From Acholoe squamosa (taxonomy: Eukaryota > Annelida > Polychaeta > Phyllodocida > Polynoidae): a DNA stretch of 64,000 nt. Under the pieces are notes generated by a model. That model had not been told where the DNA came from. It searched no databases and saw only the letters and a program-made list of their open reading frames with translations. Shown piece after piece: positions 1 through 64,000 of the stretch. The stretch lies in the NCBI GenBank assembly GCA_949317995.1, contig OX439052.1:38379932-38443931 (forward strand), in the 5' to 3' direction. Every line of letters starts with the position of its first letter. The first letter of the stretch is position 1. Both the position numbers and the translations under genes were made by a program.

Positions 1-771
1 ATGGATTGACCACCTATGATATATTGAGTAATTATCAGTGTATAACAATGCACTGAAGTACCCCTGTATGATTGGTTTTCATCATGGCCAACTGTTCATT
101 TCACCAGAAATCTCTTACTTTGGTTGCAAATTCTGAACATTGAAAATGCTCACATGTATCATATATTAATTATAGACATATTCACATATCATTGCTAAAT
201 GATGGCATAAACCAAAGTACAGAAATGTTAGATACTTTCAGTTTAGGACTCATTTCCCCAGGCATACCAATTTCACCATGAGACAACCACCATTTCACCT
301 TGAGCCGTCCACCGCTTACAGAGTAACTTATACCTTTAACTGAATAAAAACCATTGAATATATAGAATTACATCATGAGATTCATGGCCATTGTAGTTTG
401 GGATAGGATTTCTCACTGGATAATGCTATAATTCATACATTTCAACCTTCACTGTAATACTACTGTTAGTACTATGTAGAGGAACTATTTGATACTTAGA
501 GTGTGATAATAAAGTTAAGGAATGGTTTTATTATAGTCCATATTGAAGGTCTATTGTAGCACAGCTAAAACAAAGCCTCTTTAATGTGGGGTTGTTAATA
601 CAGCTTCTATTTTGATGAGATTTACAATAGCCATGGGCTTAAAATTTTCTCCAATTTTCCTCGTAATTGAGTCACTATAAAACGTACATTTTTATTATGA
701 TACTGTAGGTTTAATGACACCATTCTATTGCATATTTATAGAAGACACTTATTCTTTTTCTAAATGATAGT
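1..771. other. AT-rich non-coding stretch
   Basis: No open frame of note, repeat or RNA gene was recognised here. It ends at the TTAA site of the MITE that follows. Confidence 0.5.
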
Positions 772-994
772 TTAACCCTTTAAGGGCAGAGCGAAAATTG
801 TTGCCCTGGCCATGGGGACGGCCTCTGAAAAAAGTATAGTTCCTAGAGGACGAGCCTATTTTCAATTCCTATACTAATCCTATATAACTGGCATCGACTA
901 CAGTCGACGCTAGGCCTGCCATGGTGTCGACTATAGTGGATGCTAGGCCTACCATGGTGTCGACTATAGTCGATGCTAGCCCTCAATGGGTTAA
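772..994. mobile_element. TTAA-flanked MITE
   Basis: The element is bounded by TTAA on both sides. It has short inverted ends, CCCTTTAAGGGC at the left and GCCCTCAATGGG at the right. The left end is shared with the elements at 4862 and 60247. TTAA targets are typical of piggyBac-type transposition; no transposase is encoded. The right half is made of a 33-bp tandem repeat. Confidence 0.6.
895..980. repeat. 33-bp tandem repeat, about 2.6 units
   Basis: Units start with CGACTA at 895, 928 and 961, giving an exact 33-bp period. Each contains GTCGACTATAGT-like and GCTAGGCCT blocks and is CpG-richer than its surroundings. It lies inside the TTAA-flanked MITE. Confidence 0.75.
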
Positions 995-1356
995 TAAAAA
1001 TAGCTTTGTCAAAAGGGTGGTAAAAAGTGGATGCCTCATGGTGCAAGGTGGTCGCCTGAAGGTGAAAATGGACTAGCTGAGATGTTCATAGAAATTGTGA
1101 AAATCAAGAAATAGAGTGTACATATGGATTTGGGAAATGTAACTGGTCAAAAATCCCGAATAATCGTCATTCATTTAGTACCTTAGGGATGCCTAAGGAG
1201 CTGTTAGACTGTTAGAGATATCAGCTACTACAAATCCATTTTTGAAAACCTACACAGGAACGGCCTTCTTTAGGTTAATCTACCCTGTACATTTATCAAC
1301 TGATAGGACATATGAAAGAGCCAGACAAAACATTGTGTCTTTTTAAAATGATTGAG
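995..1356. other. non-coding stretch
   Basis: Nothing recognised beyond AT-rich single-copy-looking sequence. Confidence 0.4.
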
Positions 1357-1621
1357 TATCACAGTGCCCTGTTTAAGTGCCAGGTATTTGAATGAGCACC
1401 GGTTTCATATAAACGCCGGAGGGGATGGTGGTTTAACCCTTTCACCCCTGGATTTCCGTTACTCTATGGGATTTGCATGCAAATCCTGCTTTATGGGGTG
1501 GAAGGGGTTAAATTTGAAATTTGAATGATAAACTATGTGTTGAATAAACCCCGGTCTTGTATGTGTGCTGGGGATAGAGGGTTCTATAAGCGCCTGGGTG
1601 CTTAAACAGGGCATTGCAGTA
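1357..1621. mobile_element. inverted-repeat MITE with a nested small element
   Basis: The ends are inverted copies of a 20-bp block: CAGTGCCCTGTTTAAGTGCC at the left and the complement of CTGCAATGCCCTGTTTAAGC at the right. A second, smaller TTAA-bounded hairpin lies inside it (1433-1511). No coding capacity. Confidence 0.55.
1433..1511. mobile_element. 79-bp TTAA-bounded hairpin element
   Basis: TTAACCCTTTCACCCC at the left mirrors GGGGTGGAAGGGGTTAA at the right, with a palindromic ATTTGCATGCAAAT centre. The TTAA edges match the other TTAA elements of this window, but the interior differs. It sits inside the larger MITE at 1357-1621. Confidence 0.5.
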
Positions 1622-2739
1622 CTTGCTTTTCTCTGGTGATTGGTTGCTTACACATGCCGCACGTGAAAACATGTAACATCATTTATTTCCCTCGCCTAGA
1701 GCTACAAAATTCTACTGCTCTATGCCATGCCTCTGCAATTCTTTCGATGCAATTGAAAAGGCCCTTGGACCATGTTGCTCAAATGTCAAAACTGGCACCT
1801 CCACCATATTCGAGACATTGCGCCTAATTAGTAGGTGCACTTTAATGGAAATGCAATTTGACGGGTGGTACATTTCCACTTTGAATGCTCTAATGTAGTG
1901 TGCCAGGTTTTTTCACATTTTGATATAACCTTGATCTCACCATAAGGACTGCTACTGGAGAGAAGAGAAAGTGGATGGGTTCTTGAGATCTGCAATAAAA
2001 TACATAAAATGTCATGGGTAAGGATTGCCAAGCACATTTGAAAAGATGCAGCAATACAATTTCCCTAAGGAATTTATTACAGATTATTCAATGACACTTT
2101 ATCAAAGGCCTACTCATTTCAAGGATACAAAGAGTTTGTATTTGCTGTCTTAAATGTCTTTCTTTTCGATTTGTCCAAGGCCACAGTAACTTCTTGATTA
2201 ATAACTTGTTTCCTAGGGTTTGTAATTTGCTATGGTCGGCTGTTATTATTTGAGCAATTTGGTATCTCCCTTTTTGTGTGTGTCCTTTGTTGTGGTTTTA
2301 GTCTTCCTTGGACACTTTTTATTTTCAACATACAATAGTGTGGCCCGTTAAGGTATCCAGGCAGTTATAAATTTCCGTACCTCTGTAGCCCCAGCCTCGG
2401 CCAGCGTCTATTGATACCAGTTCAATAGCCTGGGGTCAGCTCGAGCTATACTGAACTGGATGTGTATTCCAGTTTAATGTTATTTATTTACCCTTTGATC
2501 TAGATAAGAATCTCATTGAACCTGGGAGTGTATTCACTCTTCACCTGATGTTAGGTGAAACTTACCCGTATAGCCTGTGCTGGGAGAACTAGCTCGCCAC
2601 CTTGGCAACAATGATGACTCAGATGAAGGGATGCGGCCAGCCCTACTGTGGGAAGGGCTGGAGAGGGCAAGCCTGCTTTGGCCCGGCCCCATATTTGAGG
2701 AAGGCTGATGATGATGATTTTAAAGCCGCCACCCCAAAC
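1622..2739. other. non-coding stretch with a small GC-rich patch
   Basis: Mostly unrecognised. About 2600-2760 is GC-richer and holds a 61-codon frame, but there is no recognisable product, and the sequence just downstream recurs at 15.2 kb, so I treat it as repeat-associated. Confidence 0.4.
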
Positions 2740-2890
2740 GTCTACAGCGGAAATGGGCTGGAAAATCTGAGACAGGCACTTATTTAAATACTTTTTTTAG
2801 TGCTTAACATTGCTTTCAATACACCTGTACCACAGTGCTTATTTAAGCACAGTGCTTATTTGAGATCCCGGTGCTTAAGCGGCCCATTAT
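2740..2890. repeat. dispersed repeat, copy 1 (partner near 15150-15310)
   Basis: The segment around the T-run, followed by GATTAACATTTCAATACCCCTGTACC-like sequence (here GCTTAACATTGCTTTCAATACACC), recurs near 15.2 kb in the same orientation, each followed by a short inverted GCTTATT/AAGCAC motif and GGCCCATTA. Family not identified. Confidence 0.45.
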
Positions 2891-3005
2891 TTTAACTGTA
2901 AGTCACAAAACTGAGCATGTAGCCCTCATAATAAACATATGATACACTAAGACAAAGCTACTGAGTCTACTTGCCAGAACTATAGATTGCTGGTATGAGG
3001 GACAT

Positions 3006-3257
3006 TAATCTGGAAGGCATTTCTCAAGATGGTATGACTAGACCCCTTCAAATCTTAGTGGGATCCCTCATTCTAATGTCAATACAGTCTGTATCTAGTG
3101 GTCACTAATGATTGCACTGCAAAGACTGTCCTCCCAAATCCTATCAGTTACTTTATTAAATGCTAATCGTACGGAGCAGTCGCAGTGCATTACTAATTTT
3201 TAGGGTTTCAAATCATAGTGTCTGTGTCATACCATCCTGAGAAATGCCCTCTGGAGG
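3006..3257. mobile_element. MITE family with GGCATTTCTCAAGATGGTATG ends, copy 1
   Basis: About 30-bp inverted ends: AAGGCATTTCTCAAGATGG on the left and the complement of a near-identical block on the right (CATACCATCCTGAGAAATGCC), followed inward by matching TTTGAAACCC-type sequence. Related copies lie at about 36644-36915 and 55683-56633, with a fragment near 34455. Confidence 0.65.
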
Positions 3258-3808
3258 AGGCATCATAATTATAGGCCTTCAACAAATTTACAGCCTGTCT
3301 GGAGCAGAATTCATACCTCATTACCAAAGCTAAGAGCCATTCATAAAGGCTTTGGGCTTACTAATTTCACTCTAAAGACAATAACAATGCAATGCCTGTC
3401 CTAGCTAAATAAAGCACACCTATCACTATGCAAGCCTGTTTTATCAAATACCATATCGGTTTACCCTTATATAGAGAGGCAGATCCCATAACTCCTCATC
3501 TAATAGACTCTGATTGTTATGAATGGGTGCCAGAGAACAAATATATACTATAATGCAGCAGTCTAGTTAGTGGTTTAATAGGACCATTGTTTTAGATTCT
3601 ACTCTAATAACTGACAATGGTTATATGAAGAACGGCACATACTTTTACATCAGGATCCCTTAATGATTGTTGATAGGGTTTATGATTAGTTCAGTAATGC
3701 TATTAGATCCAGATATATTTAAGATTTGGAACGGCTGCATCAGCTTAAATTGTACTACTATAGGCTACATCTAGAGTTGTTTCAAATACCATGAAACCAT
3801 GCCTTCAA
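3258..3808. other. non-coding stretch
   Basis: Nothing recognised. Confidence 0.4.
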
Positions 3809-4322
3809 CCCAGTGGGCAAAGAACGTTGCATCAACATTGACAACCCGCTGATATTGTGTTGATGATGTTGATCAATCTGTCTTCAACATCTTTTCAATG
3901 ATTCCATTTCAATGTTGTCAACCAACACCATTTCAACTTCCAATCAACAGTTGACATATCAATGTTGAAATATTTTTCTCAATTCAATGTTGACTCAACA
4001 TTGGTTTGTCAATGTTGAATCAACAATATTGATTTCAATATTGATTCATTGTTGATTCAACATTGACATGTCAACAAAGAATGCCCTAACAAATATCAAT
4101 GTTGTTTCAACATCATATCAATGTTGTGTCAATGTGGAATCAACATAGAAATACAAACGTTGAATCAGCGCTGATGGTTAGATATTGAATCACAGTTGAT
4201 TTCACAGTTGATGTTGTGTCAACTTTCAAATTCAACTATATTTCAACCCTATATCAACCGTTGATATGTAAACATTGCAAACGTTGTTTCAACGCTGAAT
4301 CAATGTTGATGTGCCCAGTGGG
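3809..4322. mobile_element. CCCAGTGGGCA-ended element with internal TTGATG/CAACATTGA repeats
   Basis: The termini are CCCAGTGGGCA (3809-3819) and TGCCCAGTGGG (4312-4322). The 500-bp interior is a dense, imperfect mosaic of CAACATTGA and TTGATGTTG words on both strands, so it can fold in many registers. It has no coding capacity and is probably a non-autonomous DNA element; superfamily not determined. Confidence 0.6.
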
Positions 4323-4381
4323 AAGAAGCACTCCAGGTTTGTGAGCAAGCTATGATCCATAGGTTTCAGGAATCAGGAGTT

Positions 4382-4858
4382 TCTTAAAAGAAAAGACCAC
4401 CCTATTTTCATGTTGAGGTATTTTGATAGTCTTTGTGCAAACAAAGATTTTAGCATACTTAGTAAAATATACACCACTATAAGGGAGAGCAGCAGGATTT
4501 CCTGCTGAATTGTATGACATCACAATTGACCAATTTTATATGGAGGTTGTTGTAAAACATGGTCATAAATAGAAGTACACAACATTATGATATCATTTAG
4601 AAACCCACTCCTAAGTAATTCAGTGCCATTTATCAAAGAAAATGAACAACCATGGTAAAAGGAAAGATATGAAGAGCATTCCACTGTAGTCTAGCAGTGC
4701 TGTACAGTCACAGTTCTGCTGCATTTGGTCAATTGTGACGTTATACAATGCAGCAGAAAGGCCTGCTGCTCCCCCTTATAGTAGTGCATTTTAGGTAGGT
4801 ATGTCAAAATCTTGTTTATGAGCACAAAGACTATCAAAATAAATCCTTTCTTTTAATA
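4382..4858. mobile_element. long-inverted-repeat MITE
   Basis: The left half (TTAAAAGAAAAG..., TATTTTGATAGTCTTTGTGC, CTATAAGGG) is mirrored by the right half (CCCTTATAG, GCACAAAGACTATCAAAATA, CTTTCTTTTAA). The arms run for well over 100 bp with gaps. An inner pair GTCAATTGTGA/TCACAATTGAC continues the symmetry. It abuts the TTAA element at 4862. Confidence 0.6.
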
Positions 4859-4861
4859 GTG

Positions 4862-5122
4862 TTAACCCTTTAAGGGCCACTGATGCATTATTACATCAAG
4901 CCCGTTGGTCATCATGATGCGTCAATGAAGTGCTGGCGAGACTGCTCGCCAGCACTTCATTGAAGCATCATACCAATCCTCTGGGAGTATATGTATCAAC
5001 CCCTTAGGAACGGCATGATGCTCCAATCAAGTGATGGTGAGCAGTCTTGCCAGCACTTCATTAGTGCAACATGACGACCAGTGAGCATGACGCATTAATG
5101 CATCAGCAGCCTTTGAAGGGTG
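4862..5122. mobile_element. TTAA-type MITE rich in GATGCATTAATGCATC, copy 1
   Basis: It starts TTAACCCTTTAAGGGC and ends in a decayed mirror, CCTTTGAAGGG. It contains a perfect hairpin, AATGAAGTGCTGGCGAG / CTCGCCAGCACTTCATT, around 4925-4963, and subterminal TGATGCATTA/TAATGCATCA words. The same structure recurs at 9829-10084 and 60247-60468. Confidence 0.7.
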
Positions 5123-6000
5123 ATTTAGCATTGTTAAGAAATGACCTACTCAAATGGTCCTCATTCCTAACTGAATTCTATATGAAAGAAAACCCTCATG
5201 TAAGCCGCATTCTGACTTCTCCTCTAATATGTATCAAGGGCTTGAAAAGGTCCAAACCATTAGTTATATATGCGGGGCTTACGGTGGCTCTCAAGAAATG
5301 CTACTAGATCCAAATATATTATTTAAAGATTTGGATAGCATTAATAAGTGGAAAGCATTCTGAAGTTAAAGGAGTTCTGAAATGGCGACATTGCCACAGT
5401 GCACCTCTAATAAATGTCATTTTAGAGACATACGAGGCAGTTCAAGATTTCTGAAAGACATCCGTTATTTTCTTTTATAAGATAATTATGAGCACAATGG
5501 CTACATTGTAAATCGATTTTGTAAATAGCCTGGTATGTACTGTGCATATGACTTGGCAGTACAGTTAGGCATAGGCCTATTTATAAGGTGTGTGTAAAAT
5601 ATGAAATATCTGGGTGATACATTACAAGCAAAAATATGCTTCACCAAGCAGTGTTTTGATAGATGTCCAAAACCATAAATCAGGTGCCTCTTACAAGTAA
5701 TTAATTAACCTACATAATTAATCCCAGGCACCTGACCTGGAAAGCTGGATACAACTCTATGGTGCCATGACTCTCATGTCCAAACTATGGATCAAGATGG
5801 CAAGAAAGGGATGTTATTTTATGTAAATGATAACTCCCCATATAGATAATGTTACAAGGTCGATCGCCACACCCCCAGTGGCATAACATGTCTCCATCCA
5901 CACTGCAGCCTCATTTTGGGTGCAGTTGAACATTCAAATGTTCATTTTTATTTATCAAATCCTTATCAAACATAAGATAAATACAGAACTGAACTCCCTT
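5123..6000. other. non-coding stretch
   Basis: Nothing recognised. Confidence 0.4.
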
Positions 6001-6094
6001 GCATATATTGTCACTGATACCCCCCTCGGAACACTGCTGGCGAAGCCCTCGGGGAGACAGCCTCCCTCAGGCTGGATCAGTGACAATGTACATG
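6001..6094. repeat. hairpin with GC-rich loop
   Basis: GCATATATTGTCACTGAT at 6001 pairs with ATCAGTGACAATGTACATGC at 6075-6094; the 55-nt loop is C/G-rich with its own short CCTCGGG/CCCTCAGG pairing. One of five compact hairpins of this general design in the window. Confidence 0.55.
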
Positions 6095-6120
6095 CCATGG
6101 TCATTTAGCTCTGTGTATAT

Positions 6121-6411
6121 GCCCTCGTTTCTGGTCCTTTCTTTTCATGTAGCTATAACTTGTCCCTTTTGTTGCTCACAAGTGGTCATTCATGTATGGT
6201 GCTAAAAAAGGGGGATTTGAGTAGTTATCTAGTTGGAAGAAGTCAGTCAGTATAATATACTATAGAGTGTGTGACATAAGTAGGTACCTGATAGTGCAGC
6301 TTTTTCTTTTTTAAACAAGGCAGGTGACTTTTCAGACTAATGTGGTGAGTCCAGGTTGAATGGTGCAGCAGAGCGTGACTTCTTTTGAAAAGAGGGTACC
6401 TACTGACAGCT
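6121..6411. repeat. dispersed repeat, copy 1 (partner 51516-51801)
   Basis: About 290 bp with strong similarity in the same orientation to 51516-51801: shared blocks include CCTTTCTTTTCATGTA, TTGCTCACAAGTGGTCATTC, AGAAGTCAGTCAGTATA and TAGGTACCTGATAGTGCAGC. No coding capacity and no obvious termini. Confidence 0.7.
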
Positions 6412-8635
6412 CTTTTTACCATAGGAGCAACATGCTCCAGGCTACATATGTATCGACCCCACACTGCAACAAGGAAATAGTTTTTGTTATGCCATGTGCT
6501 TTCTGTATGCAGAATATAATTTAATTTATAAGATTTCTAATACAATTTACAATCAACACATACGGGCTGATTTTACCATCAACACATTCATTTAGATTTC
6601 AACTCGCACCTCTAGATGTCTGCATCTGTCTTAGTTCAAACAGGCCAGACCTTACTTGAACTTGGAGCGAGGCCAGTCTTTTCAGTCTTTGACAGTCTCC
6701 TGAGAAACCATGGGTGAGGAGTTTGAAGCCTGTTATTTCTCAAACACTATGAGTGGACCATATAAACTCTGGAATATTAAACTGTAGTGTCTGACTTTTT
6801 TAGGCTGATTTACCTCAATGGTGTTTAGTGTAGCATCAACCACCAGTTGACTAGGCTTTAATGCAAGGCGTTTCTGAAGATACTATGATTATACAGAGAT
6901 TGTACAGTGTGTAGTGTCTCTTGCCATATTGAGATCAAACCACATGCTTACATATATTTAGCACAAGCAGGGTAGGGAATGTCCGCTAAGTCCCATGCAG
7001 GTATAACTGTAGAATTGACCACTGATCGCTATGGCCAGATTGTAATATAGTACTACAGGATGCTTCCGATACTAATGGAACATCTCAGGTCATAGCATGT
7101 TAAGAAAAACCCTCCTGGTATGATTAAAACCATAAAGTCTGCAGTATCTGATCTGCAAAGTAGAGGAGGTTCAACAGAACTACTATTTCAACATTGACTG
7201 TTTTCTGGCCAGGACGCAATCTGTCTTTTATCCTAATCATGAGGACTTCATTTAGATAGGCTTAACCTGCAGGGCCCCTAGATTCTGAAGAATAGTCATT
7301 TTACAGGAAAAAGTCTGCAGGTCATAGTATTATTCATTTGTGATTTTTTTTTATCAATCTGTTTAAGTTATTTCTTTAGGGAATGTAAAATTAGAAAGCA
7401 GCTATGGACAATTCGTGGTAATATATATTTATCTTCTGTCTTCTCTAAGCCATAGAACAAACCAGTTGCTGTGAATGTACGCTACATGATTCATGTTTTG
7501 TACCCATATGTTGTAGAGCATACGTGTGGTTTATTCATTGATTATTGCATGGGTTCTCAGTTTGTTACATTATTAGCATGTCAATTTTAGTACTTCATTA
7601 AATACTTTAATTATTTCACTTCTCATTTTACTACTTAATCCAATATCTACCTTTGGAAAGCTCTCCCACATATATATTCCTACATAAACTATAGTTAAAT
7701 TACTACCAAAAATAAGGGTAGTCACACAGAAGCGTACAAGATCATTTGGTACTTCTTCACCTGTAGTGACTTATCAAATGACATTTTCTCCCCCTTTTTG
7801 GTGAGTTAATTGAACCTACCTGTAGAGAAGCCATGCGATTTCCTTTCCCCCTCCAGGCCTTCCTGTCACTAAAAGTGGCTGACATGTCAAGTTATAATGC
7901 ATTAGTGTCAGGTCATGAACCCTCCTTCGCATCGGAGATCTTCAAATAGCCCTGAAGTACTGTTAATTATTAGCAGCAGCTGCATATGGGTGGTTCCTAT
8001 GAGACATGTCAGTATGGGTTGTATGATGGTTATAATTACAGTATCTCTATAAAAAGTAGAGGATTGCCGCTAATTAAATCATTGCAGGAGGGTTTAGTAG
8101 AACAGTCATGGTTCTGCAAGGGCCAGAACTGGATCTAGAATTCGGGTAGGAGAATGAAGCTATGTAAAATAATAGGGTCCGTCCGAGGGCCACCATATTG
8201 GTAGCCATTGCTTGACAGTAGGCTCAAAGCAGAGTGGGGACTTTGCAGTCAGCACCAAACCCAATGGGCTCAAAGCAGACAGGGGACTTCACTGAACCAT
8301 GATTTTCTACTCTTCTCCCCACAAACTCTGCATGGAGACTGACTCAAGTTGGCGCGCATGTAGTTATGGATTTGCGTTTATTATGGTATCATAGTTTGGA
8401 CTACTTGAAGGGTGGTGGCAGTGGTATATCTCCCAAGAAGATTCTTCCTATATCAGTTCCATGCAGTGGTAGTGGTTAGCAGACAAATCATTAATTTGAA
8501 TAATCCTAAAGCCTTTTACATCACAATGGATAACCTGCGTGCATTCAAATTGGTCATTAGGCAGGAATAGCCTGATTGATGTGTAATACTGTAACCAGAC
8601 AAACTGCATCCCCCTGTTACTGGCTCAGTCAACTG
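6412..8635. other. non-coding stretch
   Basis: AT-rich sequence. I found no reading frame, RNA gene or clear repeat boundary. Confidence 0.4.
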
Positions 8636-8856
8636 CACTGTAAAAATGAATGTTGAGTCTACCAGGGATCCTCATAAAACTAAACAGTGGACCATGCACT
8701 GTCATTATATAGCCTTGAACCAGTGTAGTTTTTACAAGAAGCCCCGTGTAGCAGTCCAATGGTACAGGTACACACATGTACAAGGAATCTCTGTGAAAAT
8801 AACGACAACTTTGTGACAAGGATTTCACTGTTATTTCAACGACATTTTTTACAGTG
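8636..8856. mobile_element. CACTGTAAAAA-ended MITE, copy 1
   Basis: The left end CACTGTAAAAAT is mirrored by ATTTTTTACAGTG. The interior carries the family words TCTACCAGGGATCCTC, AAGCCCC, and AAGGAATCTCTGTGAAAA. The same family occurs at 11491, 12086, 12346, 49985 and 54025, in both orientations. Confidence 0.7.
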
Positions 8857-9828
8857 TGTTCAATGATAGATGTCCATGCACATCGAGTTACTGTCCCTGG
8901 CAGAAATGGAAATTTGGGACGTAGTGGGGTGAAGTAGGCACTTTCAAAATCACTTCTCCACATAAAGATATTGGGGGTGCCCCCTGTTCCCTCTTTGCTC
9001 CCTCTGCAGTAGACTTAGCTGCAAATATATCTATCTATACCTAGTAAAACATATAAGAAAAGACAGAACATCAAAGTAATGATTCCTAAAATAGTAATTA
9101 AAGTAATATTTAGCATATGAAGAAGCTAATATGGTTTGGCATAGACATCTGGTAATTTATTAGCCCCAAAACTAAAATCCATTGCAGTCGCTCATTGTGT
9201 CAGCCATGATTCTGTCAATTGTAAATAAAAAAAAAAATCACCAAGGGCAGTGGATATACACTCTCAGCCACGATTGTAAATGGGCAATATTTACTGCGGT
9301 AGTACATACACTAGAACCCAAATCAGGTCATTGGGTGTGTACTACCATCAACTCTCCCTGTAGTCCCGAATAATAAGCAATCCACTGTAAAACTGGTGTG
9401 CTGGGCTGACAGTGTTTGCCTTTAGATGTCTATACGCTGTGACCTCTTAAATCTTTTAACGCTACATGATGGTCCGGCTTTAATAAAACACTGACACTGC
9501 ATTAATTTATTTTGCTCGTCCTCCCAGGATGCATGCTGACTGAATGTAGTGTTGCATGCTTGCTGCTTTTCTATGTAGACCCTATACTTGAATTTCTGAT
9601 GATGAAAGGGCGTTAAAACATTAGAATGCTATACCACTAGCTTCATGGCCCTCTCTCATCTGTTAGTATGGCACACCAAAAGATGTGGGGCTGGTCTTAA
9701 TGTCAGTTCTAATGATGAATGGAAGTCCAATTGTCATAAGGGGTCCCTAGCAAGTGCCTTTGATAGGGTTGGACTCTTGCATCATGAGAACCAAATGGCA
9801 AGGTGCGTTTTAGCATTGTGTTGCCTTG
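8857..9828. other. non-coding stretch
   Basis: Nothing recognised. Confidence 0.4.
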
Positions 9829-10084
9829 ATTAAAGGCCGCTGATGCAGGATTGCATCATGTCCATTGATCGTCATGATGCTCTAATGAAGTGCTGGCGAG
9901 ACTGCTCGCGACCACTTCATTGGAGCATCATGTTGACCGTACAGGGTTGATACATAAACCCCTGCAGGGTCGGCATGATGCCCCAATGATGTGCTGGTGA
10001 GCAGTCTCGCCATCACATCATGGGTGCATCATGGCGACCAATGAGCATGAAGCATTAATGTGTCAGCCGCCTTTAAATAGTTAA
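9829..10084. mobile_element. TTAA-type MITE, copy 2
   Basis: Same layout as 4862-5122: CTGATGCA...CATCATG words near the left end, the GAAGTGCTGGCGAG / CTCGC hairpin (arm slightly decayed), a central GGTTGATACAT block, GCATCATGGCGACCAATGAGC near the right end, and a terminal TTAA at 10081-10084. Confidence 0.7.
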
Positions 10085-10239
10085 TATGCAACTTTTAATT
10101 GGAAAATGATAATTACACTAATTAGAGGTTAAATAAGGGTTGACTAAATTCAACGAGTGCATCAATAACTCTTATCTAAGCACTTTATACCATGGTACAA
10201 ACCCTAAGTTTTTTACCTTAAATAAAGAAGAAATTCGAG

Positions 10240-10566
10240 TTGAGTCGACAGCGACGAGGAGGAAGCCATTCCGCCATATTGGATTCTTGTTTGTCAATAA
10301 GCTGTGCAGTCCGATTTACCCCATTTATAGAGCAATTTTGTGTCCTCCTGGTTTTCACAGAACAAAGAATAGACCTTCTTTATAATGTTACCAAGGTACA
10401 ATAGATGATTTGAAGCCTATATTCCCTCAAAATGGCCATAATCCAATCACTCTGTGTTCGCCGTCCGACAAGAAAGGTAGTACTTTGTCTATACACCAGA
10501 TAGCGGGACTGCAGCGCGACAGGGGAGGTTGACAGTAAGCCGGAGACGCCCAGCCCTCTGTCCGCT
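10240..10566. promoter_or_regulatory. CpG-richer patch, possible promoter of the exon candidate at 10567
   Basis: CpG dinucleotides cluster here (GTCGAC, GCGACG, TTCGCCGTCCGAC, GCGCGAC, GGAGACGCCC), in contrast to the CpG-poor flanks. It leads directly into an ATG followed by a signal-peptide-like frame. No TATA box was identified. A local match to the ATTGGATTCTT word of the modules at 31.4 and 50.7 kb occurs at about 10279. Confidence 0.3.
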
Positions 10567-10642
10567 ATGGTAAAGGATACAAGTCTACTCGCTGTCATAG
10601 TTTGTTTCGGTTTAGTGTCAACTACTGTTCATTCTAGCTGTG
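10567..10642 (+). CDS. candidate first exon encoding a signal peptide (hypothetical)
   Basis: ATG at 10567 opens a frame beginning MVKDTS followed by a hydrophobic run, LLAVIVCFGLVSTTV, and then HSSC: a basic start, a hydrophobic core and small residues before a plausible cleavage site, as in secretory signal peptides. The frame meets a stop just after the cysteine unless it is spliced at the GT that follows (TGTG|GTTAAT, a weak donor). It sits at the end of a CpG-rich patch, as a first exon would. I cannot identify downstream exons, and a chance frame of this size is possible. The product is unknown. Confidence 0.28.
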
Positions 10643-11490
10643 GTTAATTGCACGAGTTTTATCCTTAAACTTGAACGCAAAAATATGCAAATGACCAATA
10701 ACCATGGTATAATTTGGTAAGATCCCATCATACACTCCTGATGTCTGCTTTCAATTACTGCTTCCATGAATTAAGGTTATATTGGGAAGAGGATGACAGC
10801 AGACTACCGCTGCCAAGAGACTAATTTAATTAAAAAGCATCAAATGTCCATCAGGACCCTCACCCTTCATATATTGAGTATTAATCTTGAATGGGATGTC
10901 ATTTCATTGTACTCCCCACATCATATGACCATCCATTCATTTCTATGAGAAAGTAATATATTATTGAATGAGGAAGGAGTTTCTTTTAGTGTCAACTTCA
11001 ACTTGTCAGCCCTTGCATAGGCATTTCATTTTGACAACTTCAGATATCCCTGGCGTATCGTGCCACCTGCCGACCCCTAGGTGACTGGCTATGAAGCTGA
11101 CATTTAATAGATATTTTTTGTCAACATGGGCACCGACTCTTGTCTTTATATCTCTGAGTCTTTGCCAGGCCTGACAAGTCATTTGACAAATATTGCCTCG
11201 TTTATTTTCTGTTGCAAGATTTGAAAATTCCCTTTCTGTAGTGGTGTATTCTTCAAAGACAGTACATAAATTATTCTTCTCACTTCAAAATGTTGAAGCG
11301 AGATTTTAAAAATGGATGACCTGAATAGACAATCTCAAAAAGAAACTATCATACTCATCATAATTCCTGTGTGAAAATATTAACAATAAAAGATGCATTT
11401 GTCATAAGGGGTTTAATTGAAATGCACTTTTCACTTTGAAAAAAAGGAGAGCATTTTCTATCGGCTGTGGGTGCACTGTGCCTAGTTCTG
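10643..11490. other. non-coding stretch
   Basis: Nothing recognised. Confidence 0.4.
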
Positions 11491-11739
11491 CACTCTAAGA
11501 AATAACTGTTGAATCTACCAGGAATCCTAGTAAAACTGGAACAGTGAACCACTTTTCCTATAGACACTTTGTAATGCGCTTTTGCTTTGCATTGGGACAG
11601 TGTAGTTTCTACAAAGAAGCCCCAGATGGCAGTACAGGACACATTGTAGTACATGGAATCTTCGTGAAAGTATTGCTGATTGTCTTATACTAGAGTTGAC
11701 AGATATCCATCCTTATTTCAACAACATTTCTTTGTAGTG
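11491..11739. mobile_element. CACTGTAAAAA-ended MITE, copy 2
   Basis: Decayed ends CACTCTAAGAAAT and ATTTCTTTGTAGTG, with internal AACTGTTGAATCTACCAGGA, ACAGTGAACCAC and AAGCCCCAGATGGCAGTA. Same orientation as the copy at 8636. Confidence 0.65.
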
Positions 11740-12085
11740 TATTAATACCCATTTTACTGACTCAGCACGTCAAGTCTAGGAATCTGATATTACATAGGAC
11801 GACTGAAGCCAGCGGAAACATTAGAAGGCATAGTTAAACAAAATCTATATCCATTTGGAACCCTGTGATTCCCTGTCCTTTCATCCTAAAGTTATTGAAA
11901 TCACAAAGTGGGGTCAGTTCTTTTATAGTTTATTGATGTTTGATATCTCCTCAAGTAACCTCTACTTTCTAAATTCTTTCGTTTCTGTGAACTCTACTTC
12001 ACTGTGGGTCGTCCTTGAACCGGTGAGTGCAAGGACATGTGTTCAGGAGTTAATTTCTTGAAACCTTAAGACTCAAGTTATTCTA

Positions 12086-12240
12086 CACTCTTAAAAATAA
12101 CTGCTGAATCTAAAAGGTAAACTTATAGCTTTCAGCAGCGAACCAACATAATTATAACCGCTATTCCATAGAGCATTGAAGTCCCAGATGGCAGTGAGGA
12201 AAAATATTGTGGTACAAGGAACTTGGTACAGTTTAATCAT
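12086..12240. mobile_element. CACTGTAAAAA-ended MITE, copy 3 (truncated)
   Basis: The left end CACTCTTAAAAATAACTGCT and the internal CCCAGATGGCAGTGAGG and TGGTACAAGGAAC words match the family; the right end is missing. Confidence 0.5.
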
Positions 12241-12345
12241 TCTGAACAGTGGTTGGGTCTCTAGCTATATCTCTATAGACTCTCTGACCGTTTTCCAACC
12301 CCCCCCGTTCAATCCCATGCAAGGCAAATGATAAAAGGTAGACTA

Positions 12346-12569
12346 CACTGCGAAAAGAAATATTAAATTAACAACAGTTCTCTGGCAATTCTTGGACAAG
12401 TCTTTCACTGTTTTTTTACAGAGATTCCTTGAAACACAGAGTTTTACTGTACCACCATCTGGGGCTTCATTATCAAAACTACATTGCATTACTAAATTTC
12501 AGTTATGGTGTTACACTTTTATAATCTACAAGAATGATTGCTAGATTCAACAGCTATTTCTTGGAGTGT
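12346..12569. mobile_element. CACTGTAAAAA-ended MITE, copy 4 (opposite orientation)
   Basis: CACTGCGAAAAGAAAT at the left and ATTTCTTGGAGTG at the right, with CAGAGATTCCTTG, CCATCTGGGGCTTC and AGATTCAACAGCT in the complementary orientation to copies 1-3. Confidence 0.6.
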
Positions 12570-13796
12570 AGGGCTAACATTTTGGAAAGAACTTGTGTCT
12601 CCAGCTTCCTTAGATGTTTTCAAAAAGTGGTCTGAGGCACTGATAATTGTTAAAGACTGCACTCGTACATCAATAGCACAATCATAAAATTGACATTATG
12701 TGGCTGTGTGTGGTATAGTAGATGTTGTCCAAACAAGAAAAGACCTCTCATGAAATTTTATGAACCCTCAACACGGTTTGAACCAGAATGGCTTCCTGTA
12801 AAGATAGTCAATCCTGAGAGCTACTTACACCCTGTTGCCTTGTAATAAAGCTAACGGTTCTAGGTTTACGCTACAATAACTATGCGGTTATAGTAGCACA
12901 TAACTCTTAGCTAGTAGAAAGCAGAATAAGTCCAATGCTTGACCGCGTTTTTGCTCATTGCGTTTTCTCTGAAATATGGATGACACCCTGAGACTAACTT
13001 TTGTCTGGATGTAGAGCCTCATTTTCAGTGTGATTTTTCACCTAAATAACTATCCATCTTTTATAATTTTTATCATTTTTCTATGACATCAACTATAGTA
13101 TAAAGGGGAGGCGGCATCAAGTGCATGATTCCCCACTTTTGTGCAAAACCACATCAATAGTCTAAAACACTCTCTACAGGACGCTTTACTGAAAAAGAAA
13201 GATGGATCATGCAGCATTGCCAGGCCTTTTCGATGATATTCTCAAAGTAGCAACTCATTCACCATAAAAGCCATCCAGGCAGACACTCATCTGCCCTCTA
13301 ATAGTTGTTAGATAGCACTATATGTGTATTCATATCATAGACAAGTCACATGGTGGTATAGGTCTCCAGGGAGGCTCAGATCTCTTACACCACTGTGCTG
13401 GAGGGTGTTGCGAAAGGACAGGAATTCAATTCTGTCGGAGGTGCTATTCCCAAATGGGAACTGACTACCCTCAGGCAATGACTTCTCCCCTGTTTTGCAG
13501 CAAGGTAATAGGTTATAGAATTGATTCTTAAGTTTTCATGAATTTGGGAATGCTTCCCAGTATGACTCACACTAAGAGGATTGATTCTGAGTGTAAGATG
13601 AGAAGTTGGTTCTGAGCAGCAGAACAGCCAGGAACTGGAAGGTGAGTTTTGACAGTGAGAATCCGCATCCGATTCTTTTCGCAATAGCCTCCTGGGTAAC
13701 TCGATTTTCTAGCCTGTAGAGGACCCCAACCTAAAGCCAAACACAGTGCACACTATCGGGTACTCACTGAGTGGTGTTCTATGTATATCACATCTA
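12570..13796. other. non-coding stretch
   Basis: Mostly unrecognised. A cysteine-rich frame near 13334-13501 was considered as an exon and not adopted (see rejected items). Confidence 0.35.
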
Positions 13797-14099
13797 CACT
13801 GAAAACCTGGAAGATCTGAAACTAGTCAGCGGTGACGACTTTAGGTCCTCAAGTTGACGATACCTAAAACTACAGCTTTAGGTAGTCAAAATGATGACTT
13901 TAGGTAGTCATCCTGACGACCTGAGTCGTCAGTATGACAATACTGACAGTACAGAGTCATCATACTGATGACTTAGGTCGTCAGGATGATTACCTAAAGT
14001 CATCATTTGACTACCTAAAGCTGTAGTTTTAGGTATCGTCAACTTGAGGACCTAAAGTGGTCACCGCTGACTAGTTTCGGATCTTCCAGGTTTTCAGTG
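13797..14099. mobile_element. 303-bp near-perfect palindrome with TA edges (fold-back element)
   Basis: CACTGAAAACCTGGAAGATC at the left is mirrored by GATCTTCCAGGTTTTCAGTG at the right, each bordered by TA. The symmetry runs essentially to the centre near 13948, through repeated GACTACCTAAAG and CGTCAGTATGAC words. TA edges and CACTG ends suggest a mariner-like or related cut-and-paste origin. It encodes nothing. Confidence 0.8.
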
Positions 14100-15414
14100 T
14101 ACATAGGCAGCTAGTTCTTGCTTACCACATAGGCAGGTAAAAGCGTCTGGAGCTTTATCCTCACAAATTGAGCTAATTGAAGGGTGTATCAAACCTATTG
14201 TTTGGCACCGCAAGAGGTTGGGTCAACTTGACTCAAATTTAAGGTCCTTGCAATTTGGCTCATCAGCACTCCCTCAAATCCAGCACTCATTACACAGACA
14301 GTACTTTTTTTGAAACTCGACGCAAAGACTGGATGATACGGTATGTGTACTAAAGATCATGCGAGGACCTAACTTGAACATTCAGTCCGAGAGTGGCCAT
14401 ATTACACTATATAATAGAATTCTATACAAGTGATGTCAATGCTGGACACCATATCAGTTCTACTACACCTTGTTTGAGAGAGGATTCCCACATTGTGGCC
14501 TCCTGTGAAATGAATGTTTTCATCGTGAAATTGAATACAATGTTTCTTTCTTTCTATCCGCTTTCAGAGATCCCCATAGGCCCAGCACGAAAGGCCTGTG
14601 GCTCCCCCGTCCATCCCTAGCATGTTATACCATAGTCAACTGTCATCAGATTTTGTATAAGATCTGCCTGACTCATTTGGCTGACAGAGATTCAGTGGAT
14701 TATGGGTACAAGGACCCATAAGAGGAAAGGCTCATAACAGCAAGATGGATTTGCACCATATTATCTCAGCCGATTCATCATTGTGATGATGGAAAGGCCC
14801 CAATAATTGATTTTGGTAACACTCTGTGGTGAAATGACTGCTTTGCAGACTTTTGGGGATCTATATATTCTACACTGTCAATACAAACTATGATCCCGGT
14901 GAGTTTGACCTGGATGGCAGTCACTTATAGTCCGCATCTCTGCGGTACCATGACTCCCATAACAAACATAGCTTCATCTAATTGAAGAGGGAACCATCAA
15001 GATCCACAGGAACTGGTGTTGTATGCTCTATGCACAGACCAAGCCCCACATAATACCAGCACAAATTCTGATTCCATGACTTGAATATAAAATTCTGTCT
15101 CTAACCCTGGCTGAAGTAGCATTGAGGTTGATAGAATGAACAGAGACTATCATGGTCTACATAGTAAGTAACTTGTTATTGCTTGGGAAGACAGTCACTA
15201 ATCTGAATACTTTTTTTCAGCGATTAACATTTCAATACCCCTGTACCTCTGGTGCATATTCAAGACTGCCGCTTTCTTGAATGGGCCATTACGGCTACAC
15301 AAAGGGTTGTAACAGTACAGCCCACATGGAAAATTTAAAAGGAAACAATATTCATGGCACGATGTCATCAGGCAATGATCATTGACTATTTGACTAACTC
15401 ACCTACTCTGAAAT
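14100..15414. other. non-coding stretch with a dispersed repeat copy
   Basis: Includes the second copy of the repeat seen at 2740-2890 (about 15150-15310, T-run followed by GATTAACATTTCAATACCCC). A pyrimidine-rich acceptor-like site ends at about 14568 (CGCTTTCAG), but no exon frame fits it. Confidence 0.35.

Positions 15415-15498
<84 letters not shown>
15415..15498. repeat. (AC)n(AT)n microsatellite
   Basis: A run of AC dinucleotides passes directly into a longer run of AT dinucleotides. Confidence 0.9.
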
Positions 15499-15502
<4 letters not shown>

Positions 15503-16080
15503 ATACTGAAGAAGTGTATAGGCATTTAGGAAGACCTTCTTTATGTATAGACCAAAAGAGACCTAGCTAATCAATGCCCTTCACCCCGCTTCTCATTCAA
15601 AATGACATTCCATTGTAGATAGCCTTTACTGGTGAACACTCAGGTTTTGAACAGTTTCTCTATTTTATTGTAAACACCAAGCATTGATTCATGCAAGATT
15701 CCACTTTTGTGATAAAAATGAATGGCTTTTCCATAACCATTTACATTATGCTGTAGCCAAAGACCCAGATCCCATTATAGTTGGCAAATAAAATATGTCA
15801 AGTGACATCCCAGTTGTAATCGTCCAAAATGGCAAAGCATCCACCAGATACAATGATTTATTTCATGTTGATATGCCCGAGATACTGACAGCCCATAGCC
15901 TTACCATTGCAGCTCCGTATCGCACACCCCCCGTGCGATAACCCGCGAAAATATCACACGCCGAGGTCATGTGACGATTTGATGACGTCATAGCTCCAAG
16001 ATGGCGATGTAAACAATGCGCACGGGGAGTCATTCTGGTAAATTCTATTGTAATTCAGCAGTTTTAGATAAAATAACATG
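15499..16080. other. non-coding, CpG-rich toward the right end
   Basis: From about 15905 the sequence becomes CpG-rich and contains a consensus CRE-like TGACGTCA (about 15983) and a YY1-like CAAGATGGCG (about 15998), before the hairpin at 16081. It could be a promoter-like module but no gene start was identified. Confidence 0.35.
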
Positions 16081-16249
16081 AAATAAATGCAAAGGCACAC
16101 TCGTTGGAGGAATGTTGGGGGGTTATCGCACTTGTCGATCAGTTGCCGCATCACACTCCGCCCTGCAGGCGTCGTGCGATACGGCAACTGATCGGCGCGT
16201 GCGATAACCCCCCGACATTCCTCCAACTCGTGAACCTTTGCTTATTTAT
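16081..16249. repeat. large hairpin, about 75-bp arms
   Basis: The left arm (GTTGGAGGAATGTTGGGGGG, TTATCGCAC, GATCAGTTGCCG) pairs with the right arm (CGGCAACTGATC, GTGCGATAA, CCCCCCGACATTCCTCCAAC) at close to 88% by eye. The loop is GC-rich (TCCGCCCTGCAGGCG). A YY1-like AAGATGGCG lies about 75 bp to the left. Confidence 0.75.
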
Positions 16250-16420
16250 CGGCCCAATCTTGGTTTACATTTCTCTCTTTGTTTTTGGGGAGGGATGGGT
16301 TGGACCTCATTAAGTAAGGTCTGGTGAAATAACCCAGTATTTAGAAGCATGTTAGAAGAAATCGGCAAAGTAAGACATCCAGCCTGATGATTTTTTAATT
16401 TGCAACACTAAAAAATGCTA

Positions 16421-16674
16421 CACATGGGGACACATTCAAATGGGTCCCAGGTGGGAACCCACTGGACTGGACTTTCTGGGCTAACCCAGTCGTGGATTCA
16501 TGCTGATAAATTCCAGGCTGCCAAGTGGGACGCAGGTGGGTTAGGCGCAAATGGAGTTGTTTCTGGGCCAAGCCAATCTGGGACCAACTTGGCACTCCTT
16601 CCATTTACCAGTTTGAACCCACATCCAGGCTAGCCCAGAAAGGCCAAAGAGTTCCCACCTGGGGCCCATGTGGA
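16421..16674. mobile_element. MITE with about 70-bp inverted ends (CCAGGTGGGAAC)
   Basis: The left end (ACATGGGG, GGGTCCCAGGTGGGAAC, TTTCTGGGCTA) is mirrored at the right (TAGCCCAGAAAGG, GTTCCCACCTGGGGCCC, ATGTGG). Overlapping reading frames here on both strands are by-products of the inverted repeats. Confidence 0.65.
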
Positions 16675-16744
16675 CGTCCTGGCCGGAGACAGGTAATAGT
16701 CTATTATTATCCACCCCATAGTGACAGATGAACTCAAGATTGGT

Positions 16745-16965
16745 GGAATTTCTTTTTACTGTGTAACCTGAATGAGTTCTGGCTTATTAGATTCAGACAC
16801 GACTGCATCTATTTCTACAACCAATTATTATTGACACACCAGGTGGATTGGAAATTAAAACGCTAATATCGCATGCAGGAATTTGACCCATCTATTTGTT
16901 ACTAGGGTGACATGAATGCAGGAATTAGGAATATTGTAAAAACTCTCAATGAATAAGAATAGGCA
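16745..16965. repeat. dispersed repeat, copy 1 (partner about 35890-36105)
   Basis: Shared with 35.9-36.1 kb in the same orientation: TTTTTACTGTGTAACCTGA, TCCTACAACCAAT-like, TTGTTACTAGGGTGA, AGGAATTAGG, GAATAAGAATAG. About 220 bp, clearly diverged. Confidence 0.6.
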
Positions 16966-17670
16966 TGGTTCACATCTAGGGTGGATGAGAAAACGCACAC
17001 ATAGATCTCCAAAAAAAAAAAAAGGACACAACAGCTCCCTTTGGACATCAGTTTAAGAATCACGCAGCTGTTTCCAAATCAGTAGCAAGTACCATATCGA
17101 CCTGTATACAAAGGTTCCAGCTTATCCAGTGGACAGGTCATTGCTTTATCTGGTACCTTTCAATATAAGCACTGAGGACAGCCAGCATGATGGGGACCAG
17201 TTGTTATGTGATGTCCCCTAAAAAGTCTAAACTGAATGAAGGGAATTGTCTTATTGGTTGGTAATGCATCCCACTACCTCCATATATATGGGCTGGAGTC
17301 TCGGATAGTGCCTATGTGGAATAAGTATTAATAAATGCAGTCCAGTAGCAGAAATCAAGGGGTGGCATGCTTGATGTCTGCCATCATCTGACTGATTATC
17401 CTTGACATACAGCGGATACGTCTTCTGCTGTAACAGAAGCCCTCTGGTGTAGCTGAATATAGGTACTGACAATACACGCCATCCACTTGACATAAACTGA
17501 TGCCTCTGTGATAAGTAAAGAGCTCGACTGCTTTTACTTTATTCATATATTGTACTTTATACCATTCATACAACATCATACATTATTACTCACTATGCTA
17601 TACACTATGCTGGAGAACAAACGGTTTTTGAGTGTTTTCTCATGGAATTTTTGGCAAAATTAGTTGGTGA
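16966..17670. other. flank or possible LTR remnant of the gag-NADAR element
   Basis: Holds TATATATGG near 17283 and AATAAA near 17329, the pieces expected of an LTR, and ends next to a primer-binding-site-like motif. No second copy was found at the other end of the element, so the LTR call is only a suggestion. Confidence 0.25.
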
Positions 17671-17677
17671 TAATGCT

Positions 17678-17688
17678 TGGTGCAGTGA
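17678..17688 (+). other. candidate retroelement primer-binding site
   Basis: TGGTGCAGTGA is the same 11-mer that directly follows the 5' LTR of the 12.3-kb element (37677-37687). It precedes the first gag frame by about 50 bp, which fits a primer-binding site. The matching tRNA was not identified. Confidence 0.45.
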
Positions 17689-17735
17689 TGTGCGCTACAG
17701 GCAGAGTGCTTTGTTCCTGATAGAGGCGTGCCTAG

Positions 17736-18767
17736 ATGACAGGCCGACGACAAGGACGTAAGGATTGGCGATCTGCGCAGAACCCTGAGTTTCGGAGGAA
17801 TCTGAGATCTGTGGAAGGAAGACTTCCACGAAGGTGTTTTAGCTGCAGGGTGTGGAGAATATTGGATTTCTCACCTCAACGCCACAGCACGACTCATCTC
17901 CAGCAGCACGGACAGCAGCAGCTAGAGTGCACGATCGCACAGATGCATATCATCAACAGTTAAGTGATTCTAAGAAGTTTATTGGTGCTTTCCTACAATC
18001 TAACATTACTGAATCCTCCACTATTGACATCAGTGCTGGGGATACTGACACTATTAATGTGGTTGTGTCGCATGCTTCTGATTTGAGTGCTAGTATTGAC
18101 TCCATCTGGTCAGTCAGTGTCTCTATCACCAACATGGGAAATGAAAATCCTAAAACGTTAGCTGCTCAAACAGAGGGTTTTACTAGACAGGTTCAACTTC
18201 TGCAGAGTCAGGCAACAGAGAATGTGGGGTATATGAAAGTTTTGGAGGATACAATTGCAAATTTGAATGCTAAGATTAGAGATCTTTCCATTAAAATAGA
18301 ACCTGAACAGCAAGCAGTAGTGAACCCGTTTGCCAGCAGATTGGTGGATTCACAAATGCAAATTGATGATTTAAGTAGAATTGTGGAGAATTGCTTTATA
18401 GATTATAATGAGACCTTACAGCATATGGAAAAGAAACAAGACAATCTGCAATATTCCAAACACAGAGACGCCATTAGATCATTAGGTGATAACCCAAAGC
18501 CCTTCGAAATACCCACAATTTTGAGTACTGCAAAGGAGTTTATTGATGAGTATCAGTCCTATGCCAAGGACATTCATAAAAAACCCTAAGTATTGGTTCA
18601 AGGGTTTATCACAAATTCTTAAGGGAGATGCGTTATCTCTCTATGAGGCCTATAAATCTGTGTACACGGGGAATACTGATTTTGTCAAATTGAGAGAGAA
18701 ATTTACAGCCAGATTTAAGAAGATATCTAAGGATGAGCTAAAGAAGTGTGGTTCTAGGGTAGAGTGA
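17736..18767 (+). pseudogene. gag: Ty3/Gypsy gag, N-terminal and capsid part (decayed)
   Basis: Gag of a degraded Ty3/Gypsy element. An ATG at 17736 opens a basic frame. The main 245-codon frame (17852-18589) then has a long Gln/Asn/Ser-rich region with heptad-like spacing (for example LLQSQATENVGYMKVLEDTI), probably coiled coil. It is followed by KPFEIPTILSTAKEFIDEYQ. The last part continues in another frame (to 18767) with KYWFKGLSQILKGDALSLYE and LREKFTARFKK, the W-x-x-L-x-G-x-A-x-x-x-Y pattern of retrotransposon Gag capsids. The frame break lies in an A-rich run near 18577-18590; another lies near 17870-17960. The C-terminal capsid piece resumes at 19448. The structural role is inferred from the family. 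Confidence 0.7.
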
Positions 18768-19447
18768 CCTTGAGTAGTGCATGTACCCTAAGTCGGCCAC
18801 TTTGCATGTTTATAGTGGCAAATTGAAATTATCAATGACCACCTTAGAATATTTTAAGTGATTAACATTTGGAGAAGATGGGAAGATGCAGCACTTGCAA
18901 TCTTACAATCTTTGGCTATATTTGGTTCATCACCTTCCAAAGGCTGTCAATAAGAGCATGTTTGCGGTTCTATCCATGCAAATAGAAATGGGTTTTAGAT
19001 GATTTGCAAGTCACTTATATTGGATTGCTACTAGTCAATGAGGATAAGCTTGCAATAATGTCTTAATAGTTAAGGGACAGAGGTAGCCTTGACTAAATAT
19101 TGTAAATGGATTGTAAGTACACCCTGTCAATTATCAATAAAGTGGAAATTCACCCCCTTCCTTGCATCAAGTACACAATAGACAATCTCCTACAGAGTAA
19201 TGTGATGTGGATGACTCAAGGTACTGGTGGCTGGCTCATGGTACTGATGACGAAAAATACACTTCACTTGTAAAATGAAGGCTTAAAGGGGCTGGTAGAC
19301 ATGACTATAAGATTTGTAACCTTATTTGCTGGAATGAGAAACACTTAAGGAAAATTTTCATAACTGTTTTTTGATGCCCCACCCATGTTTGCCTAATATA
19401 GAATAGGCCCTAGAAAAAGTTAGAGGTTGCACAGAGGTCGACTCATG
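18768..19447. other. decayed interval inside the Gypsy element
   Basis: Separates the two capsid pieces, so part of it is probably insertion. A short frame near 19120-19200 includes VEIHPLP and IDNLL, faintly like an RT segment, but this is not enough for a call. Confidence 0.3.
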
Positions 19448-19685
19448 GTCACTAATAGGAAACAGCAACCAGGAGAGACAGTGCAGAAAAATGCATCTGA
19501 TATGCAATGCTTGTTAAGTAAATTGAAAGTGGATGAGGAATGTAAACTTGAACTCTACATCACAAATCTCAGGGATGAAATCAGTGATGTTGGGTTAGCA
19601 TAGTATCCTACTTCTGTCATGGCCACAGTTGAGATGGCTGAGATAGAAGAAATTAGGATTAATCGTGGTGTTGTAGAAGTAAAAC
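19448..19685 (+). pseudogene. gag: Ty3/Gypsy gag, C-terminal capsid piece
   Basis: The frame reads QQPGETVQKNASDMQCLLSK then LELYITNLRDEIS and, after a stop at 19601-19603, VMATVEMAEIEE. The P-G-E-x-V, followed by a helix, then F/Y-I-x-x-L-R-x-E-I, is the standard second half of the retrotransposon Gag (Retrotrans_gag) capsid fold, continuing the piece that ended at 18767. It is cut off at 19686 by a hAT-like MITE. Its neighbour downstream, past the insertion, is the acidic linker and NADAR domain, in the place where a Gag zinc knuckle would be expected. No C-x2-C-x4-H-x4-C knuckle was seen. Confidence 0.7.
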
Positions 19686-19842
19686 CAGTGGCGGATTAAG
19701 AGGGGGGTGGGTGGGGGCATGCACCCCCCCTTTTTCCCTGTACTTAACAGTTTACTTAATTCTTTTTACCCTAGAATTTAGCCAAAATTAGGGACTTAAC
19801 AAGGGACACTCCCCTCTTTACAAAATCCTGAATCCGACCCTG
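19686..19842. mobile_element. hAT-like MITE
   Basis: Starts CAGTGGCGGATTAAG and ends CTGAATCCGACCCTG, so the ends form the inverted pair CAGTGGCGGATT / CAGGGTCGGATTCAGG common in hAT-derived elements. AAAAC is present on both sides, consistent with an eroded target duplication. It interrupts the gag remnant. Confidence 0.65.
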
Positions 19843-19859
19843 AAAACTAGATTTGTTGA

Positions 19860-20520
19860 ATCAATTAGGATTAATCGCGGTGTTGTAGAAGTAAAACCAG
19901 ATTTGTTGTATCAGGTCAATATCAAGACGGTGACCTCAAGGACAAGAGCGGCAGGCGGCTAGTGCATTCTTCTCATTTAGAAGATTCTGTCAGTTTTTTA
20001 AGCAAGTTTCTATCATTATTAGTCCAAAAGTTATGCCTATTAATATAAATGTGCACCTTTATTAGGTTTGGAGAAACTTTTCCAATAGACTGTGAACCCC
20101 CCTACCCCCTCTGGCTGTGGTCCATAGGCTTATGTATTAGGGTTCCCACCCCCTTGCATACACACTCATCTTGTGCAAAAAGTGGCGATGAAACCACATG
20201 ATTTTACATTTCTATCTTGATTAACACATGTCAATCAACATTATTGTAGTTTTTGAAAAAAATAAACTGTTTGTCCAGTTTGGGAATAATTCAACTAAGT
20301 TCCTCCAAAATCCAAATGTCTAGATATCAGCCCATCCTACAAAAGATGGCTGATACCAAAGAAAGTAGTGTTGCTACCCCAACCTTTTATTTCACATTTC
20401 ACTTAAACATCAAGTAAGGAACAAATATTTCAAGTTACAAGGAAATCCTTTGTCAATTAATTTTAGGTCACCTGGAGCCCTTGTCATTTTGTGTCAAACG
20501 CGGTGTTGTGAAACCAGTTA
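19860..20520. other. decayed gag-linker interval with a repeated motif
   Basis: The block ATTAGGATTAATCG[T/C]GGTG, followed by TTGTAGAAGTAAAACCAG, occurs before the hAT-like MITE (about 19652) and again after it (about 19863), with a weaker third start near 20498 (CGCGGTGTTGTGAAACCAG). It translates as IRINRGVVEVKP. The rest is non-coding, AT-rich. Confidence 0.4.
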
Positions 20521-20828
20521 AATCTACAAATGAAATTCCTATTGTAGTATTAACTAGACCACAAGTGGAAGTTAAAGACCCCCAACAAGGATGATCAGGT
20601 CTGGCTTTAGCATTATGAACCCAAAGAGCTACGAGAACATAAGAGAAGAGTCTGTGGGCTAGCTGTAAAGAAGGGCTACAAACCTAAATTGGTGGAGTCT
20701 GGAGTGGTTATTAGTAGTGAGGATACTTTAGAAGCAACAGCAGATGGCTCAGGAAGTTTAGGTGATACCGCTGATAATGGGAAAGAGCAGGCAGCAGATG
20801 GTGATACGATACAGGGAAAGAAACACCA
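20521..20828 (+). pseudogene. acidic linker upstream of the NADAR domain
   Basis: One frame reads through HYEPKELREHKRRVCGLAVK, then KGYKPKLVESGVVISSEDTL and a run rich in Gly, Asp, Ser and Ala. A stop at about 20608 and a one-base shift in an A-run near 20817-20823 separate it from the NADAR frame. The continuity of style and direction suggests that the NADAR protein was once longer and probably part of the Gag polyprotein. The HYEPKELREHKRRV segment is basic and unidentified. Confidence 0.45.
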
Positions 20829-20834
20829 GTGGAG

Positions 20835-21467
20835 ATGACCACCCCCAATGGTAAAGGTTTGGGTACTACAGAAGATGTAATTATGAAATCGCCTGGATCA
20901 GTAAGTACTGATGATGAGGATGATGAAGATGATGAAGATAGTACTGAGGTTCACCAGAGGATGACACGGGCAGGCCTCATTTACAGAGGCAAAAATAGTG
21001 CCTTGAGTAATTGGTATCCTTGCACATTCAAAGCTGCTGTGTTAGGAGATACACTAGAGTTCAACAGTGTGGAACAGGGGTACTTTTATTGTAAACTAAA
21101 GGAACTGGGCTATCATCGGCTTGCAGATGATATGATGAAGACCAAGAGTGCAAAGAAAATCAAGTGTAAGCACTATAAAGCGCCACCAGGTCAGTATTTG
21201 CACACAGTCGCAAAGGACTACATGAACACACTGATTAGTGCCAAATATAACCAATGTGAAGGCCCTAGAAAATGTCTGCTGGGGACAGCCTCTATCGTAT
21301 TGATTCAGGGCTTTAGGGACATGATCTGGGGTGGGGGGTATGTATACCACTCAGAAGCTTATGATCAAGGGAGGGTGAAAGGTCAGAATTTGCATGGCCA
21401 ACTAACCATGAGAATCAGGGATATTATTTGGGAGCAGGAAAGAAGTAAGCCACTTATTGTATTGTAA
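20835..21467 (+). CDS. NADAR (YbiA-like) domain protein encoded in a Gypsy element
   Basis: A 210-codon intact frame. An acidic tract (residues 26-35) precedes a NADAR domain at about 48-198. Visible family features: RGKNSALSNWYPC (like the FSNFYP start), LEFNSVEQGYFYCKLKELG with the conserved Glu at 80 (like S-x-E-H-x-x-Q-x-x-K), AKDYMNTLISAKY followed by LLGTASIVLIQ, DMIWGGG at 162-168 (like D-x-x-W-G-x-G), and GQNLHGQLTMRIRDI near the end (like G-x-N-x-L-G-x-L-L-M-x-x-R). The position usually occupied by Glu in L-x-E-x-x-x-D is Gln here (IQGFRD), so activity is uncertain. Known NADAR proteins hydrolyse N-glycosidic bonds, including removal of ADP-ribose from guanine. It lies between gag and pol remnants of one orientation, so I infer it belongs to the retroelement rather than a host gene. 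The start was set at the first in-frame ATG; the real start may be upstream. Confidence 0.75.
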   Translation: MTTPNGKGLGTTEDVIMKSPGSVSTDDEDDEDDEDSTEVHQRMTRAGLIYRGKNSALSNWYPCTFKAAVLGDTLEFNSVEQGYFYCKLKELGYHRLADDMMKTKSAKKIKCKHYKAPPGQYLHTVAKDYMNTLISAKYNQCEGPRKCLLGTASIVLIQGFRDMIWGGGYVYHSEAYDQGRVKGQNLHGQLTMRIRDIIWEQERSKPLIVL

Positions 21468-21852
21468 ATGTGATCATAGCCACTAGTACAAAGGCAAGAA
21501 GTTGATGTGGACGCAGTGATGAAGCTATGGCGTCCCCTAAGGGTCGGTCGCCATAGGTTCAACTTTTGGATACTAAGATTTGGACGTGCCTGGTGTCTGA
21601 TAGGTGAAGTAACCGTGCGATCAGATGCTGCCGCAATTATAGAATTGTTCACCTTTAAATATGAAGATATGTGATAGGTGTAGAATCCACGCCATCACTA
21701 AATTACTCAATCAATTGTTAGGTTTGATATGCATTTCTTCCTTTGCATTTTCTTATGTGCAGAAGCCATGGTGTATAAGATATTCCCATAGAAGGAGCAA
21801 CTTGTCACATAGTTGTAATGCTTGGTGCAACACTGTAGCAGTTATAAAGGTA

Positions 21853-21892
<40 letters not shown>

Positions 21893-22339
21893 ATGTGTAT
21901 ATTCCTAATTATTTCAATTTATTGTTTAATTTTATTTTCTTTCTCATGAGCAGGTGAAATTAATTCTATTATTTTTTTCTCAACTGTAATGTATAAATGT
22001 CACTAATTGCTGTCCATAAATTCCATCAACCCCAGCGGTATCCTATTAAAATAAGTGAAGTCGCTAGAAAATCTGCAGGGAGGGAGGGGATTTTTGTCTG
22101 ATTTGTTATTAGCTGAATTAGAGTAAGCTGACAAAGTCAGTCACCTCATCTACGAGGATAATTTGTGGACGAGGAAGAGTTGTACATTTTGTAATTATTG
22201 CATTACATATAACCTTGTTTTCTTTTCTTGATATTCATTTGAGTACCATATACTCATCTCATGGTCTGTAGTATAAGTCATTTTGTGGAGAAAAAGGGGC
22301 TGGTGATCTCGTCCATAAATTGTCGTAGTTTTGAAGACA
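21468..22339. other. non-coding interval with an AT microsatellite
   Basis: Contains an (AT)n run at about 21851-21884 followed by GTATGTGTATGTGTAT. No protease (D-T/S-G) frame was found here, although one would be expected between gag and RT. Confidence 0.4.
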
Positions 22340-23290
22340 AATATGTTGAAAGTTATTAGGCAGAAGTGACATTATTTGTTTATGTGAGACAAGACTCACC
22401 TGATGGCCTAATAAATCAAGATGACAGATTATTGTATAGGCACGATAGGATTGGCAAAAACTGTGGGGGTGTAGATTTGCAAGATTAATTCCTAACACAA
22501 AAGCAAAGTGTGAAAATATATTGTTGCACAATTAGACCAGAGAAATATTTGCAATAAACTTTTTAGATTTGCAAAATTAAGGAAATTCTTAACACAAAAG
22601 CAAAGTGTGAAAATATATTGTTGCACAATTAGACCAATAATCGAATATTGTTCTTTTATTAATACAAGCTGTAATGAAGATGGTCTAGTTGAAATACAGA
22701 GATTGCAAAATAGAGCATTAAGAATCTGTTTGAGATGTAATATTAGAAGGTATTGTTCAAAGATTTGCATGAAATATGTAAAGTATCTCTATTAGAAAAG
22801 ATGTATAAGAGGTCTAAATTTGTGGTAAATAGGCCACAGGCGTTTGATACAACGTCACAGTATAAAATTGTGTTTGATTTACCTAGAGTTATTGCAAGAC
22901 ATTACAAACGGTCTCCTTGGTATAGGGGAGTGGCTCTCTGGAATGCTACAACAAAGGTCAAATTTAAGGATGAATTAAAGAAAATAAACAATTTAAGGTT
23001 TAAATTAAAGATTGGTTACAACTGAACTTATGAAGCGGGTGTAGAAACTGCGCCGCTTCAACATGAGTTTAATATAAGTTTAAGTTTAAAATGATTTCAC
23101 TTTGATTTGCTTATTAATGTCATTTTGTGTATCACTTGCATTATTATTGTTATCTCCATATTGACATGTGAAAAATTCTACGATAGTTATTGCTATGTAC
23201 GGATTGTCACCCCTTGCTCCTAAGAATGTATATATTGACATTTTTTGTAACCCTTCTATTATATTTTTGAAGAAAAATAAGTAAACCTGG
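22340..23290 (+). pseudogene. LINE (non-LTR retrotransposon) remnant
   Basis: An apurinic-endonuclease-like start is visible at about 22365-22475 as DIICLCETRLT, then RHDRIGKNCGGV after a frame change, the pattern seen in Jockey/CR1-group LINE endonucleases. After an internal deletion the C-terminal end of an RT follows: RPIIEYCSF, EIQRLQNRALRICL (22607-22795) and, in the next frame, SPWYRGVALWNATTKVKFKDE (22753-23025), a typical LINE C-terminus. The non-coding tail ends in GAAGAAAAATAAGTAAA at about 23270-23285, suggesting the 3' end. The catalytic RT core is missing. It lies inside the Gypsy element, same orientation, between the NADAR frame and pol. Confidence 0.75.
22472..22655. repeat. 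92-bp tandem duplication inside the LINE
   Basis: Two adjacent copies beginning TAGATTTGCAA (22472 and 22564), each holding AACACAAAAGCAAAGTGTG and ATATTGTTGCACAATTAGAC. It lies at the endonuclease-to-RT deletion junction. Confidence 0.8.
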
Positions 23291-23332
23291 TCTGCTCTAT
23301 AGCAATATTTAAATGAACCTCAAAGTTCATTA

Positions 23333-24360
23333 ATGCAACGTGCAAGTCCAAAAAAAAAAACCCATCAAATTGAGAAGGGATCTATAATTTGTCTCTACTC
23401 ACTTCGGTTGGAGGAAGATTTTATAGGTCCAGATGACTTAAAAGAACAGTCTATTGAAACATCTGATTTTGATTATAGAGTGGATGAGAAAAATCTGACT
23501 AAGGTCCAGATCACAGAGTTGCAGCAATTGTTAGATAAACATGCAGACACCTTCATCACATCTGATAGTGAGATAACCACTGAATATACTCACAGAATTG
23601 TTTTAAAACGTGATTATACCCCCCATAAATATTATGGCTTATAGAACCTTTCCTGGGAGAAGAGAGATCATGGAAAAACTTCAAAAGGGGCAAAAGGAAG
23701 CTGGTATAATTGAACATTGTAAAGGTCATACTGAGTGGTGTAGTCCTGCATTTCTGGTGGGAAAAGGAAAGGCAGTGAATGGGAAGAGATCATTAAGAAT
23801 AGTTGTCAATTTTAGACATTTAAATTGTCAATTTAAAAATCAAGCATATAATTTACCAAGAATCGATGACACACTCAATACAGTTGGAACGTTAGGAGCA
23901 AAGTATTTCTCCACCGTTGATACTAATTCAGGGTTTTTTCCAAGTACTTTATGTGAGAGAGATAGAAACCTCACGGCGTTTGCCACTCCAGGTAAAACTT
24001 GGAGATATAGGCCATGGGGTGATCATTTGAGTGATTTGGTTGACCTATTTAAGGCTTTCAGACATGCAAATCTCAAGTTTAAGAAACCTAAATGTAGTTT
24101 TGGTTTTAAAACTATCCCATTTTTAGGATTTGTAGTGTTAGAAAATGGCGTTCATCCTAAGCCCAATAAAGTCAAACTGATTAGAGATTTTCCAGTTCCT
24201 AAAACATCTAAACAAGTGAAATCTGTCAATGGTTTAGCAACTTATTATCAGGCATTTATTCCAAATTTTGCATTGATTATTGGACGAGAAAACATCAGCA
24301 GGCATTCAATAAAATGAAGAATTCTATCCCCGATGACGTTGTCTTAAAATAACCAAACTT
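23333..24360 (+). pseudogene. pol: Ty3/Gypsy pol, RT fragment lacking the catalytic core
   Basis: RT of the degraded Gypsy element. The frame at 23333-23644 gives the connector before RT (LTKVQITELQQLLDKHADTF, HRIVLKRD). A frame shift near 23625 leads into 23610-24317: GIIEHCKGHTEWCSPAFLVG, LRIVVNFRHLN, YNLPRIDDTLNTVG, YFSTVDTNSGF. Next the sequence jumps from TWRYRP (about 24012) to DHLSDLVDLFKAFRHANLK, so about 50 residues that should hold the F/Y-x-D-D catalytic loop are absent. FLGFVVLENGVHPKPNK and the thumb/connection to the RNase H start (MKNSIPDDVVLK, about 24313) follow. Integrase and most of RNase H are missing. It cannot be an active RT. Confidence 0.88.
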
Positions 24361-25139
24361 TTCTATTGAACATCTCTATTGAACTATGATGTGTCCTCAA
24401 ATTTGTATATTAAAATCATTCATGATGTGCATAGAAGTCATAAAATCTGTATATGTATTACTATGGGACATTTAAATCATGGATTTGATGAGTTTGCATT
24501 TAATTTCATTTGGAGGGGATGGGGCAACTCATCACCCTCCTTGCCTACTCCTGTGGCTGGCAGGGGGCTCTTGATCACCGTCACATTTAAGCCACGGCCC
24601 ATGGGCTCATAAAACTGACAATAAACCCATGTGTGCCTCAGGCAACTTGCACTGGTGACCAGTGGAGTTCTTTTGTGGGCAGTTGACCCATTGGTCAACC
24701 CCCACATTAAGCACGCTCCGGCGTCACCCTCCAGTGACCACCAGGGTTACTTAAGCCTGTGATACAGCCTCACAGCTTTATTCGCTTACAGTCATCCACA
24801 CACTGTTACCACTCCAGAAGAATTCCACAACTATTCAAGTCCTTTTTAAGGCTAAGTCCTTCACTTGCAATTGCAATCAACCACTGTCAGTCTGTGATTT
24901 AATATTCTGTCAGCTACTTGGTACAACAGCAGTGATCATGTTGGCTTCAGCTGCCCTAGTTGCATTCTGGTAAAACGCTTCACTAAGTGATGGATACATG
25001 TGTACACTCTCTATACAAAGATAGAGAACTTTATATATTGCAGGAACTGAATTACTACCCTTAACCTGACACGGCTGAACAGTGGGAGCAAAGCAGCTCA
25101 AATATATTTGACTTGATGTAAACTAAAGCTGGATATGTA
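24361..25139. other. unassigned interval within the degraded element
   Basis: Where integrase would be expected there is GC-richer, unrecognised sequence (for example CTCACAGCTTTATTCGC near 24770). No HHCC or DDE integrase motif was found on either strand. Probably deletion plus insertion of other repeats. Confidence 0.4.
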
Positions 25140-25141
25140 TA

Positions 25142-25747
25142 TGTGACCCATCACGGTGAAACACCCCATTTTTAATTCCCCATTTGGCCACCAGGGGGCA
25201 TTGGAGGGGCAAAATTAATCTAAAATCATTATAAAAATATGTTAAGTTATTTTATTATGCAGAATTCATTGGTCTCATTTAAAGTGCACCGTTTTCAGTA
25301 GAAATGGCCCGTATTTGGATGGTGAATTGAACATTTTTCATGAAAAATCAACCTATATGCCTGTTCCTGGTTGCTATAGCAACAATTCCAATTATCAAAA
25401 CTTGCAGGATTTTATGCCAATTTTCCAGATATTCACCAAAAACCCAAAACTGAAAACAGAAATGAAAAATTCCTCAAAGTCAAAATCTATGATAAAAATC
25501 ACCATATTGTTATGTATTTTTTTATGAAAAAGGCTGATTTATTGTGTGTTAAGACATTATTATGGTTAATAATGTATTTAGAGCTTGATCCTCAATTTCA
25601 AATATGAATAACAACCTGCTTTCAAGGAGGGGTTCTGACATAACTACTGGGAAAATTTAAGCCAATGATGTCTCATTTTAAAGATCTTGAGATGAACTTT
25701 GATAAAGAATTTCCCTGCAGAGGGGTGTTTTTGCTTGCCTGGTCACA
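25142..25747. mobile_element. TA-flanked MITE, TGTGACC ends
   Basis: TGTGACCCATCACGG at the left and GGTCACA at the right, with AACACCCC/GGGGTGTTTTT subterminal symmetry, bordered by TA on both sides (25140-25141 and 25748-25749). 606 bp, AT-rich, non-coding. TA target duplication and short ends fit a Tc1/mariner-like non-autonomous element. Confidence 0.65.
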
Positions 25748-25779
25748 TATGGTAGTCCACACTTTCAGAAGATTCCCTG

Positions 25780-26076
25780 GTCAATCTTCATGATTTAAGT
25801 GACTTGATAATGAACTTTGATGACTTAAGTAATAACGATGAACTCTGAATATTCTGGACTATGAACTTTAATTACTTGAACAATGATTTGATGATGGGCT
25901 CTGAACATTTGATAATGAACTATGAATAATAAAGGGTATGGACATTACCCATTTAATCAATGATTACAAGGGCCAATTGATAATTGACTACACGCTGAGC
26001 TTATAATTAATGATGATTGTATCAATCACCATGGCTTCATAAACTTTTATGGCAAAAGTTTATTTATAGGTGAGGG
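25780..26076. repeat. degenerate AATGAACTTTGAT-type short repeats
   Basis: From about 25805 to 25930 the word (A)ATGAACTNTGA recurs at least five times at spacings near 25-40 bp (GATAATGAACTTTGATG, GATGAACTCTGAA, TATGAACTTTAAT, GGGCTCTGAACATT, ATGAACTATGAAT). The remainder is AT-rich and unassigned. Confidence 0.45.
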
Positions 26077-26081
26077 GCGTC

Positions 26082-26683
26082 TGTAACAAAATGGGTTTAA
26101 TCACACCAATTATACCATCATTTATTAAGCCCCATCCTTAATTAGACCCCCTTAATCTTTTGTTTATTAATTATCTATCCAACATATAATCACTGTTATC
26201 ACCTACTGTAATTATACCCTAATTGCATCATCATCATTGTAGCCATTATTGTGATTAGGATTAAGTTTGATATCACATAGTTATATGTAGACCTACTATG
26301 CCATAGGAGCCCAGTGCAAGTCCAGTAAGTATCAAATCCACATACATTTATCCATGGAGGTGCTGGCTAGTGGTTGGCTACAACCATCCAAGTGTGACCA
26401 CAACCCACAGGAGGAGAGAGACACCCAACTAGGAGTGGGGGGAGAGTTGCTTGGCTGGTGACAGAGGAAGGTTGTTTTGACACCTACCCTGTCTTTCTCT
26501 CTCTTTCTCTGGGCTAGAGGTTAATCCCTGTTTTAGTGATCCACACACAAACACTGGAAGCCAGCCCTCCACTCTCTGAAGGACTGAATCAATATAACAT
26601 CAAACTCAGCCAACAGGTTGTCTCAATTAACACAGGCAATAAGCCTTTGTTACAGTGGGTGGCAATAAGCCTTTGTTACAAGT
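26082..26683. mobile_element. probable solo LTR
   Basis: It opens TGTAACAAAATGGG and closes with CAATAAGCCTTTGTTACA, so the ends form TGTAAC/GTTACA, and AATAAG is a weak poly(A) signal. The closing block is duplicated in tandem (ending 26654 and 26680). GCGTC precedes the element (26077-26081) and recurs at 26684-26688, consistent with a 5-bp target duplication if three bases (AGT) belong to the end. It sits just before the envelope remnant, in what looks like its signal-peptide region. Confidence 0.45.
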
Positions 26684-26689
26684 GCGTCT

Positions 26690-28797
26690 TATTTCATTTT
26701 TCAGTATATTTTATATCCTCATGCTTGCATGGACTGGCAACACAGTCCATGCCCCAACAATTATGGTGTCTTATTTGAACCTTATCATCTATCTAAGCCT
26801 TTGATAAGAGGTTACGTTGATTTCAACATGACTGAGACTGTTACTTTGGACTCATCAAAGTACACGTGCACTGAGAGCTTTAATTCATCTCTCAGTGACC
26901 GCCTAGATTTACTGAACGGTGAGATTGGCACTGTGATATCCATCATTAAATCAAAATGTGTCTATAAAAGACAGACACAAATGTGCATTATTATCAATTG
27001 TGGGAAAAATCTTGAAGGCTCTGTTTGGTATAAGCACAGAGGACGAAATGCAGAAACTGAGGGAAGCATTAGGGATTCTAGGCGCTACTAGATGCTAAAC
27101 ATTGAAATGGATATTTTACTTGCCAAACTTGCCCATTCTCATCATAAACTGGTGAATCTAGTCAAAATTCAAACTCCGGAAACCGTGAGAGTATTTATTT
27201 ATCAGGAGGAGAACATTAGTCATGTCAAACAATTTTCAGTAGATATCTATTCAAAATTGAGACATCCTATGGCCTATGGGCGTTGTCTTTGGAAAATTAT
27301 CCAAGCACAAATGTATTATGAGTACCTATTGAACCTACTGTATGGCCTAGATCAGCTCAGTTACAATAAGCTGAGTCATGAGAAAATTCCAATTCATGAG
27401 GTACATATCGTCTTGGATGATTGAAAATTGATTTTGTTTAGAAATTTCACTTTAAAGTTGGCTCATGAAAATGCCAATTATTATTAACATTCAGAGATTG
27501 AAATCCTTGACGCTGTCAAAATTAGCATCAAAATTAAGGTACCAACGGCTGTAGATAAATTTGATTTTGACATCTACAGGGTTGTACTCTTTGAAGTGCA
27601 TACAAGGACACACATGTAGTTTTAATCTTTTGGGTAACACTAAATTGCATAACAATGCTAGATACATGCTATCTAATGACACACATTTCTCAACCACTTT
27701 CTCGCCTAGATATAGTAAGTTTCCTGCTATATATAAATGCTACGCTGACCATGACGTCATAACAAACTTGTGTAGATTTGATTTTATATCAAAGGGAATG
27801 CCAGATTTTGATTTATTCCAATCTCGAAGAACATACATGTGCTAATCATGACAGAACAAACAGCCCACATGAAAGGTATTGGTAAAAATGACACGTTGAT
27901 TACAATGGCTGCATAAAGCATTGTGGAATTGCCTTGTCAGTGTCAACTAGTTACCACCACTTTCGTTTTGAATGAAAATAATGTTCATGTGTTAGATTGA
28001 TTCAAATTATACCTTAAACCCGTGCATTAACATTCCACTGTTTCTCTCCATTAAGCTTGATTTCAACAAACATGGAGGGGGAGACCTTTTTGACTTGAAA
28101 ATCCCTGAATTTCATGTTAATTTTTCGAGATATGTGGAAGATTTGAATACACAAAAGGGTTATGTGATAGATATTGTGACAAATGCTGAACAGCTCATTA
28201 TTAAGGATAGAGGTTACAGCAAGCCTTCCAGTGGATAAAATGCTAATATAGTTAAAGTTTATGGTCCAATTATTAGTTGTTTTGTTTTTACTAGTATATC
28301 CTTATGCATTTCATTCTATCTGCTTTACAGGCTCCATGGCTTGTTCACCTTGCTATTGGGGTTCAGATCCACTCTAGGAGCAAATCTGACTCTCACCAAG
28401 TGGGAGTCAGACACCATGCTTGATGACCTTGAGGCTTCACTGAAGAATCTTTGCCGCCCCTCTTCCCAGTCCTACAAATTCAACATTGGCTATGCAGGAT
28501 GAATCTTTCAAATCTGAGATGGCAATCGGATTCTATGTACTGCTTTCAATGGTCATCCTGATTCTGTTTTGTAAATTTATAAAATGCATCTACAGAGCGA
28601 GGACCACTAGATATTATAACATGGGACCCGCCGGCACTAAAGTTTTTCTAAAATTAAATTCCAGGATGCCTTCTATGCCTTTGAAATCTGTCGCCCACGC
28701 TACACCTGAGAAAATTTTCTCCATAAGCACAGAGGCGAATTGCTCCAGTGGCAGCCGCCATTATGCTCACGTCTTGTGCGAGATAATGCGTGGCTAG
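26690..28797 (+). pseudogene. env: decayed F-type envelope gene of the Gypsy element
   Basis: Envelope-like remnant in several frames. A hydrophobic stretch near 26690-26740 may be a signal peptide. The frame from 26729 gives YGVLFEPYHLSKPLIRGYVD and a helical Cys-containing region; GVLFE followed by such a region is the usual N-terminus of F-type proteins. A different frame at 27000-27080 carries LFGISTEDEMQKL, the L-F-G...D motif just after the fusion peptide in baculovirus F and errantivirus Env. Further pieces: 27092-27424, 27489-27620 (FDFDIYRVVLFEV), 27561-27845 with spaced cysteines, about 28040-28240, and 28486-28797 with a membrane anchor (FYVLLSMVILILFCKFI) and short basic tail. Stops at 27089, 27422, 27480 and several frameshifts make it non-functional. 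The family is membrane fusion; the assignment to the same element as gag-NADAR-pol rests on order and orientation. Confidence 0.6.
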
Positions 28798-29474
28798 GGG
28801 TCACCTAACCCACTGGCCAATCACAGTAGGCTGCCCAGTGGGTGGAGCACACTGTGAGAGTTCTGTACATATTGAAGTAGCCAATGCAGGACTATTTGCG
28901 AGAATTATCCATAAATCTCAGCAAAAGAAATATGAAGAATAATGTATAGCAAAACCATAATACCTGTGACGCTGCCCCTACCTTTCCACACCCTTTGAAC
29001 CAGCAGCAACAAAATCCCCTCTCTGGAGGGTTACACCTTACAACCATCAAAGGTTCATCTCTACACCCTGTGTGACGGATTAACGGCAATACCTCCCTCT
29101 ACCTCTCAGCACCCTTAGCAACATAAACGCCCCCCCCAGTAGGGGGATGTGTGAGGGATTAACAGCAACGCCTTTCCCTTATATCCCCACACCTTTACTA
29201 CCACCAAAGCCTAAGGTGGAAAACATCAAAGAAAAAAGGTCCTCCTATGAGATTTTCAAATTTTATTTTACTCATTACATCCTTGAGGTGCCGGAAAAGA
29301 TTCGGATTAAACGATTTCAAGTTAGTATTAAGGAAATTAGTTTACAAAGGAAATGTATGGGCTGCATTGGGGCAATGAGATTTGTTTGCTAAAAAAATCT
29401 GTTATAACAGGATTTGTTGTCAAGAAATTTCAATATATTTTCAACTCCTCACATACTATGTGTATGCCTCAGTC
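28798..29474. other. unassigned, with three GTGTGA-GGATTAACGGCAA repeats
   Basis: Degenerate direct repeats of about 85 bp start near 28966, 29066 and 29147 (GTGTGACGGATTAACGGCAA and GTGTGAGGGATTAACAGCAA), each followed by C-rich CCCTCTCT and CCTTTACCACC-type sequence. An 81-codon frame at 29147-29392 has no recognisable product. No 3' LTR matching upstream sequence was found. Confidence 0.4.
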
Positions 29475-29476
29475 TA

Positions 29477-30359
29477 CACTGCAAAAATGGTGTTTAGATT
29501 TTAAACATGTTTAGATCTAAACATGTTTCAAACCTAAACATATACGTCAGTTAGGTGTATCATCGACTACACGTTTAGGAAAATAACACTTTTATTCTAA
29601 ATACATAAACATTTTTGCTAAACATGTTCAGATGTTTAAAGTTTAAACAGTTGAATATTAGGTGTTTAGATTTAAACATCAATATGTTTAGATGCTTTGA
29701 TGTCAAATCCACACCAGGTAGCAGCACTACCTCTGAATGCACCCAGTTATAATCAATTGTTGTGACAAATATCCCCAAACTCCTTGTTTATCATCATGTC
29801 ATTTCATAAGTTGTTATGAAAATAGACACAATAATATAAAATTGACCAAATTCAACTTACACCACCATCATTACCATAAAATACTTAATGAGCTCCATGA
29901 CTTACACCTATGTCATGTTATTTTGTAAAGTATAAAACAATGTCCTTCCGGCCAACCTGTTGTACTTTCTCAAGTCTACTATTCTAATGCAGTGTGTACT
30001 TATATGTGTATATAGCTGTGGCTGATACCTTGGGAGACTTTGCAGTACGAGTATAAATACCTGCTGATGTCCTCCAGTAAATGGGTAAAGGAACAAAATA
30101 TATTCCTTTCTTTTTTTAATGGATACATGTCTGCAAACCCTTTCTTCCCACCACATCTAACACAAAAATTCATAAACATCTACACGCAAAATTTCATCGA
30201 TATCTAACACAAATTTTGAACCTAAACACCTAGATTTCTAAACACTTGAGCTAAGCACATTGTTTGGCTAAACATGTTTAGGAAATAAATGTGATAACAA
30301 AAACGTTGCAATAATATGTTTAGAATTGTGTTTAGGATCTAAACACCAATTTTGCAGTG
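29477..30359. mobile_element. TA-flanked element rich in AAACATGTTTAG
   Basis: CACTGCAAAAATGGTGTTTAG at the left is mirrored by CTAAACACCAATTTTGCAGTG at the right, each bordered by TA. Both halves contain many AAACATGTTTAG and TTAGATCTAAAC palindromic words. The centre (about 29700-30230) is unrelated sequence, perhaps a later insertion. A relative lies at 32826-33072 and a fragment near 55018. Confidence 0.7.
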
Positions 30360-30361
30360 TA

Positions 30362-31117
30362 AGTTTGGTGTTGTGAGTTTTTAACATGGAGGGGGGTGAA
30401 TGTGAACACTAAAACCTGGAAGTATGATCAGGAAGTCATTTCTCAGATACTAAGTTTTGGGCACCCTGAAATCGTACTGACCTGGCCAGGATTGGAAGAG
30501 AATTCGTCATTGTACAGGGTCAATCACTATGATTACAGCAGATACTGAGGGAAAAGGCATGCACCCGTATAGCTAATCATAGGTAATACAAGGTCACCAA
30601 GGGTCAATCACTACGATTGGACTGGATCGTAGGGGTGGTTGGAATTGGAGGGAGAGGGGTAGGATCGTAGTGTTTGAGAAATGGGTAGCTTTGATTCTCA
30701 CATACTAAACCTCACCTTTGATATTTACATCAAAGCCACATGTATTTCTGTTAGGTGCTACTGCTGCTAGTCGTATCATATTAAATAAAAAAAAATTATT
30801 GTTAGATATTAGGAGGTGTTCATTTTCCATATGGATAGAATGGCCTATCCCTCAAAGAAAATTCCATGAGAGATAGGTGTGTGAATAGAGTGTACTATTT
30901 GTCCAAACATATACTTGTTTAACCCCCCCCACACCTTCCCCCAGGTGTTGAGTGTTCACACCAACACAGTTTATACCACGATTTCGGGACTTCCGGTGGG
31001 TTTATATGCAGTTTAGCCGTGTATTATTCTGCATATACCACACATGTGCATTTTTTAAAATTTTTTGGGAGACGCTGGCGGACATAGAAATTTAGTCTCG
31101 CCATTGTTTCAACTCGT
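30362..31117. other. non-coding stretch
   Basis: Nothing recognised apart from repeated AATCACTA[T/C]GATT words near 30520-30620. Confidence 0.35.
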
Positions 31118-31192
31118 ATGAGGATTGAACCCCGGCCGCAGTGGTGGTAGGCGAAGGCCTTAGCCATAGCGCCACACTGAACGGTGATGAAA
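31118..31192 (-). repeat. tRNA-derived SINE-like unit, minus strand
   Basis: On the minus strand it reads GTGTGGCGCTATGGCTAAGG (A-box-like) and, after a GC-rich spacer, CCGGGGTTCAATCC (B-box GGTTCAATCC). The acceptor stem does not form, so this is not a working tRNA gene. It lies about 160 bp from the fold-back at 31353, the same arrangement as at 50.65-51.10 kb. Confidence 0.55.
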
Positions 31193-31352
31193 TCCAATGC
31201 GAAAATAAATAAGTTCTAACCTGAGGTCCTAGTCCTATGCTTTCACTCACTTTTCGTATGGAATCCAACCATGACATGTTATAATATCAAAGTCCCAAGA
31301 AGTATTCGATCCATAGACGAGGAATGCGTGCTAATTTTCTCCATTTTCTTCA

Positions 31353-31539
31353 ATATAAATAAGAATCCATTGATTTTCAGAAATGGTCCGAAATTTTCGC
31401 CGTCTTCCTCGTACGGCGAGCGGATGACCTATATCTACATCCGGGCCACTGACACACTTTCGCCGGACAAGGAGGCGGGTGGGAATGGCTGCTCCGTGAC
31501 TTGCTTACGATAGAAAAATCAATGGATTCTTATTTATAT
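31353..31539. repeat. CpG-rich fold-back module, copy 1
   Basis: A 25-bp perfect inverted repeat (31353-31377 and 31515-31539, core AATAAGAATCCATTGATTTT) encloses about 137 bp of CpG-rich sequence. The same arms, core words (TACATCCGGGC, GACCTA) and edge sequence TTTTCTTC occur in inverted order at 50650-50873. Read outward, each arm carries CAATGGATTCTTATTTAT, i.e. ATG-GAT-TCT. Confidence 0.7.
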
Positions 31540-31559
31540 CGCCTTCGCCTACTCAAAAG

Positions 31560-34500
31560 GACGATTGTTAGGGGATGTATACTCTATTTTCTACAAAGTT
31601 AGGACCAACATTTTCCTTATCCTGTCTTTTGACCCTAAAGTATTCCATCGTGCTGCTATGCTGAAGTTAGTACACATTGTGTTTTTCTCCTTTTATCTGT
31701 GTTTTGGATGAAGGGCAAGATCACTGAGAATATTCACATGAATCATTCGTTGTTGTTTTTTTCTTGAAACAATTTGAGTTGTAATTACCCATGGCTTGCA
31801 TTAGATCAGACCACTAAATCCGAGTAAGTATCTTACTGGTAGAAAAATCATAGCAGTGGATTCCGATTAATGGTTACATCAACATTATTATAAAATTTAA
31901 TCACAAGGAAGCCATATGTTAACCCCTTTCATCTCAGTTCCTTGAGGCAGTATCTAAGACGACAAATCTAATAGGGAATGTAATACTTTGCGTTCTACAA
32001 GGTTATTATGAACGAAGTTCCTAATCCCTTATTTTCCCCCTGAAAGGACTTTTGCCAAGTCCAGTAGTCTATTCACTACATTGTGCAGATTGGCTGGTGT
32101 CCGACTGCTCCAGTGTAACGCCTTCATATGGCCATTTGGGGATAGGCTGATTGGCTAAGCATAAAACAGCACTTTGGTCTTGGTTATCTGGCACTGCTCT
32201 AAAGGCGGGTTCAGAATGTCATGACTATCTGTTACAAGTATTGCCCTTTCAGGTATTCATAATTGTGGTCCCTTTTGTCATTTTAAATTCAGCTGATGCA
32301 TTAATTAGTGAATCATATTTGGAGCTTAATTCAAAACATCCTGGGATCGCAACCCCGGCAATCTTAGTGTAGGCACATATCATAAGACCAGGAGCTTAGT
32401 TCAAAACATCCTGGGATCCCAACCCCAGCGATCTTAGTGTAGGCACATATCATAAGACCCGGCTGGTCTACCCTATGTAATGCAGTGGTTGCAGGCCTGT
32501 CCAGAATAGCTAGTCCTGGGATCACTTCACTATTCCATTTCCACCACTAAGATCACTGCGATCTTGGTGAAAGAAATGCATAGTGGTTTCAGCTAAGTAC
32601 AAGAGCACTTACAGGGAACACTCCTGATCAAAAGAGGGAATAGCCTGCTGCATACATAAAGAGGGGAGGAAGGATGTTTGCTGAGTGTCCTTGAGGGCTC
32701 TTAGGGCTACGCATGCGTTAAGTGCACTGTAAGGTAATTCTTCCCTTCTCTTTCTTTGTCCTGGTGGGAGGCCTTTTACTCATTTCATACATATTATACT
32801 TATCTTATCTGCTTATGATTCTTATTAGATGGCTAAACATCTGATGTTTATCTTTCAAATACATGTTTAAGACTAAACACATAGACTGGATGTGTTTAAA
32901 CTCAAACACCTAAACACTATGGTGTGTAAGTGTTTAGGTGTGTGAGAAGTAGGTGTGTAGTTTTCAGAATAAGTGTTTAGAATCTGTAAGTGTTTGAATA
33001 TCATAGATGTGTAGGAATCACACACCATGTAGATAGTGTGGTATTTATAAACACACACCTTATTTGCAGTGTAGGGCTACTCATGCGCTAAGTGCACTGT
33101 AAGATAATTCTTCCCTTCTCTCTCTTTGTCCTGGGGGAGGGCACAATGCCTCTAATAGGCATCAAGTTACATCAGTTGTTGAATCGTCATAGTTTTCAAG
33201 AGATTCATTAATTGGTAGGAGAAATGTTTAAATGTCACAGGATTTTCATTTTTTTCTACATTAGTTAATTCGACATTTCAACCAAGAGCTTAACTCCAAT
33301 TGTTTCAAATTGAACTGGTAGTACTAGAACAAGCCAGCCTTTCCAACCATTTGCCTTGTCTGGAATATCAGAAACATTCTAGTTTCAAGTGCTCGAATGT
33401 TGAGAGGGATTGCATATGTTGTGTGTTTCCATTTATACTTTCAGAGAAGATGTTTTGCATTAAGTATGGCTTGTATTAGGAGATAAGAGGATCATAGCTG
33501 CTGGTATCAAAAGTTACATCTGTTAGTCCTCTGTATTCATTTTCCTAAATGTTTACAAAAGGGGAGTACCAAAAAGGACGAATCTTATAGGATATCTACT
33601 CTGCCTTCTACAAAGTTAGGTTGAACAGAGTTCCTAATCTCTTATTTCACCCTGAAAGGACTATACGGTGATGGTATCATAAAGTCTATTCACTATATTG
33701 TGCAGATTGGCTGTTGTCCGACTGCTCCAGTACAGTGCCTTCATATGGCCATTTAGGGATAGGCTGATTGATTTAGCATCAGACATCACTTTGGTCTTGG
33801 TCTTGGTCTACTTTTCTGATGGGTTCAGATTGCCATGGCTATCTACTTAGCTATATCTTTTGGGGGTTCGTTGCAGGTTCAGATTGTTATGATTTTGGTT
33901 GTTACATATCTGACAGGAGCTTGTGGATCGTTTGGACTGGGATATGAGTCATAAAAATGAACCTTGCAGTGCTGCTATGGGCTAGTTTATGATACCATCA
34001 CCGTATAGATCTGAATGGAAAAAGTCACTTTATGCTCAGTTAATATGAGTAATATTTACAAATTTGTAGCATAATGTCAATATACATCTATGAGAATTAT
34101 GTAAATTGTACATATATGCAGAGACAAAAAGCACCCATTGACTTATTAAGCAGTCGAAAAATAATAATAAAATATTATTTCACTGAGATTCATGATAGTG
34201 ACACCTCATGTCAAGATGATGCATAAACTCATGAATGTTGCAAATAAGTTTTACTCTGTTACATTTATGTGTTAATGTAGTATGATATAGTAGAGCTTCC
34301 TACTATCGGAGTGGCCATAAGCCCCCCTGGCCCACCCACTGTCTACGTCTACACCACAGAAAAATAAGTACAAATTGTACCCATTTATTGATATATATGG
34401 CCTGCCCATTTGTATTCAACAAGTAAGATTGCAGTAATTGTTAGTTACATACCTGGAAGGCATTTCTCAAGATACTTATTGATATGAACAGGTCCCTACC

Positions 34501-36060
34501 TCGGCCAAAACTTGCAGACGCCATTCATGTTTGAAAAAGGAGACACTATATCCTCCAGATGGGATCCATGCAGATTCCTCATCCAAAAAAGAATGGGCCA
34601 AAATTCTCAGTCACAATTATTATGACTTTATATAGACTGTTAAATTAGAACTACACGATGATGACTTCCTGGTGACAAGGATCACTTGTGGATCAAAAGC
34701 TTCCCCTAAATTAGTCGATTCAACATTTTATTGAAGAGCGGAACTTCGGTTACTAGTTTCAAATTTAACTGGAACTACTAGAACAGGCCAGTCTATCCAA
34801 CCGCTTGGCTTATTAGGAATATTAGATAAAATGGTCCCTCAGGCTACTTGAAATTTACATTCAAGTGTTCCTACGCTGATCCGAAGTGCATATGGGAAGC
34901 ACATTATATGTGTTTCTTCTTCAAGGAAGATGTTTTGCATTAGGGGCAGGATAAATGAGAATATGAATCGTTTTTAAAAATATTGAGTTGTAATAACATA
35001 TGGCTTGCATTAGGAGATCATAGCAGTGAGTTTTAAAGGTAATATTAAATTATCGTAAAGTCTTTTACAAAGTTAGGATGAAGAAAGTTCCTAATCCCTC
35101 ATTTCCCCCTGAAAGGACTTTCCCCAAGTCCAGCAGTCTATTCACTACATTGTGCAGATTGGCTGGTGTCTGACTGCTCAAGTACAGCACCTTCATACGA
35201 CCATTTGGGGATAGGCTGATTGACTTAGCATCAGAAGCCACTTTGGCCTTGATCTTCCAGTGCTGTTCTCATAGTGGGTTCAGATTGTCATGGCTATCTT
35301 CTACAAGTATATAGCTGTGTCAGTCAGGTTCTGTATTAGGTTCAGGTTGCTTTTAGTTATAATTGCATGTCTGATGGAAGGTTATAGGTAGTTTGGACTG
35401 GGACTTTTTTTTCGAGTCAGAAGAAAGATCCTTGCAATGGTGCTTTGTGAATTAATGATACCATTACTGCATAGATCCGAAAGGCAAAACTCACTTTATG
35501 CTTAGTTGATATGAAATCAAAAGTCATGTTTAAAAATTGAGAGCATAATAGTAATATATATCTCTGAGAATTATATAAATTGTCCTTATAATTATATGCA
35601 GAGACAAAAGGGACTACATCACACCCATACTAGGCGAGGCAAGTGTAAATAACACCATTAACTTAAAATACTTTAAAAAGGCATTTTCTCCTCAATGCAT
35701 CATTACCTATTAATAGAAACCTTAGAATCTGAACTCCAATACATGTATAGGGTTTAGGAAACCCACAAATCATGCTTGATTGAAGACCCATTAAAATGCT
35801 TCAGCAGTAGGGAAATAATCATAATGTCACTGAGGTTCATAATAATGATACCTCATGTCAAAATGACGCATAAACTCAAGAATGTGAAAAATTCTTTTTA
35901 CTGTGTAACCTGACTGAGCACTGACTTAAAACATAAAGATGCCTCGGTATTAATTCCTACAACCAATCATCATTGAGGCTGAATGGATGGAAAATTAATA
36001 CTCTAATAACAGATGGAGAAAATTACCCTATCTACTTGTTACTAGGGTGAAATGAAGTCA
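31560..36060. repeat. diverged tandem array, units about 1.5 kb
   Basis: The block TTCTACAAAGTTAGG...AAGTTCCTAATCCC...CCCCTGAAAGGACTTT, then TCTATTCACTACATTGTGCAGATTGGCTGGTGT and CATATGGCCATTTGGGGATAGGCTGATT, recurs at about 31990-32160, 33600-33780 and 35055-35235. A partial start also lies at 31567. Other blocks keep the same order, for example GTACTAGAACAAGCCAG at 33320 and 34785, and TATGGCTTGCATTAGGAG at 33465 and 35000. Spacing is 1.61 and 1.45 kb. No coding capacity. It includes a MITE at 32826-33072. Confidence 0.7.
32826..33072. mobile_element. AAACATGTTTAG-type element, copy 2 (left end eroded)
   Basis: Dense CTAAACAC, GTTTAAG and GTGTTTAG words, ending TTATTTGCAGTGTA like the right end of 29477-30359. 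It is flanked by two near-identical 70-bp blocks (TAAGTGCACTGTAAGGTAATT at about 32718, TAAGTGCACTGTAAGATAATT at about 33090). Confidence 0.55.
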
Positions 36061-36446
36061 GGAATTAGGGACAAAAAAAAATAATAAAGAATAAGAATAG
36101 ACGTCGTTGGTATGAAGATCATTGTTAGTTGAGAATAGAGGAATAGAAACTTTTATGCGGAAGGGCTCAGGAGGGTCTTGCCAGAAAAGAGACGTGAACC
36201 AAAAAAGAAAACATGCACGTTTTTGTATTGCTAAAAGAATATCTTGATAATCATTTTGATAAAATGTGCACGTTTTTTGACACCTCAAAACGAGTTTTCC
36301 GAACATTCTGCTGTAACATTTTTGTCAATGCTATGAAAACGAGTTAGGCCATGCACATTTTCCTCAGCACTCTCTGAAAATCTTTAGAGATGTTCATCCT
36401 CGTTATCTTTTGGCAAGACCCTCCAGGAGACTAGGTTCGGGATGGT
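36061..36446. other. non-coding stretch
   Basis: Follows the second copy of the dispersed repeat (35890-36105). An 82-codon minus-strand frame at 36058-36306 has no recognisable product. Confidence 0.35.
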
Positions 36447-36447
36447 G

Positions 36448-36491
<44 letters not shown>
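36447..36491. repeat. (AT)n microsatellite
   Basis: Uninterrupted TA/AT dinucleotide run. Confidence 0.9.
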
Positions 36492-36494
<3 letters not shown>

Positions 36495-36643
36495 AATGTA
36501 GGATGATAAACATGAGCTTCCTACTATTGGAGCTGCCAAGCCCCCTGGCCCTCCTTTATTCTACAACATGGGAAAATAAGCAAAAATTGAACCTATTTAT
36601 TCCTTTTGTGTTCAACAAGATTGCAGTAATAGTGAGTTACCTA

Positions 36644-36915
36644 CCTTGAAGGCATTTCTCAAGAGGTATGACTAGACCTTTTCAAATCATAATGAGATGC
36701 CTTAGTCTAATGCAATTATCGGCCTTGATCTAGTGAGCACTATTGATTACACTGACACAACTGCCTTGCCAAACCCTATGCAATTACTGTATTAAGTGCT
36801 GATCATGCAGCGCAGTCATTAGGCATTCCCTTTGAACGGTCACTCTAGCTGAGGGAGTTTCAAAACGTAATGGCTGTGCTCAGACATACAGTTATGTTGG
36901 GAAATGCCTTTCAGT
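36644..36915. mobile_element. GGCATTTCTCAAGATGGTATG MITE, copy 2
   Basis: AAGGCATTTCTCAAGAGGTATGACTAGACC at the left is mirrored at the right by TGGGAAATGCCTTTCA; interior words (CCCTATGCAATTACTG, AGTGCTGATC, GTTTCAAA) match the copies at 3006 and 55683. Confidence 0.65.
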
Positions 36916-37301
36916 GCTTTATACCTGTATCATTCCACATACCTGACAGATTCCCCAGGGGTAAAACTAGTACAATGAATCAATATATAGCTGCTGAGTG
37001 GCTCACCAGTATCTAATTTCAATAGAATGCATGTACTAGGAAAAGGGGTCTTAGGAACCCCCTGCACTAAGCCCCATTTTCGCAGATCGTGTCACATAGT
37101 CTGATGTCAATTCCACAAATTTTGGACCAATTTGAATGTGGCCATGCATTAGTACAAACCCCTCGCTGTAGGACCAGTCTCATGAAATCAACAAATTGGG
37201 CTTGGTAAAGATATTGCAACACTACAAAGACTAATATAAGCTAGTAAGGATTGCATTGAAGTCTTTCTGACCGTGCTTGAAATGGGTTCTGTCAAAGCAT
37301 C
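36916..37301. other. flank of the 12.3-kb retrotransposon
   Basis: Nothing recognised. The last four bases, CATC, are the target-site duplication. Confidence 0.5.
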
Positions 37302-37675
37302 TGTAGAGGTACGTATTGTTTAACCATAGAGTTGGGTACCGTCTGACGTGGCGGGTGAGTCAAGTCGTCGGACGTTCCTCAGGTTCCTGATAGGTGGCAG
37401 CACCGATCCGGGTCTGTGGGGACATCTGACGACGAACACCTGGGTCCTTATATAAAGCCCAGGGCTCAGCCGCTACGTCAGAGGCCCTTCTAGCCTCCGA
37501 AGAATGTAGACCACCATTAATCATTATAAGCTGCCCCTTCTTTAATATCGGGTAGCTGTGAGTGTGCATTAGTAATAAATCTAACCGTTGGCATACACTT
37601 GAAACACCGTCTTACTCTTTCTTTCCGAATCGTAAGACCCGAACCCCCAGGTCCGTAAGGCCACAACCCCTTACA
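37302..37675 (+). repeat. 5' LTR
   Basis: 374 bp, TG...CA. It contains TATATAAA at 37449-37456 (promoter) and AATAAA at 37574-37579 (poly(A) signal), placing R between about 37480 and 37600. It matches the 3' LTR at 366 of 374 positions by hand count. Confidence 0.95.
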
Positions 37676-37693
37676 CTGGTGCAGTGACCAGTT
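37676..37693 (+). other. primer-binding site
   Basis: One base after the LTR, TGGTGCAGTGACC begins with the TGG expected opposite a tRNA CCA end. Its first 11 bases recur at 17678 before the other gag. The tRNA was not identified. Confidence 0.6.
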
Positions 37694-37700
37694 AATTCTG

Positions 37701-40601
37701 GTGTATAGCCCGGACGTTATAACGTCCGAACGGCTAGTACATGGGTTAGATAGCCTCGCGGAAGCTAACCCAGCAGGGCAATTAGTTGCCCAGGAGAATG
37801 GCAATGGATCATTAGTGCTCCAAACCCATTCGAACTCCCAAGATGCGGAATCTGCATCTTGGAGAGATCCCGAACCCCACTATAATGATAGTGAGGAAAA
37901 TCTACCAGACTCTGTACGACGTGAACAGTCCATACAGAGACAGGGTAACTTAATAGGCCAACAATCACTTGTTGACGAGTTAAGTAATTCGATGTTCGAA
38001 GTTGGTGGTAGTACTAATCCAGAACATCCGGCACCAATGCCAAAAAGGGTAACATTCGGTGAACTACCTTATAGATTACCCAGACCCGGACTACCAATAT
38101 TAGATTACAGCGCTATAGATGACGACTTAACTTATGCGGTACCGGAAGGTGAGGAATTTAAACGACCGGATGTCCTGTTGTTAAATGAAACCTATGTAAC
38201 TTTGAACGAGAACCTAAATACCTTGGTCAAAGCTAAAGATGAAGTATTCCATGAAAAACTTCAGCTGGAAGAGGACCTGACTGGCATGCGAAGTGAATTC
38301 GAAGCCAGAAGGAGTGAGTACATGAAGGAACTCGAAAATGAAGAACTAAAACTTCAGGAAATGAGAAAGTCATTCAATAAAGAATATGACAATAGACACA
38401 TTCGTATCCAAACATACATAGATACGAATGATCAACTAAGTCTTGATAAGGCAAAATTCGAATCCGAAATATGCCATTATCAGAGCCAGTTAGAGAAATT
38501 GAAACTTCAGTGTAGTAAACAAGCTGAAGACAATGAAACCATCCGGGTAGGCATTATAGCTTACAATAAACAACTGGAGGAAGATAGACAGAAACTCACG
38601 AATGAGCTTCAGGAATTGCAGACTACTGCAATAACCTTAGACAAATACGTAGAAGCCGCCCAACTGACTATAGGTACTATAGATCCAGCTGTGGTGTCTA
38701 CAATGTTGGGGAAAACATCCAAGGATGCAACTCCAATTAGATACAACCCATTCGTAGACGACGGGGCTGATAAGAATGTAGTATCCGGAATCTATAAGAA
38801 ACCGGATAATACCGCAGGTAATGGAAACGCACATACACCAGCAACTCCTGTGCTGGATACAATAGGTCCGGCACCGCCAATACCAGATTTGAGTCATAAA
38901 ATTAAAGCGACTCACGATAGTGCTACTGGTGCTAACAATAATACACCAGTAGCACAACCGAGAGTACCGGGACCACCGAGACATATGTTAACACCACCTT
39001 CATATTTCTCCCAACCCGGCCACAGTACACCAGCAGGTCCAAGATTACCGAACCCACCTTCGGGTGAAGGTAATGGTCCTAATGATGGACGTTTTCTAAG
39101 ACCAAACCCGCCACAAAACAATGTTAATGGCGGTACGTAGCAACCAAGAACAACTTCCTATGGATATAGATATAATTATAATCCGGCAGGAAGTAGTAAT
39201 TACCAAAATGGTAATAACTATAATCAGGGATGGAATCAAAATAATTCTTACCCTAGGTATGCATCTTCCGGAACAACTGGAAATGCCGGTTACAGTGGTG
39301 GATGCCCTAGCGGTTCATCCGGACACTATCCTAACAATGGTCCACCAGGAGGAAACCCTCCGGGCGGCCCAGGAGGATCCGGATCGGGAGGATCAGGATC
39401 GGGAGGAGATGGCAGGAAGCCAAACAGAAGAACTTCCATGCCTGCAGGGATGCAAACCATCTTTGATAGAATCCAATGTATTCAAAACCTTGGCATTGAC
39501 TGCTACCGAAAGGGAGCAGATGACATGGAAGTCATGAACTGGAGCATGCGAGAAGCAGATAGACTACGCGGATGTAATAATCCGGCACGTAGACAGGCAC
39601 GGATACCCCCTCCATATGATTCCAATGATCCATGGAAGGATAGGTATCAAGCTTTTGTCGACGAAGTCAATTGTAGTGGCTGGACAAAAGAAGAAGCTCT
39701 GCCCTATTTGATCTGTTGGTTGAATAAAGGTGGAAAAGTAGCCCTCAATAAATGGAGAGCAGCATACAGAATATACGGCACCTATGATCAATTGGTCGAA
39801 TGTGCCGCATACCTATTCGGATCAATCGTTAGAGAAGATCCATGGGTAAGCTTCAAGAAAAGGACACAGAAACCTAAAGAATCTCACAAGGTCTTTGGTT
39901 TGGAGCTACAGGACTTGCTATCAAAAGCGCGTCCGAATTGGGCTCATGACGATGACTGCTATCTACAAGAGTTGTTTATACAATTCTACAATGGATTGCG
40001 GGATCCAGATCACAAACAAGTAGTTTGGGATTCTTGGAAGGATGACACTTCCTTCAGTGACCTGTTCATATCATTTACATGACATGAAGAAACGATTGGT
40101 AGGTCTAGGACCTAACCCGGTAAGAGCAGCTCTGTTTCAATACGGAGGTACACCTGCTCCGATATATGAAACTTCCCAGTTAGCCCCGGTCAATTCTCAT
40201 GAGGCTGATGAGGAGGATGAATATGTCTCCGATGAAAATGGAGAATATATTGGATCAGTCCAGGTAGCTGGAAAGTATTACCGACAGAAGCGGTATAGGA
40301 AGGTACATTCGAGAGGAAGGGGAGGATCCGTTGCTGGTAAAACAGCTTCCGGACCGACTCAATCTGGCAATGTAACCTCTATGGCGAAGCCAACTGTGGC
40401 AGCTGCTGTTGCTCCACTAATATGATGGAAACATTAATAGCCGGATTAACAGAAGCTCTAAAGAGACCGAGAGTTGATAAATCTCAAAGGAGATGTTTCA
40501 GATGCCAGAAACTGGGGCATTACGCTCCCGAATGTATGGCTGAGAAACCTGTCCCTCGTAGACAGGAGGGTGTCTCTGGAATAAGTACAGAGGAAAACTA
40601 A
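37701..40601 (+). pseudogene. gag: large Gag polyprotein (coiled coil, capsid, zinc knuckle)
   Basis: About 960 codons, mostly in one frame. The frame is open from 37659, but the first in-frame ATG is only at 37992, so the true start is unclear. Order: acidic N-terminus; coiled coil at about 38190-38680 (LVKAKDEVFHEKLQLEEDL and following heptads); Pro-rich region to 39137; TAG at 39138-39140; same frame resumes with an Asn/Tyr/Gly-rich then SGSGGSGSGG linker; capsid at about 39438-40080 (WKDRYQAFVDEVNCSGWT, WRAAYRIYGTYDQLVECAAY); shift to the +1 frame near 40070 and back near 40410; and finally CFRCQKLGHYAPEC, an exact C-x2-C-x4-H-x4-C knuckle at 40494-40535. Stop at 40599. It packages the element RNA by family role. 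The two opposite frameshifts are decay. Confidence 0.85.
39138..39140 (+). other. in-frame TAG in a readthrough-type context
   Basis: TAG is followed by CAA-CCA, which fits the CAR-YYA context that promotes stop-codon readthrough in some plant viruses. The same frame continues open for more than 900 bases on the other side with clear Gag sequence. It could be programmed or a simple nonsense mutation. Confidence 0.4.
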
Positions 40602-40615
40602 GGAGGGGTCTCCCG

Positions 40616-43600
40616 ATGGGCAAAGAAGGGGATCCCAGTGACAAATCTTGCCATGATATCACCATCCGGGATGATAGTTCGCATGTAGTAGCAAACTCGC
40701 CTAGCACCGAGGTGGTTGTAGACACCCGGAAGGTTAGGGAAGCTGATATAACAGGTGCCACGGGAGCACAGGGGAAACCCAATATCAGTAACGAGGCAGG
40801 CGGCTATGCGTTAGCCAGGGTTGGTAGTGCCCACCTGCCCCCGGGTCATCCTTGTCTGGAATACCTGAAAGGATGTGGATCGACTCCTGTTGTGAACAAT
40901 GACGTTCCGATCATCACGGATATGCCCTCTGTTTTATACAGAAGGCGGTGGTATGTTTGCCTTACTGTTAACGGAAGATCTGCCGAATTTCTCATGGATA
41001 CGGGAGCTAGCCACTCCTGTATCTCCAAGAGGTTCTATGATCTTATACCGGATGAACATGATACTCTCAAATCTGGAGGAAGTGCTCAGACGGCCAATGG
41101 CAGTACCTTGCAGACGTATGGTAGAACTTGTGTGAAGCTACAATTGGATGGAGTACATGACTATGTCATGAGCGCCACCGTTGCGGATATAGCAGATGAG
41201 GGGATACTCGGGTTGGATTTCGCATCCCTGTATGGAGTTGTGTTGGAACCCCAATCAGGAGTGTTGAGTGTGAAATACCCGTATCCTGTAAAGGTTAGAT
41301 GTGTACTGAGACAAGTGAGCAGTATGGCTAGTGTAGCACACACTGTGCGAATCCCTCCGGGAGTAGCCTTTGATGTGCTAGTAAGAAGTGATCCTGGAAT
41401 GCGCAATAAGCCTGCAGTGATAGAACCTGATGTAGCTACTCGGTCAAGTATCGGATTAATATCTGTAGACACTATCGTAGCAAATGCGTCCTGGTCGGTA
41501 GTACCTGTCTCTAATACTGGAAACAGTACTATCTATTTGAAAAAGGGACAAGTTTTTGGAAACGTGACCCTTTCGGAAACTGTAACGGATAGTAAGTTAA
41601 ACTTACAAAAGGTAACAGGAAATGATGAAATTTCGGAAGACTTACTCAAGTTGTATGAAGAAACTTCATTAGAAGATCAGGAACACCGGAAAGAGTTCTA
41701 TGATATGCTCTGTCAGTATAGGACTGCCTTTGCCAAACCTGGTGAGAAACCAGGTACGACAAATGAGTTAGTACATAAAATAGATACTGGAGATGCGAAA
41801 CCCTTTAAAATACCGTATAGACAGTTACCTTTAGCAAAAAAAAGAGTAGCTGAAGAGGAAATAAACAAGATGTTGGAACAGGATGTAATAATGCCTTCCA
41901 ATAGCCCATGGAGTAGTCCTGTGTGTATGGTAACGAAGAAAGACGGTACTATCCGCTTTTGCATAGACTACAGGAAGCTGAATGGAGTAACGAAAAAGAA
42001 TTTGTATCCATTACCGAGAATAGACGAAACCATTGACTCCTTAGGAGGAAACAGTTGGTTTTGTACCCTAGATTATTTGGGCCGCATCATTAGTGATGAA
42101 GGAATAAAAGCTGATCCGGAGAAAATCGAATCAGTTACGAATTGGAATAGACCTAAAGCACCCAAAGAAGTGAGGTCCTTTTTAGGATTCTGTTCCTATT
42201 ATAGGGAATTTATTCCGAATTATTCTAGAGGTAGTTACCCATTACAAGCAATAGCTAACTGGACTCCAGGAAGTACCAAGGAGAAATTTCCTTGGACGCA
42301 TGAACAGGAATCTGCTTTTCAAAAGCTGAAATACCTGTTCACGAGTACTCGGGTATTACAATATCCGAATGAAATGGATCATTTCATACTGGATACTGAT
42401 GCTAGTAATGATAGCATTGGTGCAGCTCTCTCGCAAGTCCAAAATGGGAGAGAGGTACCTATCGCCTTTGCCAGCAATACACTGAGCAAAACTCAGCGCA
42501 ATTACTGCACAACCAAAAGAGAGTTGTTAGCAGTAGTCGTATATACTAAGAAGTTCAAACATTTTCTATGGGGAACGAACTTTACTTTACGTACGGATCA
42601 CTCCTCTTTAAGATGGCTACTGAACTTCCGAGATGCTGAAGGAATGTTAGGCTGATGGTTAGCCCATCTATCAGAATATGGGCTTGAACATCACCAGATT
42701 CAGCATAGACCTGGAGTGAAGCATTTAAATGCTGATGCTTTATCTCGAATACCAATCCGGAAATGTGATAATCCGGATTGTACTGATTGTGGAGCTCATA
42801 GGGCAGTGTTAGCAGGGATTCGAAGACCATTCGAACCCCTAGTTGCCAGTATACTGGATTGGTCTATGGATCACATACGACGTTTCCAGGAAGCTGACTT
42901 GATAACTGCGCAGCTACTGCAATTAGTACCAAAGGGTATACATCCAGTTAGACCTGAGGTCTCTCTGGAAAATCGAGAAATGAGAAGGTTTCTTGCTCAA
43001 TGGACCGAGCTTGAAGTCCAGAAAGGCGTGTTATACCGTTGGAAGCCATGTAATAATGGTGAGAAAATCATGCAAGTGGTGATACCACATGCCATGAGAC
43101 ATGACATTATGTACTTCTGTCATGGACATCGGACCAGTGGTCATTTCGGAAGGAAACGCTCGTTAGCACGACTTTCCAAGAAATACTACTGGCCTGGCAT
43201 GACAAGAGACTTGCAAAGATGGGTAATCACCTGTCCGGATTGTTGTAAAAACAAACCCGGACCCGGGATGGGCAAACTTCCCCTATCCCAAGAACTTTTT
43301 GGAGTTAGATTCGCAAGAATTGGGGTAGATATCATTAGTGGATTGAATACAACCGCTAATGATAATACCTGTATGATGGTAGTGTGTGATTATTACACAA
43401 AATACACTAAAGTATTTCCACTACCGGACCACAAAGCAGTTACTTGTGCCGAAGCCTTTGTAAAAGGTTGGGTACTAAGTTTCGGTGTACCATTAATGCT
43501 ACACAGTGACCAAGGCAGAGAATTCGAATCAAATCTCTGCCAGGGTATGTGCGAATACTTAGCTATTTGTAAGACTAGAACCAACCCGTATAGGCCACAA

Positions 43601-44410
43601 AGTGACGGATTGGTAGAAAGGTTCAATAGAACCCTTATCCAAGTTCTAAAGTCACTCGTCAATGAACACATGGACGACTGGGATGAGCAATGTCATTTTG
43701 TGACACATGCTTATAACAGTACGGTACATTCAAGTACAAATTGTACCCCGAACCTTTTAGTATTCGGAGAGGATCTGATAATGCCTGCCGACTTAGTATT
43801 TGGAGTCGTAGGGATGGACCTGGAACTACCTTGCCATGTAGTTTTTGTGGAATGTTTAAGAGACAGATTTAAAAAAGCATATGAGTCTGTCCGAATTGAT
43901 TTGGAGAAAAGTGCCAAATGGCAGAAAGCTGGATATGATACCTATCTAAAGCATCGAAAATTCCAATCAGGAGACAGAGTTCTAAGATTACATGAACCAC
44001 TTAGACACATAAAATTAGCGTCTAATTGGGATGGTCCCTTCACGGTAACACAAGTTATCAGTGATTGTACCGTAATTATTAAATCTGACCTTGGTCGACT
44101 TTACAAGTCAAATGTGGCTAGATTGAGGAAATGGTCTGGGAGGGAGACCTCCACAGAAATGTATGGTGAAGGTTCCGGAAAGATCCTGAACCCGAATCGT
44201 CGGTTGACCCCTTGTGACCTCGCGAGCTTGTGGGGAAATGACGTCACGAAAGCTGGCCTGTCGCCATATTGTTTTTCGGTAACGTTCAAGGCGGACGAGT
44301 GTACTCCCCTCCTTGGATTTTGCCATCTAGGAAACCTTTGGTGCGCCCTCAGAGTCTGTCTCTCAGTAGGCGCCGTAAAAGCCGGAAAAAGGAGTAGTTT
44401 ACTCCCGTAA
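40616..44410 (+). pseudogene. pol: Pol polyprotein: protease, RT (core deleted), RNase H, integrase
   Basis: 1264 codons in one frame with one internal TGA (42653-42655). It starts at an ATG 15 bases after the gag stop, in the -1 frame. Protease: FLMDTGASHSC at about residue 125 (Asp at 40997) and GILGLDF. RT: PFKIPYRQLP, SPVCMVTKKDGTIRFCIDYR, YPLPRIDETIDSLGG; then WFCTLDY joins directly to LGRIISDEGI at about 42075-42085, in frame, so roughly 110-120 residues including the catalytic F/Y-x-D-D loop are missing. RNase H: LDTDASNDSIGAALSQ (about 42390), TKRELLAV, LRTDHSSLRWL. Integrase: HHCC finger (about 43100-43245, CPDC), then D at 43328, D at 43508 and E at 43616, i.e. D-x59-D-x35-E. Chromodomain absent; a GPY/F motif (WDGPFTV) at about 44030. 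The TGA is a CGA-to-TGA type change, typical of CpG decay. Confidence 0.95.
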
Positions 44411-44424
44411 GCGATTCCCCAGTC

Positions 44425-47368
44425 ATGGCTGAGGAATCCGTAGCTGCAGCCAAGCTATCCGGTGACCCGGATAAGCTGACTCCGTCCGCAGAAGCTTTTC
44501 CGGAAGCTTTGTCACCTGTTACACAGGAAGAGAGCGAGATGATTGACGTGGAGGAACCCACGGATCGCTCGTTCGAGGAGAAGCTGGCCTCATTCTCACT
44601 GAATGAGCCAGAGAAAATGCTGTCTCCACTCCCACCCGAGGGATCCGGAGGGGCTACGAGTGCTGAACCCGCAGCGACTGGGTCCGAGACCGCACAGGTC
44701 GACGGACCGAAGGACCAGTGGAAGCCAGCAGTGGCTGACCCGTTCCCTGCAGAGTATGATGGTCGCTACCTGTACGTCCACCAGGAACTACAGGCACAAG
44801 TGACCTATGCTGACGGTACACCAGTTAGGTTGGACCCGAAGGTGAGGATAGCTATCGAGGGCGTCATGGTCCCCGAACAGCTGGATAGGACGCCTCCCGA
44901 ATGGCTCCGAGACTGACCGTGGTTCCAACGGGGACTCATGGTGGACGCTGCTTTCCGCGAAGTAGTGTATGAAGCCAACAGAGCTTTCCCGCTCAGAGGA
45001 TATCCGAAGCCGGATAAGACCCTGTGGAACGTCAAGGCGACGAACATTGATTGGGTAGGCTGCGTCTCGGAACCCGAGGGGCAGACTTACCCACGTCCTT
45101 GTGCCACCCGGCCCCAGTACCGGACCACGAAGGAGTTTCGGGAAGCCGCTGCCAACTTTGAACAGTGGGATGACGGTTACTACATAACCGAGCAAGAGTT
45201 AGTGGATGTTCAAAACAATTCGCTAACAGGCATGAACCGGAGTGCAGCCCTTCGGACGGTTCTCGTCCGTCGAATGACTGCAGAACAGGAGGCCCAGGAA
45301 GAGGCTAAGAGGGCAGCGGAAGTACCCACACCTCCTATCCCCGACCTGAAGCTTGCCACCCGAAGCACAGCCGGTTCTGCATCCGCCACCGGCAGTACTA
45401 CCACCCCGGTAGAAGCCTCGACCTCCAGCGCATCCGGAACCCAGGAACCGGAGGAAGACTGGAAGGTCAGTAAGAACAGGAGGTCCGCTGCTCGGAAGCT
45501 CAAGCATCTACCGGATTCTGCTAGAGCCGAGCCGAAAGCTAGCACCTCAGCCACTGGTAGTACTGCCATGGAGGTTGAGTCGTCAGACGAGGAGTCGGTA
45601 CACGAGTCCTCGGTTGAGTATGATGAGAAGGCCACCCCATCTACTCAAACCGAGGCTGAACGATGGGCTAACGCCAAATCCGGATTCAAAACCCGGATTC
45701 CGACGTGTTTCTCCGACTGTGCCTACGGAGTAAAGAAGGACGGCTCCACCCTATATGCCTGCCCGGACTCAGTCAATAAAAATAATGAGTCAGATGATGA
45801 AGATTGGATGCGTCTTTCGGACGAGGACCCCAATCCGGGCAGCCTATCGAAAGATGTGGCTTATGCTAAACCACACCGAAGGGTATTACACTTATACCCA
45901 GAGGAGAAAGCTGCGTTGGGCTCTTGAGAAGTGGTACGGTGACGACCAGAAGTCCTGTCCCTTCTCTATCTGCCAGGATGCGAGTGATGTCTCGGTCCGG
46001 ACCTGGAGTACTCCAGCCCGGTTCCAAAGGCATCTGGTAGAGGCCCACTTCCACCATCACCCGGTTTACATTTGTGATCCGAGTTATGGTAAGAAGGGCA
46101 AGAAGTGCACTACGAAGGTTCAATATAGCCGACGTAGCGATCTGGCGAGGCACCAGAAGAAATGCCACGCAGAAGGTTTAGATGGGGCTCGGAAGTGTAT
46201 CATGGAGCTTCATCAGGAACTCATGAAGGAGTTCGACAGTCTGAGCGAGGACACTTGGTCTAAGATCCGACCAGGGGACCAAGTCCTCTGCGAGGTTCCG
46301 AAGACCAAGGATTCGAAACTCTGCGCAAAGATAGTCCTGACTCCTGGAAAGGGTAAGCTGGACATGCACGAGTCTCTCTGGCAGAAATGCGAGGAATCCG
46401 GCAAGGAGGGAAAGAGAGCTCGTGAAAGGAGCAGAAGGGATCAGAACCGTGGTGGTAACGGTAATGGTCAGACCACCACTGCTAAAGTCAGAGCAGATGA
46501 CCTCTCCAGGTCTCCTCTGGCTCGGCACCCTCATGAGCAGGTTCAGGGCACTCCTGTGTTCAAGAAACCCGAACCTGCCGGATACGCTGGCGCAGTATCA
46601 AAGCCTGGGAAAGTTAACCCCCGCAACTTCCCGTCCTTGACCCAGGGACCTGGACCTGAGAGCCAGACCTTGGTCGTTGGAAAGGGTGGTCGACTTGTTC
46701 CCAAGAAGACCTTAGCACCTGCTGCCACCGGATCCGCATCCGCTCCAGCCGCCACCCCAGTCAACTTCACCCCGGAGCAGTTAAATCTTTATCTGCAGAT
46801 GGGGCTGAAGCAGAACCAGCCTCCAACCTACTGTATGTCAACAGCAGGCGTGTCCGGAAGTCCAACACCCGGAAGTGGTCCTCAGGCCGCATCGACTCCC
46901 CCCAAGGCTGTCGCTGCACCAGTGAAACCAAAAGACGCCATTACCATTAAAACCGGTAATGCGGAAGTTTGGTTCGAGAAGTCTCGCCAGGGGGAAGCAG
47001 ATGTCCAGAAGGCCATCTACACCCACTGGGAGAAATGTGTCCGCGAGAAGGCGACAGAATTCCATCAGGGTCTTCTTAATGATACCCTGTTGTGCATGAA
47101 GGAGGTTGCGGATGCTGAAAAGCAGCGCCTCGAGACCCTCATTCGGGACGATGTAAAGTCCCAGGAGGAGGCTGCCGCAGCTGCCCAAGAAAAAGCAGCT
47201 ATGGACGTACACGTCTTGGAGAAACATGTCAAAGAAGAAATCACCCGGAATACCAACTTGAACACCAAGTTCATGAGGGTATTCGGAGTCGATCTCGATG
47301 AGTGGGACGGCACTCCCGAGTCGGCTCTAGCTCTTCTTAAGAAGAAGCATGCGAAGAAATCCGCCTAA
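44425..47368 (+). pseudogene. third ORF in the env position, zinc-finger and coiled-coil protein
   Basis: About 980 codons starting at ATG 44425 in good context. 44425-45927 is one frame with a single TGA at 44914-44916 (again CGA-to-TGA type, since the same frame continues with PWFQRGLMVDAAF). It shifts to the next frame within 45755-45927 and runs to 47368. Order: acidic N-terminus; conserved-looking globular part (YLYVHQELQAQVTYADGT, GYPKPDKTLWNVKATNIDWV, QWDDGYYITEQELVDVQNN); Ser/Thr/Gly/Pro linkers; Cys cluster TCFSDCAYG; two C2H2-like fingers at about 45956-46170 (CPFSIC ... RFQRHLVEAH; then CTTKVQYSRRSDLARHQKKCH); a basic linker (KRARERSRRDQNRGG); and an Ala/Glu-rich coiled coil (about 47090-47250) ending KKKHAKKSA. 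No signal peptide or membrane segment, so it is not an envelope. The product family is unknown to me. Confidence 0.7.
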
Positions 47369-49248
47369 GCATGCTACGGGTTATTTTCTAAAATTTTTTT
47401 TCTCTCCACTAAATAACCAGATATAGTCTTTGCGGAACCCTACAGGTCTGCGAATGTCTTTCATTAGTATATGAACACCTGTTCTTTGTGTTCCGGGTTC
47501 CTTTTATGACCAGCCTATTGTATGATTCAGGCCGTATGATTCTTATTGTACCCTGAATAGTCTATTCGGATTCAGAACTTCACTTATAAACAATCCGATA
47601 GTAGACTTGCTGCTGTCAGACGTATCCGCATGCCGGTTCCAGACTTCTGCTGCTATCTGTGCTAACCACTATACTAGGATGGACTTTACGATTTACCTCT
47701 ACATTTCACCTATACTCCCGAATGGACTTATACTACATGTTACTACTACTTCCGGACCAGCCTATATGGGACTTTTTACTTATGTCAACAATACTTAAAT
47801 GGATTAGGATTCTACACTGTTGACAAAACCGGATCTACATTTACTTCTACTCTACACCATTCGGATATACTTATGAACTATAGCACTTCCAGAGGATTGT
47901 GGGTAGCTGCCCCAAATTCATCTACCGTGTTCACTTTAATAACCAGGAATCATAGACTTTAGCACGTCCATCCCGTGGTTAGCTGACCACACTTACCTTC
48001 TAGTATCCGGAAAACTACAGCAGAAGACTCCAGCAGCACCTACCATTTTTTTATATTGTACATAATGTCACATGTCTATTTTTCTATAATGATATTTGTA
48101 TGTGCATATTGACATTGTAGTCATAACTTACTATATATTGTGATACGGGTATATATATATATCTATTAGTACGGATCTCAAATTACTGTTCATATTCATA
48201 ATATAAGATCCGTTAAACTACACCAGAACGTACATATTATTGTCCTGCGAAACATATGGTATCATAAATATATTAATCTGGTGTTATAGAGGTTATTTGG
48301 TACACGGTGATATCATATATATTATCATATTCATAACTACACCGTGATTTTTTTCTTTTTCAAGTGTAAAATACAAATGGTTCTACTCGTACTACTCACG
48401 GAATCCTTAACGGATTCATATGGTTATATGTTATGTTGATACATAAGCAAATGTCCATGACCAGGGAATAAATTTGCATCGTATTCACCGAGGTGAGGCT
48501 GTCCGTATTCAACGATGCCTTATAGGCAGAGTTGAATGCGGACAGGCCTCACCGAGGTGAATACGATGCAAATTTATTCCCTGGAATGGACATTTGCATT
48601 TATGTCATGGCCTAGGGGGTTATTTTGCCTTTAAATAAAGAAAAACAGCTCAGATCTGTTCAAAATCCAAGATGGCGGACACCCATTGAATACAGACCCA
48701 TTGTATTCAATGCCCCCCATTGAATACGGCGGTTCTAGTACTAATCTATAGTGACGGTCGTATCAGCCATGACATAAATGATTATATGTCATTAGATAGT
48801 GTAGTTACTTTTAAAGTCTTTTTCAAGACTATATAATCAAATGTGTTATTAATAACTATAAACGCATATGGATGTTATTATGGGATTTATTTAATATTAA
48901 CAGTTCAGTTACACATAACTGTTACTATCACATGTATACGAATTATGATACTTGTCCTATTACTTATACCGTAAACATGATATGTTATTCTAAAGGTATA
49001 ATAAGCTGATTAACAGTTTCGATACATACAACTGTTATTCATTCAAGTAATTCGTATCATATTACAACATCCAATTTATTATTATGTAACTATATACACT
49101 ATCAGAATATATGTATATGACATTCGAATCATATTTAACTTGGTGTTAATGTTATATCTATGGTTGTACCTCTATTACTAATGGTTTAGACAAATAGAAA
49201 TGTTATCCTAGTAATATTACTATAACTATAACACCCTCCTAAATGTCT
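47369..49248 (+). other. long AT-rich 3' non-coding region of the element
   Basis: About 1.9 kb without a meaningful frame. It contains a 163-bp hairpin (48441-48603) and an AAGATGGCGG motif (48669-48678), a short palindromic CATTGAATAC/GTATTCAATG cluster, and an outer inverted pair CATTTATGTCATGGCC (48597) / GCCATGACATAAATG (48766). Part of this may be a later MITE insertion at about 48441-48780. Confidence 0.6.
48441..48603. repeat. 163-bp hairpin in the 3' region of the retrotransposon
   Basis: Left arm 48441-48512 (AAATGTCC, CAGGGAATAAATTTGCATCG, TATTCACCGAGGTGAGGC) pairs with right arm 48530-48603 with few mismatches. The loop is about 17 nt. It is very unlike the neighbouring AT-rich sequence. 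Confidence 0.85.
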
Positions 49249-49258
49249 GGGGGAGTGG
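49249..49258 (+). other. polypurine tract
   Basis: GGGGGAGTGG directly abuts the 3' LTR, as expected for plus-strand priming. Confidence 0.7.
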
Positions 49259-49632
49259 TGTAGAGGTACGTATTGTTTAACCATAGAGTTGGGTACCGTC
49301 TGACGTGGCGGGTGAGTCGAGTCGTCGGACGTTCCTCAGGTTCCGGATAGGTGGCAGCACCGATCCGGGTCTGTGGGGACATCTGACAACGAACACCTGG
49401 GTCCTTATATAAAGCCCAGGGCTCAGCCGCTACGTCAGAGGCCCTTCTGGCCTCCGAAGAATGTAGACCACCATTAATCATTATTAGCTGCCCCTTCTAT
49501 ACTATCGGGTAGCTGTGAGTGTGCATTAGTAATAAATCTAACCGTTGGCATACACTTGAAACACCGTCTTACTCTTTCTTTCCGAATCGTAAGACCGGAA
49601 CCCCCAGGTCCGTAAGGCCACAACCCCTTACA
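49259..49632 (+). repeat. 3' LTR
   Basis: 374 bp, TATATAAA at 49406-49413 and AATAAA at 49531-49536; see the 5' LTR. Followed by CATC. Confidence 0.95.
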
Positions 49633-49984
49633 CATCTATCAAAATAGCATGCTGCATTGCTTAACAGGAAAATGATACTCACTTATGGCTAAAAGCCTTT
49701 TCCATAATAGTTAAGGACATCACTTTAAAAACCATCATAAAATTCATCATAGGGAAGTTTCAGTATAACATATCGACCCAACTAGGCACTGCTGTAAATC
49801 TGGAACAAATGCAGGGGTATTCAGGGCAGCTCAGGCAATAAACACTAAAAGTTTGAATCGATTCATTATTTTGTTTATCACCAGAAGGCCAGGGGGTTCA
49901 CAATTTATAAATACTGAGGTACTTAGATAGTCCACATCAGTACAAATGTATTACAAAATGTACCACAATAGCAAAAAAAAAATG
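49633..49984. other. flank of the retrotransposon
   Basis: Nothing recognised after the CATC duplication. Confidence 0.4.
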
Positions 49985-50251
49985 AACGTGAAAAATAACT
50001 GTTGAATCCACCAGGGATTGTCATAAAATTGAACAGTGAACCACCGTAATTACATTTCAGAAAACCTGTGGAGAAATTTTTAAGCCCCAGATGGCAGTAT
50101 GGAGGACAAGGAATCTCTGTGAAAACAAAATGGATCTCTGGCAACTTTGGGATGAGGATTGCTGCATTATTTCGATAATTTTCTTTACAGTGCTCTGGCA
50201 ACTTTCGAATGAGGATTGCAACACTATTTAGATGTTACTTTTTTTACAGTG
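49985..50251. mobile_element. CACTGTAAAAA-ended MITE, copy 5
   Basis: Left end (decayed) GTGAAAAATAACTGTTGAATCC, right end ACTTTTTTTACAGTG. The terminal block CTGGCAACTTTGGGATGAGGATTGC is present twice (about 50130 and 50200), a small internal duplication of the right end. Confidence 0.65.
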
Positions 50252-50274
50252 TGGGGTGGCATGCTTATTAAGCT

Positions 50275-50395
50275 ATTAATGTATTGATATCGTAGGACAA
50301 GGTGAGGTTTGCTGGAAATAATCGCCCGACCGGGCAGCGGGAGGGCGATTATTTCCAGCTAACCTCACCGAGTCCTACGATATTAATACATTAAT
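50275..50395. repeat. 121-bp hairpin with CpG-rich loop
   Basis: Left arm ATTAATGTATTGATATCGTAGGAC ... GCTGGAAATAATCGCCC pairs with GGGCGATTATTTCCAGC ... GTCCTACGATATTAATACATTAAT. The loop is CGACCGGGCAGCGGGA. It shares the word CCTCACCGAG with the hairpin at 48441. Confidence 0.85.
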
Positions 50396-50542
50396 GCGTT
50401 TATCGCACTTATTCATACATTATGTATTAATTTCTTACCTAATAACCCCAGAATTAATCCATGAGAAGACATTTTGTAAGTGCATGCGAACCGCTCGCTT
50501 TGCCAAGCCGTCGTGGCCATGTTGTCACTCTGCCCGACATAC

Positions 50543-50681
50543 CTCCACCTTTACACACATTTTTCGGGTATAATCCAAGCGTGTCAAGCCCTGTTATTCT
50601 AGCATCGCCAAATATACGATCTCTAGTTGGTGTTCGCCTACATTTTGTATCCATTTTCTTCAAAAATAAATAAGAATCCAT
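50543..50681 (-). CDS. candidate first exon, minus strand (hypothetical)
   Basis: From the ATG at 50681 (minus) a frame of 46 codons runs to a good splice donor, GGAG|GTATGT, at 50543 (phase 1). It begins MDSYLFLKKMDTKCRRTPTR and is rich in charged residues with no recognisable domain. A second ATG lies at 50654. The 5' side is the left arm of the palindromic CpG-rich module shared with the plus-strand candidate at 50869, so the two would share a bidirectional promoter. No downstream exon was located. The 5' sequence also occurs in the fold-back at 31353, so the start may belong to a mobile module. Confidence 0.35.
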
Positions 50682-50873
50682 TGATTTTCCATACCGATCC
50701 AACGCACACGGCCCGGTACACGGCCATTTCGTCTTGTTGACGAAGCAGATAGGTGCCCGGATGTAAAAACTAGGTCAGAGACGCATCGAACAAGGAACGG
50801 CCGAACGGGGCGGGTGCCGACTCGTATCGATGTGGAAAATCAATGGATTCTTATTTATTTCGAAGAAAATGGA
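50650..50873. promoter_or_regulatory. CpG-rich palindromic module, possible bidirectional promoter (fold-back copy 2)
   Basis: About 40-bp inverted arms (TCCATTTTCTTC, AATAAATAAGAATCCATTG and their complements) flank about 143 bp of CpG-rich sequence (CACGGCCCGG, GAACGGCCGAACGGGGCGGG). Each arm reads outward into an ATG. The copy at 31353-31539 has the same arms and a homologous but inverted core. No TATA box. Confidence 0.55.
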
Positions 50874-50979
50874 GGAATTTGGCATGGCATGTTCATCTAG
50901 GATATCTAAGGATGGTTCTCTGTTAATAACTCCACCAGGCTCCATTGAAATCTATGCTAACGAGGTCTGCAAACTTCAG
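50869..50979 (+). CDS. candidate first exon, plus strand (hypothetical)
   Basis: ATG at 50869 in a strong context (GAAGAAAATGGAG) opens 37 codons ending exactly at a consensus donor, CAG|GTATGT, at 50979 (phase 0). It begins MEEFGMACSSRISKDGSLL and continues ITPPGSIEIYANEVCKLQ. It lies immediately outside the palindromic CpG-rich module and is divergent from the minus-strand candidate at 50681. No domain is recognised and I could not place a second exon. A tRNA-like repeat lies about 50 bp into the putative intron. A chance combination is possible, but the ATG context, open frame and donor fit well. Confidence 0.42.
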
Positions 50980-51030
50980 GTATGTCGGAAAACTTTTTCA
51001 AATCCTTGATGTAGATTGCTTTGTATCACC

Positions 51031-51102
51031 GGTCGGCTTGGTATAGTGGACAGCGAGCTCGCCTCCTGCCCCAGCGGCCGGGGATCGATTCCCCGTTGAA
51101 CC
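51031..51102 (+). repeat. tRNA-derived SINE-like unit
   Basis: A-box-like TTGGTATAGTGGACAG and B-box GGGGATCGATTCCCC in a perfect five-base T-stem (CGGGG/CCCCG). The 5' and 3' ends do not form an acceptor stem, so it is a tRNA-derived repeat or pseudogene. Preceded by ATCACCG, as is the unit at 31118-31192. Confidence 0.55.
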
Positions 51103-51515
51103 TTAACGGTTTTAACAGGAAAACTATGGCGAGGGTGGCTTCATATCCTTCTCCAATTTATTAACTTGCTCAGGTTCTAACCAAGATCGTCTTAGAAAAA
51201 AAAATGGACTCTGAGAATGCGGTTATACCCCGATAACCGAACGGGGTTATGACCAAAAAGGCACTGTAGGGGCCTGAATCGTGAGATAATACCCATCATA
51301 TGCTGCTGACCTTGTCGCGCATAACTATGTGACATAGTCATAGGAGAATAGATGACATGGTATTGATTTTATCCCTCATTTAAAAAAAAGATTAAATCTT
51401 CACATTTGTCAAAGTTGGTATACCATGTGAGGTATGTTTGCCCTTCTTGTATGATAAAGTTATGTGGCCCTGGAGGGTGTTGTTCCTATAGTAAAAGGAA
51501 GAGCTGGCTAAAAAT
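51103..51515. other. non-coding stretch
   Basis: Only a short ATAACCCCG-type inverted pair (TACCCCGATAACCGAACGGGGTTA, about 51225-51250) stands out. Confidence 0.35.
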
Positions 51516-51801
51516 GCCCTTGTTTCCAGTCCTTTCTTTTCATGTACCTATAACTTTTGTTGCTCACAAGTGGTCATTCAAGTACAGTGCTGAAAAAAAA
51601 AAAAAAACGCCTTTGAGTAGGTACTTAGTTGGGAGAAGTCAGTCAGTATATATATACTTTAGAGTGTATGACATGAGTAGGTACCTGATAGTGCAGCTCT
51701 CTCTGTTCTAAACAAGGCAGGCGAATTCTTAGACTGATGTGGTGAGTGCAAGTACTTTGGTGAAGCAGTGCATGACTTGTTTAGAAAAGAGGGCACATAC
51801 T
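51516..51801. repeat. dispersed repeat, copy 2 (partner 6121-6411)
   Basis: See 6121-6411; the copies differ mainly by small indels and an A-run at about 51590-51606. Confidence 0.7.
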
Positions 51802-52726
51802 CAGAATGCCCTCAGAAATGTCTTAATGGAATAGATGACATGCTGGGCGAATAGCTGACATGCTAGGTGAATAGATGACACAATGGGAAAAATGGCTTTC
51901 TCTTTTCCACCTCTGAGGTTTAATTCTAGACTACCTATACCAAGAAGCTTCTATAGATAGGAGGTGAAACTCAGAGCTTAACTATGGACACAGTTTAACA
52001 GCCCCCCCTCTTCCCCCCTTAAAAGCAGGCTCCATTTTGTGTTCACCTATCACTCTATTACTACCTATCCCTTGAAACATCTAGAGTTTAATTAGGTTTT
52101 CCTTCAAATGGCTCAAAGGATTAAAGTTTACCCCTCACCTTCGTACCTAATTTTCTCTGTACATTCTTACCATTAGTCTACCTATCCTCAATCTGCCTAT
52201 CATTCACTTTACCTATCCCTCATGGTGACTATCCTCCAACTCTTCACATTTCTCATTTTTGACTGGCACATCTGGTGATATTACCTAGCACCAATGTACC
52301 TTTTGAATATTCTTACTTCACAAGGTACTCTCTATGCCTATCTCTTAAACTGTTTATTACACATACTACCTATCCTCCTTGCTACTCATCCTCTTCAATA
52401 CCTATCCCTCATGCTCACTTTATAGCTTTCCTGCTTTCCTACATTTCACAGCTTGTTCAGCTGGGATAGCTCACAACCAACCTTCATTTTGATCTCTTAG
52501 TCAACCTATCCCCTAAGGAACACATTTAACAGTCTACCTCAAGCATATATCTACCTATCACTCATGCTATATATCCTTGAGTTTATCCTTGGGTGATAGG
52601 TATACTAAAGGATAGGCAGCATGTGGGAGAGGCAGAGCCATACACAGATAGAGTACTTGTCAGGTTGAGATAGGCAGACATTGGGATATGTAGATTGAGG
52701 TTCTGACTTTGATTAGCATTGCCATC
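51802..52726. repeat. CCTATC-rich region with GAATAGATGACA repeats
   Basis: 51820-51890 repeats GACATGCT[G/A]GG[C/T]GAATAG, which recurs at 53390-53440 and 53600-53632 in the same context (TTTTCCACCTCTGAG). From 52040 to 52680 the word CTACCTATC and variants recur dozens of times, then its complement GATAGG. No coding sequence. Confidence 0.5.
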
Positions 52727-53090
52727 CAGCCAAAAATTAAAAAACGAGACTCTTGGATAGAATAAGCTTATCAGGGCCTAGATGTCCTTCACAAATTCAT
52801 TAAACTTCCATGGGTAGAACTTGAATCGCTGTTGATTCTATGCTGTGCTTCCTAACCCTTACTTCATATCCTTGAGTTAATCAACTCACCTGGGGAAAGT
52901 ACTACTAGGGATACTTTTGAGCAAATTAAAAAATGTCCATCATTGAGACATTGGCTTCAGGGTTATGTTGTTTACTGCATCCCGCATTTTTTTGATACTG
53001 TCCCACTGCAGCCTACAGGCCTGATCATTTACCTGCTTAGCCCTGCTCAAGTTCCGTAAACATAAACTACCACTTACTCTTGAGACACAA
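52727..53090. repeat. 364-bp duplicated segment, copy 1
   Basis: Nearly identical by eye to 55078-55440 from CAGCCAAAAATTAAAAAACG to CTTGAGACACAA, with a handful of substitutions and small indels, so a fairly recent duplication or a young interspersed repeat. No terminal inverted repeat seen. Confidence 0.85.
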
Positions 53091-53307
53091 ATTTTGAGAA
53101 TCAAGACCTCACATTTTAGATTCAGCAGAATTTTTAGGTATAGGTGGCCCCTTGTTTTCATTTGATATCACTCTGATAAAGATTCCTGACATCTCCATAA
53201 ACCCCCTTATCTTACATAGGACTGAACACAAAAGGTAGCCTACTTTTAAGGGGGGTGGAGGGGGCTTGCACAATAGTACTCTATGGGAACCTATACTATT
53301 CTTGACT

Positions 53308-53632
53308 AGTGAGCCACCCTAGGGTGGATTTCTATAGTCCTCCCATTATTTCTACTGCCAATAATACTATCAGAAATGTCTTAAGGGAAAGATGACATGC
53401 TAGGTGAAAAGACGGCATGCTGGGTGAATAGATGAGACAATGAGAAAAATGACTCTCCCTTTTCCACCTCTGAGATTCAATTCTAGGTTGCCTATTTATT
53501 TGATTTGGTCAGTAGTGAGCCACCCTAGGGTGCCTTTCTATACTCTTTACACTATTTTTACTGCAAATAATGCCATCAGAAATGTCTCAAGGGGAGAGAT
53601 GACATTCTGGGCGAATAGATGACAACCCCCTT
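53308..53632. repeat. approximately 203-bp tandem duplication
   Basis: GTGAGCCACCCTAGGGTG occurs at about 53308 and 53516, each followed by TTTCTATA, ATTTTTACTGC-like, AATGTCTNAAGGG and GATGACAT. Confidence 0.6.
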
Positions 53633-54024
53633 ACATTTAAGAAATAATTCCTTTGCAGCCCTTACCCTACCTCCCTAAGGTATGTCCATGTACCATATGA
53701 AGACCCTCCTACTTAAACAAAAAAAAAGCCTTTGTTATATTGTTATGCATCACTTTTGCGAGACGAGGTCAGCTGACTTTTATTGGCATACCATGAATAG
53801 CTGTCATCTGCTATGATAGGGACCTTTCTCATGAAGTATGACATTCATATTGACATTACATTCCTTCTGGATGGCATCCGTTGATGTCTGCTGACAGAAA
53901 AGAAATTTTAAGGAAACCAGCTCTTAATTGGGAAGACACTTCCACACATAACCATGAAAGTCAAGGTTATAAAACTCAAATGAAACTAAGGGTATTGCAC
54001 TTGCCTAAAGATTGTATTATTTTA
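53633..54024. other. non-coding stretch
   Basis: Nothing recognised. Confidence 0.35.
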
Positions 54025-54230
54025 CACTGTAAAAAAATGTCGTAAAAAAATGATGGAATCCTCATCCAAATGTTTCCAGAGATCTATCTTTGTTTTCACA
54101 GAGATTCGTTGTACCACTGTACTGCCGACTGGGGCTTCTTCTAAAAACTAAACTGGTTCGCTGCTATATGATCACTGTGGTTCACACTTCAAGGATCCCT
54201 GGTGGATTCAACAGTTACTTTTTTACAGTA
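54025..54230. mobile_element. CACTGTAAAAA-ended MITE, copy 6 (opposite orientation)
   Basis: CACTGTAAAAAAATG at the left, ACTTTTTTACAGTA at the right; interior GGAATCCTCATCCAAA, CACAGAGATTCGTTGTACC, GGGGCTTCT and GATCCCTGGTGGATTCAACAG. The best preserved copy together with 8636. Confidence 0.7.
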
Positions 54231-55077
54231 TATATGTTGTAAGTATATGTAGCAACCTATGGATTGTTGTCACTAATCTGTGCACTACGATGGGTCCACT
54301 GAATCCTATACTTTCCTTATACCTAGTGTCCGATCCTACTGACCACTCATACCTAGGGTCCCCAAATTCTAGGGATGGTATGAAATTGCAGAATCTTTTC
54401 CAGTAGTCAACTGGTACCATTACCAAGCATGGTCTACAGACTAGTCAACCCTCCTTGCCAGTACCAATCAGTGCAGTGCAGTGTAGTCTTTGATATATAT
54501 GCTGATAGATAATGTAAAACACAGTATCACAGGAAGCACTAAGGCAATATTTTGTGACCACTAAGGTGAAAAATTCTGTTCAGTAGCACCAATATCAAGA
54601 AAGGTGGAAATAACCAAAGTAGCAAAAATGATGATGCCTCTTCTGGGATATGCCATTGTCAGTTACCATCGAGCTGCTACAGTAGAGGTTGAACTCCATT
54701 GCAATGATATTGCGAGAAATGATTTACGTCATTCTGGAGGTGGTCTCTTTTCTACATTCTCCTTGATCATTAAAGCTTGTTGAGCAATTTTTTTTCTAAA
54801 TATCTAAGTCTAAAATAATAACCGTGTATCATACTGGTAACACTTATCTCATAGTTACTGCACATCTCTTCTGTACCGGAAGGTAATGCCTCACGTGCCA
54901 ATTATTCAGAATCAGGAAAAACTTGGGACTATCTTGATTCCCCTGTAGGTGGCACTATGGCCCAATCAATATCATGGAAAGGAGTCTAATAACATGTATA
55001 GTGCTGTGATGCCTGCACTACAAAAATGGTGCTTAGGTTTTAAATCATTAATAAGGAATTAAATCATACCTGCCCTT
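54231..55077. other. non-coding stretch
   Basis: Nothing recognised except a short fragment of the AAACATGTTTAG-type element near 55018 (CACTACAAAAATGGTGCTTAG). Confidence 0.35.
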
Positions 55078-55440
55078 CAGCCAAAAATTAAAAAACGAGA
55101 CTCTTGGATAGAATAAGCTTATCAGAGCCTAGATGTCCTTCACAAATTCATTAAACTTCCATGGGTAGAACTCTAATCGCTGTTGATTCTATGCTGTGCT
55201 TCCTAACCCTTACTTCATATCCTTGAGTTAATCAACTCACATGGGGAAAGTACTACCAGGGATACTTTTGATCAATTTTAAAAATATCCACCATTGAGAC
55301 TTTGGCTTCAGTGCCATGTTGTTTACTGCATCCCGCATTTTTCCATACTGTCCCATTGCAGCCTACAGGTCTGATCATTTACCTGCTTAGCCCTGCTCAA
55401 GTTCCGTAAACATAAACTACCACTTACTGTTGAGACACAA
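55078..55440. repeat. 364-bp duplicated segment, copy 2
   Basis: See 52727-53090. Confidence 0.85.
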
Positions 55441-55680
55441 TACACCAGTGACCTCATGAATCATTTATATTCACATCCACTAACACCCATCGTCTACCCA
55501 TTCATTTCCCTGTCTATCCACTAGGGGGTCTGTCCACATTGGTCTGTCTGCAGCGTTTATTCAGTTTATGTGTTATTGTCATGAAAATAACCCTGTTTAA
55601 AGCTCCAACTAGGATGTATACAAGTTTTGAAGAGGTTGTCAAAGTGACATAATGGTGGTAAATTGTATCTCTGATAAGGC
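55428..55680. repeat. dispersed repeat, copy 1 (partner 58400-58712)
   Basis: ACACAATACACCAGTGAC, ATGAATCATT, TTCACATCC near the left and TGGTGGTAAATTGTATCTCT near the right are all shared with 58.4-58.7 kb in the same order. Confidence 0.6.
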
Positions 55681-56306
55681 TGGAGCCCTGAGAGACATTT
55701 CTCAACATGGTATGACTAGACAAAGCCACTATGATTTGAAACCCTCAAAATTAGAGCAGGCGGTGATAGGTAATGTGCTATGACTGCCCTGTATGATCAG
55801 CACTTAATATGATAATTACATAGGGTTTAGTAGGGCAGTCATACCAGCTGTGCAATCATTAGTAACTATTATAGCATGGTTATCGAGTTTTGGCACTGAT
55901 TTGATTGCTAAAAGTCGATAAAACGAGTTCCCATATATGGGATAAAATTGACAGTGGACCAGACATGCCTTGACTATGAGTTGACACCAAAATATTTCCT
56001 TCATTTGTGAAGGATATATACCAAATGAAACGATATACTTTGGACAGAACATCCTTAAAACCTTATTCAACCTCCCTATCAACTAGATTCCTTGATATTA
56101 TGGCTGTATTTAATATAAAAGAAATGTAAACTTTCGAAGCGGACTTGCGGCCATGTGTCTGCGCCATTCTGTTAATACTACAGGTGGCTCCATCTAACAT
56201 GTTGAGAATGGACTAGGCCTGTCCCATCGTATCCTTAGTAGTAAGCCTACGAGAATGGGAGTTGCACCAGGTTGCCAGCTTAACTATAAGTCAACATGAA
56301 ACCAAG

Positions 56307-56367
56307 ATGGCTGAGGGCCTTCTCGTTGACTCGCAACAAAAATCAATGGATTCTGTCAATTTTAAAG
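56307..56367 (+). CDS. candidate first exon (hypothetical)
   Basis: ACCAAGATGGCTG is an excellent start context. The 20 codons, beginning MAEGLLVDSQQKSMDSVNFK, end at a donor-like AAAG|GTAAAT (phase 1). The second half contains AAATCAATGGATTCT, the same word that forms the arms of the fold-back modules at 31.4 and 50.7 kb. CpG-rich sequence precedes it (about 56135-56180). No product is recognisable and no further exon was found. Confidence 0.3.
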
Positions 56368-56409
56368 GTAAATAAATATAATTAATGGTGGAAAACATGC
56401 TATAAACGC

Positions 56410-56534
56410 AATGTGTAATGAATAGACTTGAACACATGCCTTTCAGGGGCTTTATATAGGCACTCCGCTTCGCATCGTGCCTATATCATCCCCTGCAAAG
56501 CATTCATTCAAGTCTATTCATTATATATTACATT
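56410..56534. repeat. 125-bp hairpin with TCCGCTTCGCATC loop
   Basis: AATGTGTAATGAATAGACTTG ... TATATAGGCAC pairs with GTGCCTATAT ... CAAGTCTATTCATTATATATTACATT over about 55 bp with a few mismatches. An AAGATGGCT motif lies about 100 bp upstream. Confidence 0.8.
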
Positions 56535-56633
56535 CCTAGATGCAGGATAATGTAATGGTACTACCGTGAGGCATCCTACTGCGATTTGAAGGGGTCTAGT
56601 TGTATTATCTTAAGAAATGCCTTCCTGGTACTT

Positions 56634-58399
56634 GTATTTAGTGGTGGTCCATCTGATGTCACTTGAGAGGCAGGGAGTTGTCCATGACACTTTGGTCCTA
56701 GCTCCCATAAATGGAATATGTCCAATGAGATTATCCTCATGATTAGCTGACAGTGAATAGCATAGTATGTTCAGGAGAAATATATGTCCTGTTAACTCTA
56801 GGTTCCTGCCTGGCACTTCTCAAAATGTGACAGTTTTTCTTTAGATTTTATTCTGTAACAGCCTATTGGTACTAGCTATTTGCACGGGTGTCAAGTTAGT
56901 GTATAACTAAAATTACCATGGTTTATCACCCTCCCGCAAACCAAAAGGTCTCTCAAATTAGTGCAGGTTCTGGATAAGCACAGAGGCAAACATGCACTTG
57001 AGATTTATAAGTAATACCTCTAATAGCTCTACTTTCTAAAAAGTACCACTACAGTCACAAAATTTGGCAAAATCATAGCATCTATAAGTATCCTAACGTT
57101 GACCTCTAACAGCATCTTGGCATGATGTGGTCTCCTAAGAGACACCACTCAAATATCAGTATCTAGAATGACAATTAAGCATTGACTTATGTTCAGCTAA
57201 TATATATGACCGCTATACTTAACTAAGGAAATAGAACCAAAAAGTAAATATAGTTTGTCACAATTGGCGCTCTTAACACCCCTAATTTATTAAGAAATTG
57301 GGCACCAACCAAACAACATGGTGACCTCCTTGTGTGTGTGGTGGCTACCTGGGGGACAGGTGACCTAGATGAGACTATGCAGGCCTGCCCATATCTAGTA
57401 GCAGAACCGCTACACATATATACCGTTATAATAACTAGTACCAAGATAATTATAACACCCTTATAAAAAGGTGAAAAAGGACAAACATCTTTCATTATAT
57501 TTTATTACTGATTTCAATCAGTAATAGAATCTGATGAATCTTTGTCATTGGGTTGAGTGCAAATAGATGTAATTATCCTGCACAAAATCAATCACTTAGC
57601 ACTTTTAGTTCTTTAAAATGAAATCAGGAACTTGTCCTCAGAGAGATATTCAATTTCAGAATTTAGCTTTCGCATTTCGGTAAAAGATTGAAACTGATAA
57701 AAGACAAAGGCAAATGATAAGCTGAGTCAGTGGAACAGTCGGCAAAGTGAAAAAACGAGGTGTGGACATTGGGCAGACATCCAGAGGCTGGTCACTGACA
57801 TGGGCCATAAGCACAGGTAACTGGGAGACCTGATTTATGCTGCTGACCAGCTTGTCTACTAAGCTACAGGTTGAAGGAAACATGGCCGTGTGCCATAGTG
57901 AAATAGGAGATATTGTTATTTATTCCTGGTAGAATTTGTCATGCAACAATTATTTCTTCACTGTAATACCTCACATATGAGGTGAGGTTTATACATGAGG
58001 ACACCACCTTGCTAAGCAATAAAGATTGTGCCTAAAATTAGGATGCACCTCAAGGGAGAAGATATCCTTCATCAAATTAGTTACTAACTGCCCCAAATCA
58101 AGTACGATGTTCATCTGCCCCTAACTGGGTTGTGTGTGAATTTATTCATAAGATCTCTCAAGCAAAGGGTGTGCCTTATATGTGAGGTGCACTTTATATT
58201 TAAGGTATTTAGGTACATTCTCCCTTGCAATCTGTCATATGTCATCATGACAGACTATATATAAAGTCCCCTACTATACCAAGAATTAGTATGAAAACAT
58301 GAGATAGAAAAGGAATCAATAAATTCACAGTCCACATACAATCAGTAGCCCCACATATTTCCCAATTTTTCTTCATCAGGTTCCCTGACATCAACCAAG
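56634..58399. other. non-coding stretch
   Basis: No supported feature. Short minus-strand frames here lack recognisable products. Confidence 0.35.
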
Positions 58400-58712
58400 T
58401 GCTGCTTACTATCAGACACAATACACCAGTAACATAATGAATCATTCATGTTCACATCCTCTATCACCCATGTTCTACACCCTCATTTCCCTGTACACTG
58501 GTTGAGTCTACACTGGAAGGAACCTTGTGGCTTCTTTGAAGGACGTCCTTATATCACAATTGGGAAAAAAAAACCACATGGAATTGTCTCAAGCTTTGAT
58601 ATAGTAAAGCTGTGTTATTGTTATGAAAAGAAGATTGCTTAATTGTTTATAGCTGATTCCAACTTTGTTATATGAGAGATGCAATATGGCATAGTGGTGG
58701 TAAATTGTATTT
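58400..58712. repeat. dispersed repeat, copy 2 (partner 55428-55680)
   Basis: See 55428-55680; carries an extra GGAAGGAACCTTGTGGCTTC segment. Confidence 0.6.
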
Positions 58713-59700
58713 CTAATTATGTATTCTGTCTCACAGAAGGACCTCTGGGGTTTCGGAAGTGGTATGTAGTGAACCATCTAATGTCGTTTTTGAGAACAAA
58801 ATGACACTCAGGTTCCGGCTCACATACATGGAGCAAATTCACAGAGATTACCCTAATGATGTTGTAATATACCAGGTAATTGTATCATGATCATGAGAAA
58901 TACCTAGGGGATTAATTGATGGTTGCAGCCTGGTGTTTCTCAAAACATGTCAGCTGGATATTCATGCACTTCATGCTAGAGCTGCCCATTTATACCAGAG
59001 GGTGCCTTATTTCCTGTCATTGTGTAAATTTGCGTATGGATTGTGAAGAGTGTGGTTTAAACTGACATGCATACAAACTTTAGCAGAGTTAAGTTGATAA
59101 TTGATTTGCTGTTTAACAATACCTGTCTTGCATCAATGTACAAGTAATGACTTCCAGGTAGGGTCCTAACATTGCACAGGGATTTAGTGAAAGAGAATCA
59201 TAAGTCTAGCAATTAGCTAAGCTATATATTCATCTTTCAGGATACATACTATACCCCTGAAGGTTGTCTATATAGTAGTACTTAAGCAATTCCATTTATT
59301 CATCCAGCATAGATTGATGAGAACATCAGCATTATGGTTTCTGGAAGCCTCTGCAGTTACCATCTATCACATTTTACAAGTAATATGGTTCCAGGCCACA
59401 TTCCTTGTTAACTGCACCCTGTGAAGTTCATCACGGCAAGGACGATAAGAGGGTGACAATTTCTACACAGAGATAAATGATAAAACCCTCGAAACAAGAC
59501 ACGGGAAAAACCCGTGAACGACTGGTGAATCTGTGAGCACATATTCTCGGGAAGATCCTGGGAATAGTACCTACAATCCCGTGAATTACCCTGATATTCC
59601 CCAGTTTTTAACAGGGCCCTCTAGTGAGATTTATACACATAAGTCTGATTCTTCAGCATAAGGTGAAGATGCCACAGTCCACCAGGGGCCTCTGTGGAAT
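58713..59700. other. non-coding stretch
   Basis: Nothing recognised. Confidence 0.35.
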
Positions 59701-59714
59701 CCTGGTTTGGTCCA

Positions 59715-59945
59715 AAGAACAGAGAGAGGGAGTGAGATGGAAAGAAATGAGAGGGCAAGAGAGACACAGAGAGAGCAAGAGAGATAGATAAAAAGAGAGA
59801 AAGAGAGAGAGAGAGGCAGAGGTAAAGGAGAGAGAGAGAAAGGGAGAGGGGAACGGGAGAAAGAGAGGAAGGCAATAAAGGGAGGGAAGAGAGAAAAAGA
59901 GAGCAAAATAGAAAGAGAGTGAGGCAGAAAAAAAGAGGGAGAGCC
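59715..59945. repeat. (GA)-rich polypurine tract
   Basis: About 230 bp of almost pure purine on the plus strand (GAGAGAGA, AAAGAGAG, GGGAGAGG). Three long overlapping minus-strand frames (Ser/Leu/Phe-rich) are artefacts of it. Such tracts can form triplex DNA. Confidence 0.85.
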
Positions 59946-60246
59946 TTGCCACCCCCCCCAAAAAAAGGAAATTTGATTGACTTAAGCTACTGACAAAATT
60001 GATACATGAAGTTGATTGAATCATAATATTATGTGTCCCATTCTAATATGTGTGTGGTGCACATATGCATGGGCACTGACACATTCATCTGTGAAGATGT
60101 GTAATGTAGTTCTCACCATGAATATGACCTCAGTTGTCGAAATGGCGTTAAACATTTATTACTCCTCACTCTCCCGTTCTAATAATTATGACCCTTATTG
60201 ATATCTCACTAAATGTGCATGTTTGCTAGACATGTCTTGAACAGAG
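59946..60246. other. non-coding stretch
   Basis: Nothing recognised. Confidence 0.35.
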
Positions 60247-60468
60247 TTAAACCCTTTAAGGGCTAACCCTAATGCATTAATGCATTTTGGTTGTCATGAT
60301 GCATTAATGCAGCCAGGGCTACATTCAAGCATCATGCTTATGCTTTGGGAAGATCAGCATGATGCCCCAATGAAGTGCTGGCAAGCAGACTCCCCAAGTC
60401 TTCATCGGTAAAACATGCCAGCCAATGGGCACGTTACACTACTGTATCAGCAGACCTTAAAGAGTTAG
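60247..60468. mobile_element. TTAA-type MITE, copy 3
   Basis: TTAAACCCTTTAAGGGC at the left, AGACCTTAAAGAGTTA at the right, with AATGCATTAATGCATT, GCATGATGCCCCAATGAAGTG and GCCAATGGGCA matching copies at 4862 and 9829; the internal hairpin is partly lost. Confidence 0.65.
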
Positions 60469-62040
60469 GTAGTATTTAGAGGCCTGGCAAATAGGCACTC
60501 AATGATTATAGGGCATGCTAAGTTGTTTACGGGCACTAAGTAAAGAGTCAGCTAAATTTAGACTGTCAAGGTTGTAGGGTGCAGGCAAACCACCTGTGGT
60601 ACACACTTACAGAACAGGTCATTTTAGTCAGATGGGGAGGGGGATTTCTGGGGCATAAATGGGTGAATGTAAAAGCATATCTAAACTCAGCCTCCCATGA
60701 AAAATATACTGGCATCATTTAACACTGTCTGTGCTGTCTACTTAACCGTGTAAAAGCGCCCAAAATCTCACTGTGCCTTATTCACTGTACTAAATAAATA
60801 CCCAGATATTTGGTTTGGTCTTTACCCCTGGTCCATATCCAAGACATGTACTTATGACATTTTAGTGCTGAAGAGTTATTTTAACACCTTCCCACCCCCA
60901 CTAACCACTGGTACTTATATGAGACCAGCAATCATTGCTCAGTGTCAAGAATTAATCTTCTCAAAAATGAGCATCAAGATACTCACATGGAAAACTTTTC
61001 TGACTCTCTTTTGTGTCAGTTTTGGGGGAAAATATTTGGGGAAATCTCAAATTTACACCAGACTTCCTTCATATGGGATGCATGCCATAGTTCCATCCAT
61101 TGAAAATACACTGTAACAGCTTTATGCCTAGGTCCATCACACATCATGTATAGACTCACTATGAACTATGTGATATTTAATGGACTATAACTATGTGATA
61201 TTTAATGGACTATTAACACATAAATACCATGTTATGACATGTGTCCGTCGAGAACATATTTGAGTATGATTTGAAAAATGAATGTGACATATCAGATGGA
61301 AATAGAACCACCCCTGTGCCCCCTCACCCCCTGCTGATACCTACTGAGCACTCCCAAACACCAACAGGACCAACCAGTTTGGGCTACACTGCCCCACCTC
61401 AGCTGTCATTTCCACCTGGCTCACCTACACAGAAGACCTGTCTCCAAAAACTGAGGGTAACAGTGGGTAAGCATAAATTTGCCATTTTTCACCATTTTCT
61501 ATTCATTATGACATGCAAAGGTCACCATTTTCTTGCTGTTCTATTCATAAGGGCACTTACAATCCTAAATAGGAAATGGCACTAGTATCTCAATATTACC
61601 AATGGCATTGTACCTTGTTGTGTGCAATATTCATGAATGCTAATTCAAGCACTTTACCAGCATTTGCAATGATCCATAAAAGAAATCCTAAGTACTTGAC
61701 TGGATCTTTATTTGCAATACTATGTGATATTGTACATCTGAAGGCATGATTGCAAACCTATACATGTAATTGTGTGGCCACTGGCTGTGTTCGGAAATAG
61801 CCCTCCTTATTGCAGCTGCATACTACTACTATACAACTAAGTGTGAGAGGCAGTCAGACCCTTTCCCAATCCAGGTCATAGTGGGCCCACCTTGTGTACT
61901 GATTACCTTACCTCTTATACAGTGTACCCATTCCCAGCCAGCCTAATTTGGGTAACTCACACAAGCACCTAGCAGAAGGTGACTTTACTTGTATGCAGGG
62001 TTGTTGTAGATTGCAACACTCATGGTCAGATTCCCCTTCT
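60469..62040. other. non-coding stretch
   Basis: Nothing supported. A direct repeat AACTATGTGATATTTAATGGACTA occurs at about 61163 and 61188. Confidence 0.35.
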
Positions 62041-62049
62041 GTCCCAGTA

Positions 62050-62430
62050 TATTTACATGTCTGTATATGTGTCCACACTCACATCCATCTATGTACATAC
62101 ATTCCCTTTTATCCACATACACTCACATGCCTCATGTCCACATGCACCCCCTCACACATCCACATCCTCTCTATGTCCACATCCCCTCTAAGTGCACACA
62201 CACCTCCCTCTATATACACACCCACCTCCCTCTGTGTCCACACCCACCTCCCTCTATGTCCACACCCCCCTCTTTCTGTGTCCACACTTAACTCCCTATA
62301 TGTCCACACCCATCTATCTCTGTGTCCACACACACCTCCCTCTGTGTCCACACCCACCTCTCTCTATGTCAACACCCAGTTCCCTCTGTGGTCACACCCA
62401 CTTCCCTCTGCGTTTACACCCACCTACAGT
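62050..62430. repeat. 21-bp minisatellite, CCTCTGTGTCCACACCCACCT
   Basis: Units of about 21 bp alternate CTCTGTGTCCACACC and CTCTATGTCCACACC. It is degenerate at both edges. Because 21 is a multiple of three, all frames look open; the resulting Pro/His/Thr/Ser-rich ORFs on both strands are artefacts. Confidence 0.85.
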
Positions 62431-62639
62431 GGCCCACAAGGGTCAAATTGAAGTTGAAGTAAAGAGTTGACTTTCACAAAAAAAGTTAGAGTCCAAAACC
62501 AATATTAATGTTCAAAGTCAATTTCATTTCATTGCTGTCAAACTGTCAAGGTGTCAACTCATAAAAACCAACTTGTGACAGGTATCTTTTAGCATTGCAT
62601 GGTGTACTCTATGTCTTTCTATATGAACAAAGTTTATAC

Positions 62640-63115
62640 CAGCAACTACTGGGTAGCTATCGGTTCCCTCACACAATAACTGATGGTTCCACACCAAGTA
62701 GTTGGTGGTTCCAGCATCCTGTAACTAGTGGTTCCCACCCACTGTAACTGCGGTTCCACACCTATCCGCTACTGGCACTGGATCCCATACCAAGTAGCTG
62801 CTGGTTCCCACACCCAGCACTTGGTGGTTCCCATGCACATTAGTTGCTGTTTCCTGTACCCAGTACATGCTGGTTCCCACATCCAGTAGCTGCTGGTTCC
62901 CATATAAAATGTTTCCTAACCCAAGTATCTGCTGGATCCCACACCCTTGCTGGTTCTTGCACCCAGTACCTGCTCGCTTCCACATAGAGTAGCTGGTAGT
63001 GGTTCCCACATCCATTAGGTGCTGGTTCCTGCACCCACTTCCTGCTGGTTCCCAAATAGAGTGCCTGCTGGTTCCTACATCAGGTAATTGCAGGTTCTTA
63101 GGAGAGTAGCTGTCA
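62640..63115. repeat. GCTGGTTCCCACACCCAGTA minisatellite
   Basis: About twenty degenerate units of 20-26 bp built on CTGGTTCC(CA)CA(C)CCAGTA. Confidence 0.85.
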
Positions 63116-64000
63116 AAATAAGTCAATTGGATCAGGATAGGTCAAATTAGGTCAAATATGTTGAAAATAGGTCATATTGGTCAAAAGTATGTCTATTCGG
63201 GTAGCATAGGTCAAATTATTTCAAATATGGTGAAAATAGGCCAAATTGGTCAAAAGGAGGTCAATTAGGGTATGATAGGACAAATAAGAGTAAATATGGT
63301 GAAAATAGGTCAAATTGGTCAAAAGTATGTCTATTCGGGTAGCATAGGTCAAATTATTTCAAATATGGTGAAAATAGGCCAAATTGGTCAAAAGCAGGTC
63401 AATAAGGGTAGGATAGGACAAATTAGAGTAAATATGGTGAAAATAGGTCAAATTGGTCAAAAGTAGGTCAATGAGGTCAGAATAGGTGAAATTAAGTCAA
63501 ATAGGGTGAAATTAGGTCTAATTGATAAAAAGTAGGTCGATAAGGGTAGGATAGGTCAAATTAGGTCAAATATGCTGGAAAAATATGTCAAATTGGTAAA
63601 AAAACAGGTCAAATAGGGTAGGATAGGACAAATTAGAGTAAATATGGCGAAATTAGGTCAAATTGGTAAAAAGTAGATAAATAATGTTAGGATAGTTGAA
63701 ATTAAGTCAAATAGGGTGAAATTAGGTCTAATTGATAAAAAGTAGGTCGATAAGGGTAGGATAGGTCAAATTAGGTCAAATATGCTGGAAAAATATGTCA
63801 AATTGGTGAAAAGCAGGTCAAATAGGGTAGGATAGGACAAATTAGAGTAAATATGGTGAAATAGGTCAAATGGGTCAAAAAAAGATAAATAATGTCAGGA
63901 TAGTTCAAATTAAGTCAAATAGGGTGAAAATAGGTCTAATTGGTAAAAAGTAGGTCAATAAGGGTAGGATAGGTAAAATTAGGTCGAATATGGTTAAAAC
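63116..64000. repeat. AGGTCA-rich satellite, about 69-bp unit, continues past the window
   Basis: Basic words AGGTCAAATTGGTCAAAAGT, GGGTAGGATAGGTCAAATT and AAATATGGTGAAAAT repeat about every 69 bp. Higher order is visible: TCTATTCGGGTAGCATAGG at about 63191 and 63331 (two units), and GGTCTAATTGATAAAAAGTA at about 63514 and 63722 with a variant near 63932 (about 208 bp, three units). Confidence 0.9.

Follow-up and report, generated by a model that had tools for sequence, protein, structure and literature searches.

The NADAR domain encoded in the window, a 64,000-nucleotide stretch of the Acholoe squamosa genome (C18:38379932-38443931), is almost certainly the 3' part of a decayed LINE (non-LTR retrotransposon) ORF1, and the LINE copy was inserted in the pol gene of a Ty3/Gypsy element. 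As the best explanation of the case as a whole, we favor, with a probability of roughly 0.55, a LINE ORF1 NADAR that is nested here in a Gypsy element and that would act in its LINE family as an eraser of guanine-linked ADP-ribose.

The open frame in question (20805-21467, on the plus strand, as are all features of the LINE copy and the Gypsy relic described below) comprises 220 codons from stop to stop, or 210 from the ATG at 20835, and has the landmarks of NADAR proteins. Indeed, it matched the Pfam family PF08719 with an E value of 2.2e-18 and a score of 67.5 bits, against a curated cut-off of 35.1, and the match covers residues 63 to 209 of the 220-codon frame (NADAR domain, 20991-21431). 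When the predicted fold (mean pLDDT of 89 and pTM of 0.85, modeled with a 28-row alignment) was used for a Foldseek search, only two of the 17 matches listed had E values of ≤0.001, YbiA of E. coli (2b3w; E = 8.1e-6) and the NADAR of Phytophthora (8bau; E = 1.3e-5). The same two structures were the ones found in the PDB at E ≤ 0.01 with a profile from an alignment that included YbiA itself, and 8bau (E = 1e-7) and 2b3w (E = 1.9e-5) were found again when the profile was built only from the window's LINE family and YbiA was left out. With the window frame as a single sequence, the PDB search gave no significant match and a protein-database search gave 0 matches at E ≤ 0.001 among 1694 candidates. 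The profile search of the protein database retrieved 27 proteins among 1889 candidates, and two of them, P0001 and P0002 (54 and 47% identity to L045, a LINE elsewhere in the genome), are near the window's family. P0001 is a 184-amino-acid NADAR protein from a 12.4-kb ENA contig; given this degree of identity to the L045 NADAR, the LINE NADAR type of the window may occur in other organisms. Phage homologues could be aligned over most of the window NADAR (best tblastn E value, 4e-9) and E. coli YbiA was aligned too; a scan of viral contigs found no relative. A sequence-only reading of this DNA had recognized the 210-codon frame by its NADAR landmarks and had proposed a comparison with the NADAR profile; the profile score and the fold match to 2b3w and 8bau bear it out. 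The frame is a genuine NADAR domain that is carried by a retroelement and is not a plain host gene.

The sequences on both sides of the insertion belong to a Gypsy relic. Remnants of gag are present at 18444-18756 (89.9% DNA identity to the Gypsy copy L052; tblastn match to the gag of a further copy, L053, at 18452-18574, E = 1.7e-9) and at 19451-19688 (91.6% DNA identity to L052 486-723), and the two are joined directly in L052. These pieces gave no Pfam match above the cut-off but could be aligned with gag sequence of related Gypsy copies. The part of pol that immediately precedes the insertion and lies between protease and RT is found at 20421-20554 (tblastn to L053 Pol residues 169-213; 20485-20551 is 95.5% identical to L052 1159-1225), and pol resumes at 23361-24364 with the linker and an RT whose palm is partly deleted (tblastn to L053 Pol from residue 217, E = 5.8e-110; 23359-24011 is 88.8% identical to L052 1241-1893). 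The RT remnant matched the Ty3 RT 4ol8 with an E value of 1.8e-22. Thus, the NADAR frame does lie between Gypsy gag and RT remnants of the same orientation, as had been noticed before. This position and orientation would agree with a NADAR encoded by the Ty3/Gypsy element itself between gag and RT, which was the carrier named in the sequence-only reading, and a NADAR in Gypsy Pol does exist in Ectocarpus (PMC12477816). But the site was empty, and NADAR was lacking, in three of the three Gypsy relatives read out of a longer list of copies, and window 20555-23360 aligns to a LINE. In L052, the closest Gypsy relative listed after the window, the flanks are 15 nt apart, compared to 2.8 kb in the window. 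L053 and L054, for which the RT search gave identities of 74 and 73%, are uninterrupted at the insertion site; residues 169-213 of the L053 Pol correspond to window 20421-20555 and those from 217 on to the sequence that starts at window 23357, and the insertion point is between protease and RT. No tblastn match to NADAR was detected at E ≤ 1 in L053 and L054, and the only match in L052 was one of 13 residues on the opposite strand (E = 0.37). A Gypsy-encoded NADAR at the window is ruled out by the empty site in the three relatives read, and we consider such an origin extremely improbable; the NADAR belongs to ORF1 of a LINE. Since this LINE was inserted in Gypsy pol, the gag and RT remnants flank the NADAR by accident and not as parts of a fusion. 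LTRs of the Gypsy copy were found neither in 15 to 28 kb nor as a fitting pair in a self-comparison of the whole window. The gag region of the relic has two more interruptions relative to L052, at 18757-19450 and 19689-19862, and the latter is bounded by 38-bp direct repeats (19651-19688 and 19863-19900).

The LINE copy at 20555-23360 was delimited by collinear blastn matches, its junctions, and tblastn. Five blastn blocks (20555-20711, 20883-21467, 21987-22427, 22473-23060, and 23272-23360) are collinear with L045, beginning in ORF1 and reaching the A-run at the 3' end. The copy is truncated at its 5' end and lacks about 2.1 kb from the middle of ORF2 (L045 5530-7646), and only the start and the C-terminal end of ORF2 are retained. 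The surviving ORF1 segment 5' of the NADAR (20555-20835) is in another frame, frameshifted, and has one internal stop (blastn; tblastn of L045 ORF1 residues 436-488 at 20554-20712). The acidic linker and the NADAR in the 220-codon open frame (20805-21467) are the 3' end of ORF1 (tblastn of L045 ORF1 residues 554-768 at 20838-21464, 71% identity). They are followed by the ORF1-ORF2 spacer with the start of ORF2 (21987-22427; 70.7% identity to L045 5055-5529), by the C-terminal end of ORF2 (22473-23060; blastn to L045 7647-8218, and tblastn), in which self-comparison revealed a duplication of about 70 bp (22472-22539 and 22564-22636), and by the LINE 3' end (23272-23360), which is 87.8% identical to L045 8594-8683 and has the same terminal sequence, with a terminal A-run at 23350-23360. 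A further blastn match, window 25504-25741 to L045 9123-9364, falls beyond the LINE in both sequences and was disregarded. The defined 3' end with an A-run, the 5' truncation, and the lack of LTRs (no direct repeats were found in L045) are hallmarks of LINEs. The window junctions showed no clear target-site duplication. Judged by eye, about 4 nt are missing, compared to L053, where the two Gypsy flanks meet again. The acidic linker, which had been thought to continue from Gag, belongs together with the NADAR and all of 20555-23360 to the LINE inserted in the Gypsy element. A host gene with introns is ruled out for the window copy, which sits within the LINE copy. This LINE copy is dead, being frameshifted, truncated, and changed from Glu to Gln at a catalytic position.

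The window contains a second LTR element, which is young and 12.3 kb long (37302-49633) and whose 375-bp LTRs (37302-37676 and 49259-49633) are 97.9% identical. Protease, RNase H, and integrase matches were obtained for it, and its RT palm is seemingly deleted. Extra ORFs are located downstream at 44398-47368, and two of them were scanned without a Pfam match; NADAR was not matched in any of the scanned frames of this element. The end of the window is a tandem array of units of about 69 bp (62689-63999).

The whole assembly (1.48 Gb in 63 contigs) was searched for NADAR with the window NADAR, with PF08719, and with the NADAR of another LINE, L062. At least 150 places were found in each case (the best 150 from 1977 first-look candidates, 3224 candidates, and 2678 candidates, respectively); the three place lists overlap, and the counts are not additive. 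With the window NADAR, the best place after the window itself was 79% identical, and many places were in open frames, the longest with 768 codons. In L045, L047, and L048, an ORF1 with a C-terminal NADAR precedes a same-strand ORF2 with endonuclease and RT, which is the anatomy of a LINE. A frame with RT motifs was present downstream of the NADAR on the same strand in 12 of the 14 longer stretches read; L046 had only the endonuclease part and start of ORF2 downstream, and L060 gave no ORF2 match. Pfam scans found NADAR in all 10 ORF1s scanned (of 14) and RVT_1 in all 8 ORF2s scanned (of 12), 5 of which also had an endonuclease family above the cut-off. In 10 of the 14, ORF1 ends with the NADAR; C-terminal tails are present in L056, L057, and L058, and an SGNH-like part follows the NADAR in L049. 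GDSL/SGNH-like frames, for which the Pfam matches were below the cut-off, lie between ORF1 and ORF2 in L048 (4649-5296) and L062; frames of L057 and L061 resemble them by eye, and L061 and L062 each seem by eye to have two in a row. Several LINE families have such frames in addition to NADAR, either between ORF1 and ORF2 or, as in L049, within ORF1. Upstream of the LINE in L046 (oriented), an exact 244-bp direct repeat was seen (1-244 and 1776-2019), the second copy of which ends at the LINE 5' end. Two places, L007 and L008, have a canonical NADAR (183.8 and 169.3 bits) and fall outside the LINE groups in the tree; they are likely host NADAR genes.

From the window's family, 29 loci were fetched, which were the best scoring and not a random sample. 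The N-terminal part of ORF1 was kept in 26 of them, and ORF2 sequence was found within 1.5 kb downstream in 24. The DNA identity of the NADAR part to its nearest copy was at least 98.5% in 29 of the 29 loci and at least 99% in 25, so that the copies fetched are young. An intact ORF1 of the family consists, in this order, of a coiled coil (seen by eye and in weak matches), an RNA-binding-like middle, the acidic linker, and NADAR, and its ORF2 of endonuclease and RT. The ORF1 middle matched LINE-1 ORF1p weakly (2ykp/2yko, E = 0.0012; 2ldy, E = 0.031; profile A5), and the Pfam family Transposase_22 was not among the families listed for ORF1 (best 25 of 75).

In the NADAR of P. nicotianae, the residues around ADP-ribose include E43, K50, E125, D130, and W133, and in the C7 NADAR of E. 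coli, changes at the E43, K50, and E125 positions impair or abolish function, with E88A doing so only slightly in vitro (PMC11543638). The window frame keeps the conserved Glu (E43/E88) as E90 and the Lys (K50/K95) as K97 in the 220-amino-acid numbering. At the position of the YbiA-type catalytic Glu (E125 of the P. nicotianae NADAR), it has Gln168, encoded at 21306-21308, according to the alignments, the alignment of the family profile to 8bau, and the role reported for this residue (PMC11543638). The profile alignment placed the Glu of the window's family at the E125 position of 8bau. The Gln flagged in the sequence-only reading is, therefore, at the YbiA-type catalytic Glu, and among the LINE copies tabulated it is peculiar to the window: all 31 other family copies and all nine other LINE NADARs have Glu. 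The catalytic Glu of the YbiA subfamily is thus a feature of the window's LINE family that is absent from the window copy. E43, K50, E125, D130, and W133 are all kept in 34 of 34 family rows, which represent 31 distinct loci because L045, L046, and L047 repeat L016, L024, and L018. The nine other LINE NADARs all have both Glu residues, and their Lys is K in seven and R in two; W133 is replaced by F or M in four and D130 by H or C in two others, so that some LINE lineages may be altered in their NADAR. The residue table left out L009, L010, L011, and L013 as well as the repeats L012 (= L061), L014 (= L062), and L015 (= the window). If the LINE NADAR only bound ADP-ribose or RNA without cleavage, it would be an RNA-binding or targeting module of the ORF1 protein, and the changes at W133 or D130 in six of the nine LINE NADARs outside the window's family (family A) could be read in this way. 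But all 43 LINE rows of the table (40 distinct loci) have the pair of catalytic Glu residues and K or R at the Lys position, which is more than binding requires and makes a purely binding module improbable.

Conservation was also evident at the level of codons. The pN/pS of the NADAR was 0.15 to 0.52 in 10 of 10 pairs and in each pair was below that of the ORF1 N-terminal part; since synonymous sites were saturated in all ten pairs and the pairs are not independent, the values are only a bound. Judged from these substitutions, the NADAR in LINE ORF1 is under purifying selection. Together with the catalytic residues that are kept, the low pN/pS indicates that a NADAR predicted to be enzyme competent is maintained in LINE ORF1.

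In a NADAR tree of 23 rows, the window groups with L045, L047, L048, and L060 (100/100). The label "LINE" needs four changes in this tree, two of them forced by well-supported branches; several rows are on long branches, and the count may be too high because the unclassified L010 and L011 fall among the LINE rows. An RT tree of 12 rows recovered the groups of the NADAR tree ({L045, L047, L048}, {L056, L059}, and {L057, L061, L062}), and shared descent within these groups is supported. L049 and L050 are on very long branches in the RT tree and differ from the rest in their RT motifs. Going by motifs and branch lengths, NADAR appears to accompany at least three kinds of RT in this one genome. 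By eye, we take most of the ORF2s, including that of the window's family, to be CR1/L2-like and that of L050 to be L1/Tx1-like. Exchange of ORF1 between LINE lineages has been proposed, and the ORF1s of CR1/L2 are modular (PMC4120745). NADAR might accordingly be a passive passenger that is spread by LINE amplification and has no function for the element, as would fit modular CR1/L2 ORF1s that are possibly swapped between lineages (PMC4120745), but purifying selection over saturating divergence and the occurrence of NADAR with RTs that are very far apart speak against this, and we regard it as very improbable.

What could an active NADAR do for a LINE? NADARs take ADP-ribose off guanine in DNA (PMC11543638) and RNA (PMC11833690), and LINE ORF1 proteins have an RNA-binding role (PMC4120745); taking both together, we infer that the LINE NADAR may clean the RNA or cDNA of its own element. 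The sequence-only reading had likewise suggested that a retroelement could apply NADAR to its RNA or cDNA. The ORF1 protein would bind and chaperone its own RNA, and the NADAR appended to it, a predicted working ADP-ribosylhydrolase, would strip ADP-ribose from guanines of the element RNA or the first-strand cDNA. Thereby, host ADP-ribosylation would be unable to block reverse transcription or translation. On our analysis, there is an even chance that the LINE ORF1 NADAR has this role of erasing guanine-linked ADP-ribose and keeping the element's reverse transcription and translation free from host ADP-ribosylation. Alternatively, the LINE NADAR could be active on substrates other than nucleic acid, such as free ADP-ribose derivatives or riboflavin intermediates. 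The conserved catalytic residues are compatible with this, YbiA acts on riboflavin intermediates (PMC11543638), and phage NADARs have been proposed to target mostly small ADP-ribose molecules (PMC9503650). But the fusion to ORF1, a class of RNA-binding proteins, points to nucleic acid, the NADARs reported as tested in PMC11125620 and PMC11833690 all cleaved guanine-linked ADP-ribose, and macromolecular targets have been proposed for the NADARs of animal RNA viruses (PMC9503650). We therefore consider small-molecule substrates unlikely and prefer the cleaning of element nucleic acids. The host guanine writer assumed in the sequence-only reading is not supported by the search for DarT, which gave 0 matches in the genome (1 of 14 control genomes gave a match). 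For PARP domains, 54 candidates yielded 37 matches (none of the 14 controls matched), with no sign here of guanine modification by them. That the NADAR hydrolase was recruited by, or passed among, at least three distant LINE lineages and kept active as a counterdefense against host guanine ADP-ribosylation of retrotransposon RNA or cDNA is a tentative proposal, which we rate as rather doubtful.

Contrary to the earlier view that no retroelement-borne NADAR had been described, a NADAR is on record for Ectocarpus, in Gypsy Pol, and a single sentence of the same paper mentions one in the ORF1 of several Crassostrea gigas Tx1 LINE families (PMC12477816). This was the only such report in a literature search conducted mostly by title and start of abstract, without preprints and with few subscription papers. 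A word search of the main text found no mention of NADAR in a survey of ORF1 of the Jockey superfamily (PMC4120745) or in a bivalve TE survey. The C. gigas Tx1 LINEs (PMC12477816) also have NADAR in an animal LINE ORF1, and L050 has an ORF2 that looks L1/Tx1-like by eye and a C-terminal ORF1 NADAR; in contrast, the window's family and most others here have an ORF2 that looks CR1/L2-like by eye, and NADAR goes with at least three RT kinds in the one genome studied. The Ectocarpus Gypsy element (PMC12477816) likewise bears a NADAR of the YbiA family, but as a Pol domain of an LTR element and not as an ORF1 domain of a LINE. In invertebrate RNA viruses, too, a NADAR is encoded in the polyprotein, so that a selfish RNA-based element of animals provides it in cis (PMC9503650); unlike the LINEs, these are positive-strand viruses with RdRp polyproteins and not retrotransposons. 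The type II (CC-RRM-CTD) ORF1s of L1, CR1, and L2 (PMC4120745) may share with the window's family the coiled coil and an L1-ORF1p-like middle (the weak 2yko/2ykp match), whereas none of the five published ORF1 types, as they are described in the main text of PMC4120745, has a NADAR. The DarT1-NADAR and YarT-YbiA toxin-antitoxin systems (PMC11543638, PMC11125620) have the same enzyme fold and kind of catalytic residues, but they are bacterial operons with a partner writer, and no DarT match was found in the genome here. New in this study are the occurrence of NADAR, within one genome, in LINEs whose RTs are distinct, the conservation of its catalytic residues, the selection on it, and the correction of an apparent Gypsy fusion.

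The window illustrates that a nested insertion can mimic a domain fusion. NADAR is found in unrelated RNA-based selfish elements, namely, brown-algal Gypsy elements, oyster Tx1 LINEs, invertebrate RNA viruses, and now LINEs with several kinds of RT, and the recurrence of one enzyme in unrelated selfish elements points to a host pressure that they share. We know of no measurement of an animal genome defense by ADP-ribosylation of RNA or DNA. If the pressure is such an ADP-ribosylation, these elements would expose an animal genome defense, and the LINE ORF1-NADAR proteins would be probes for the modification and its writer.
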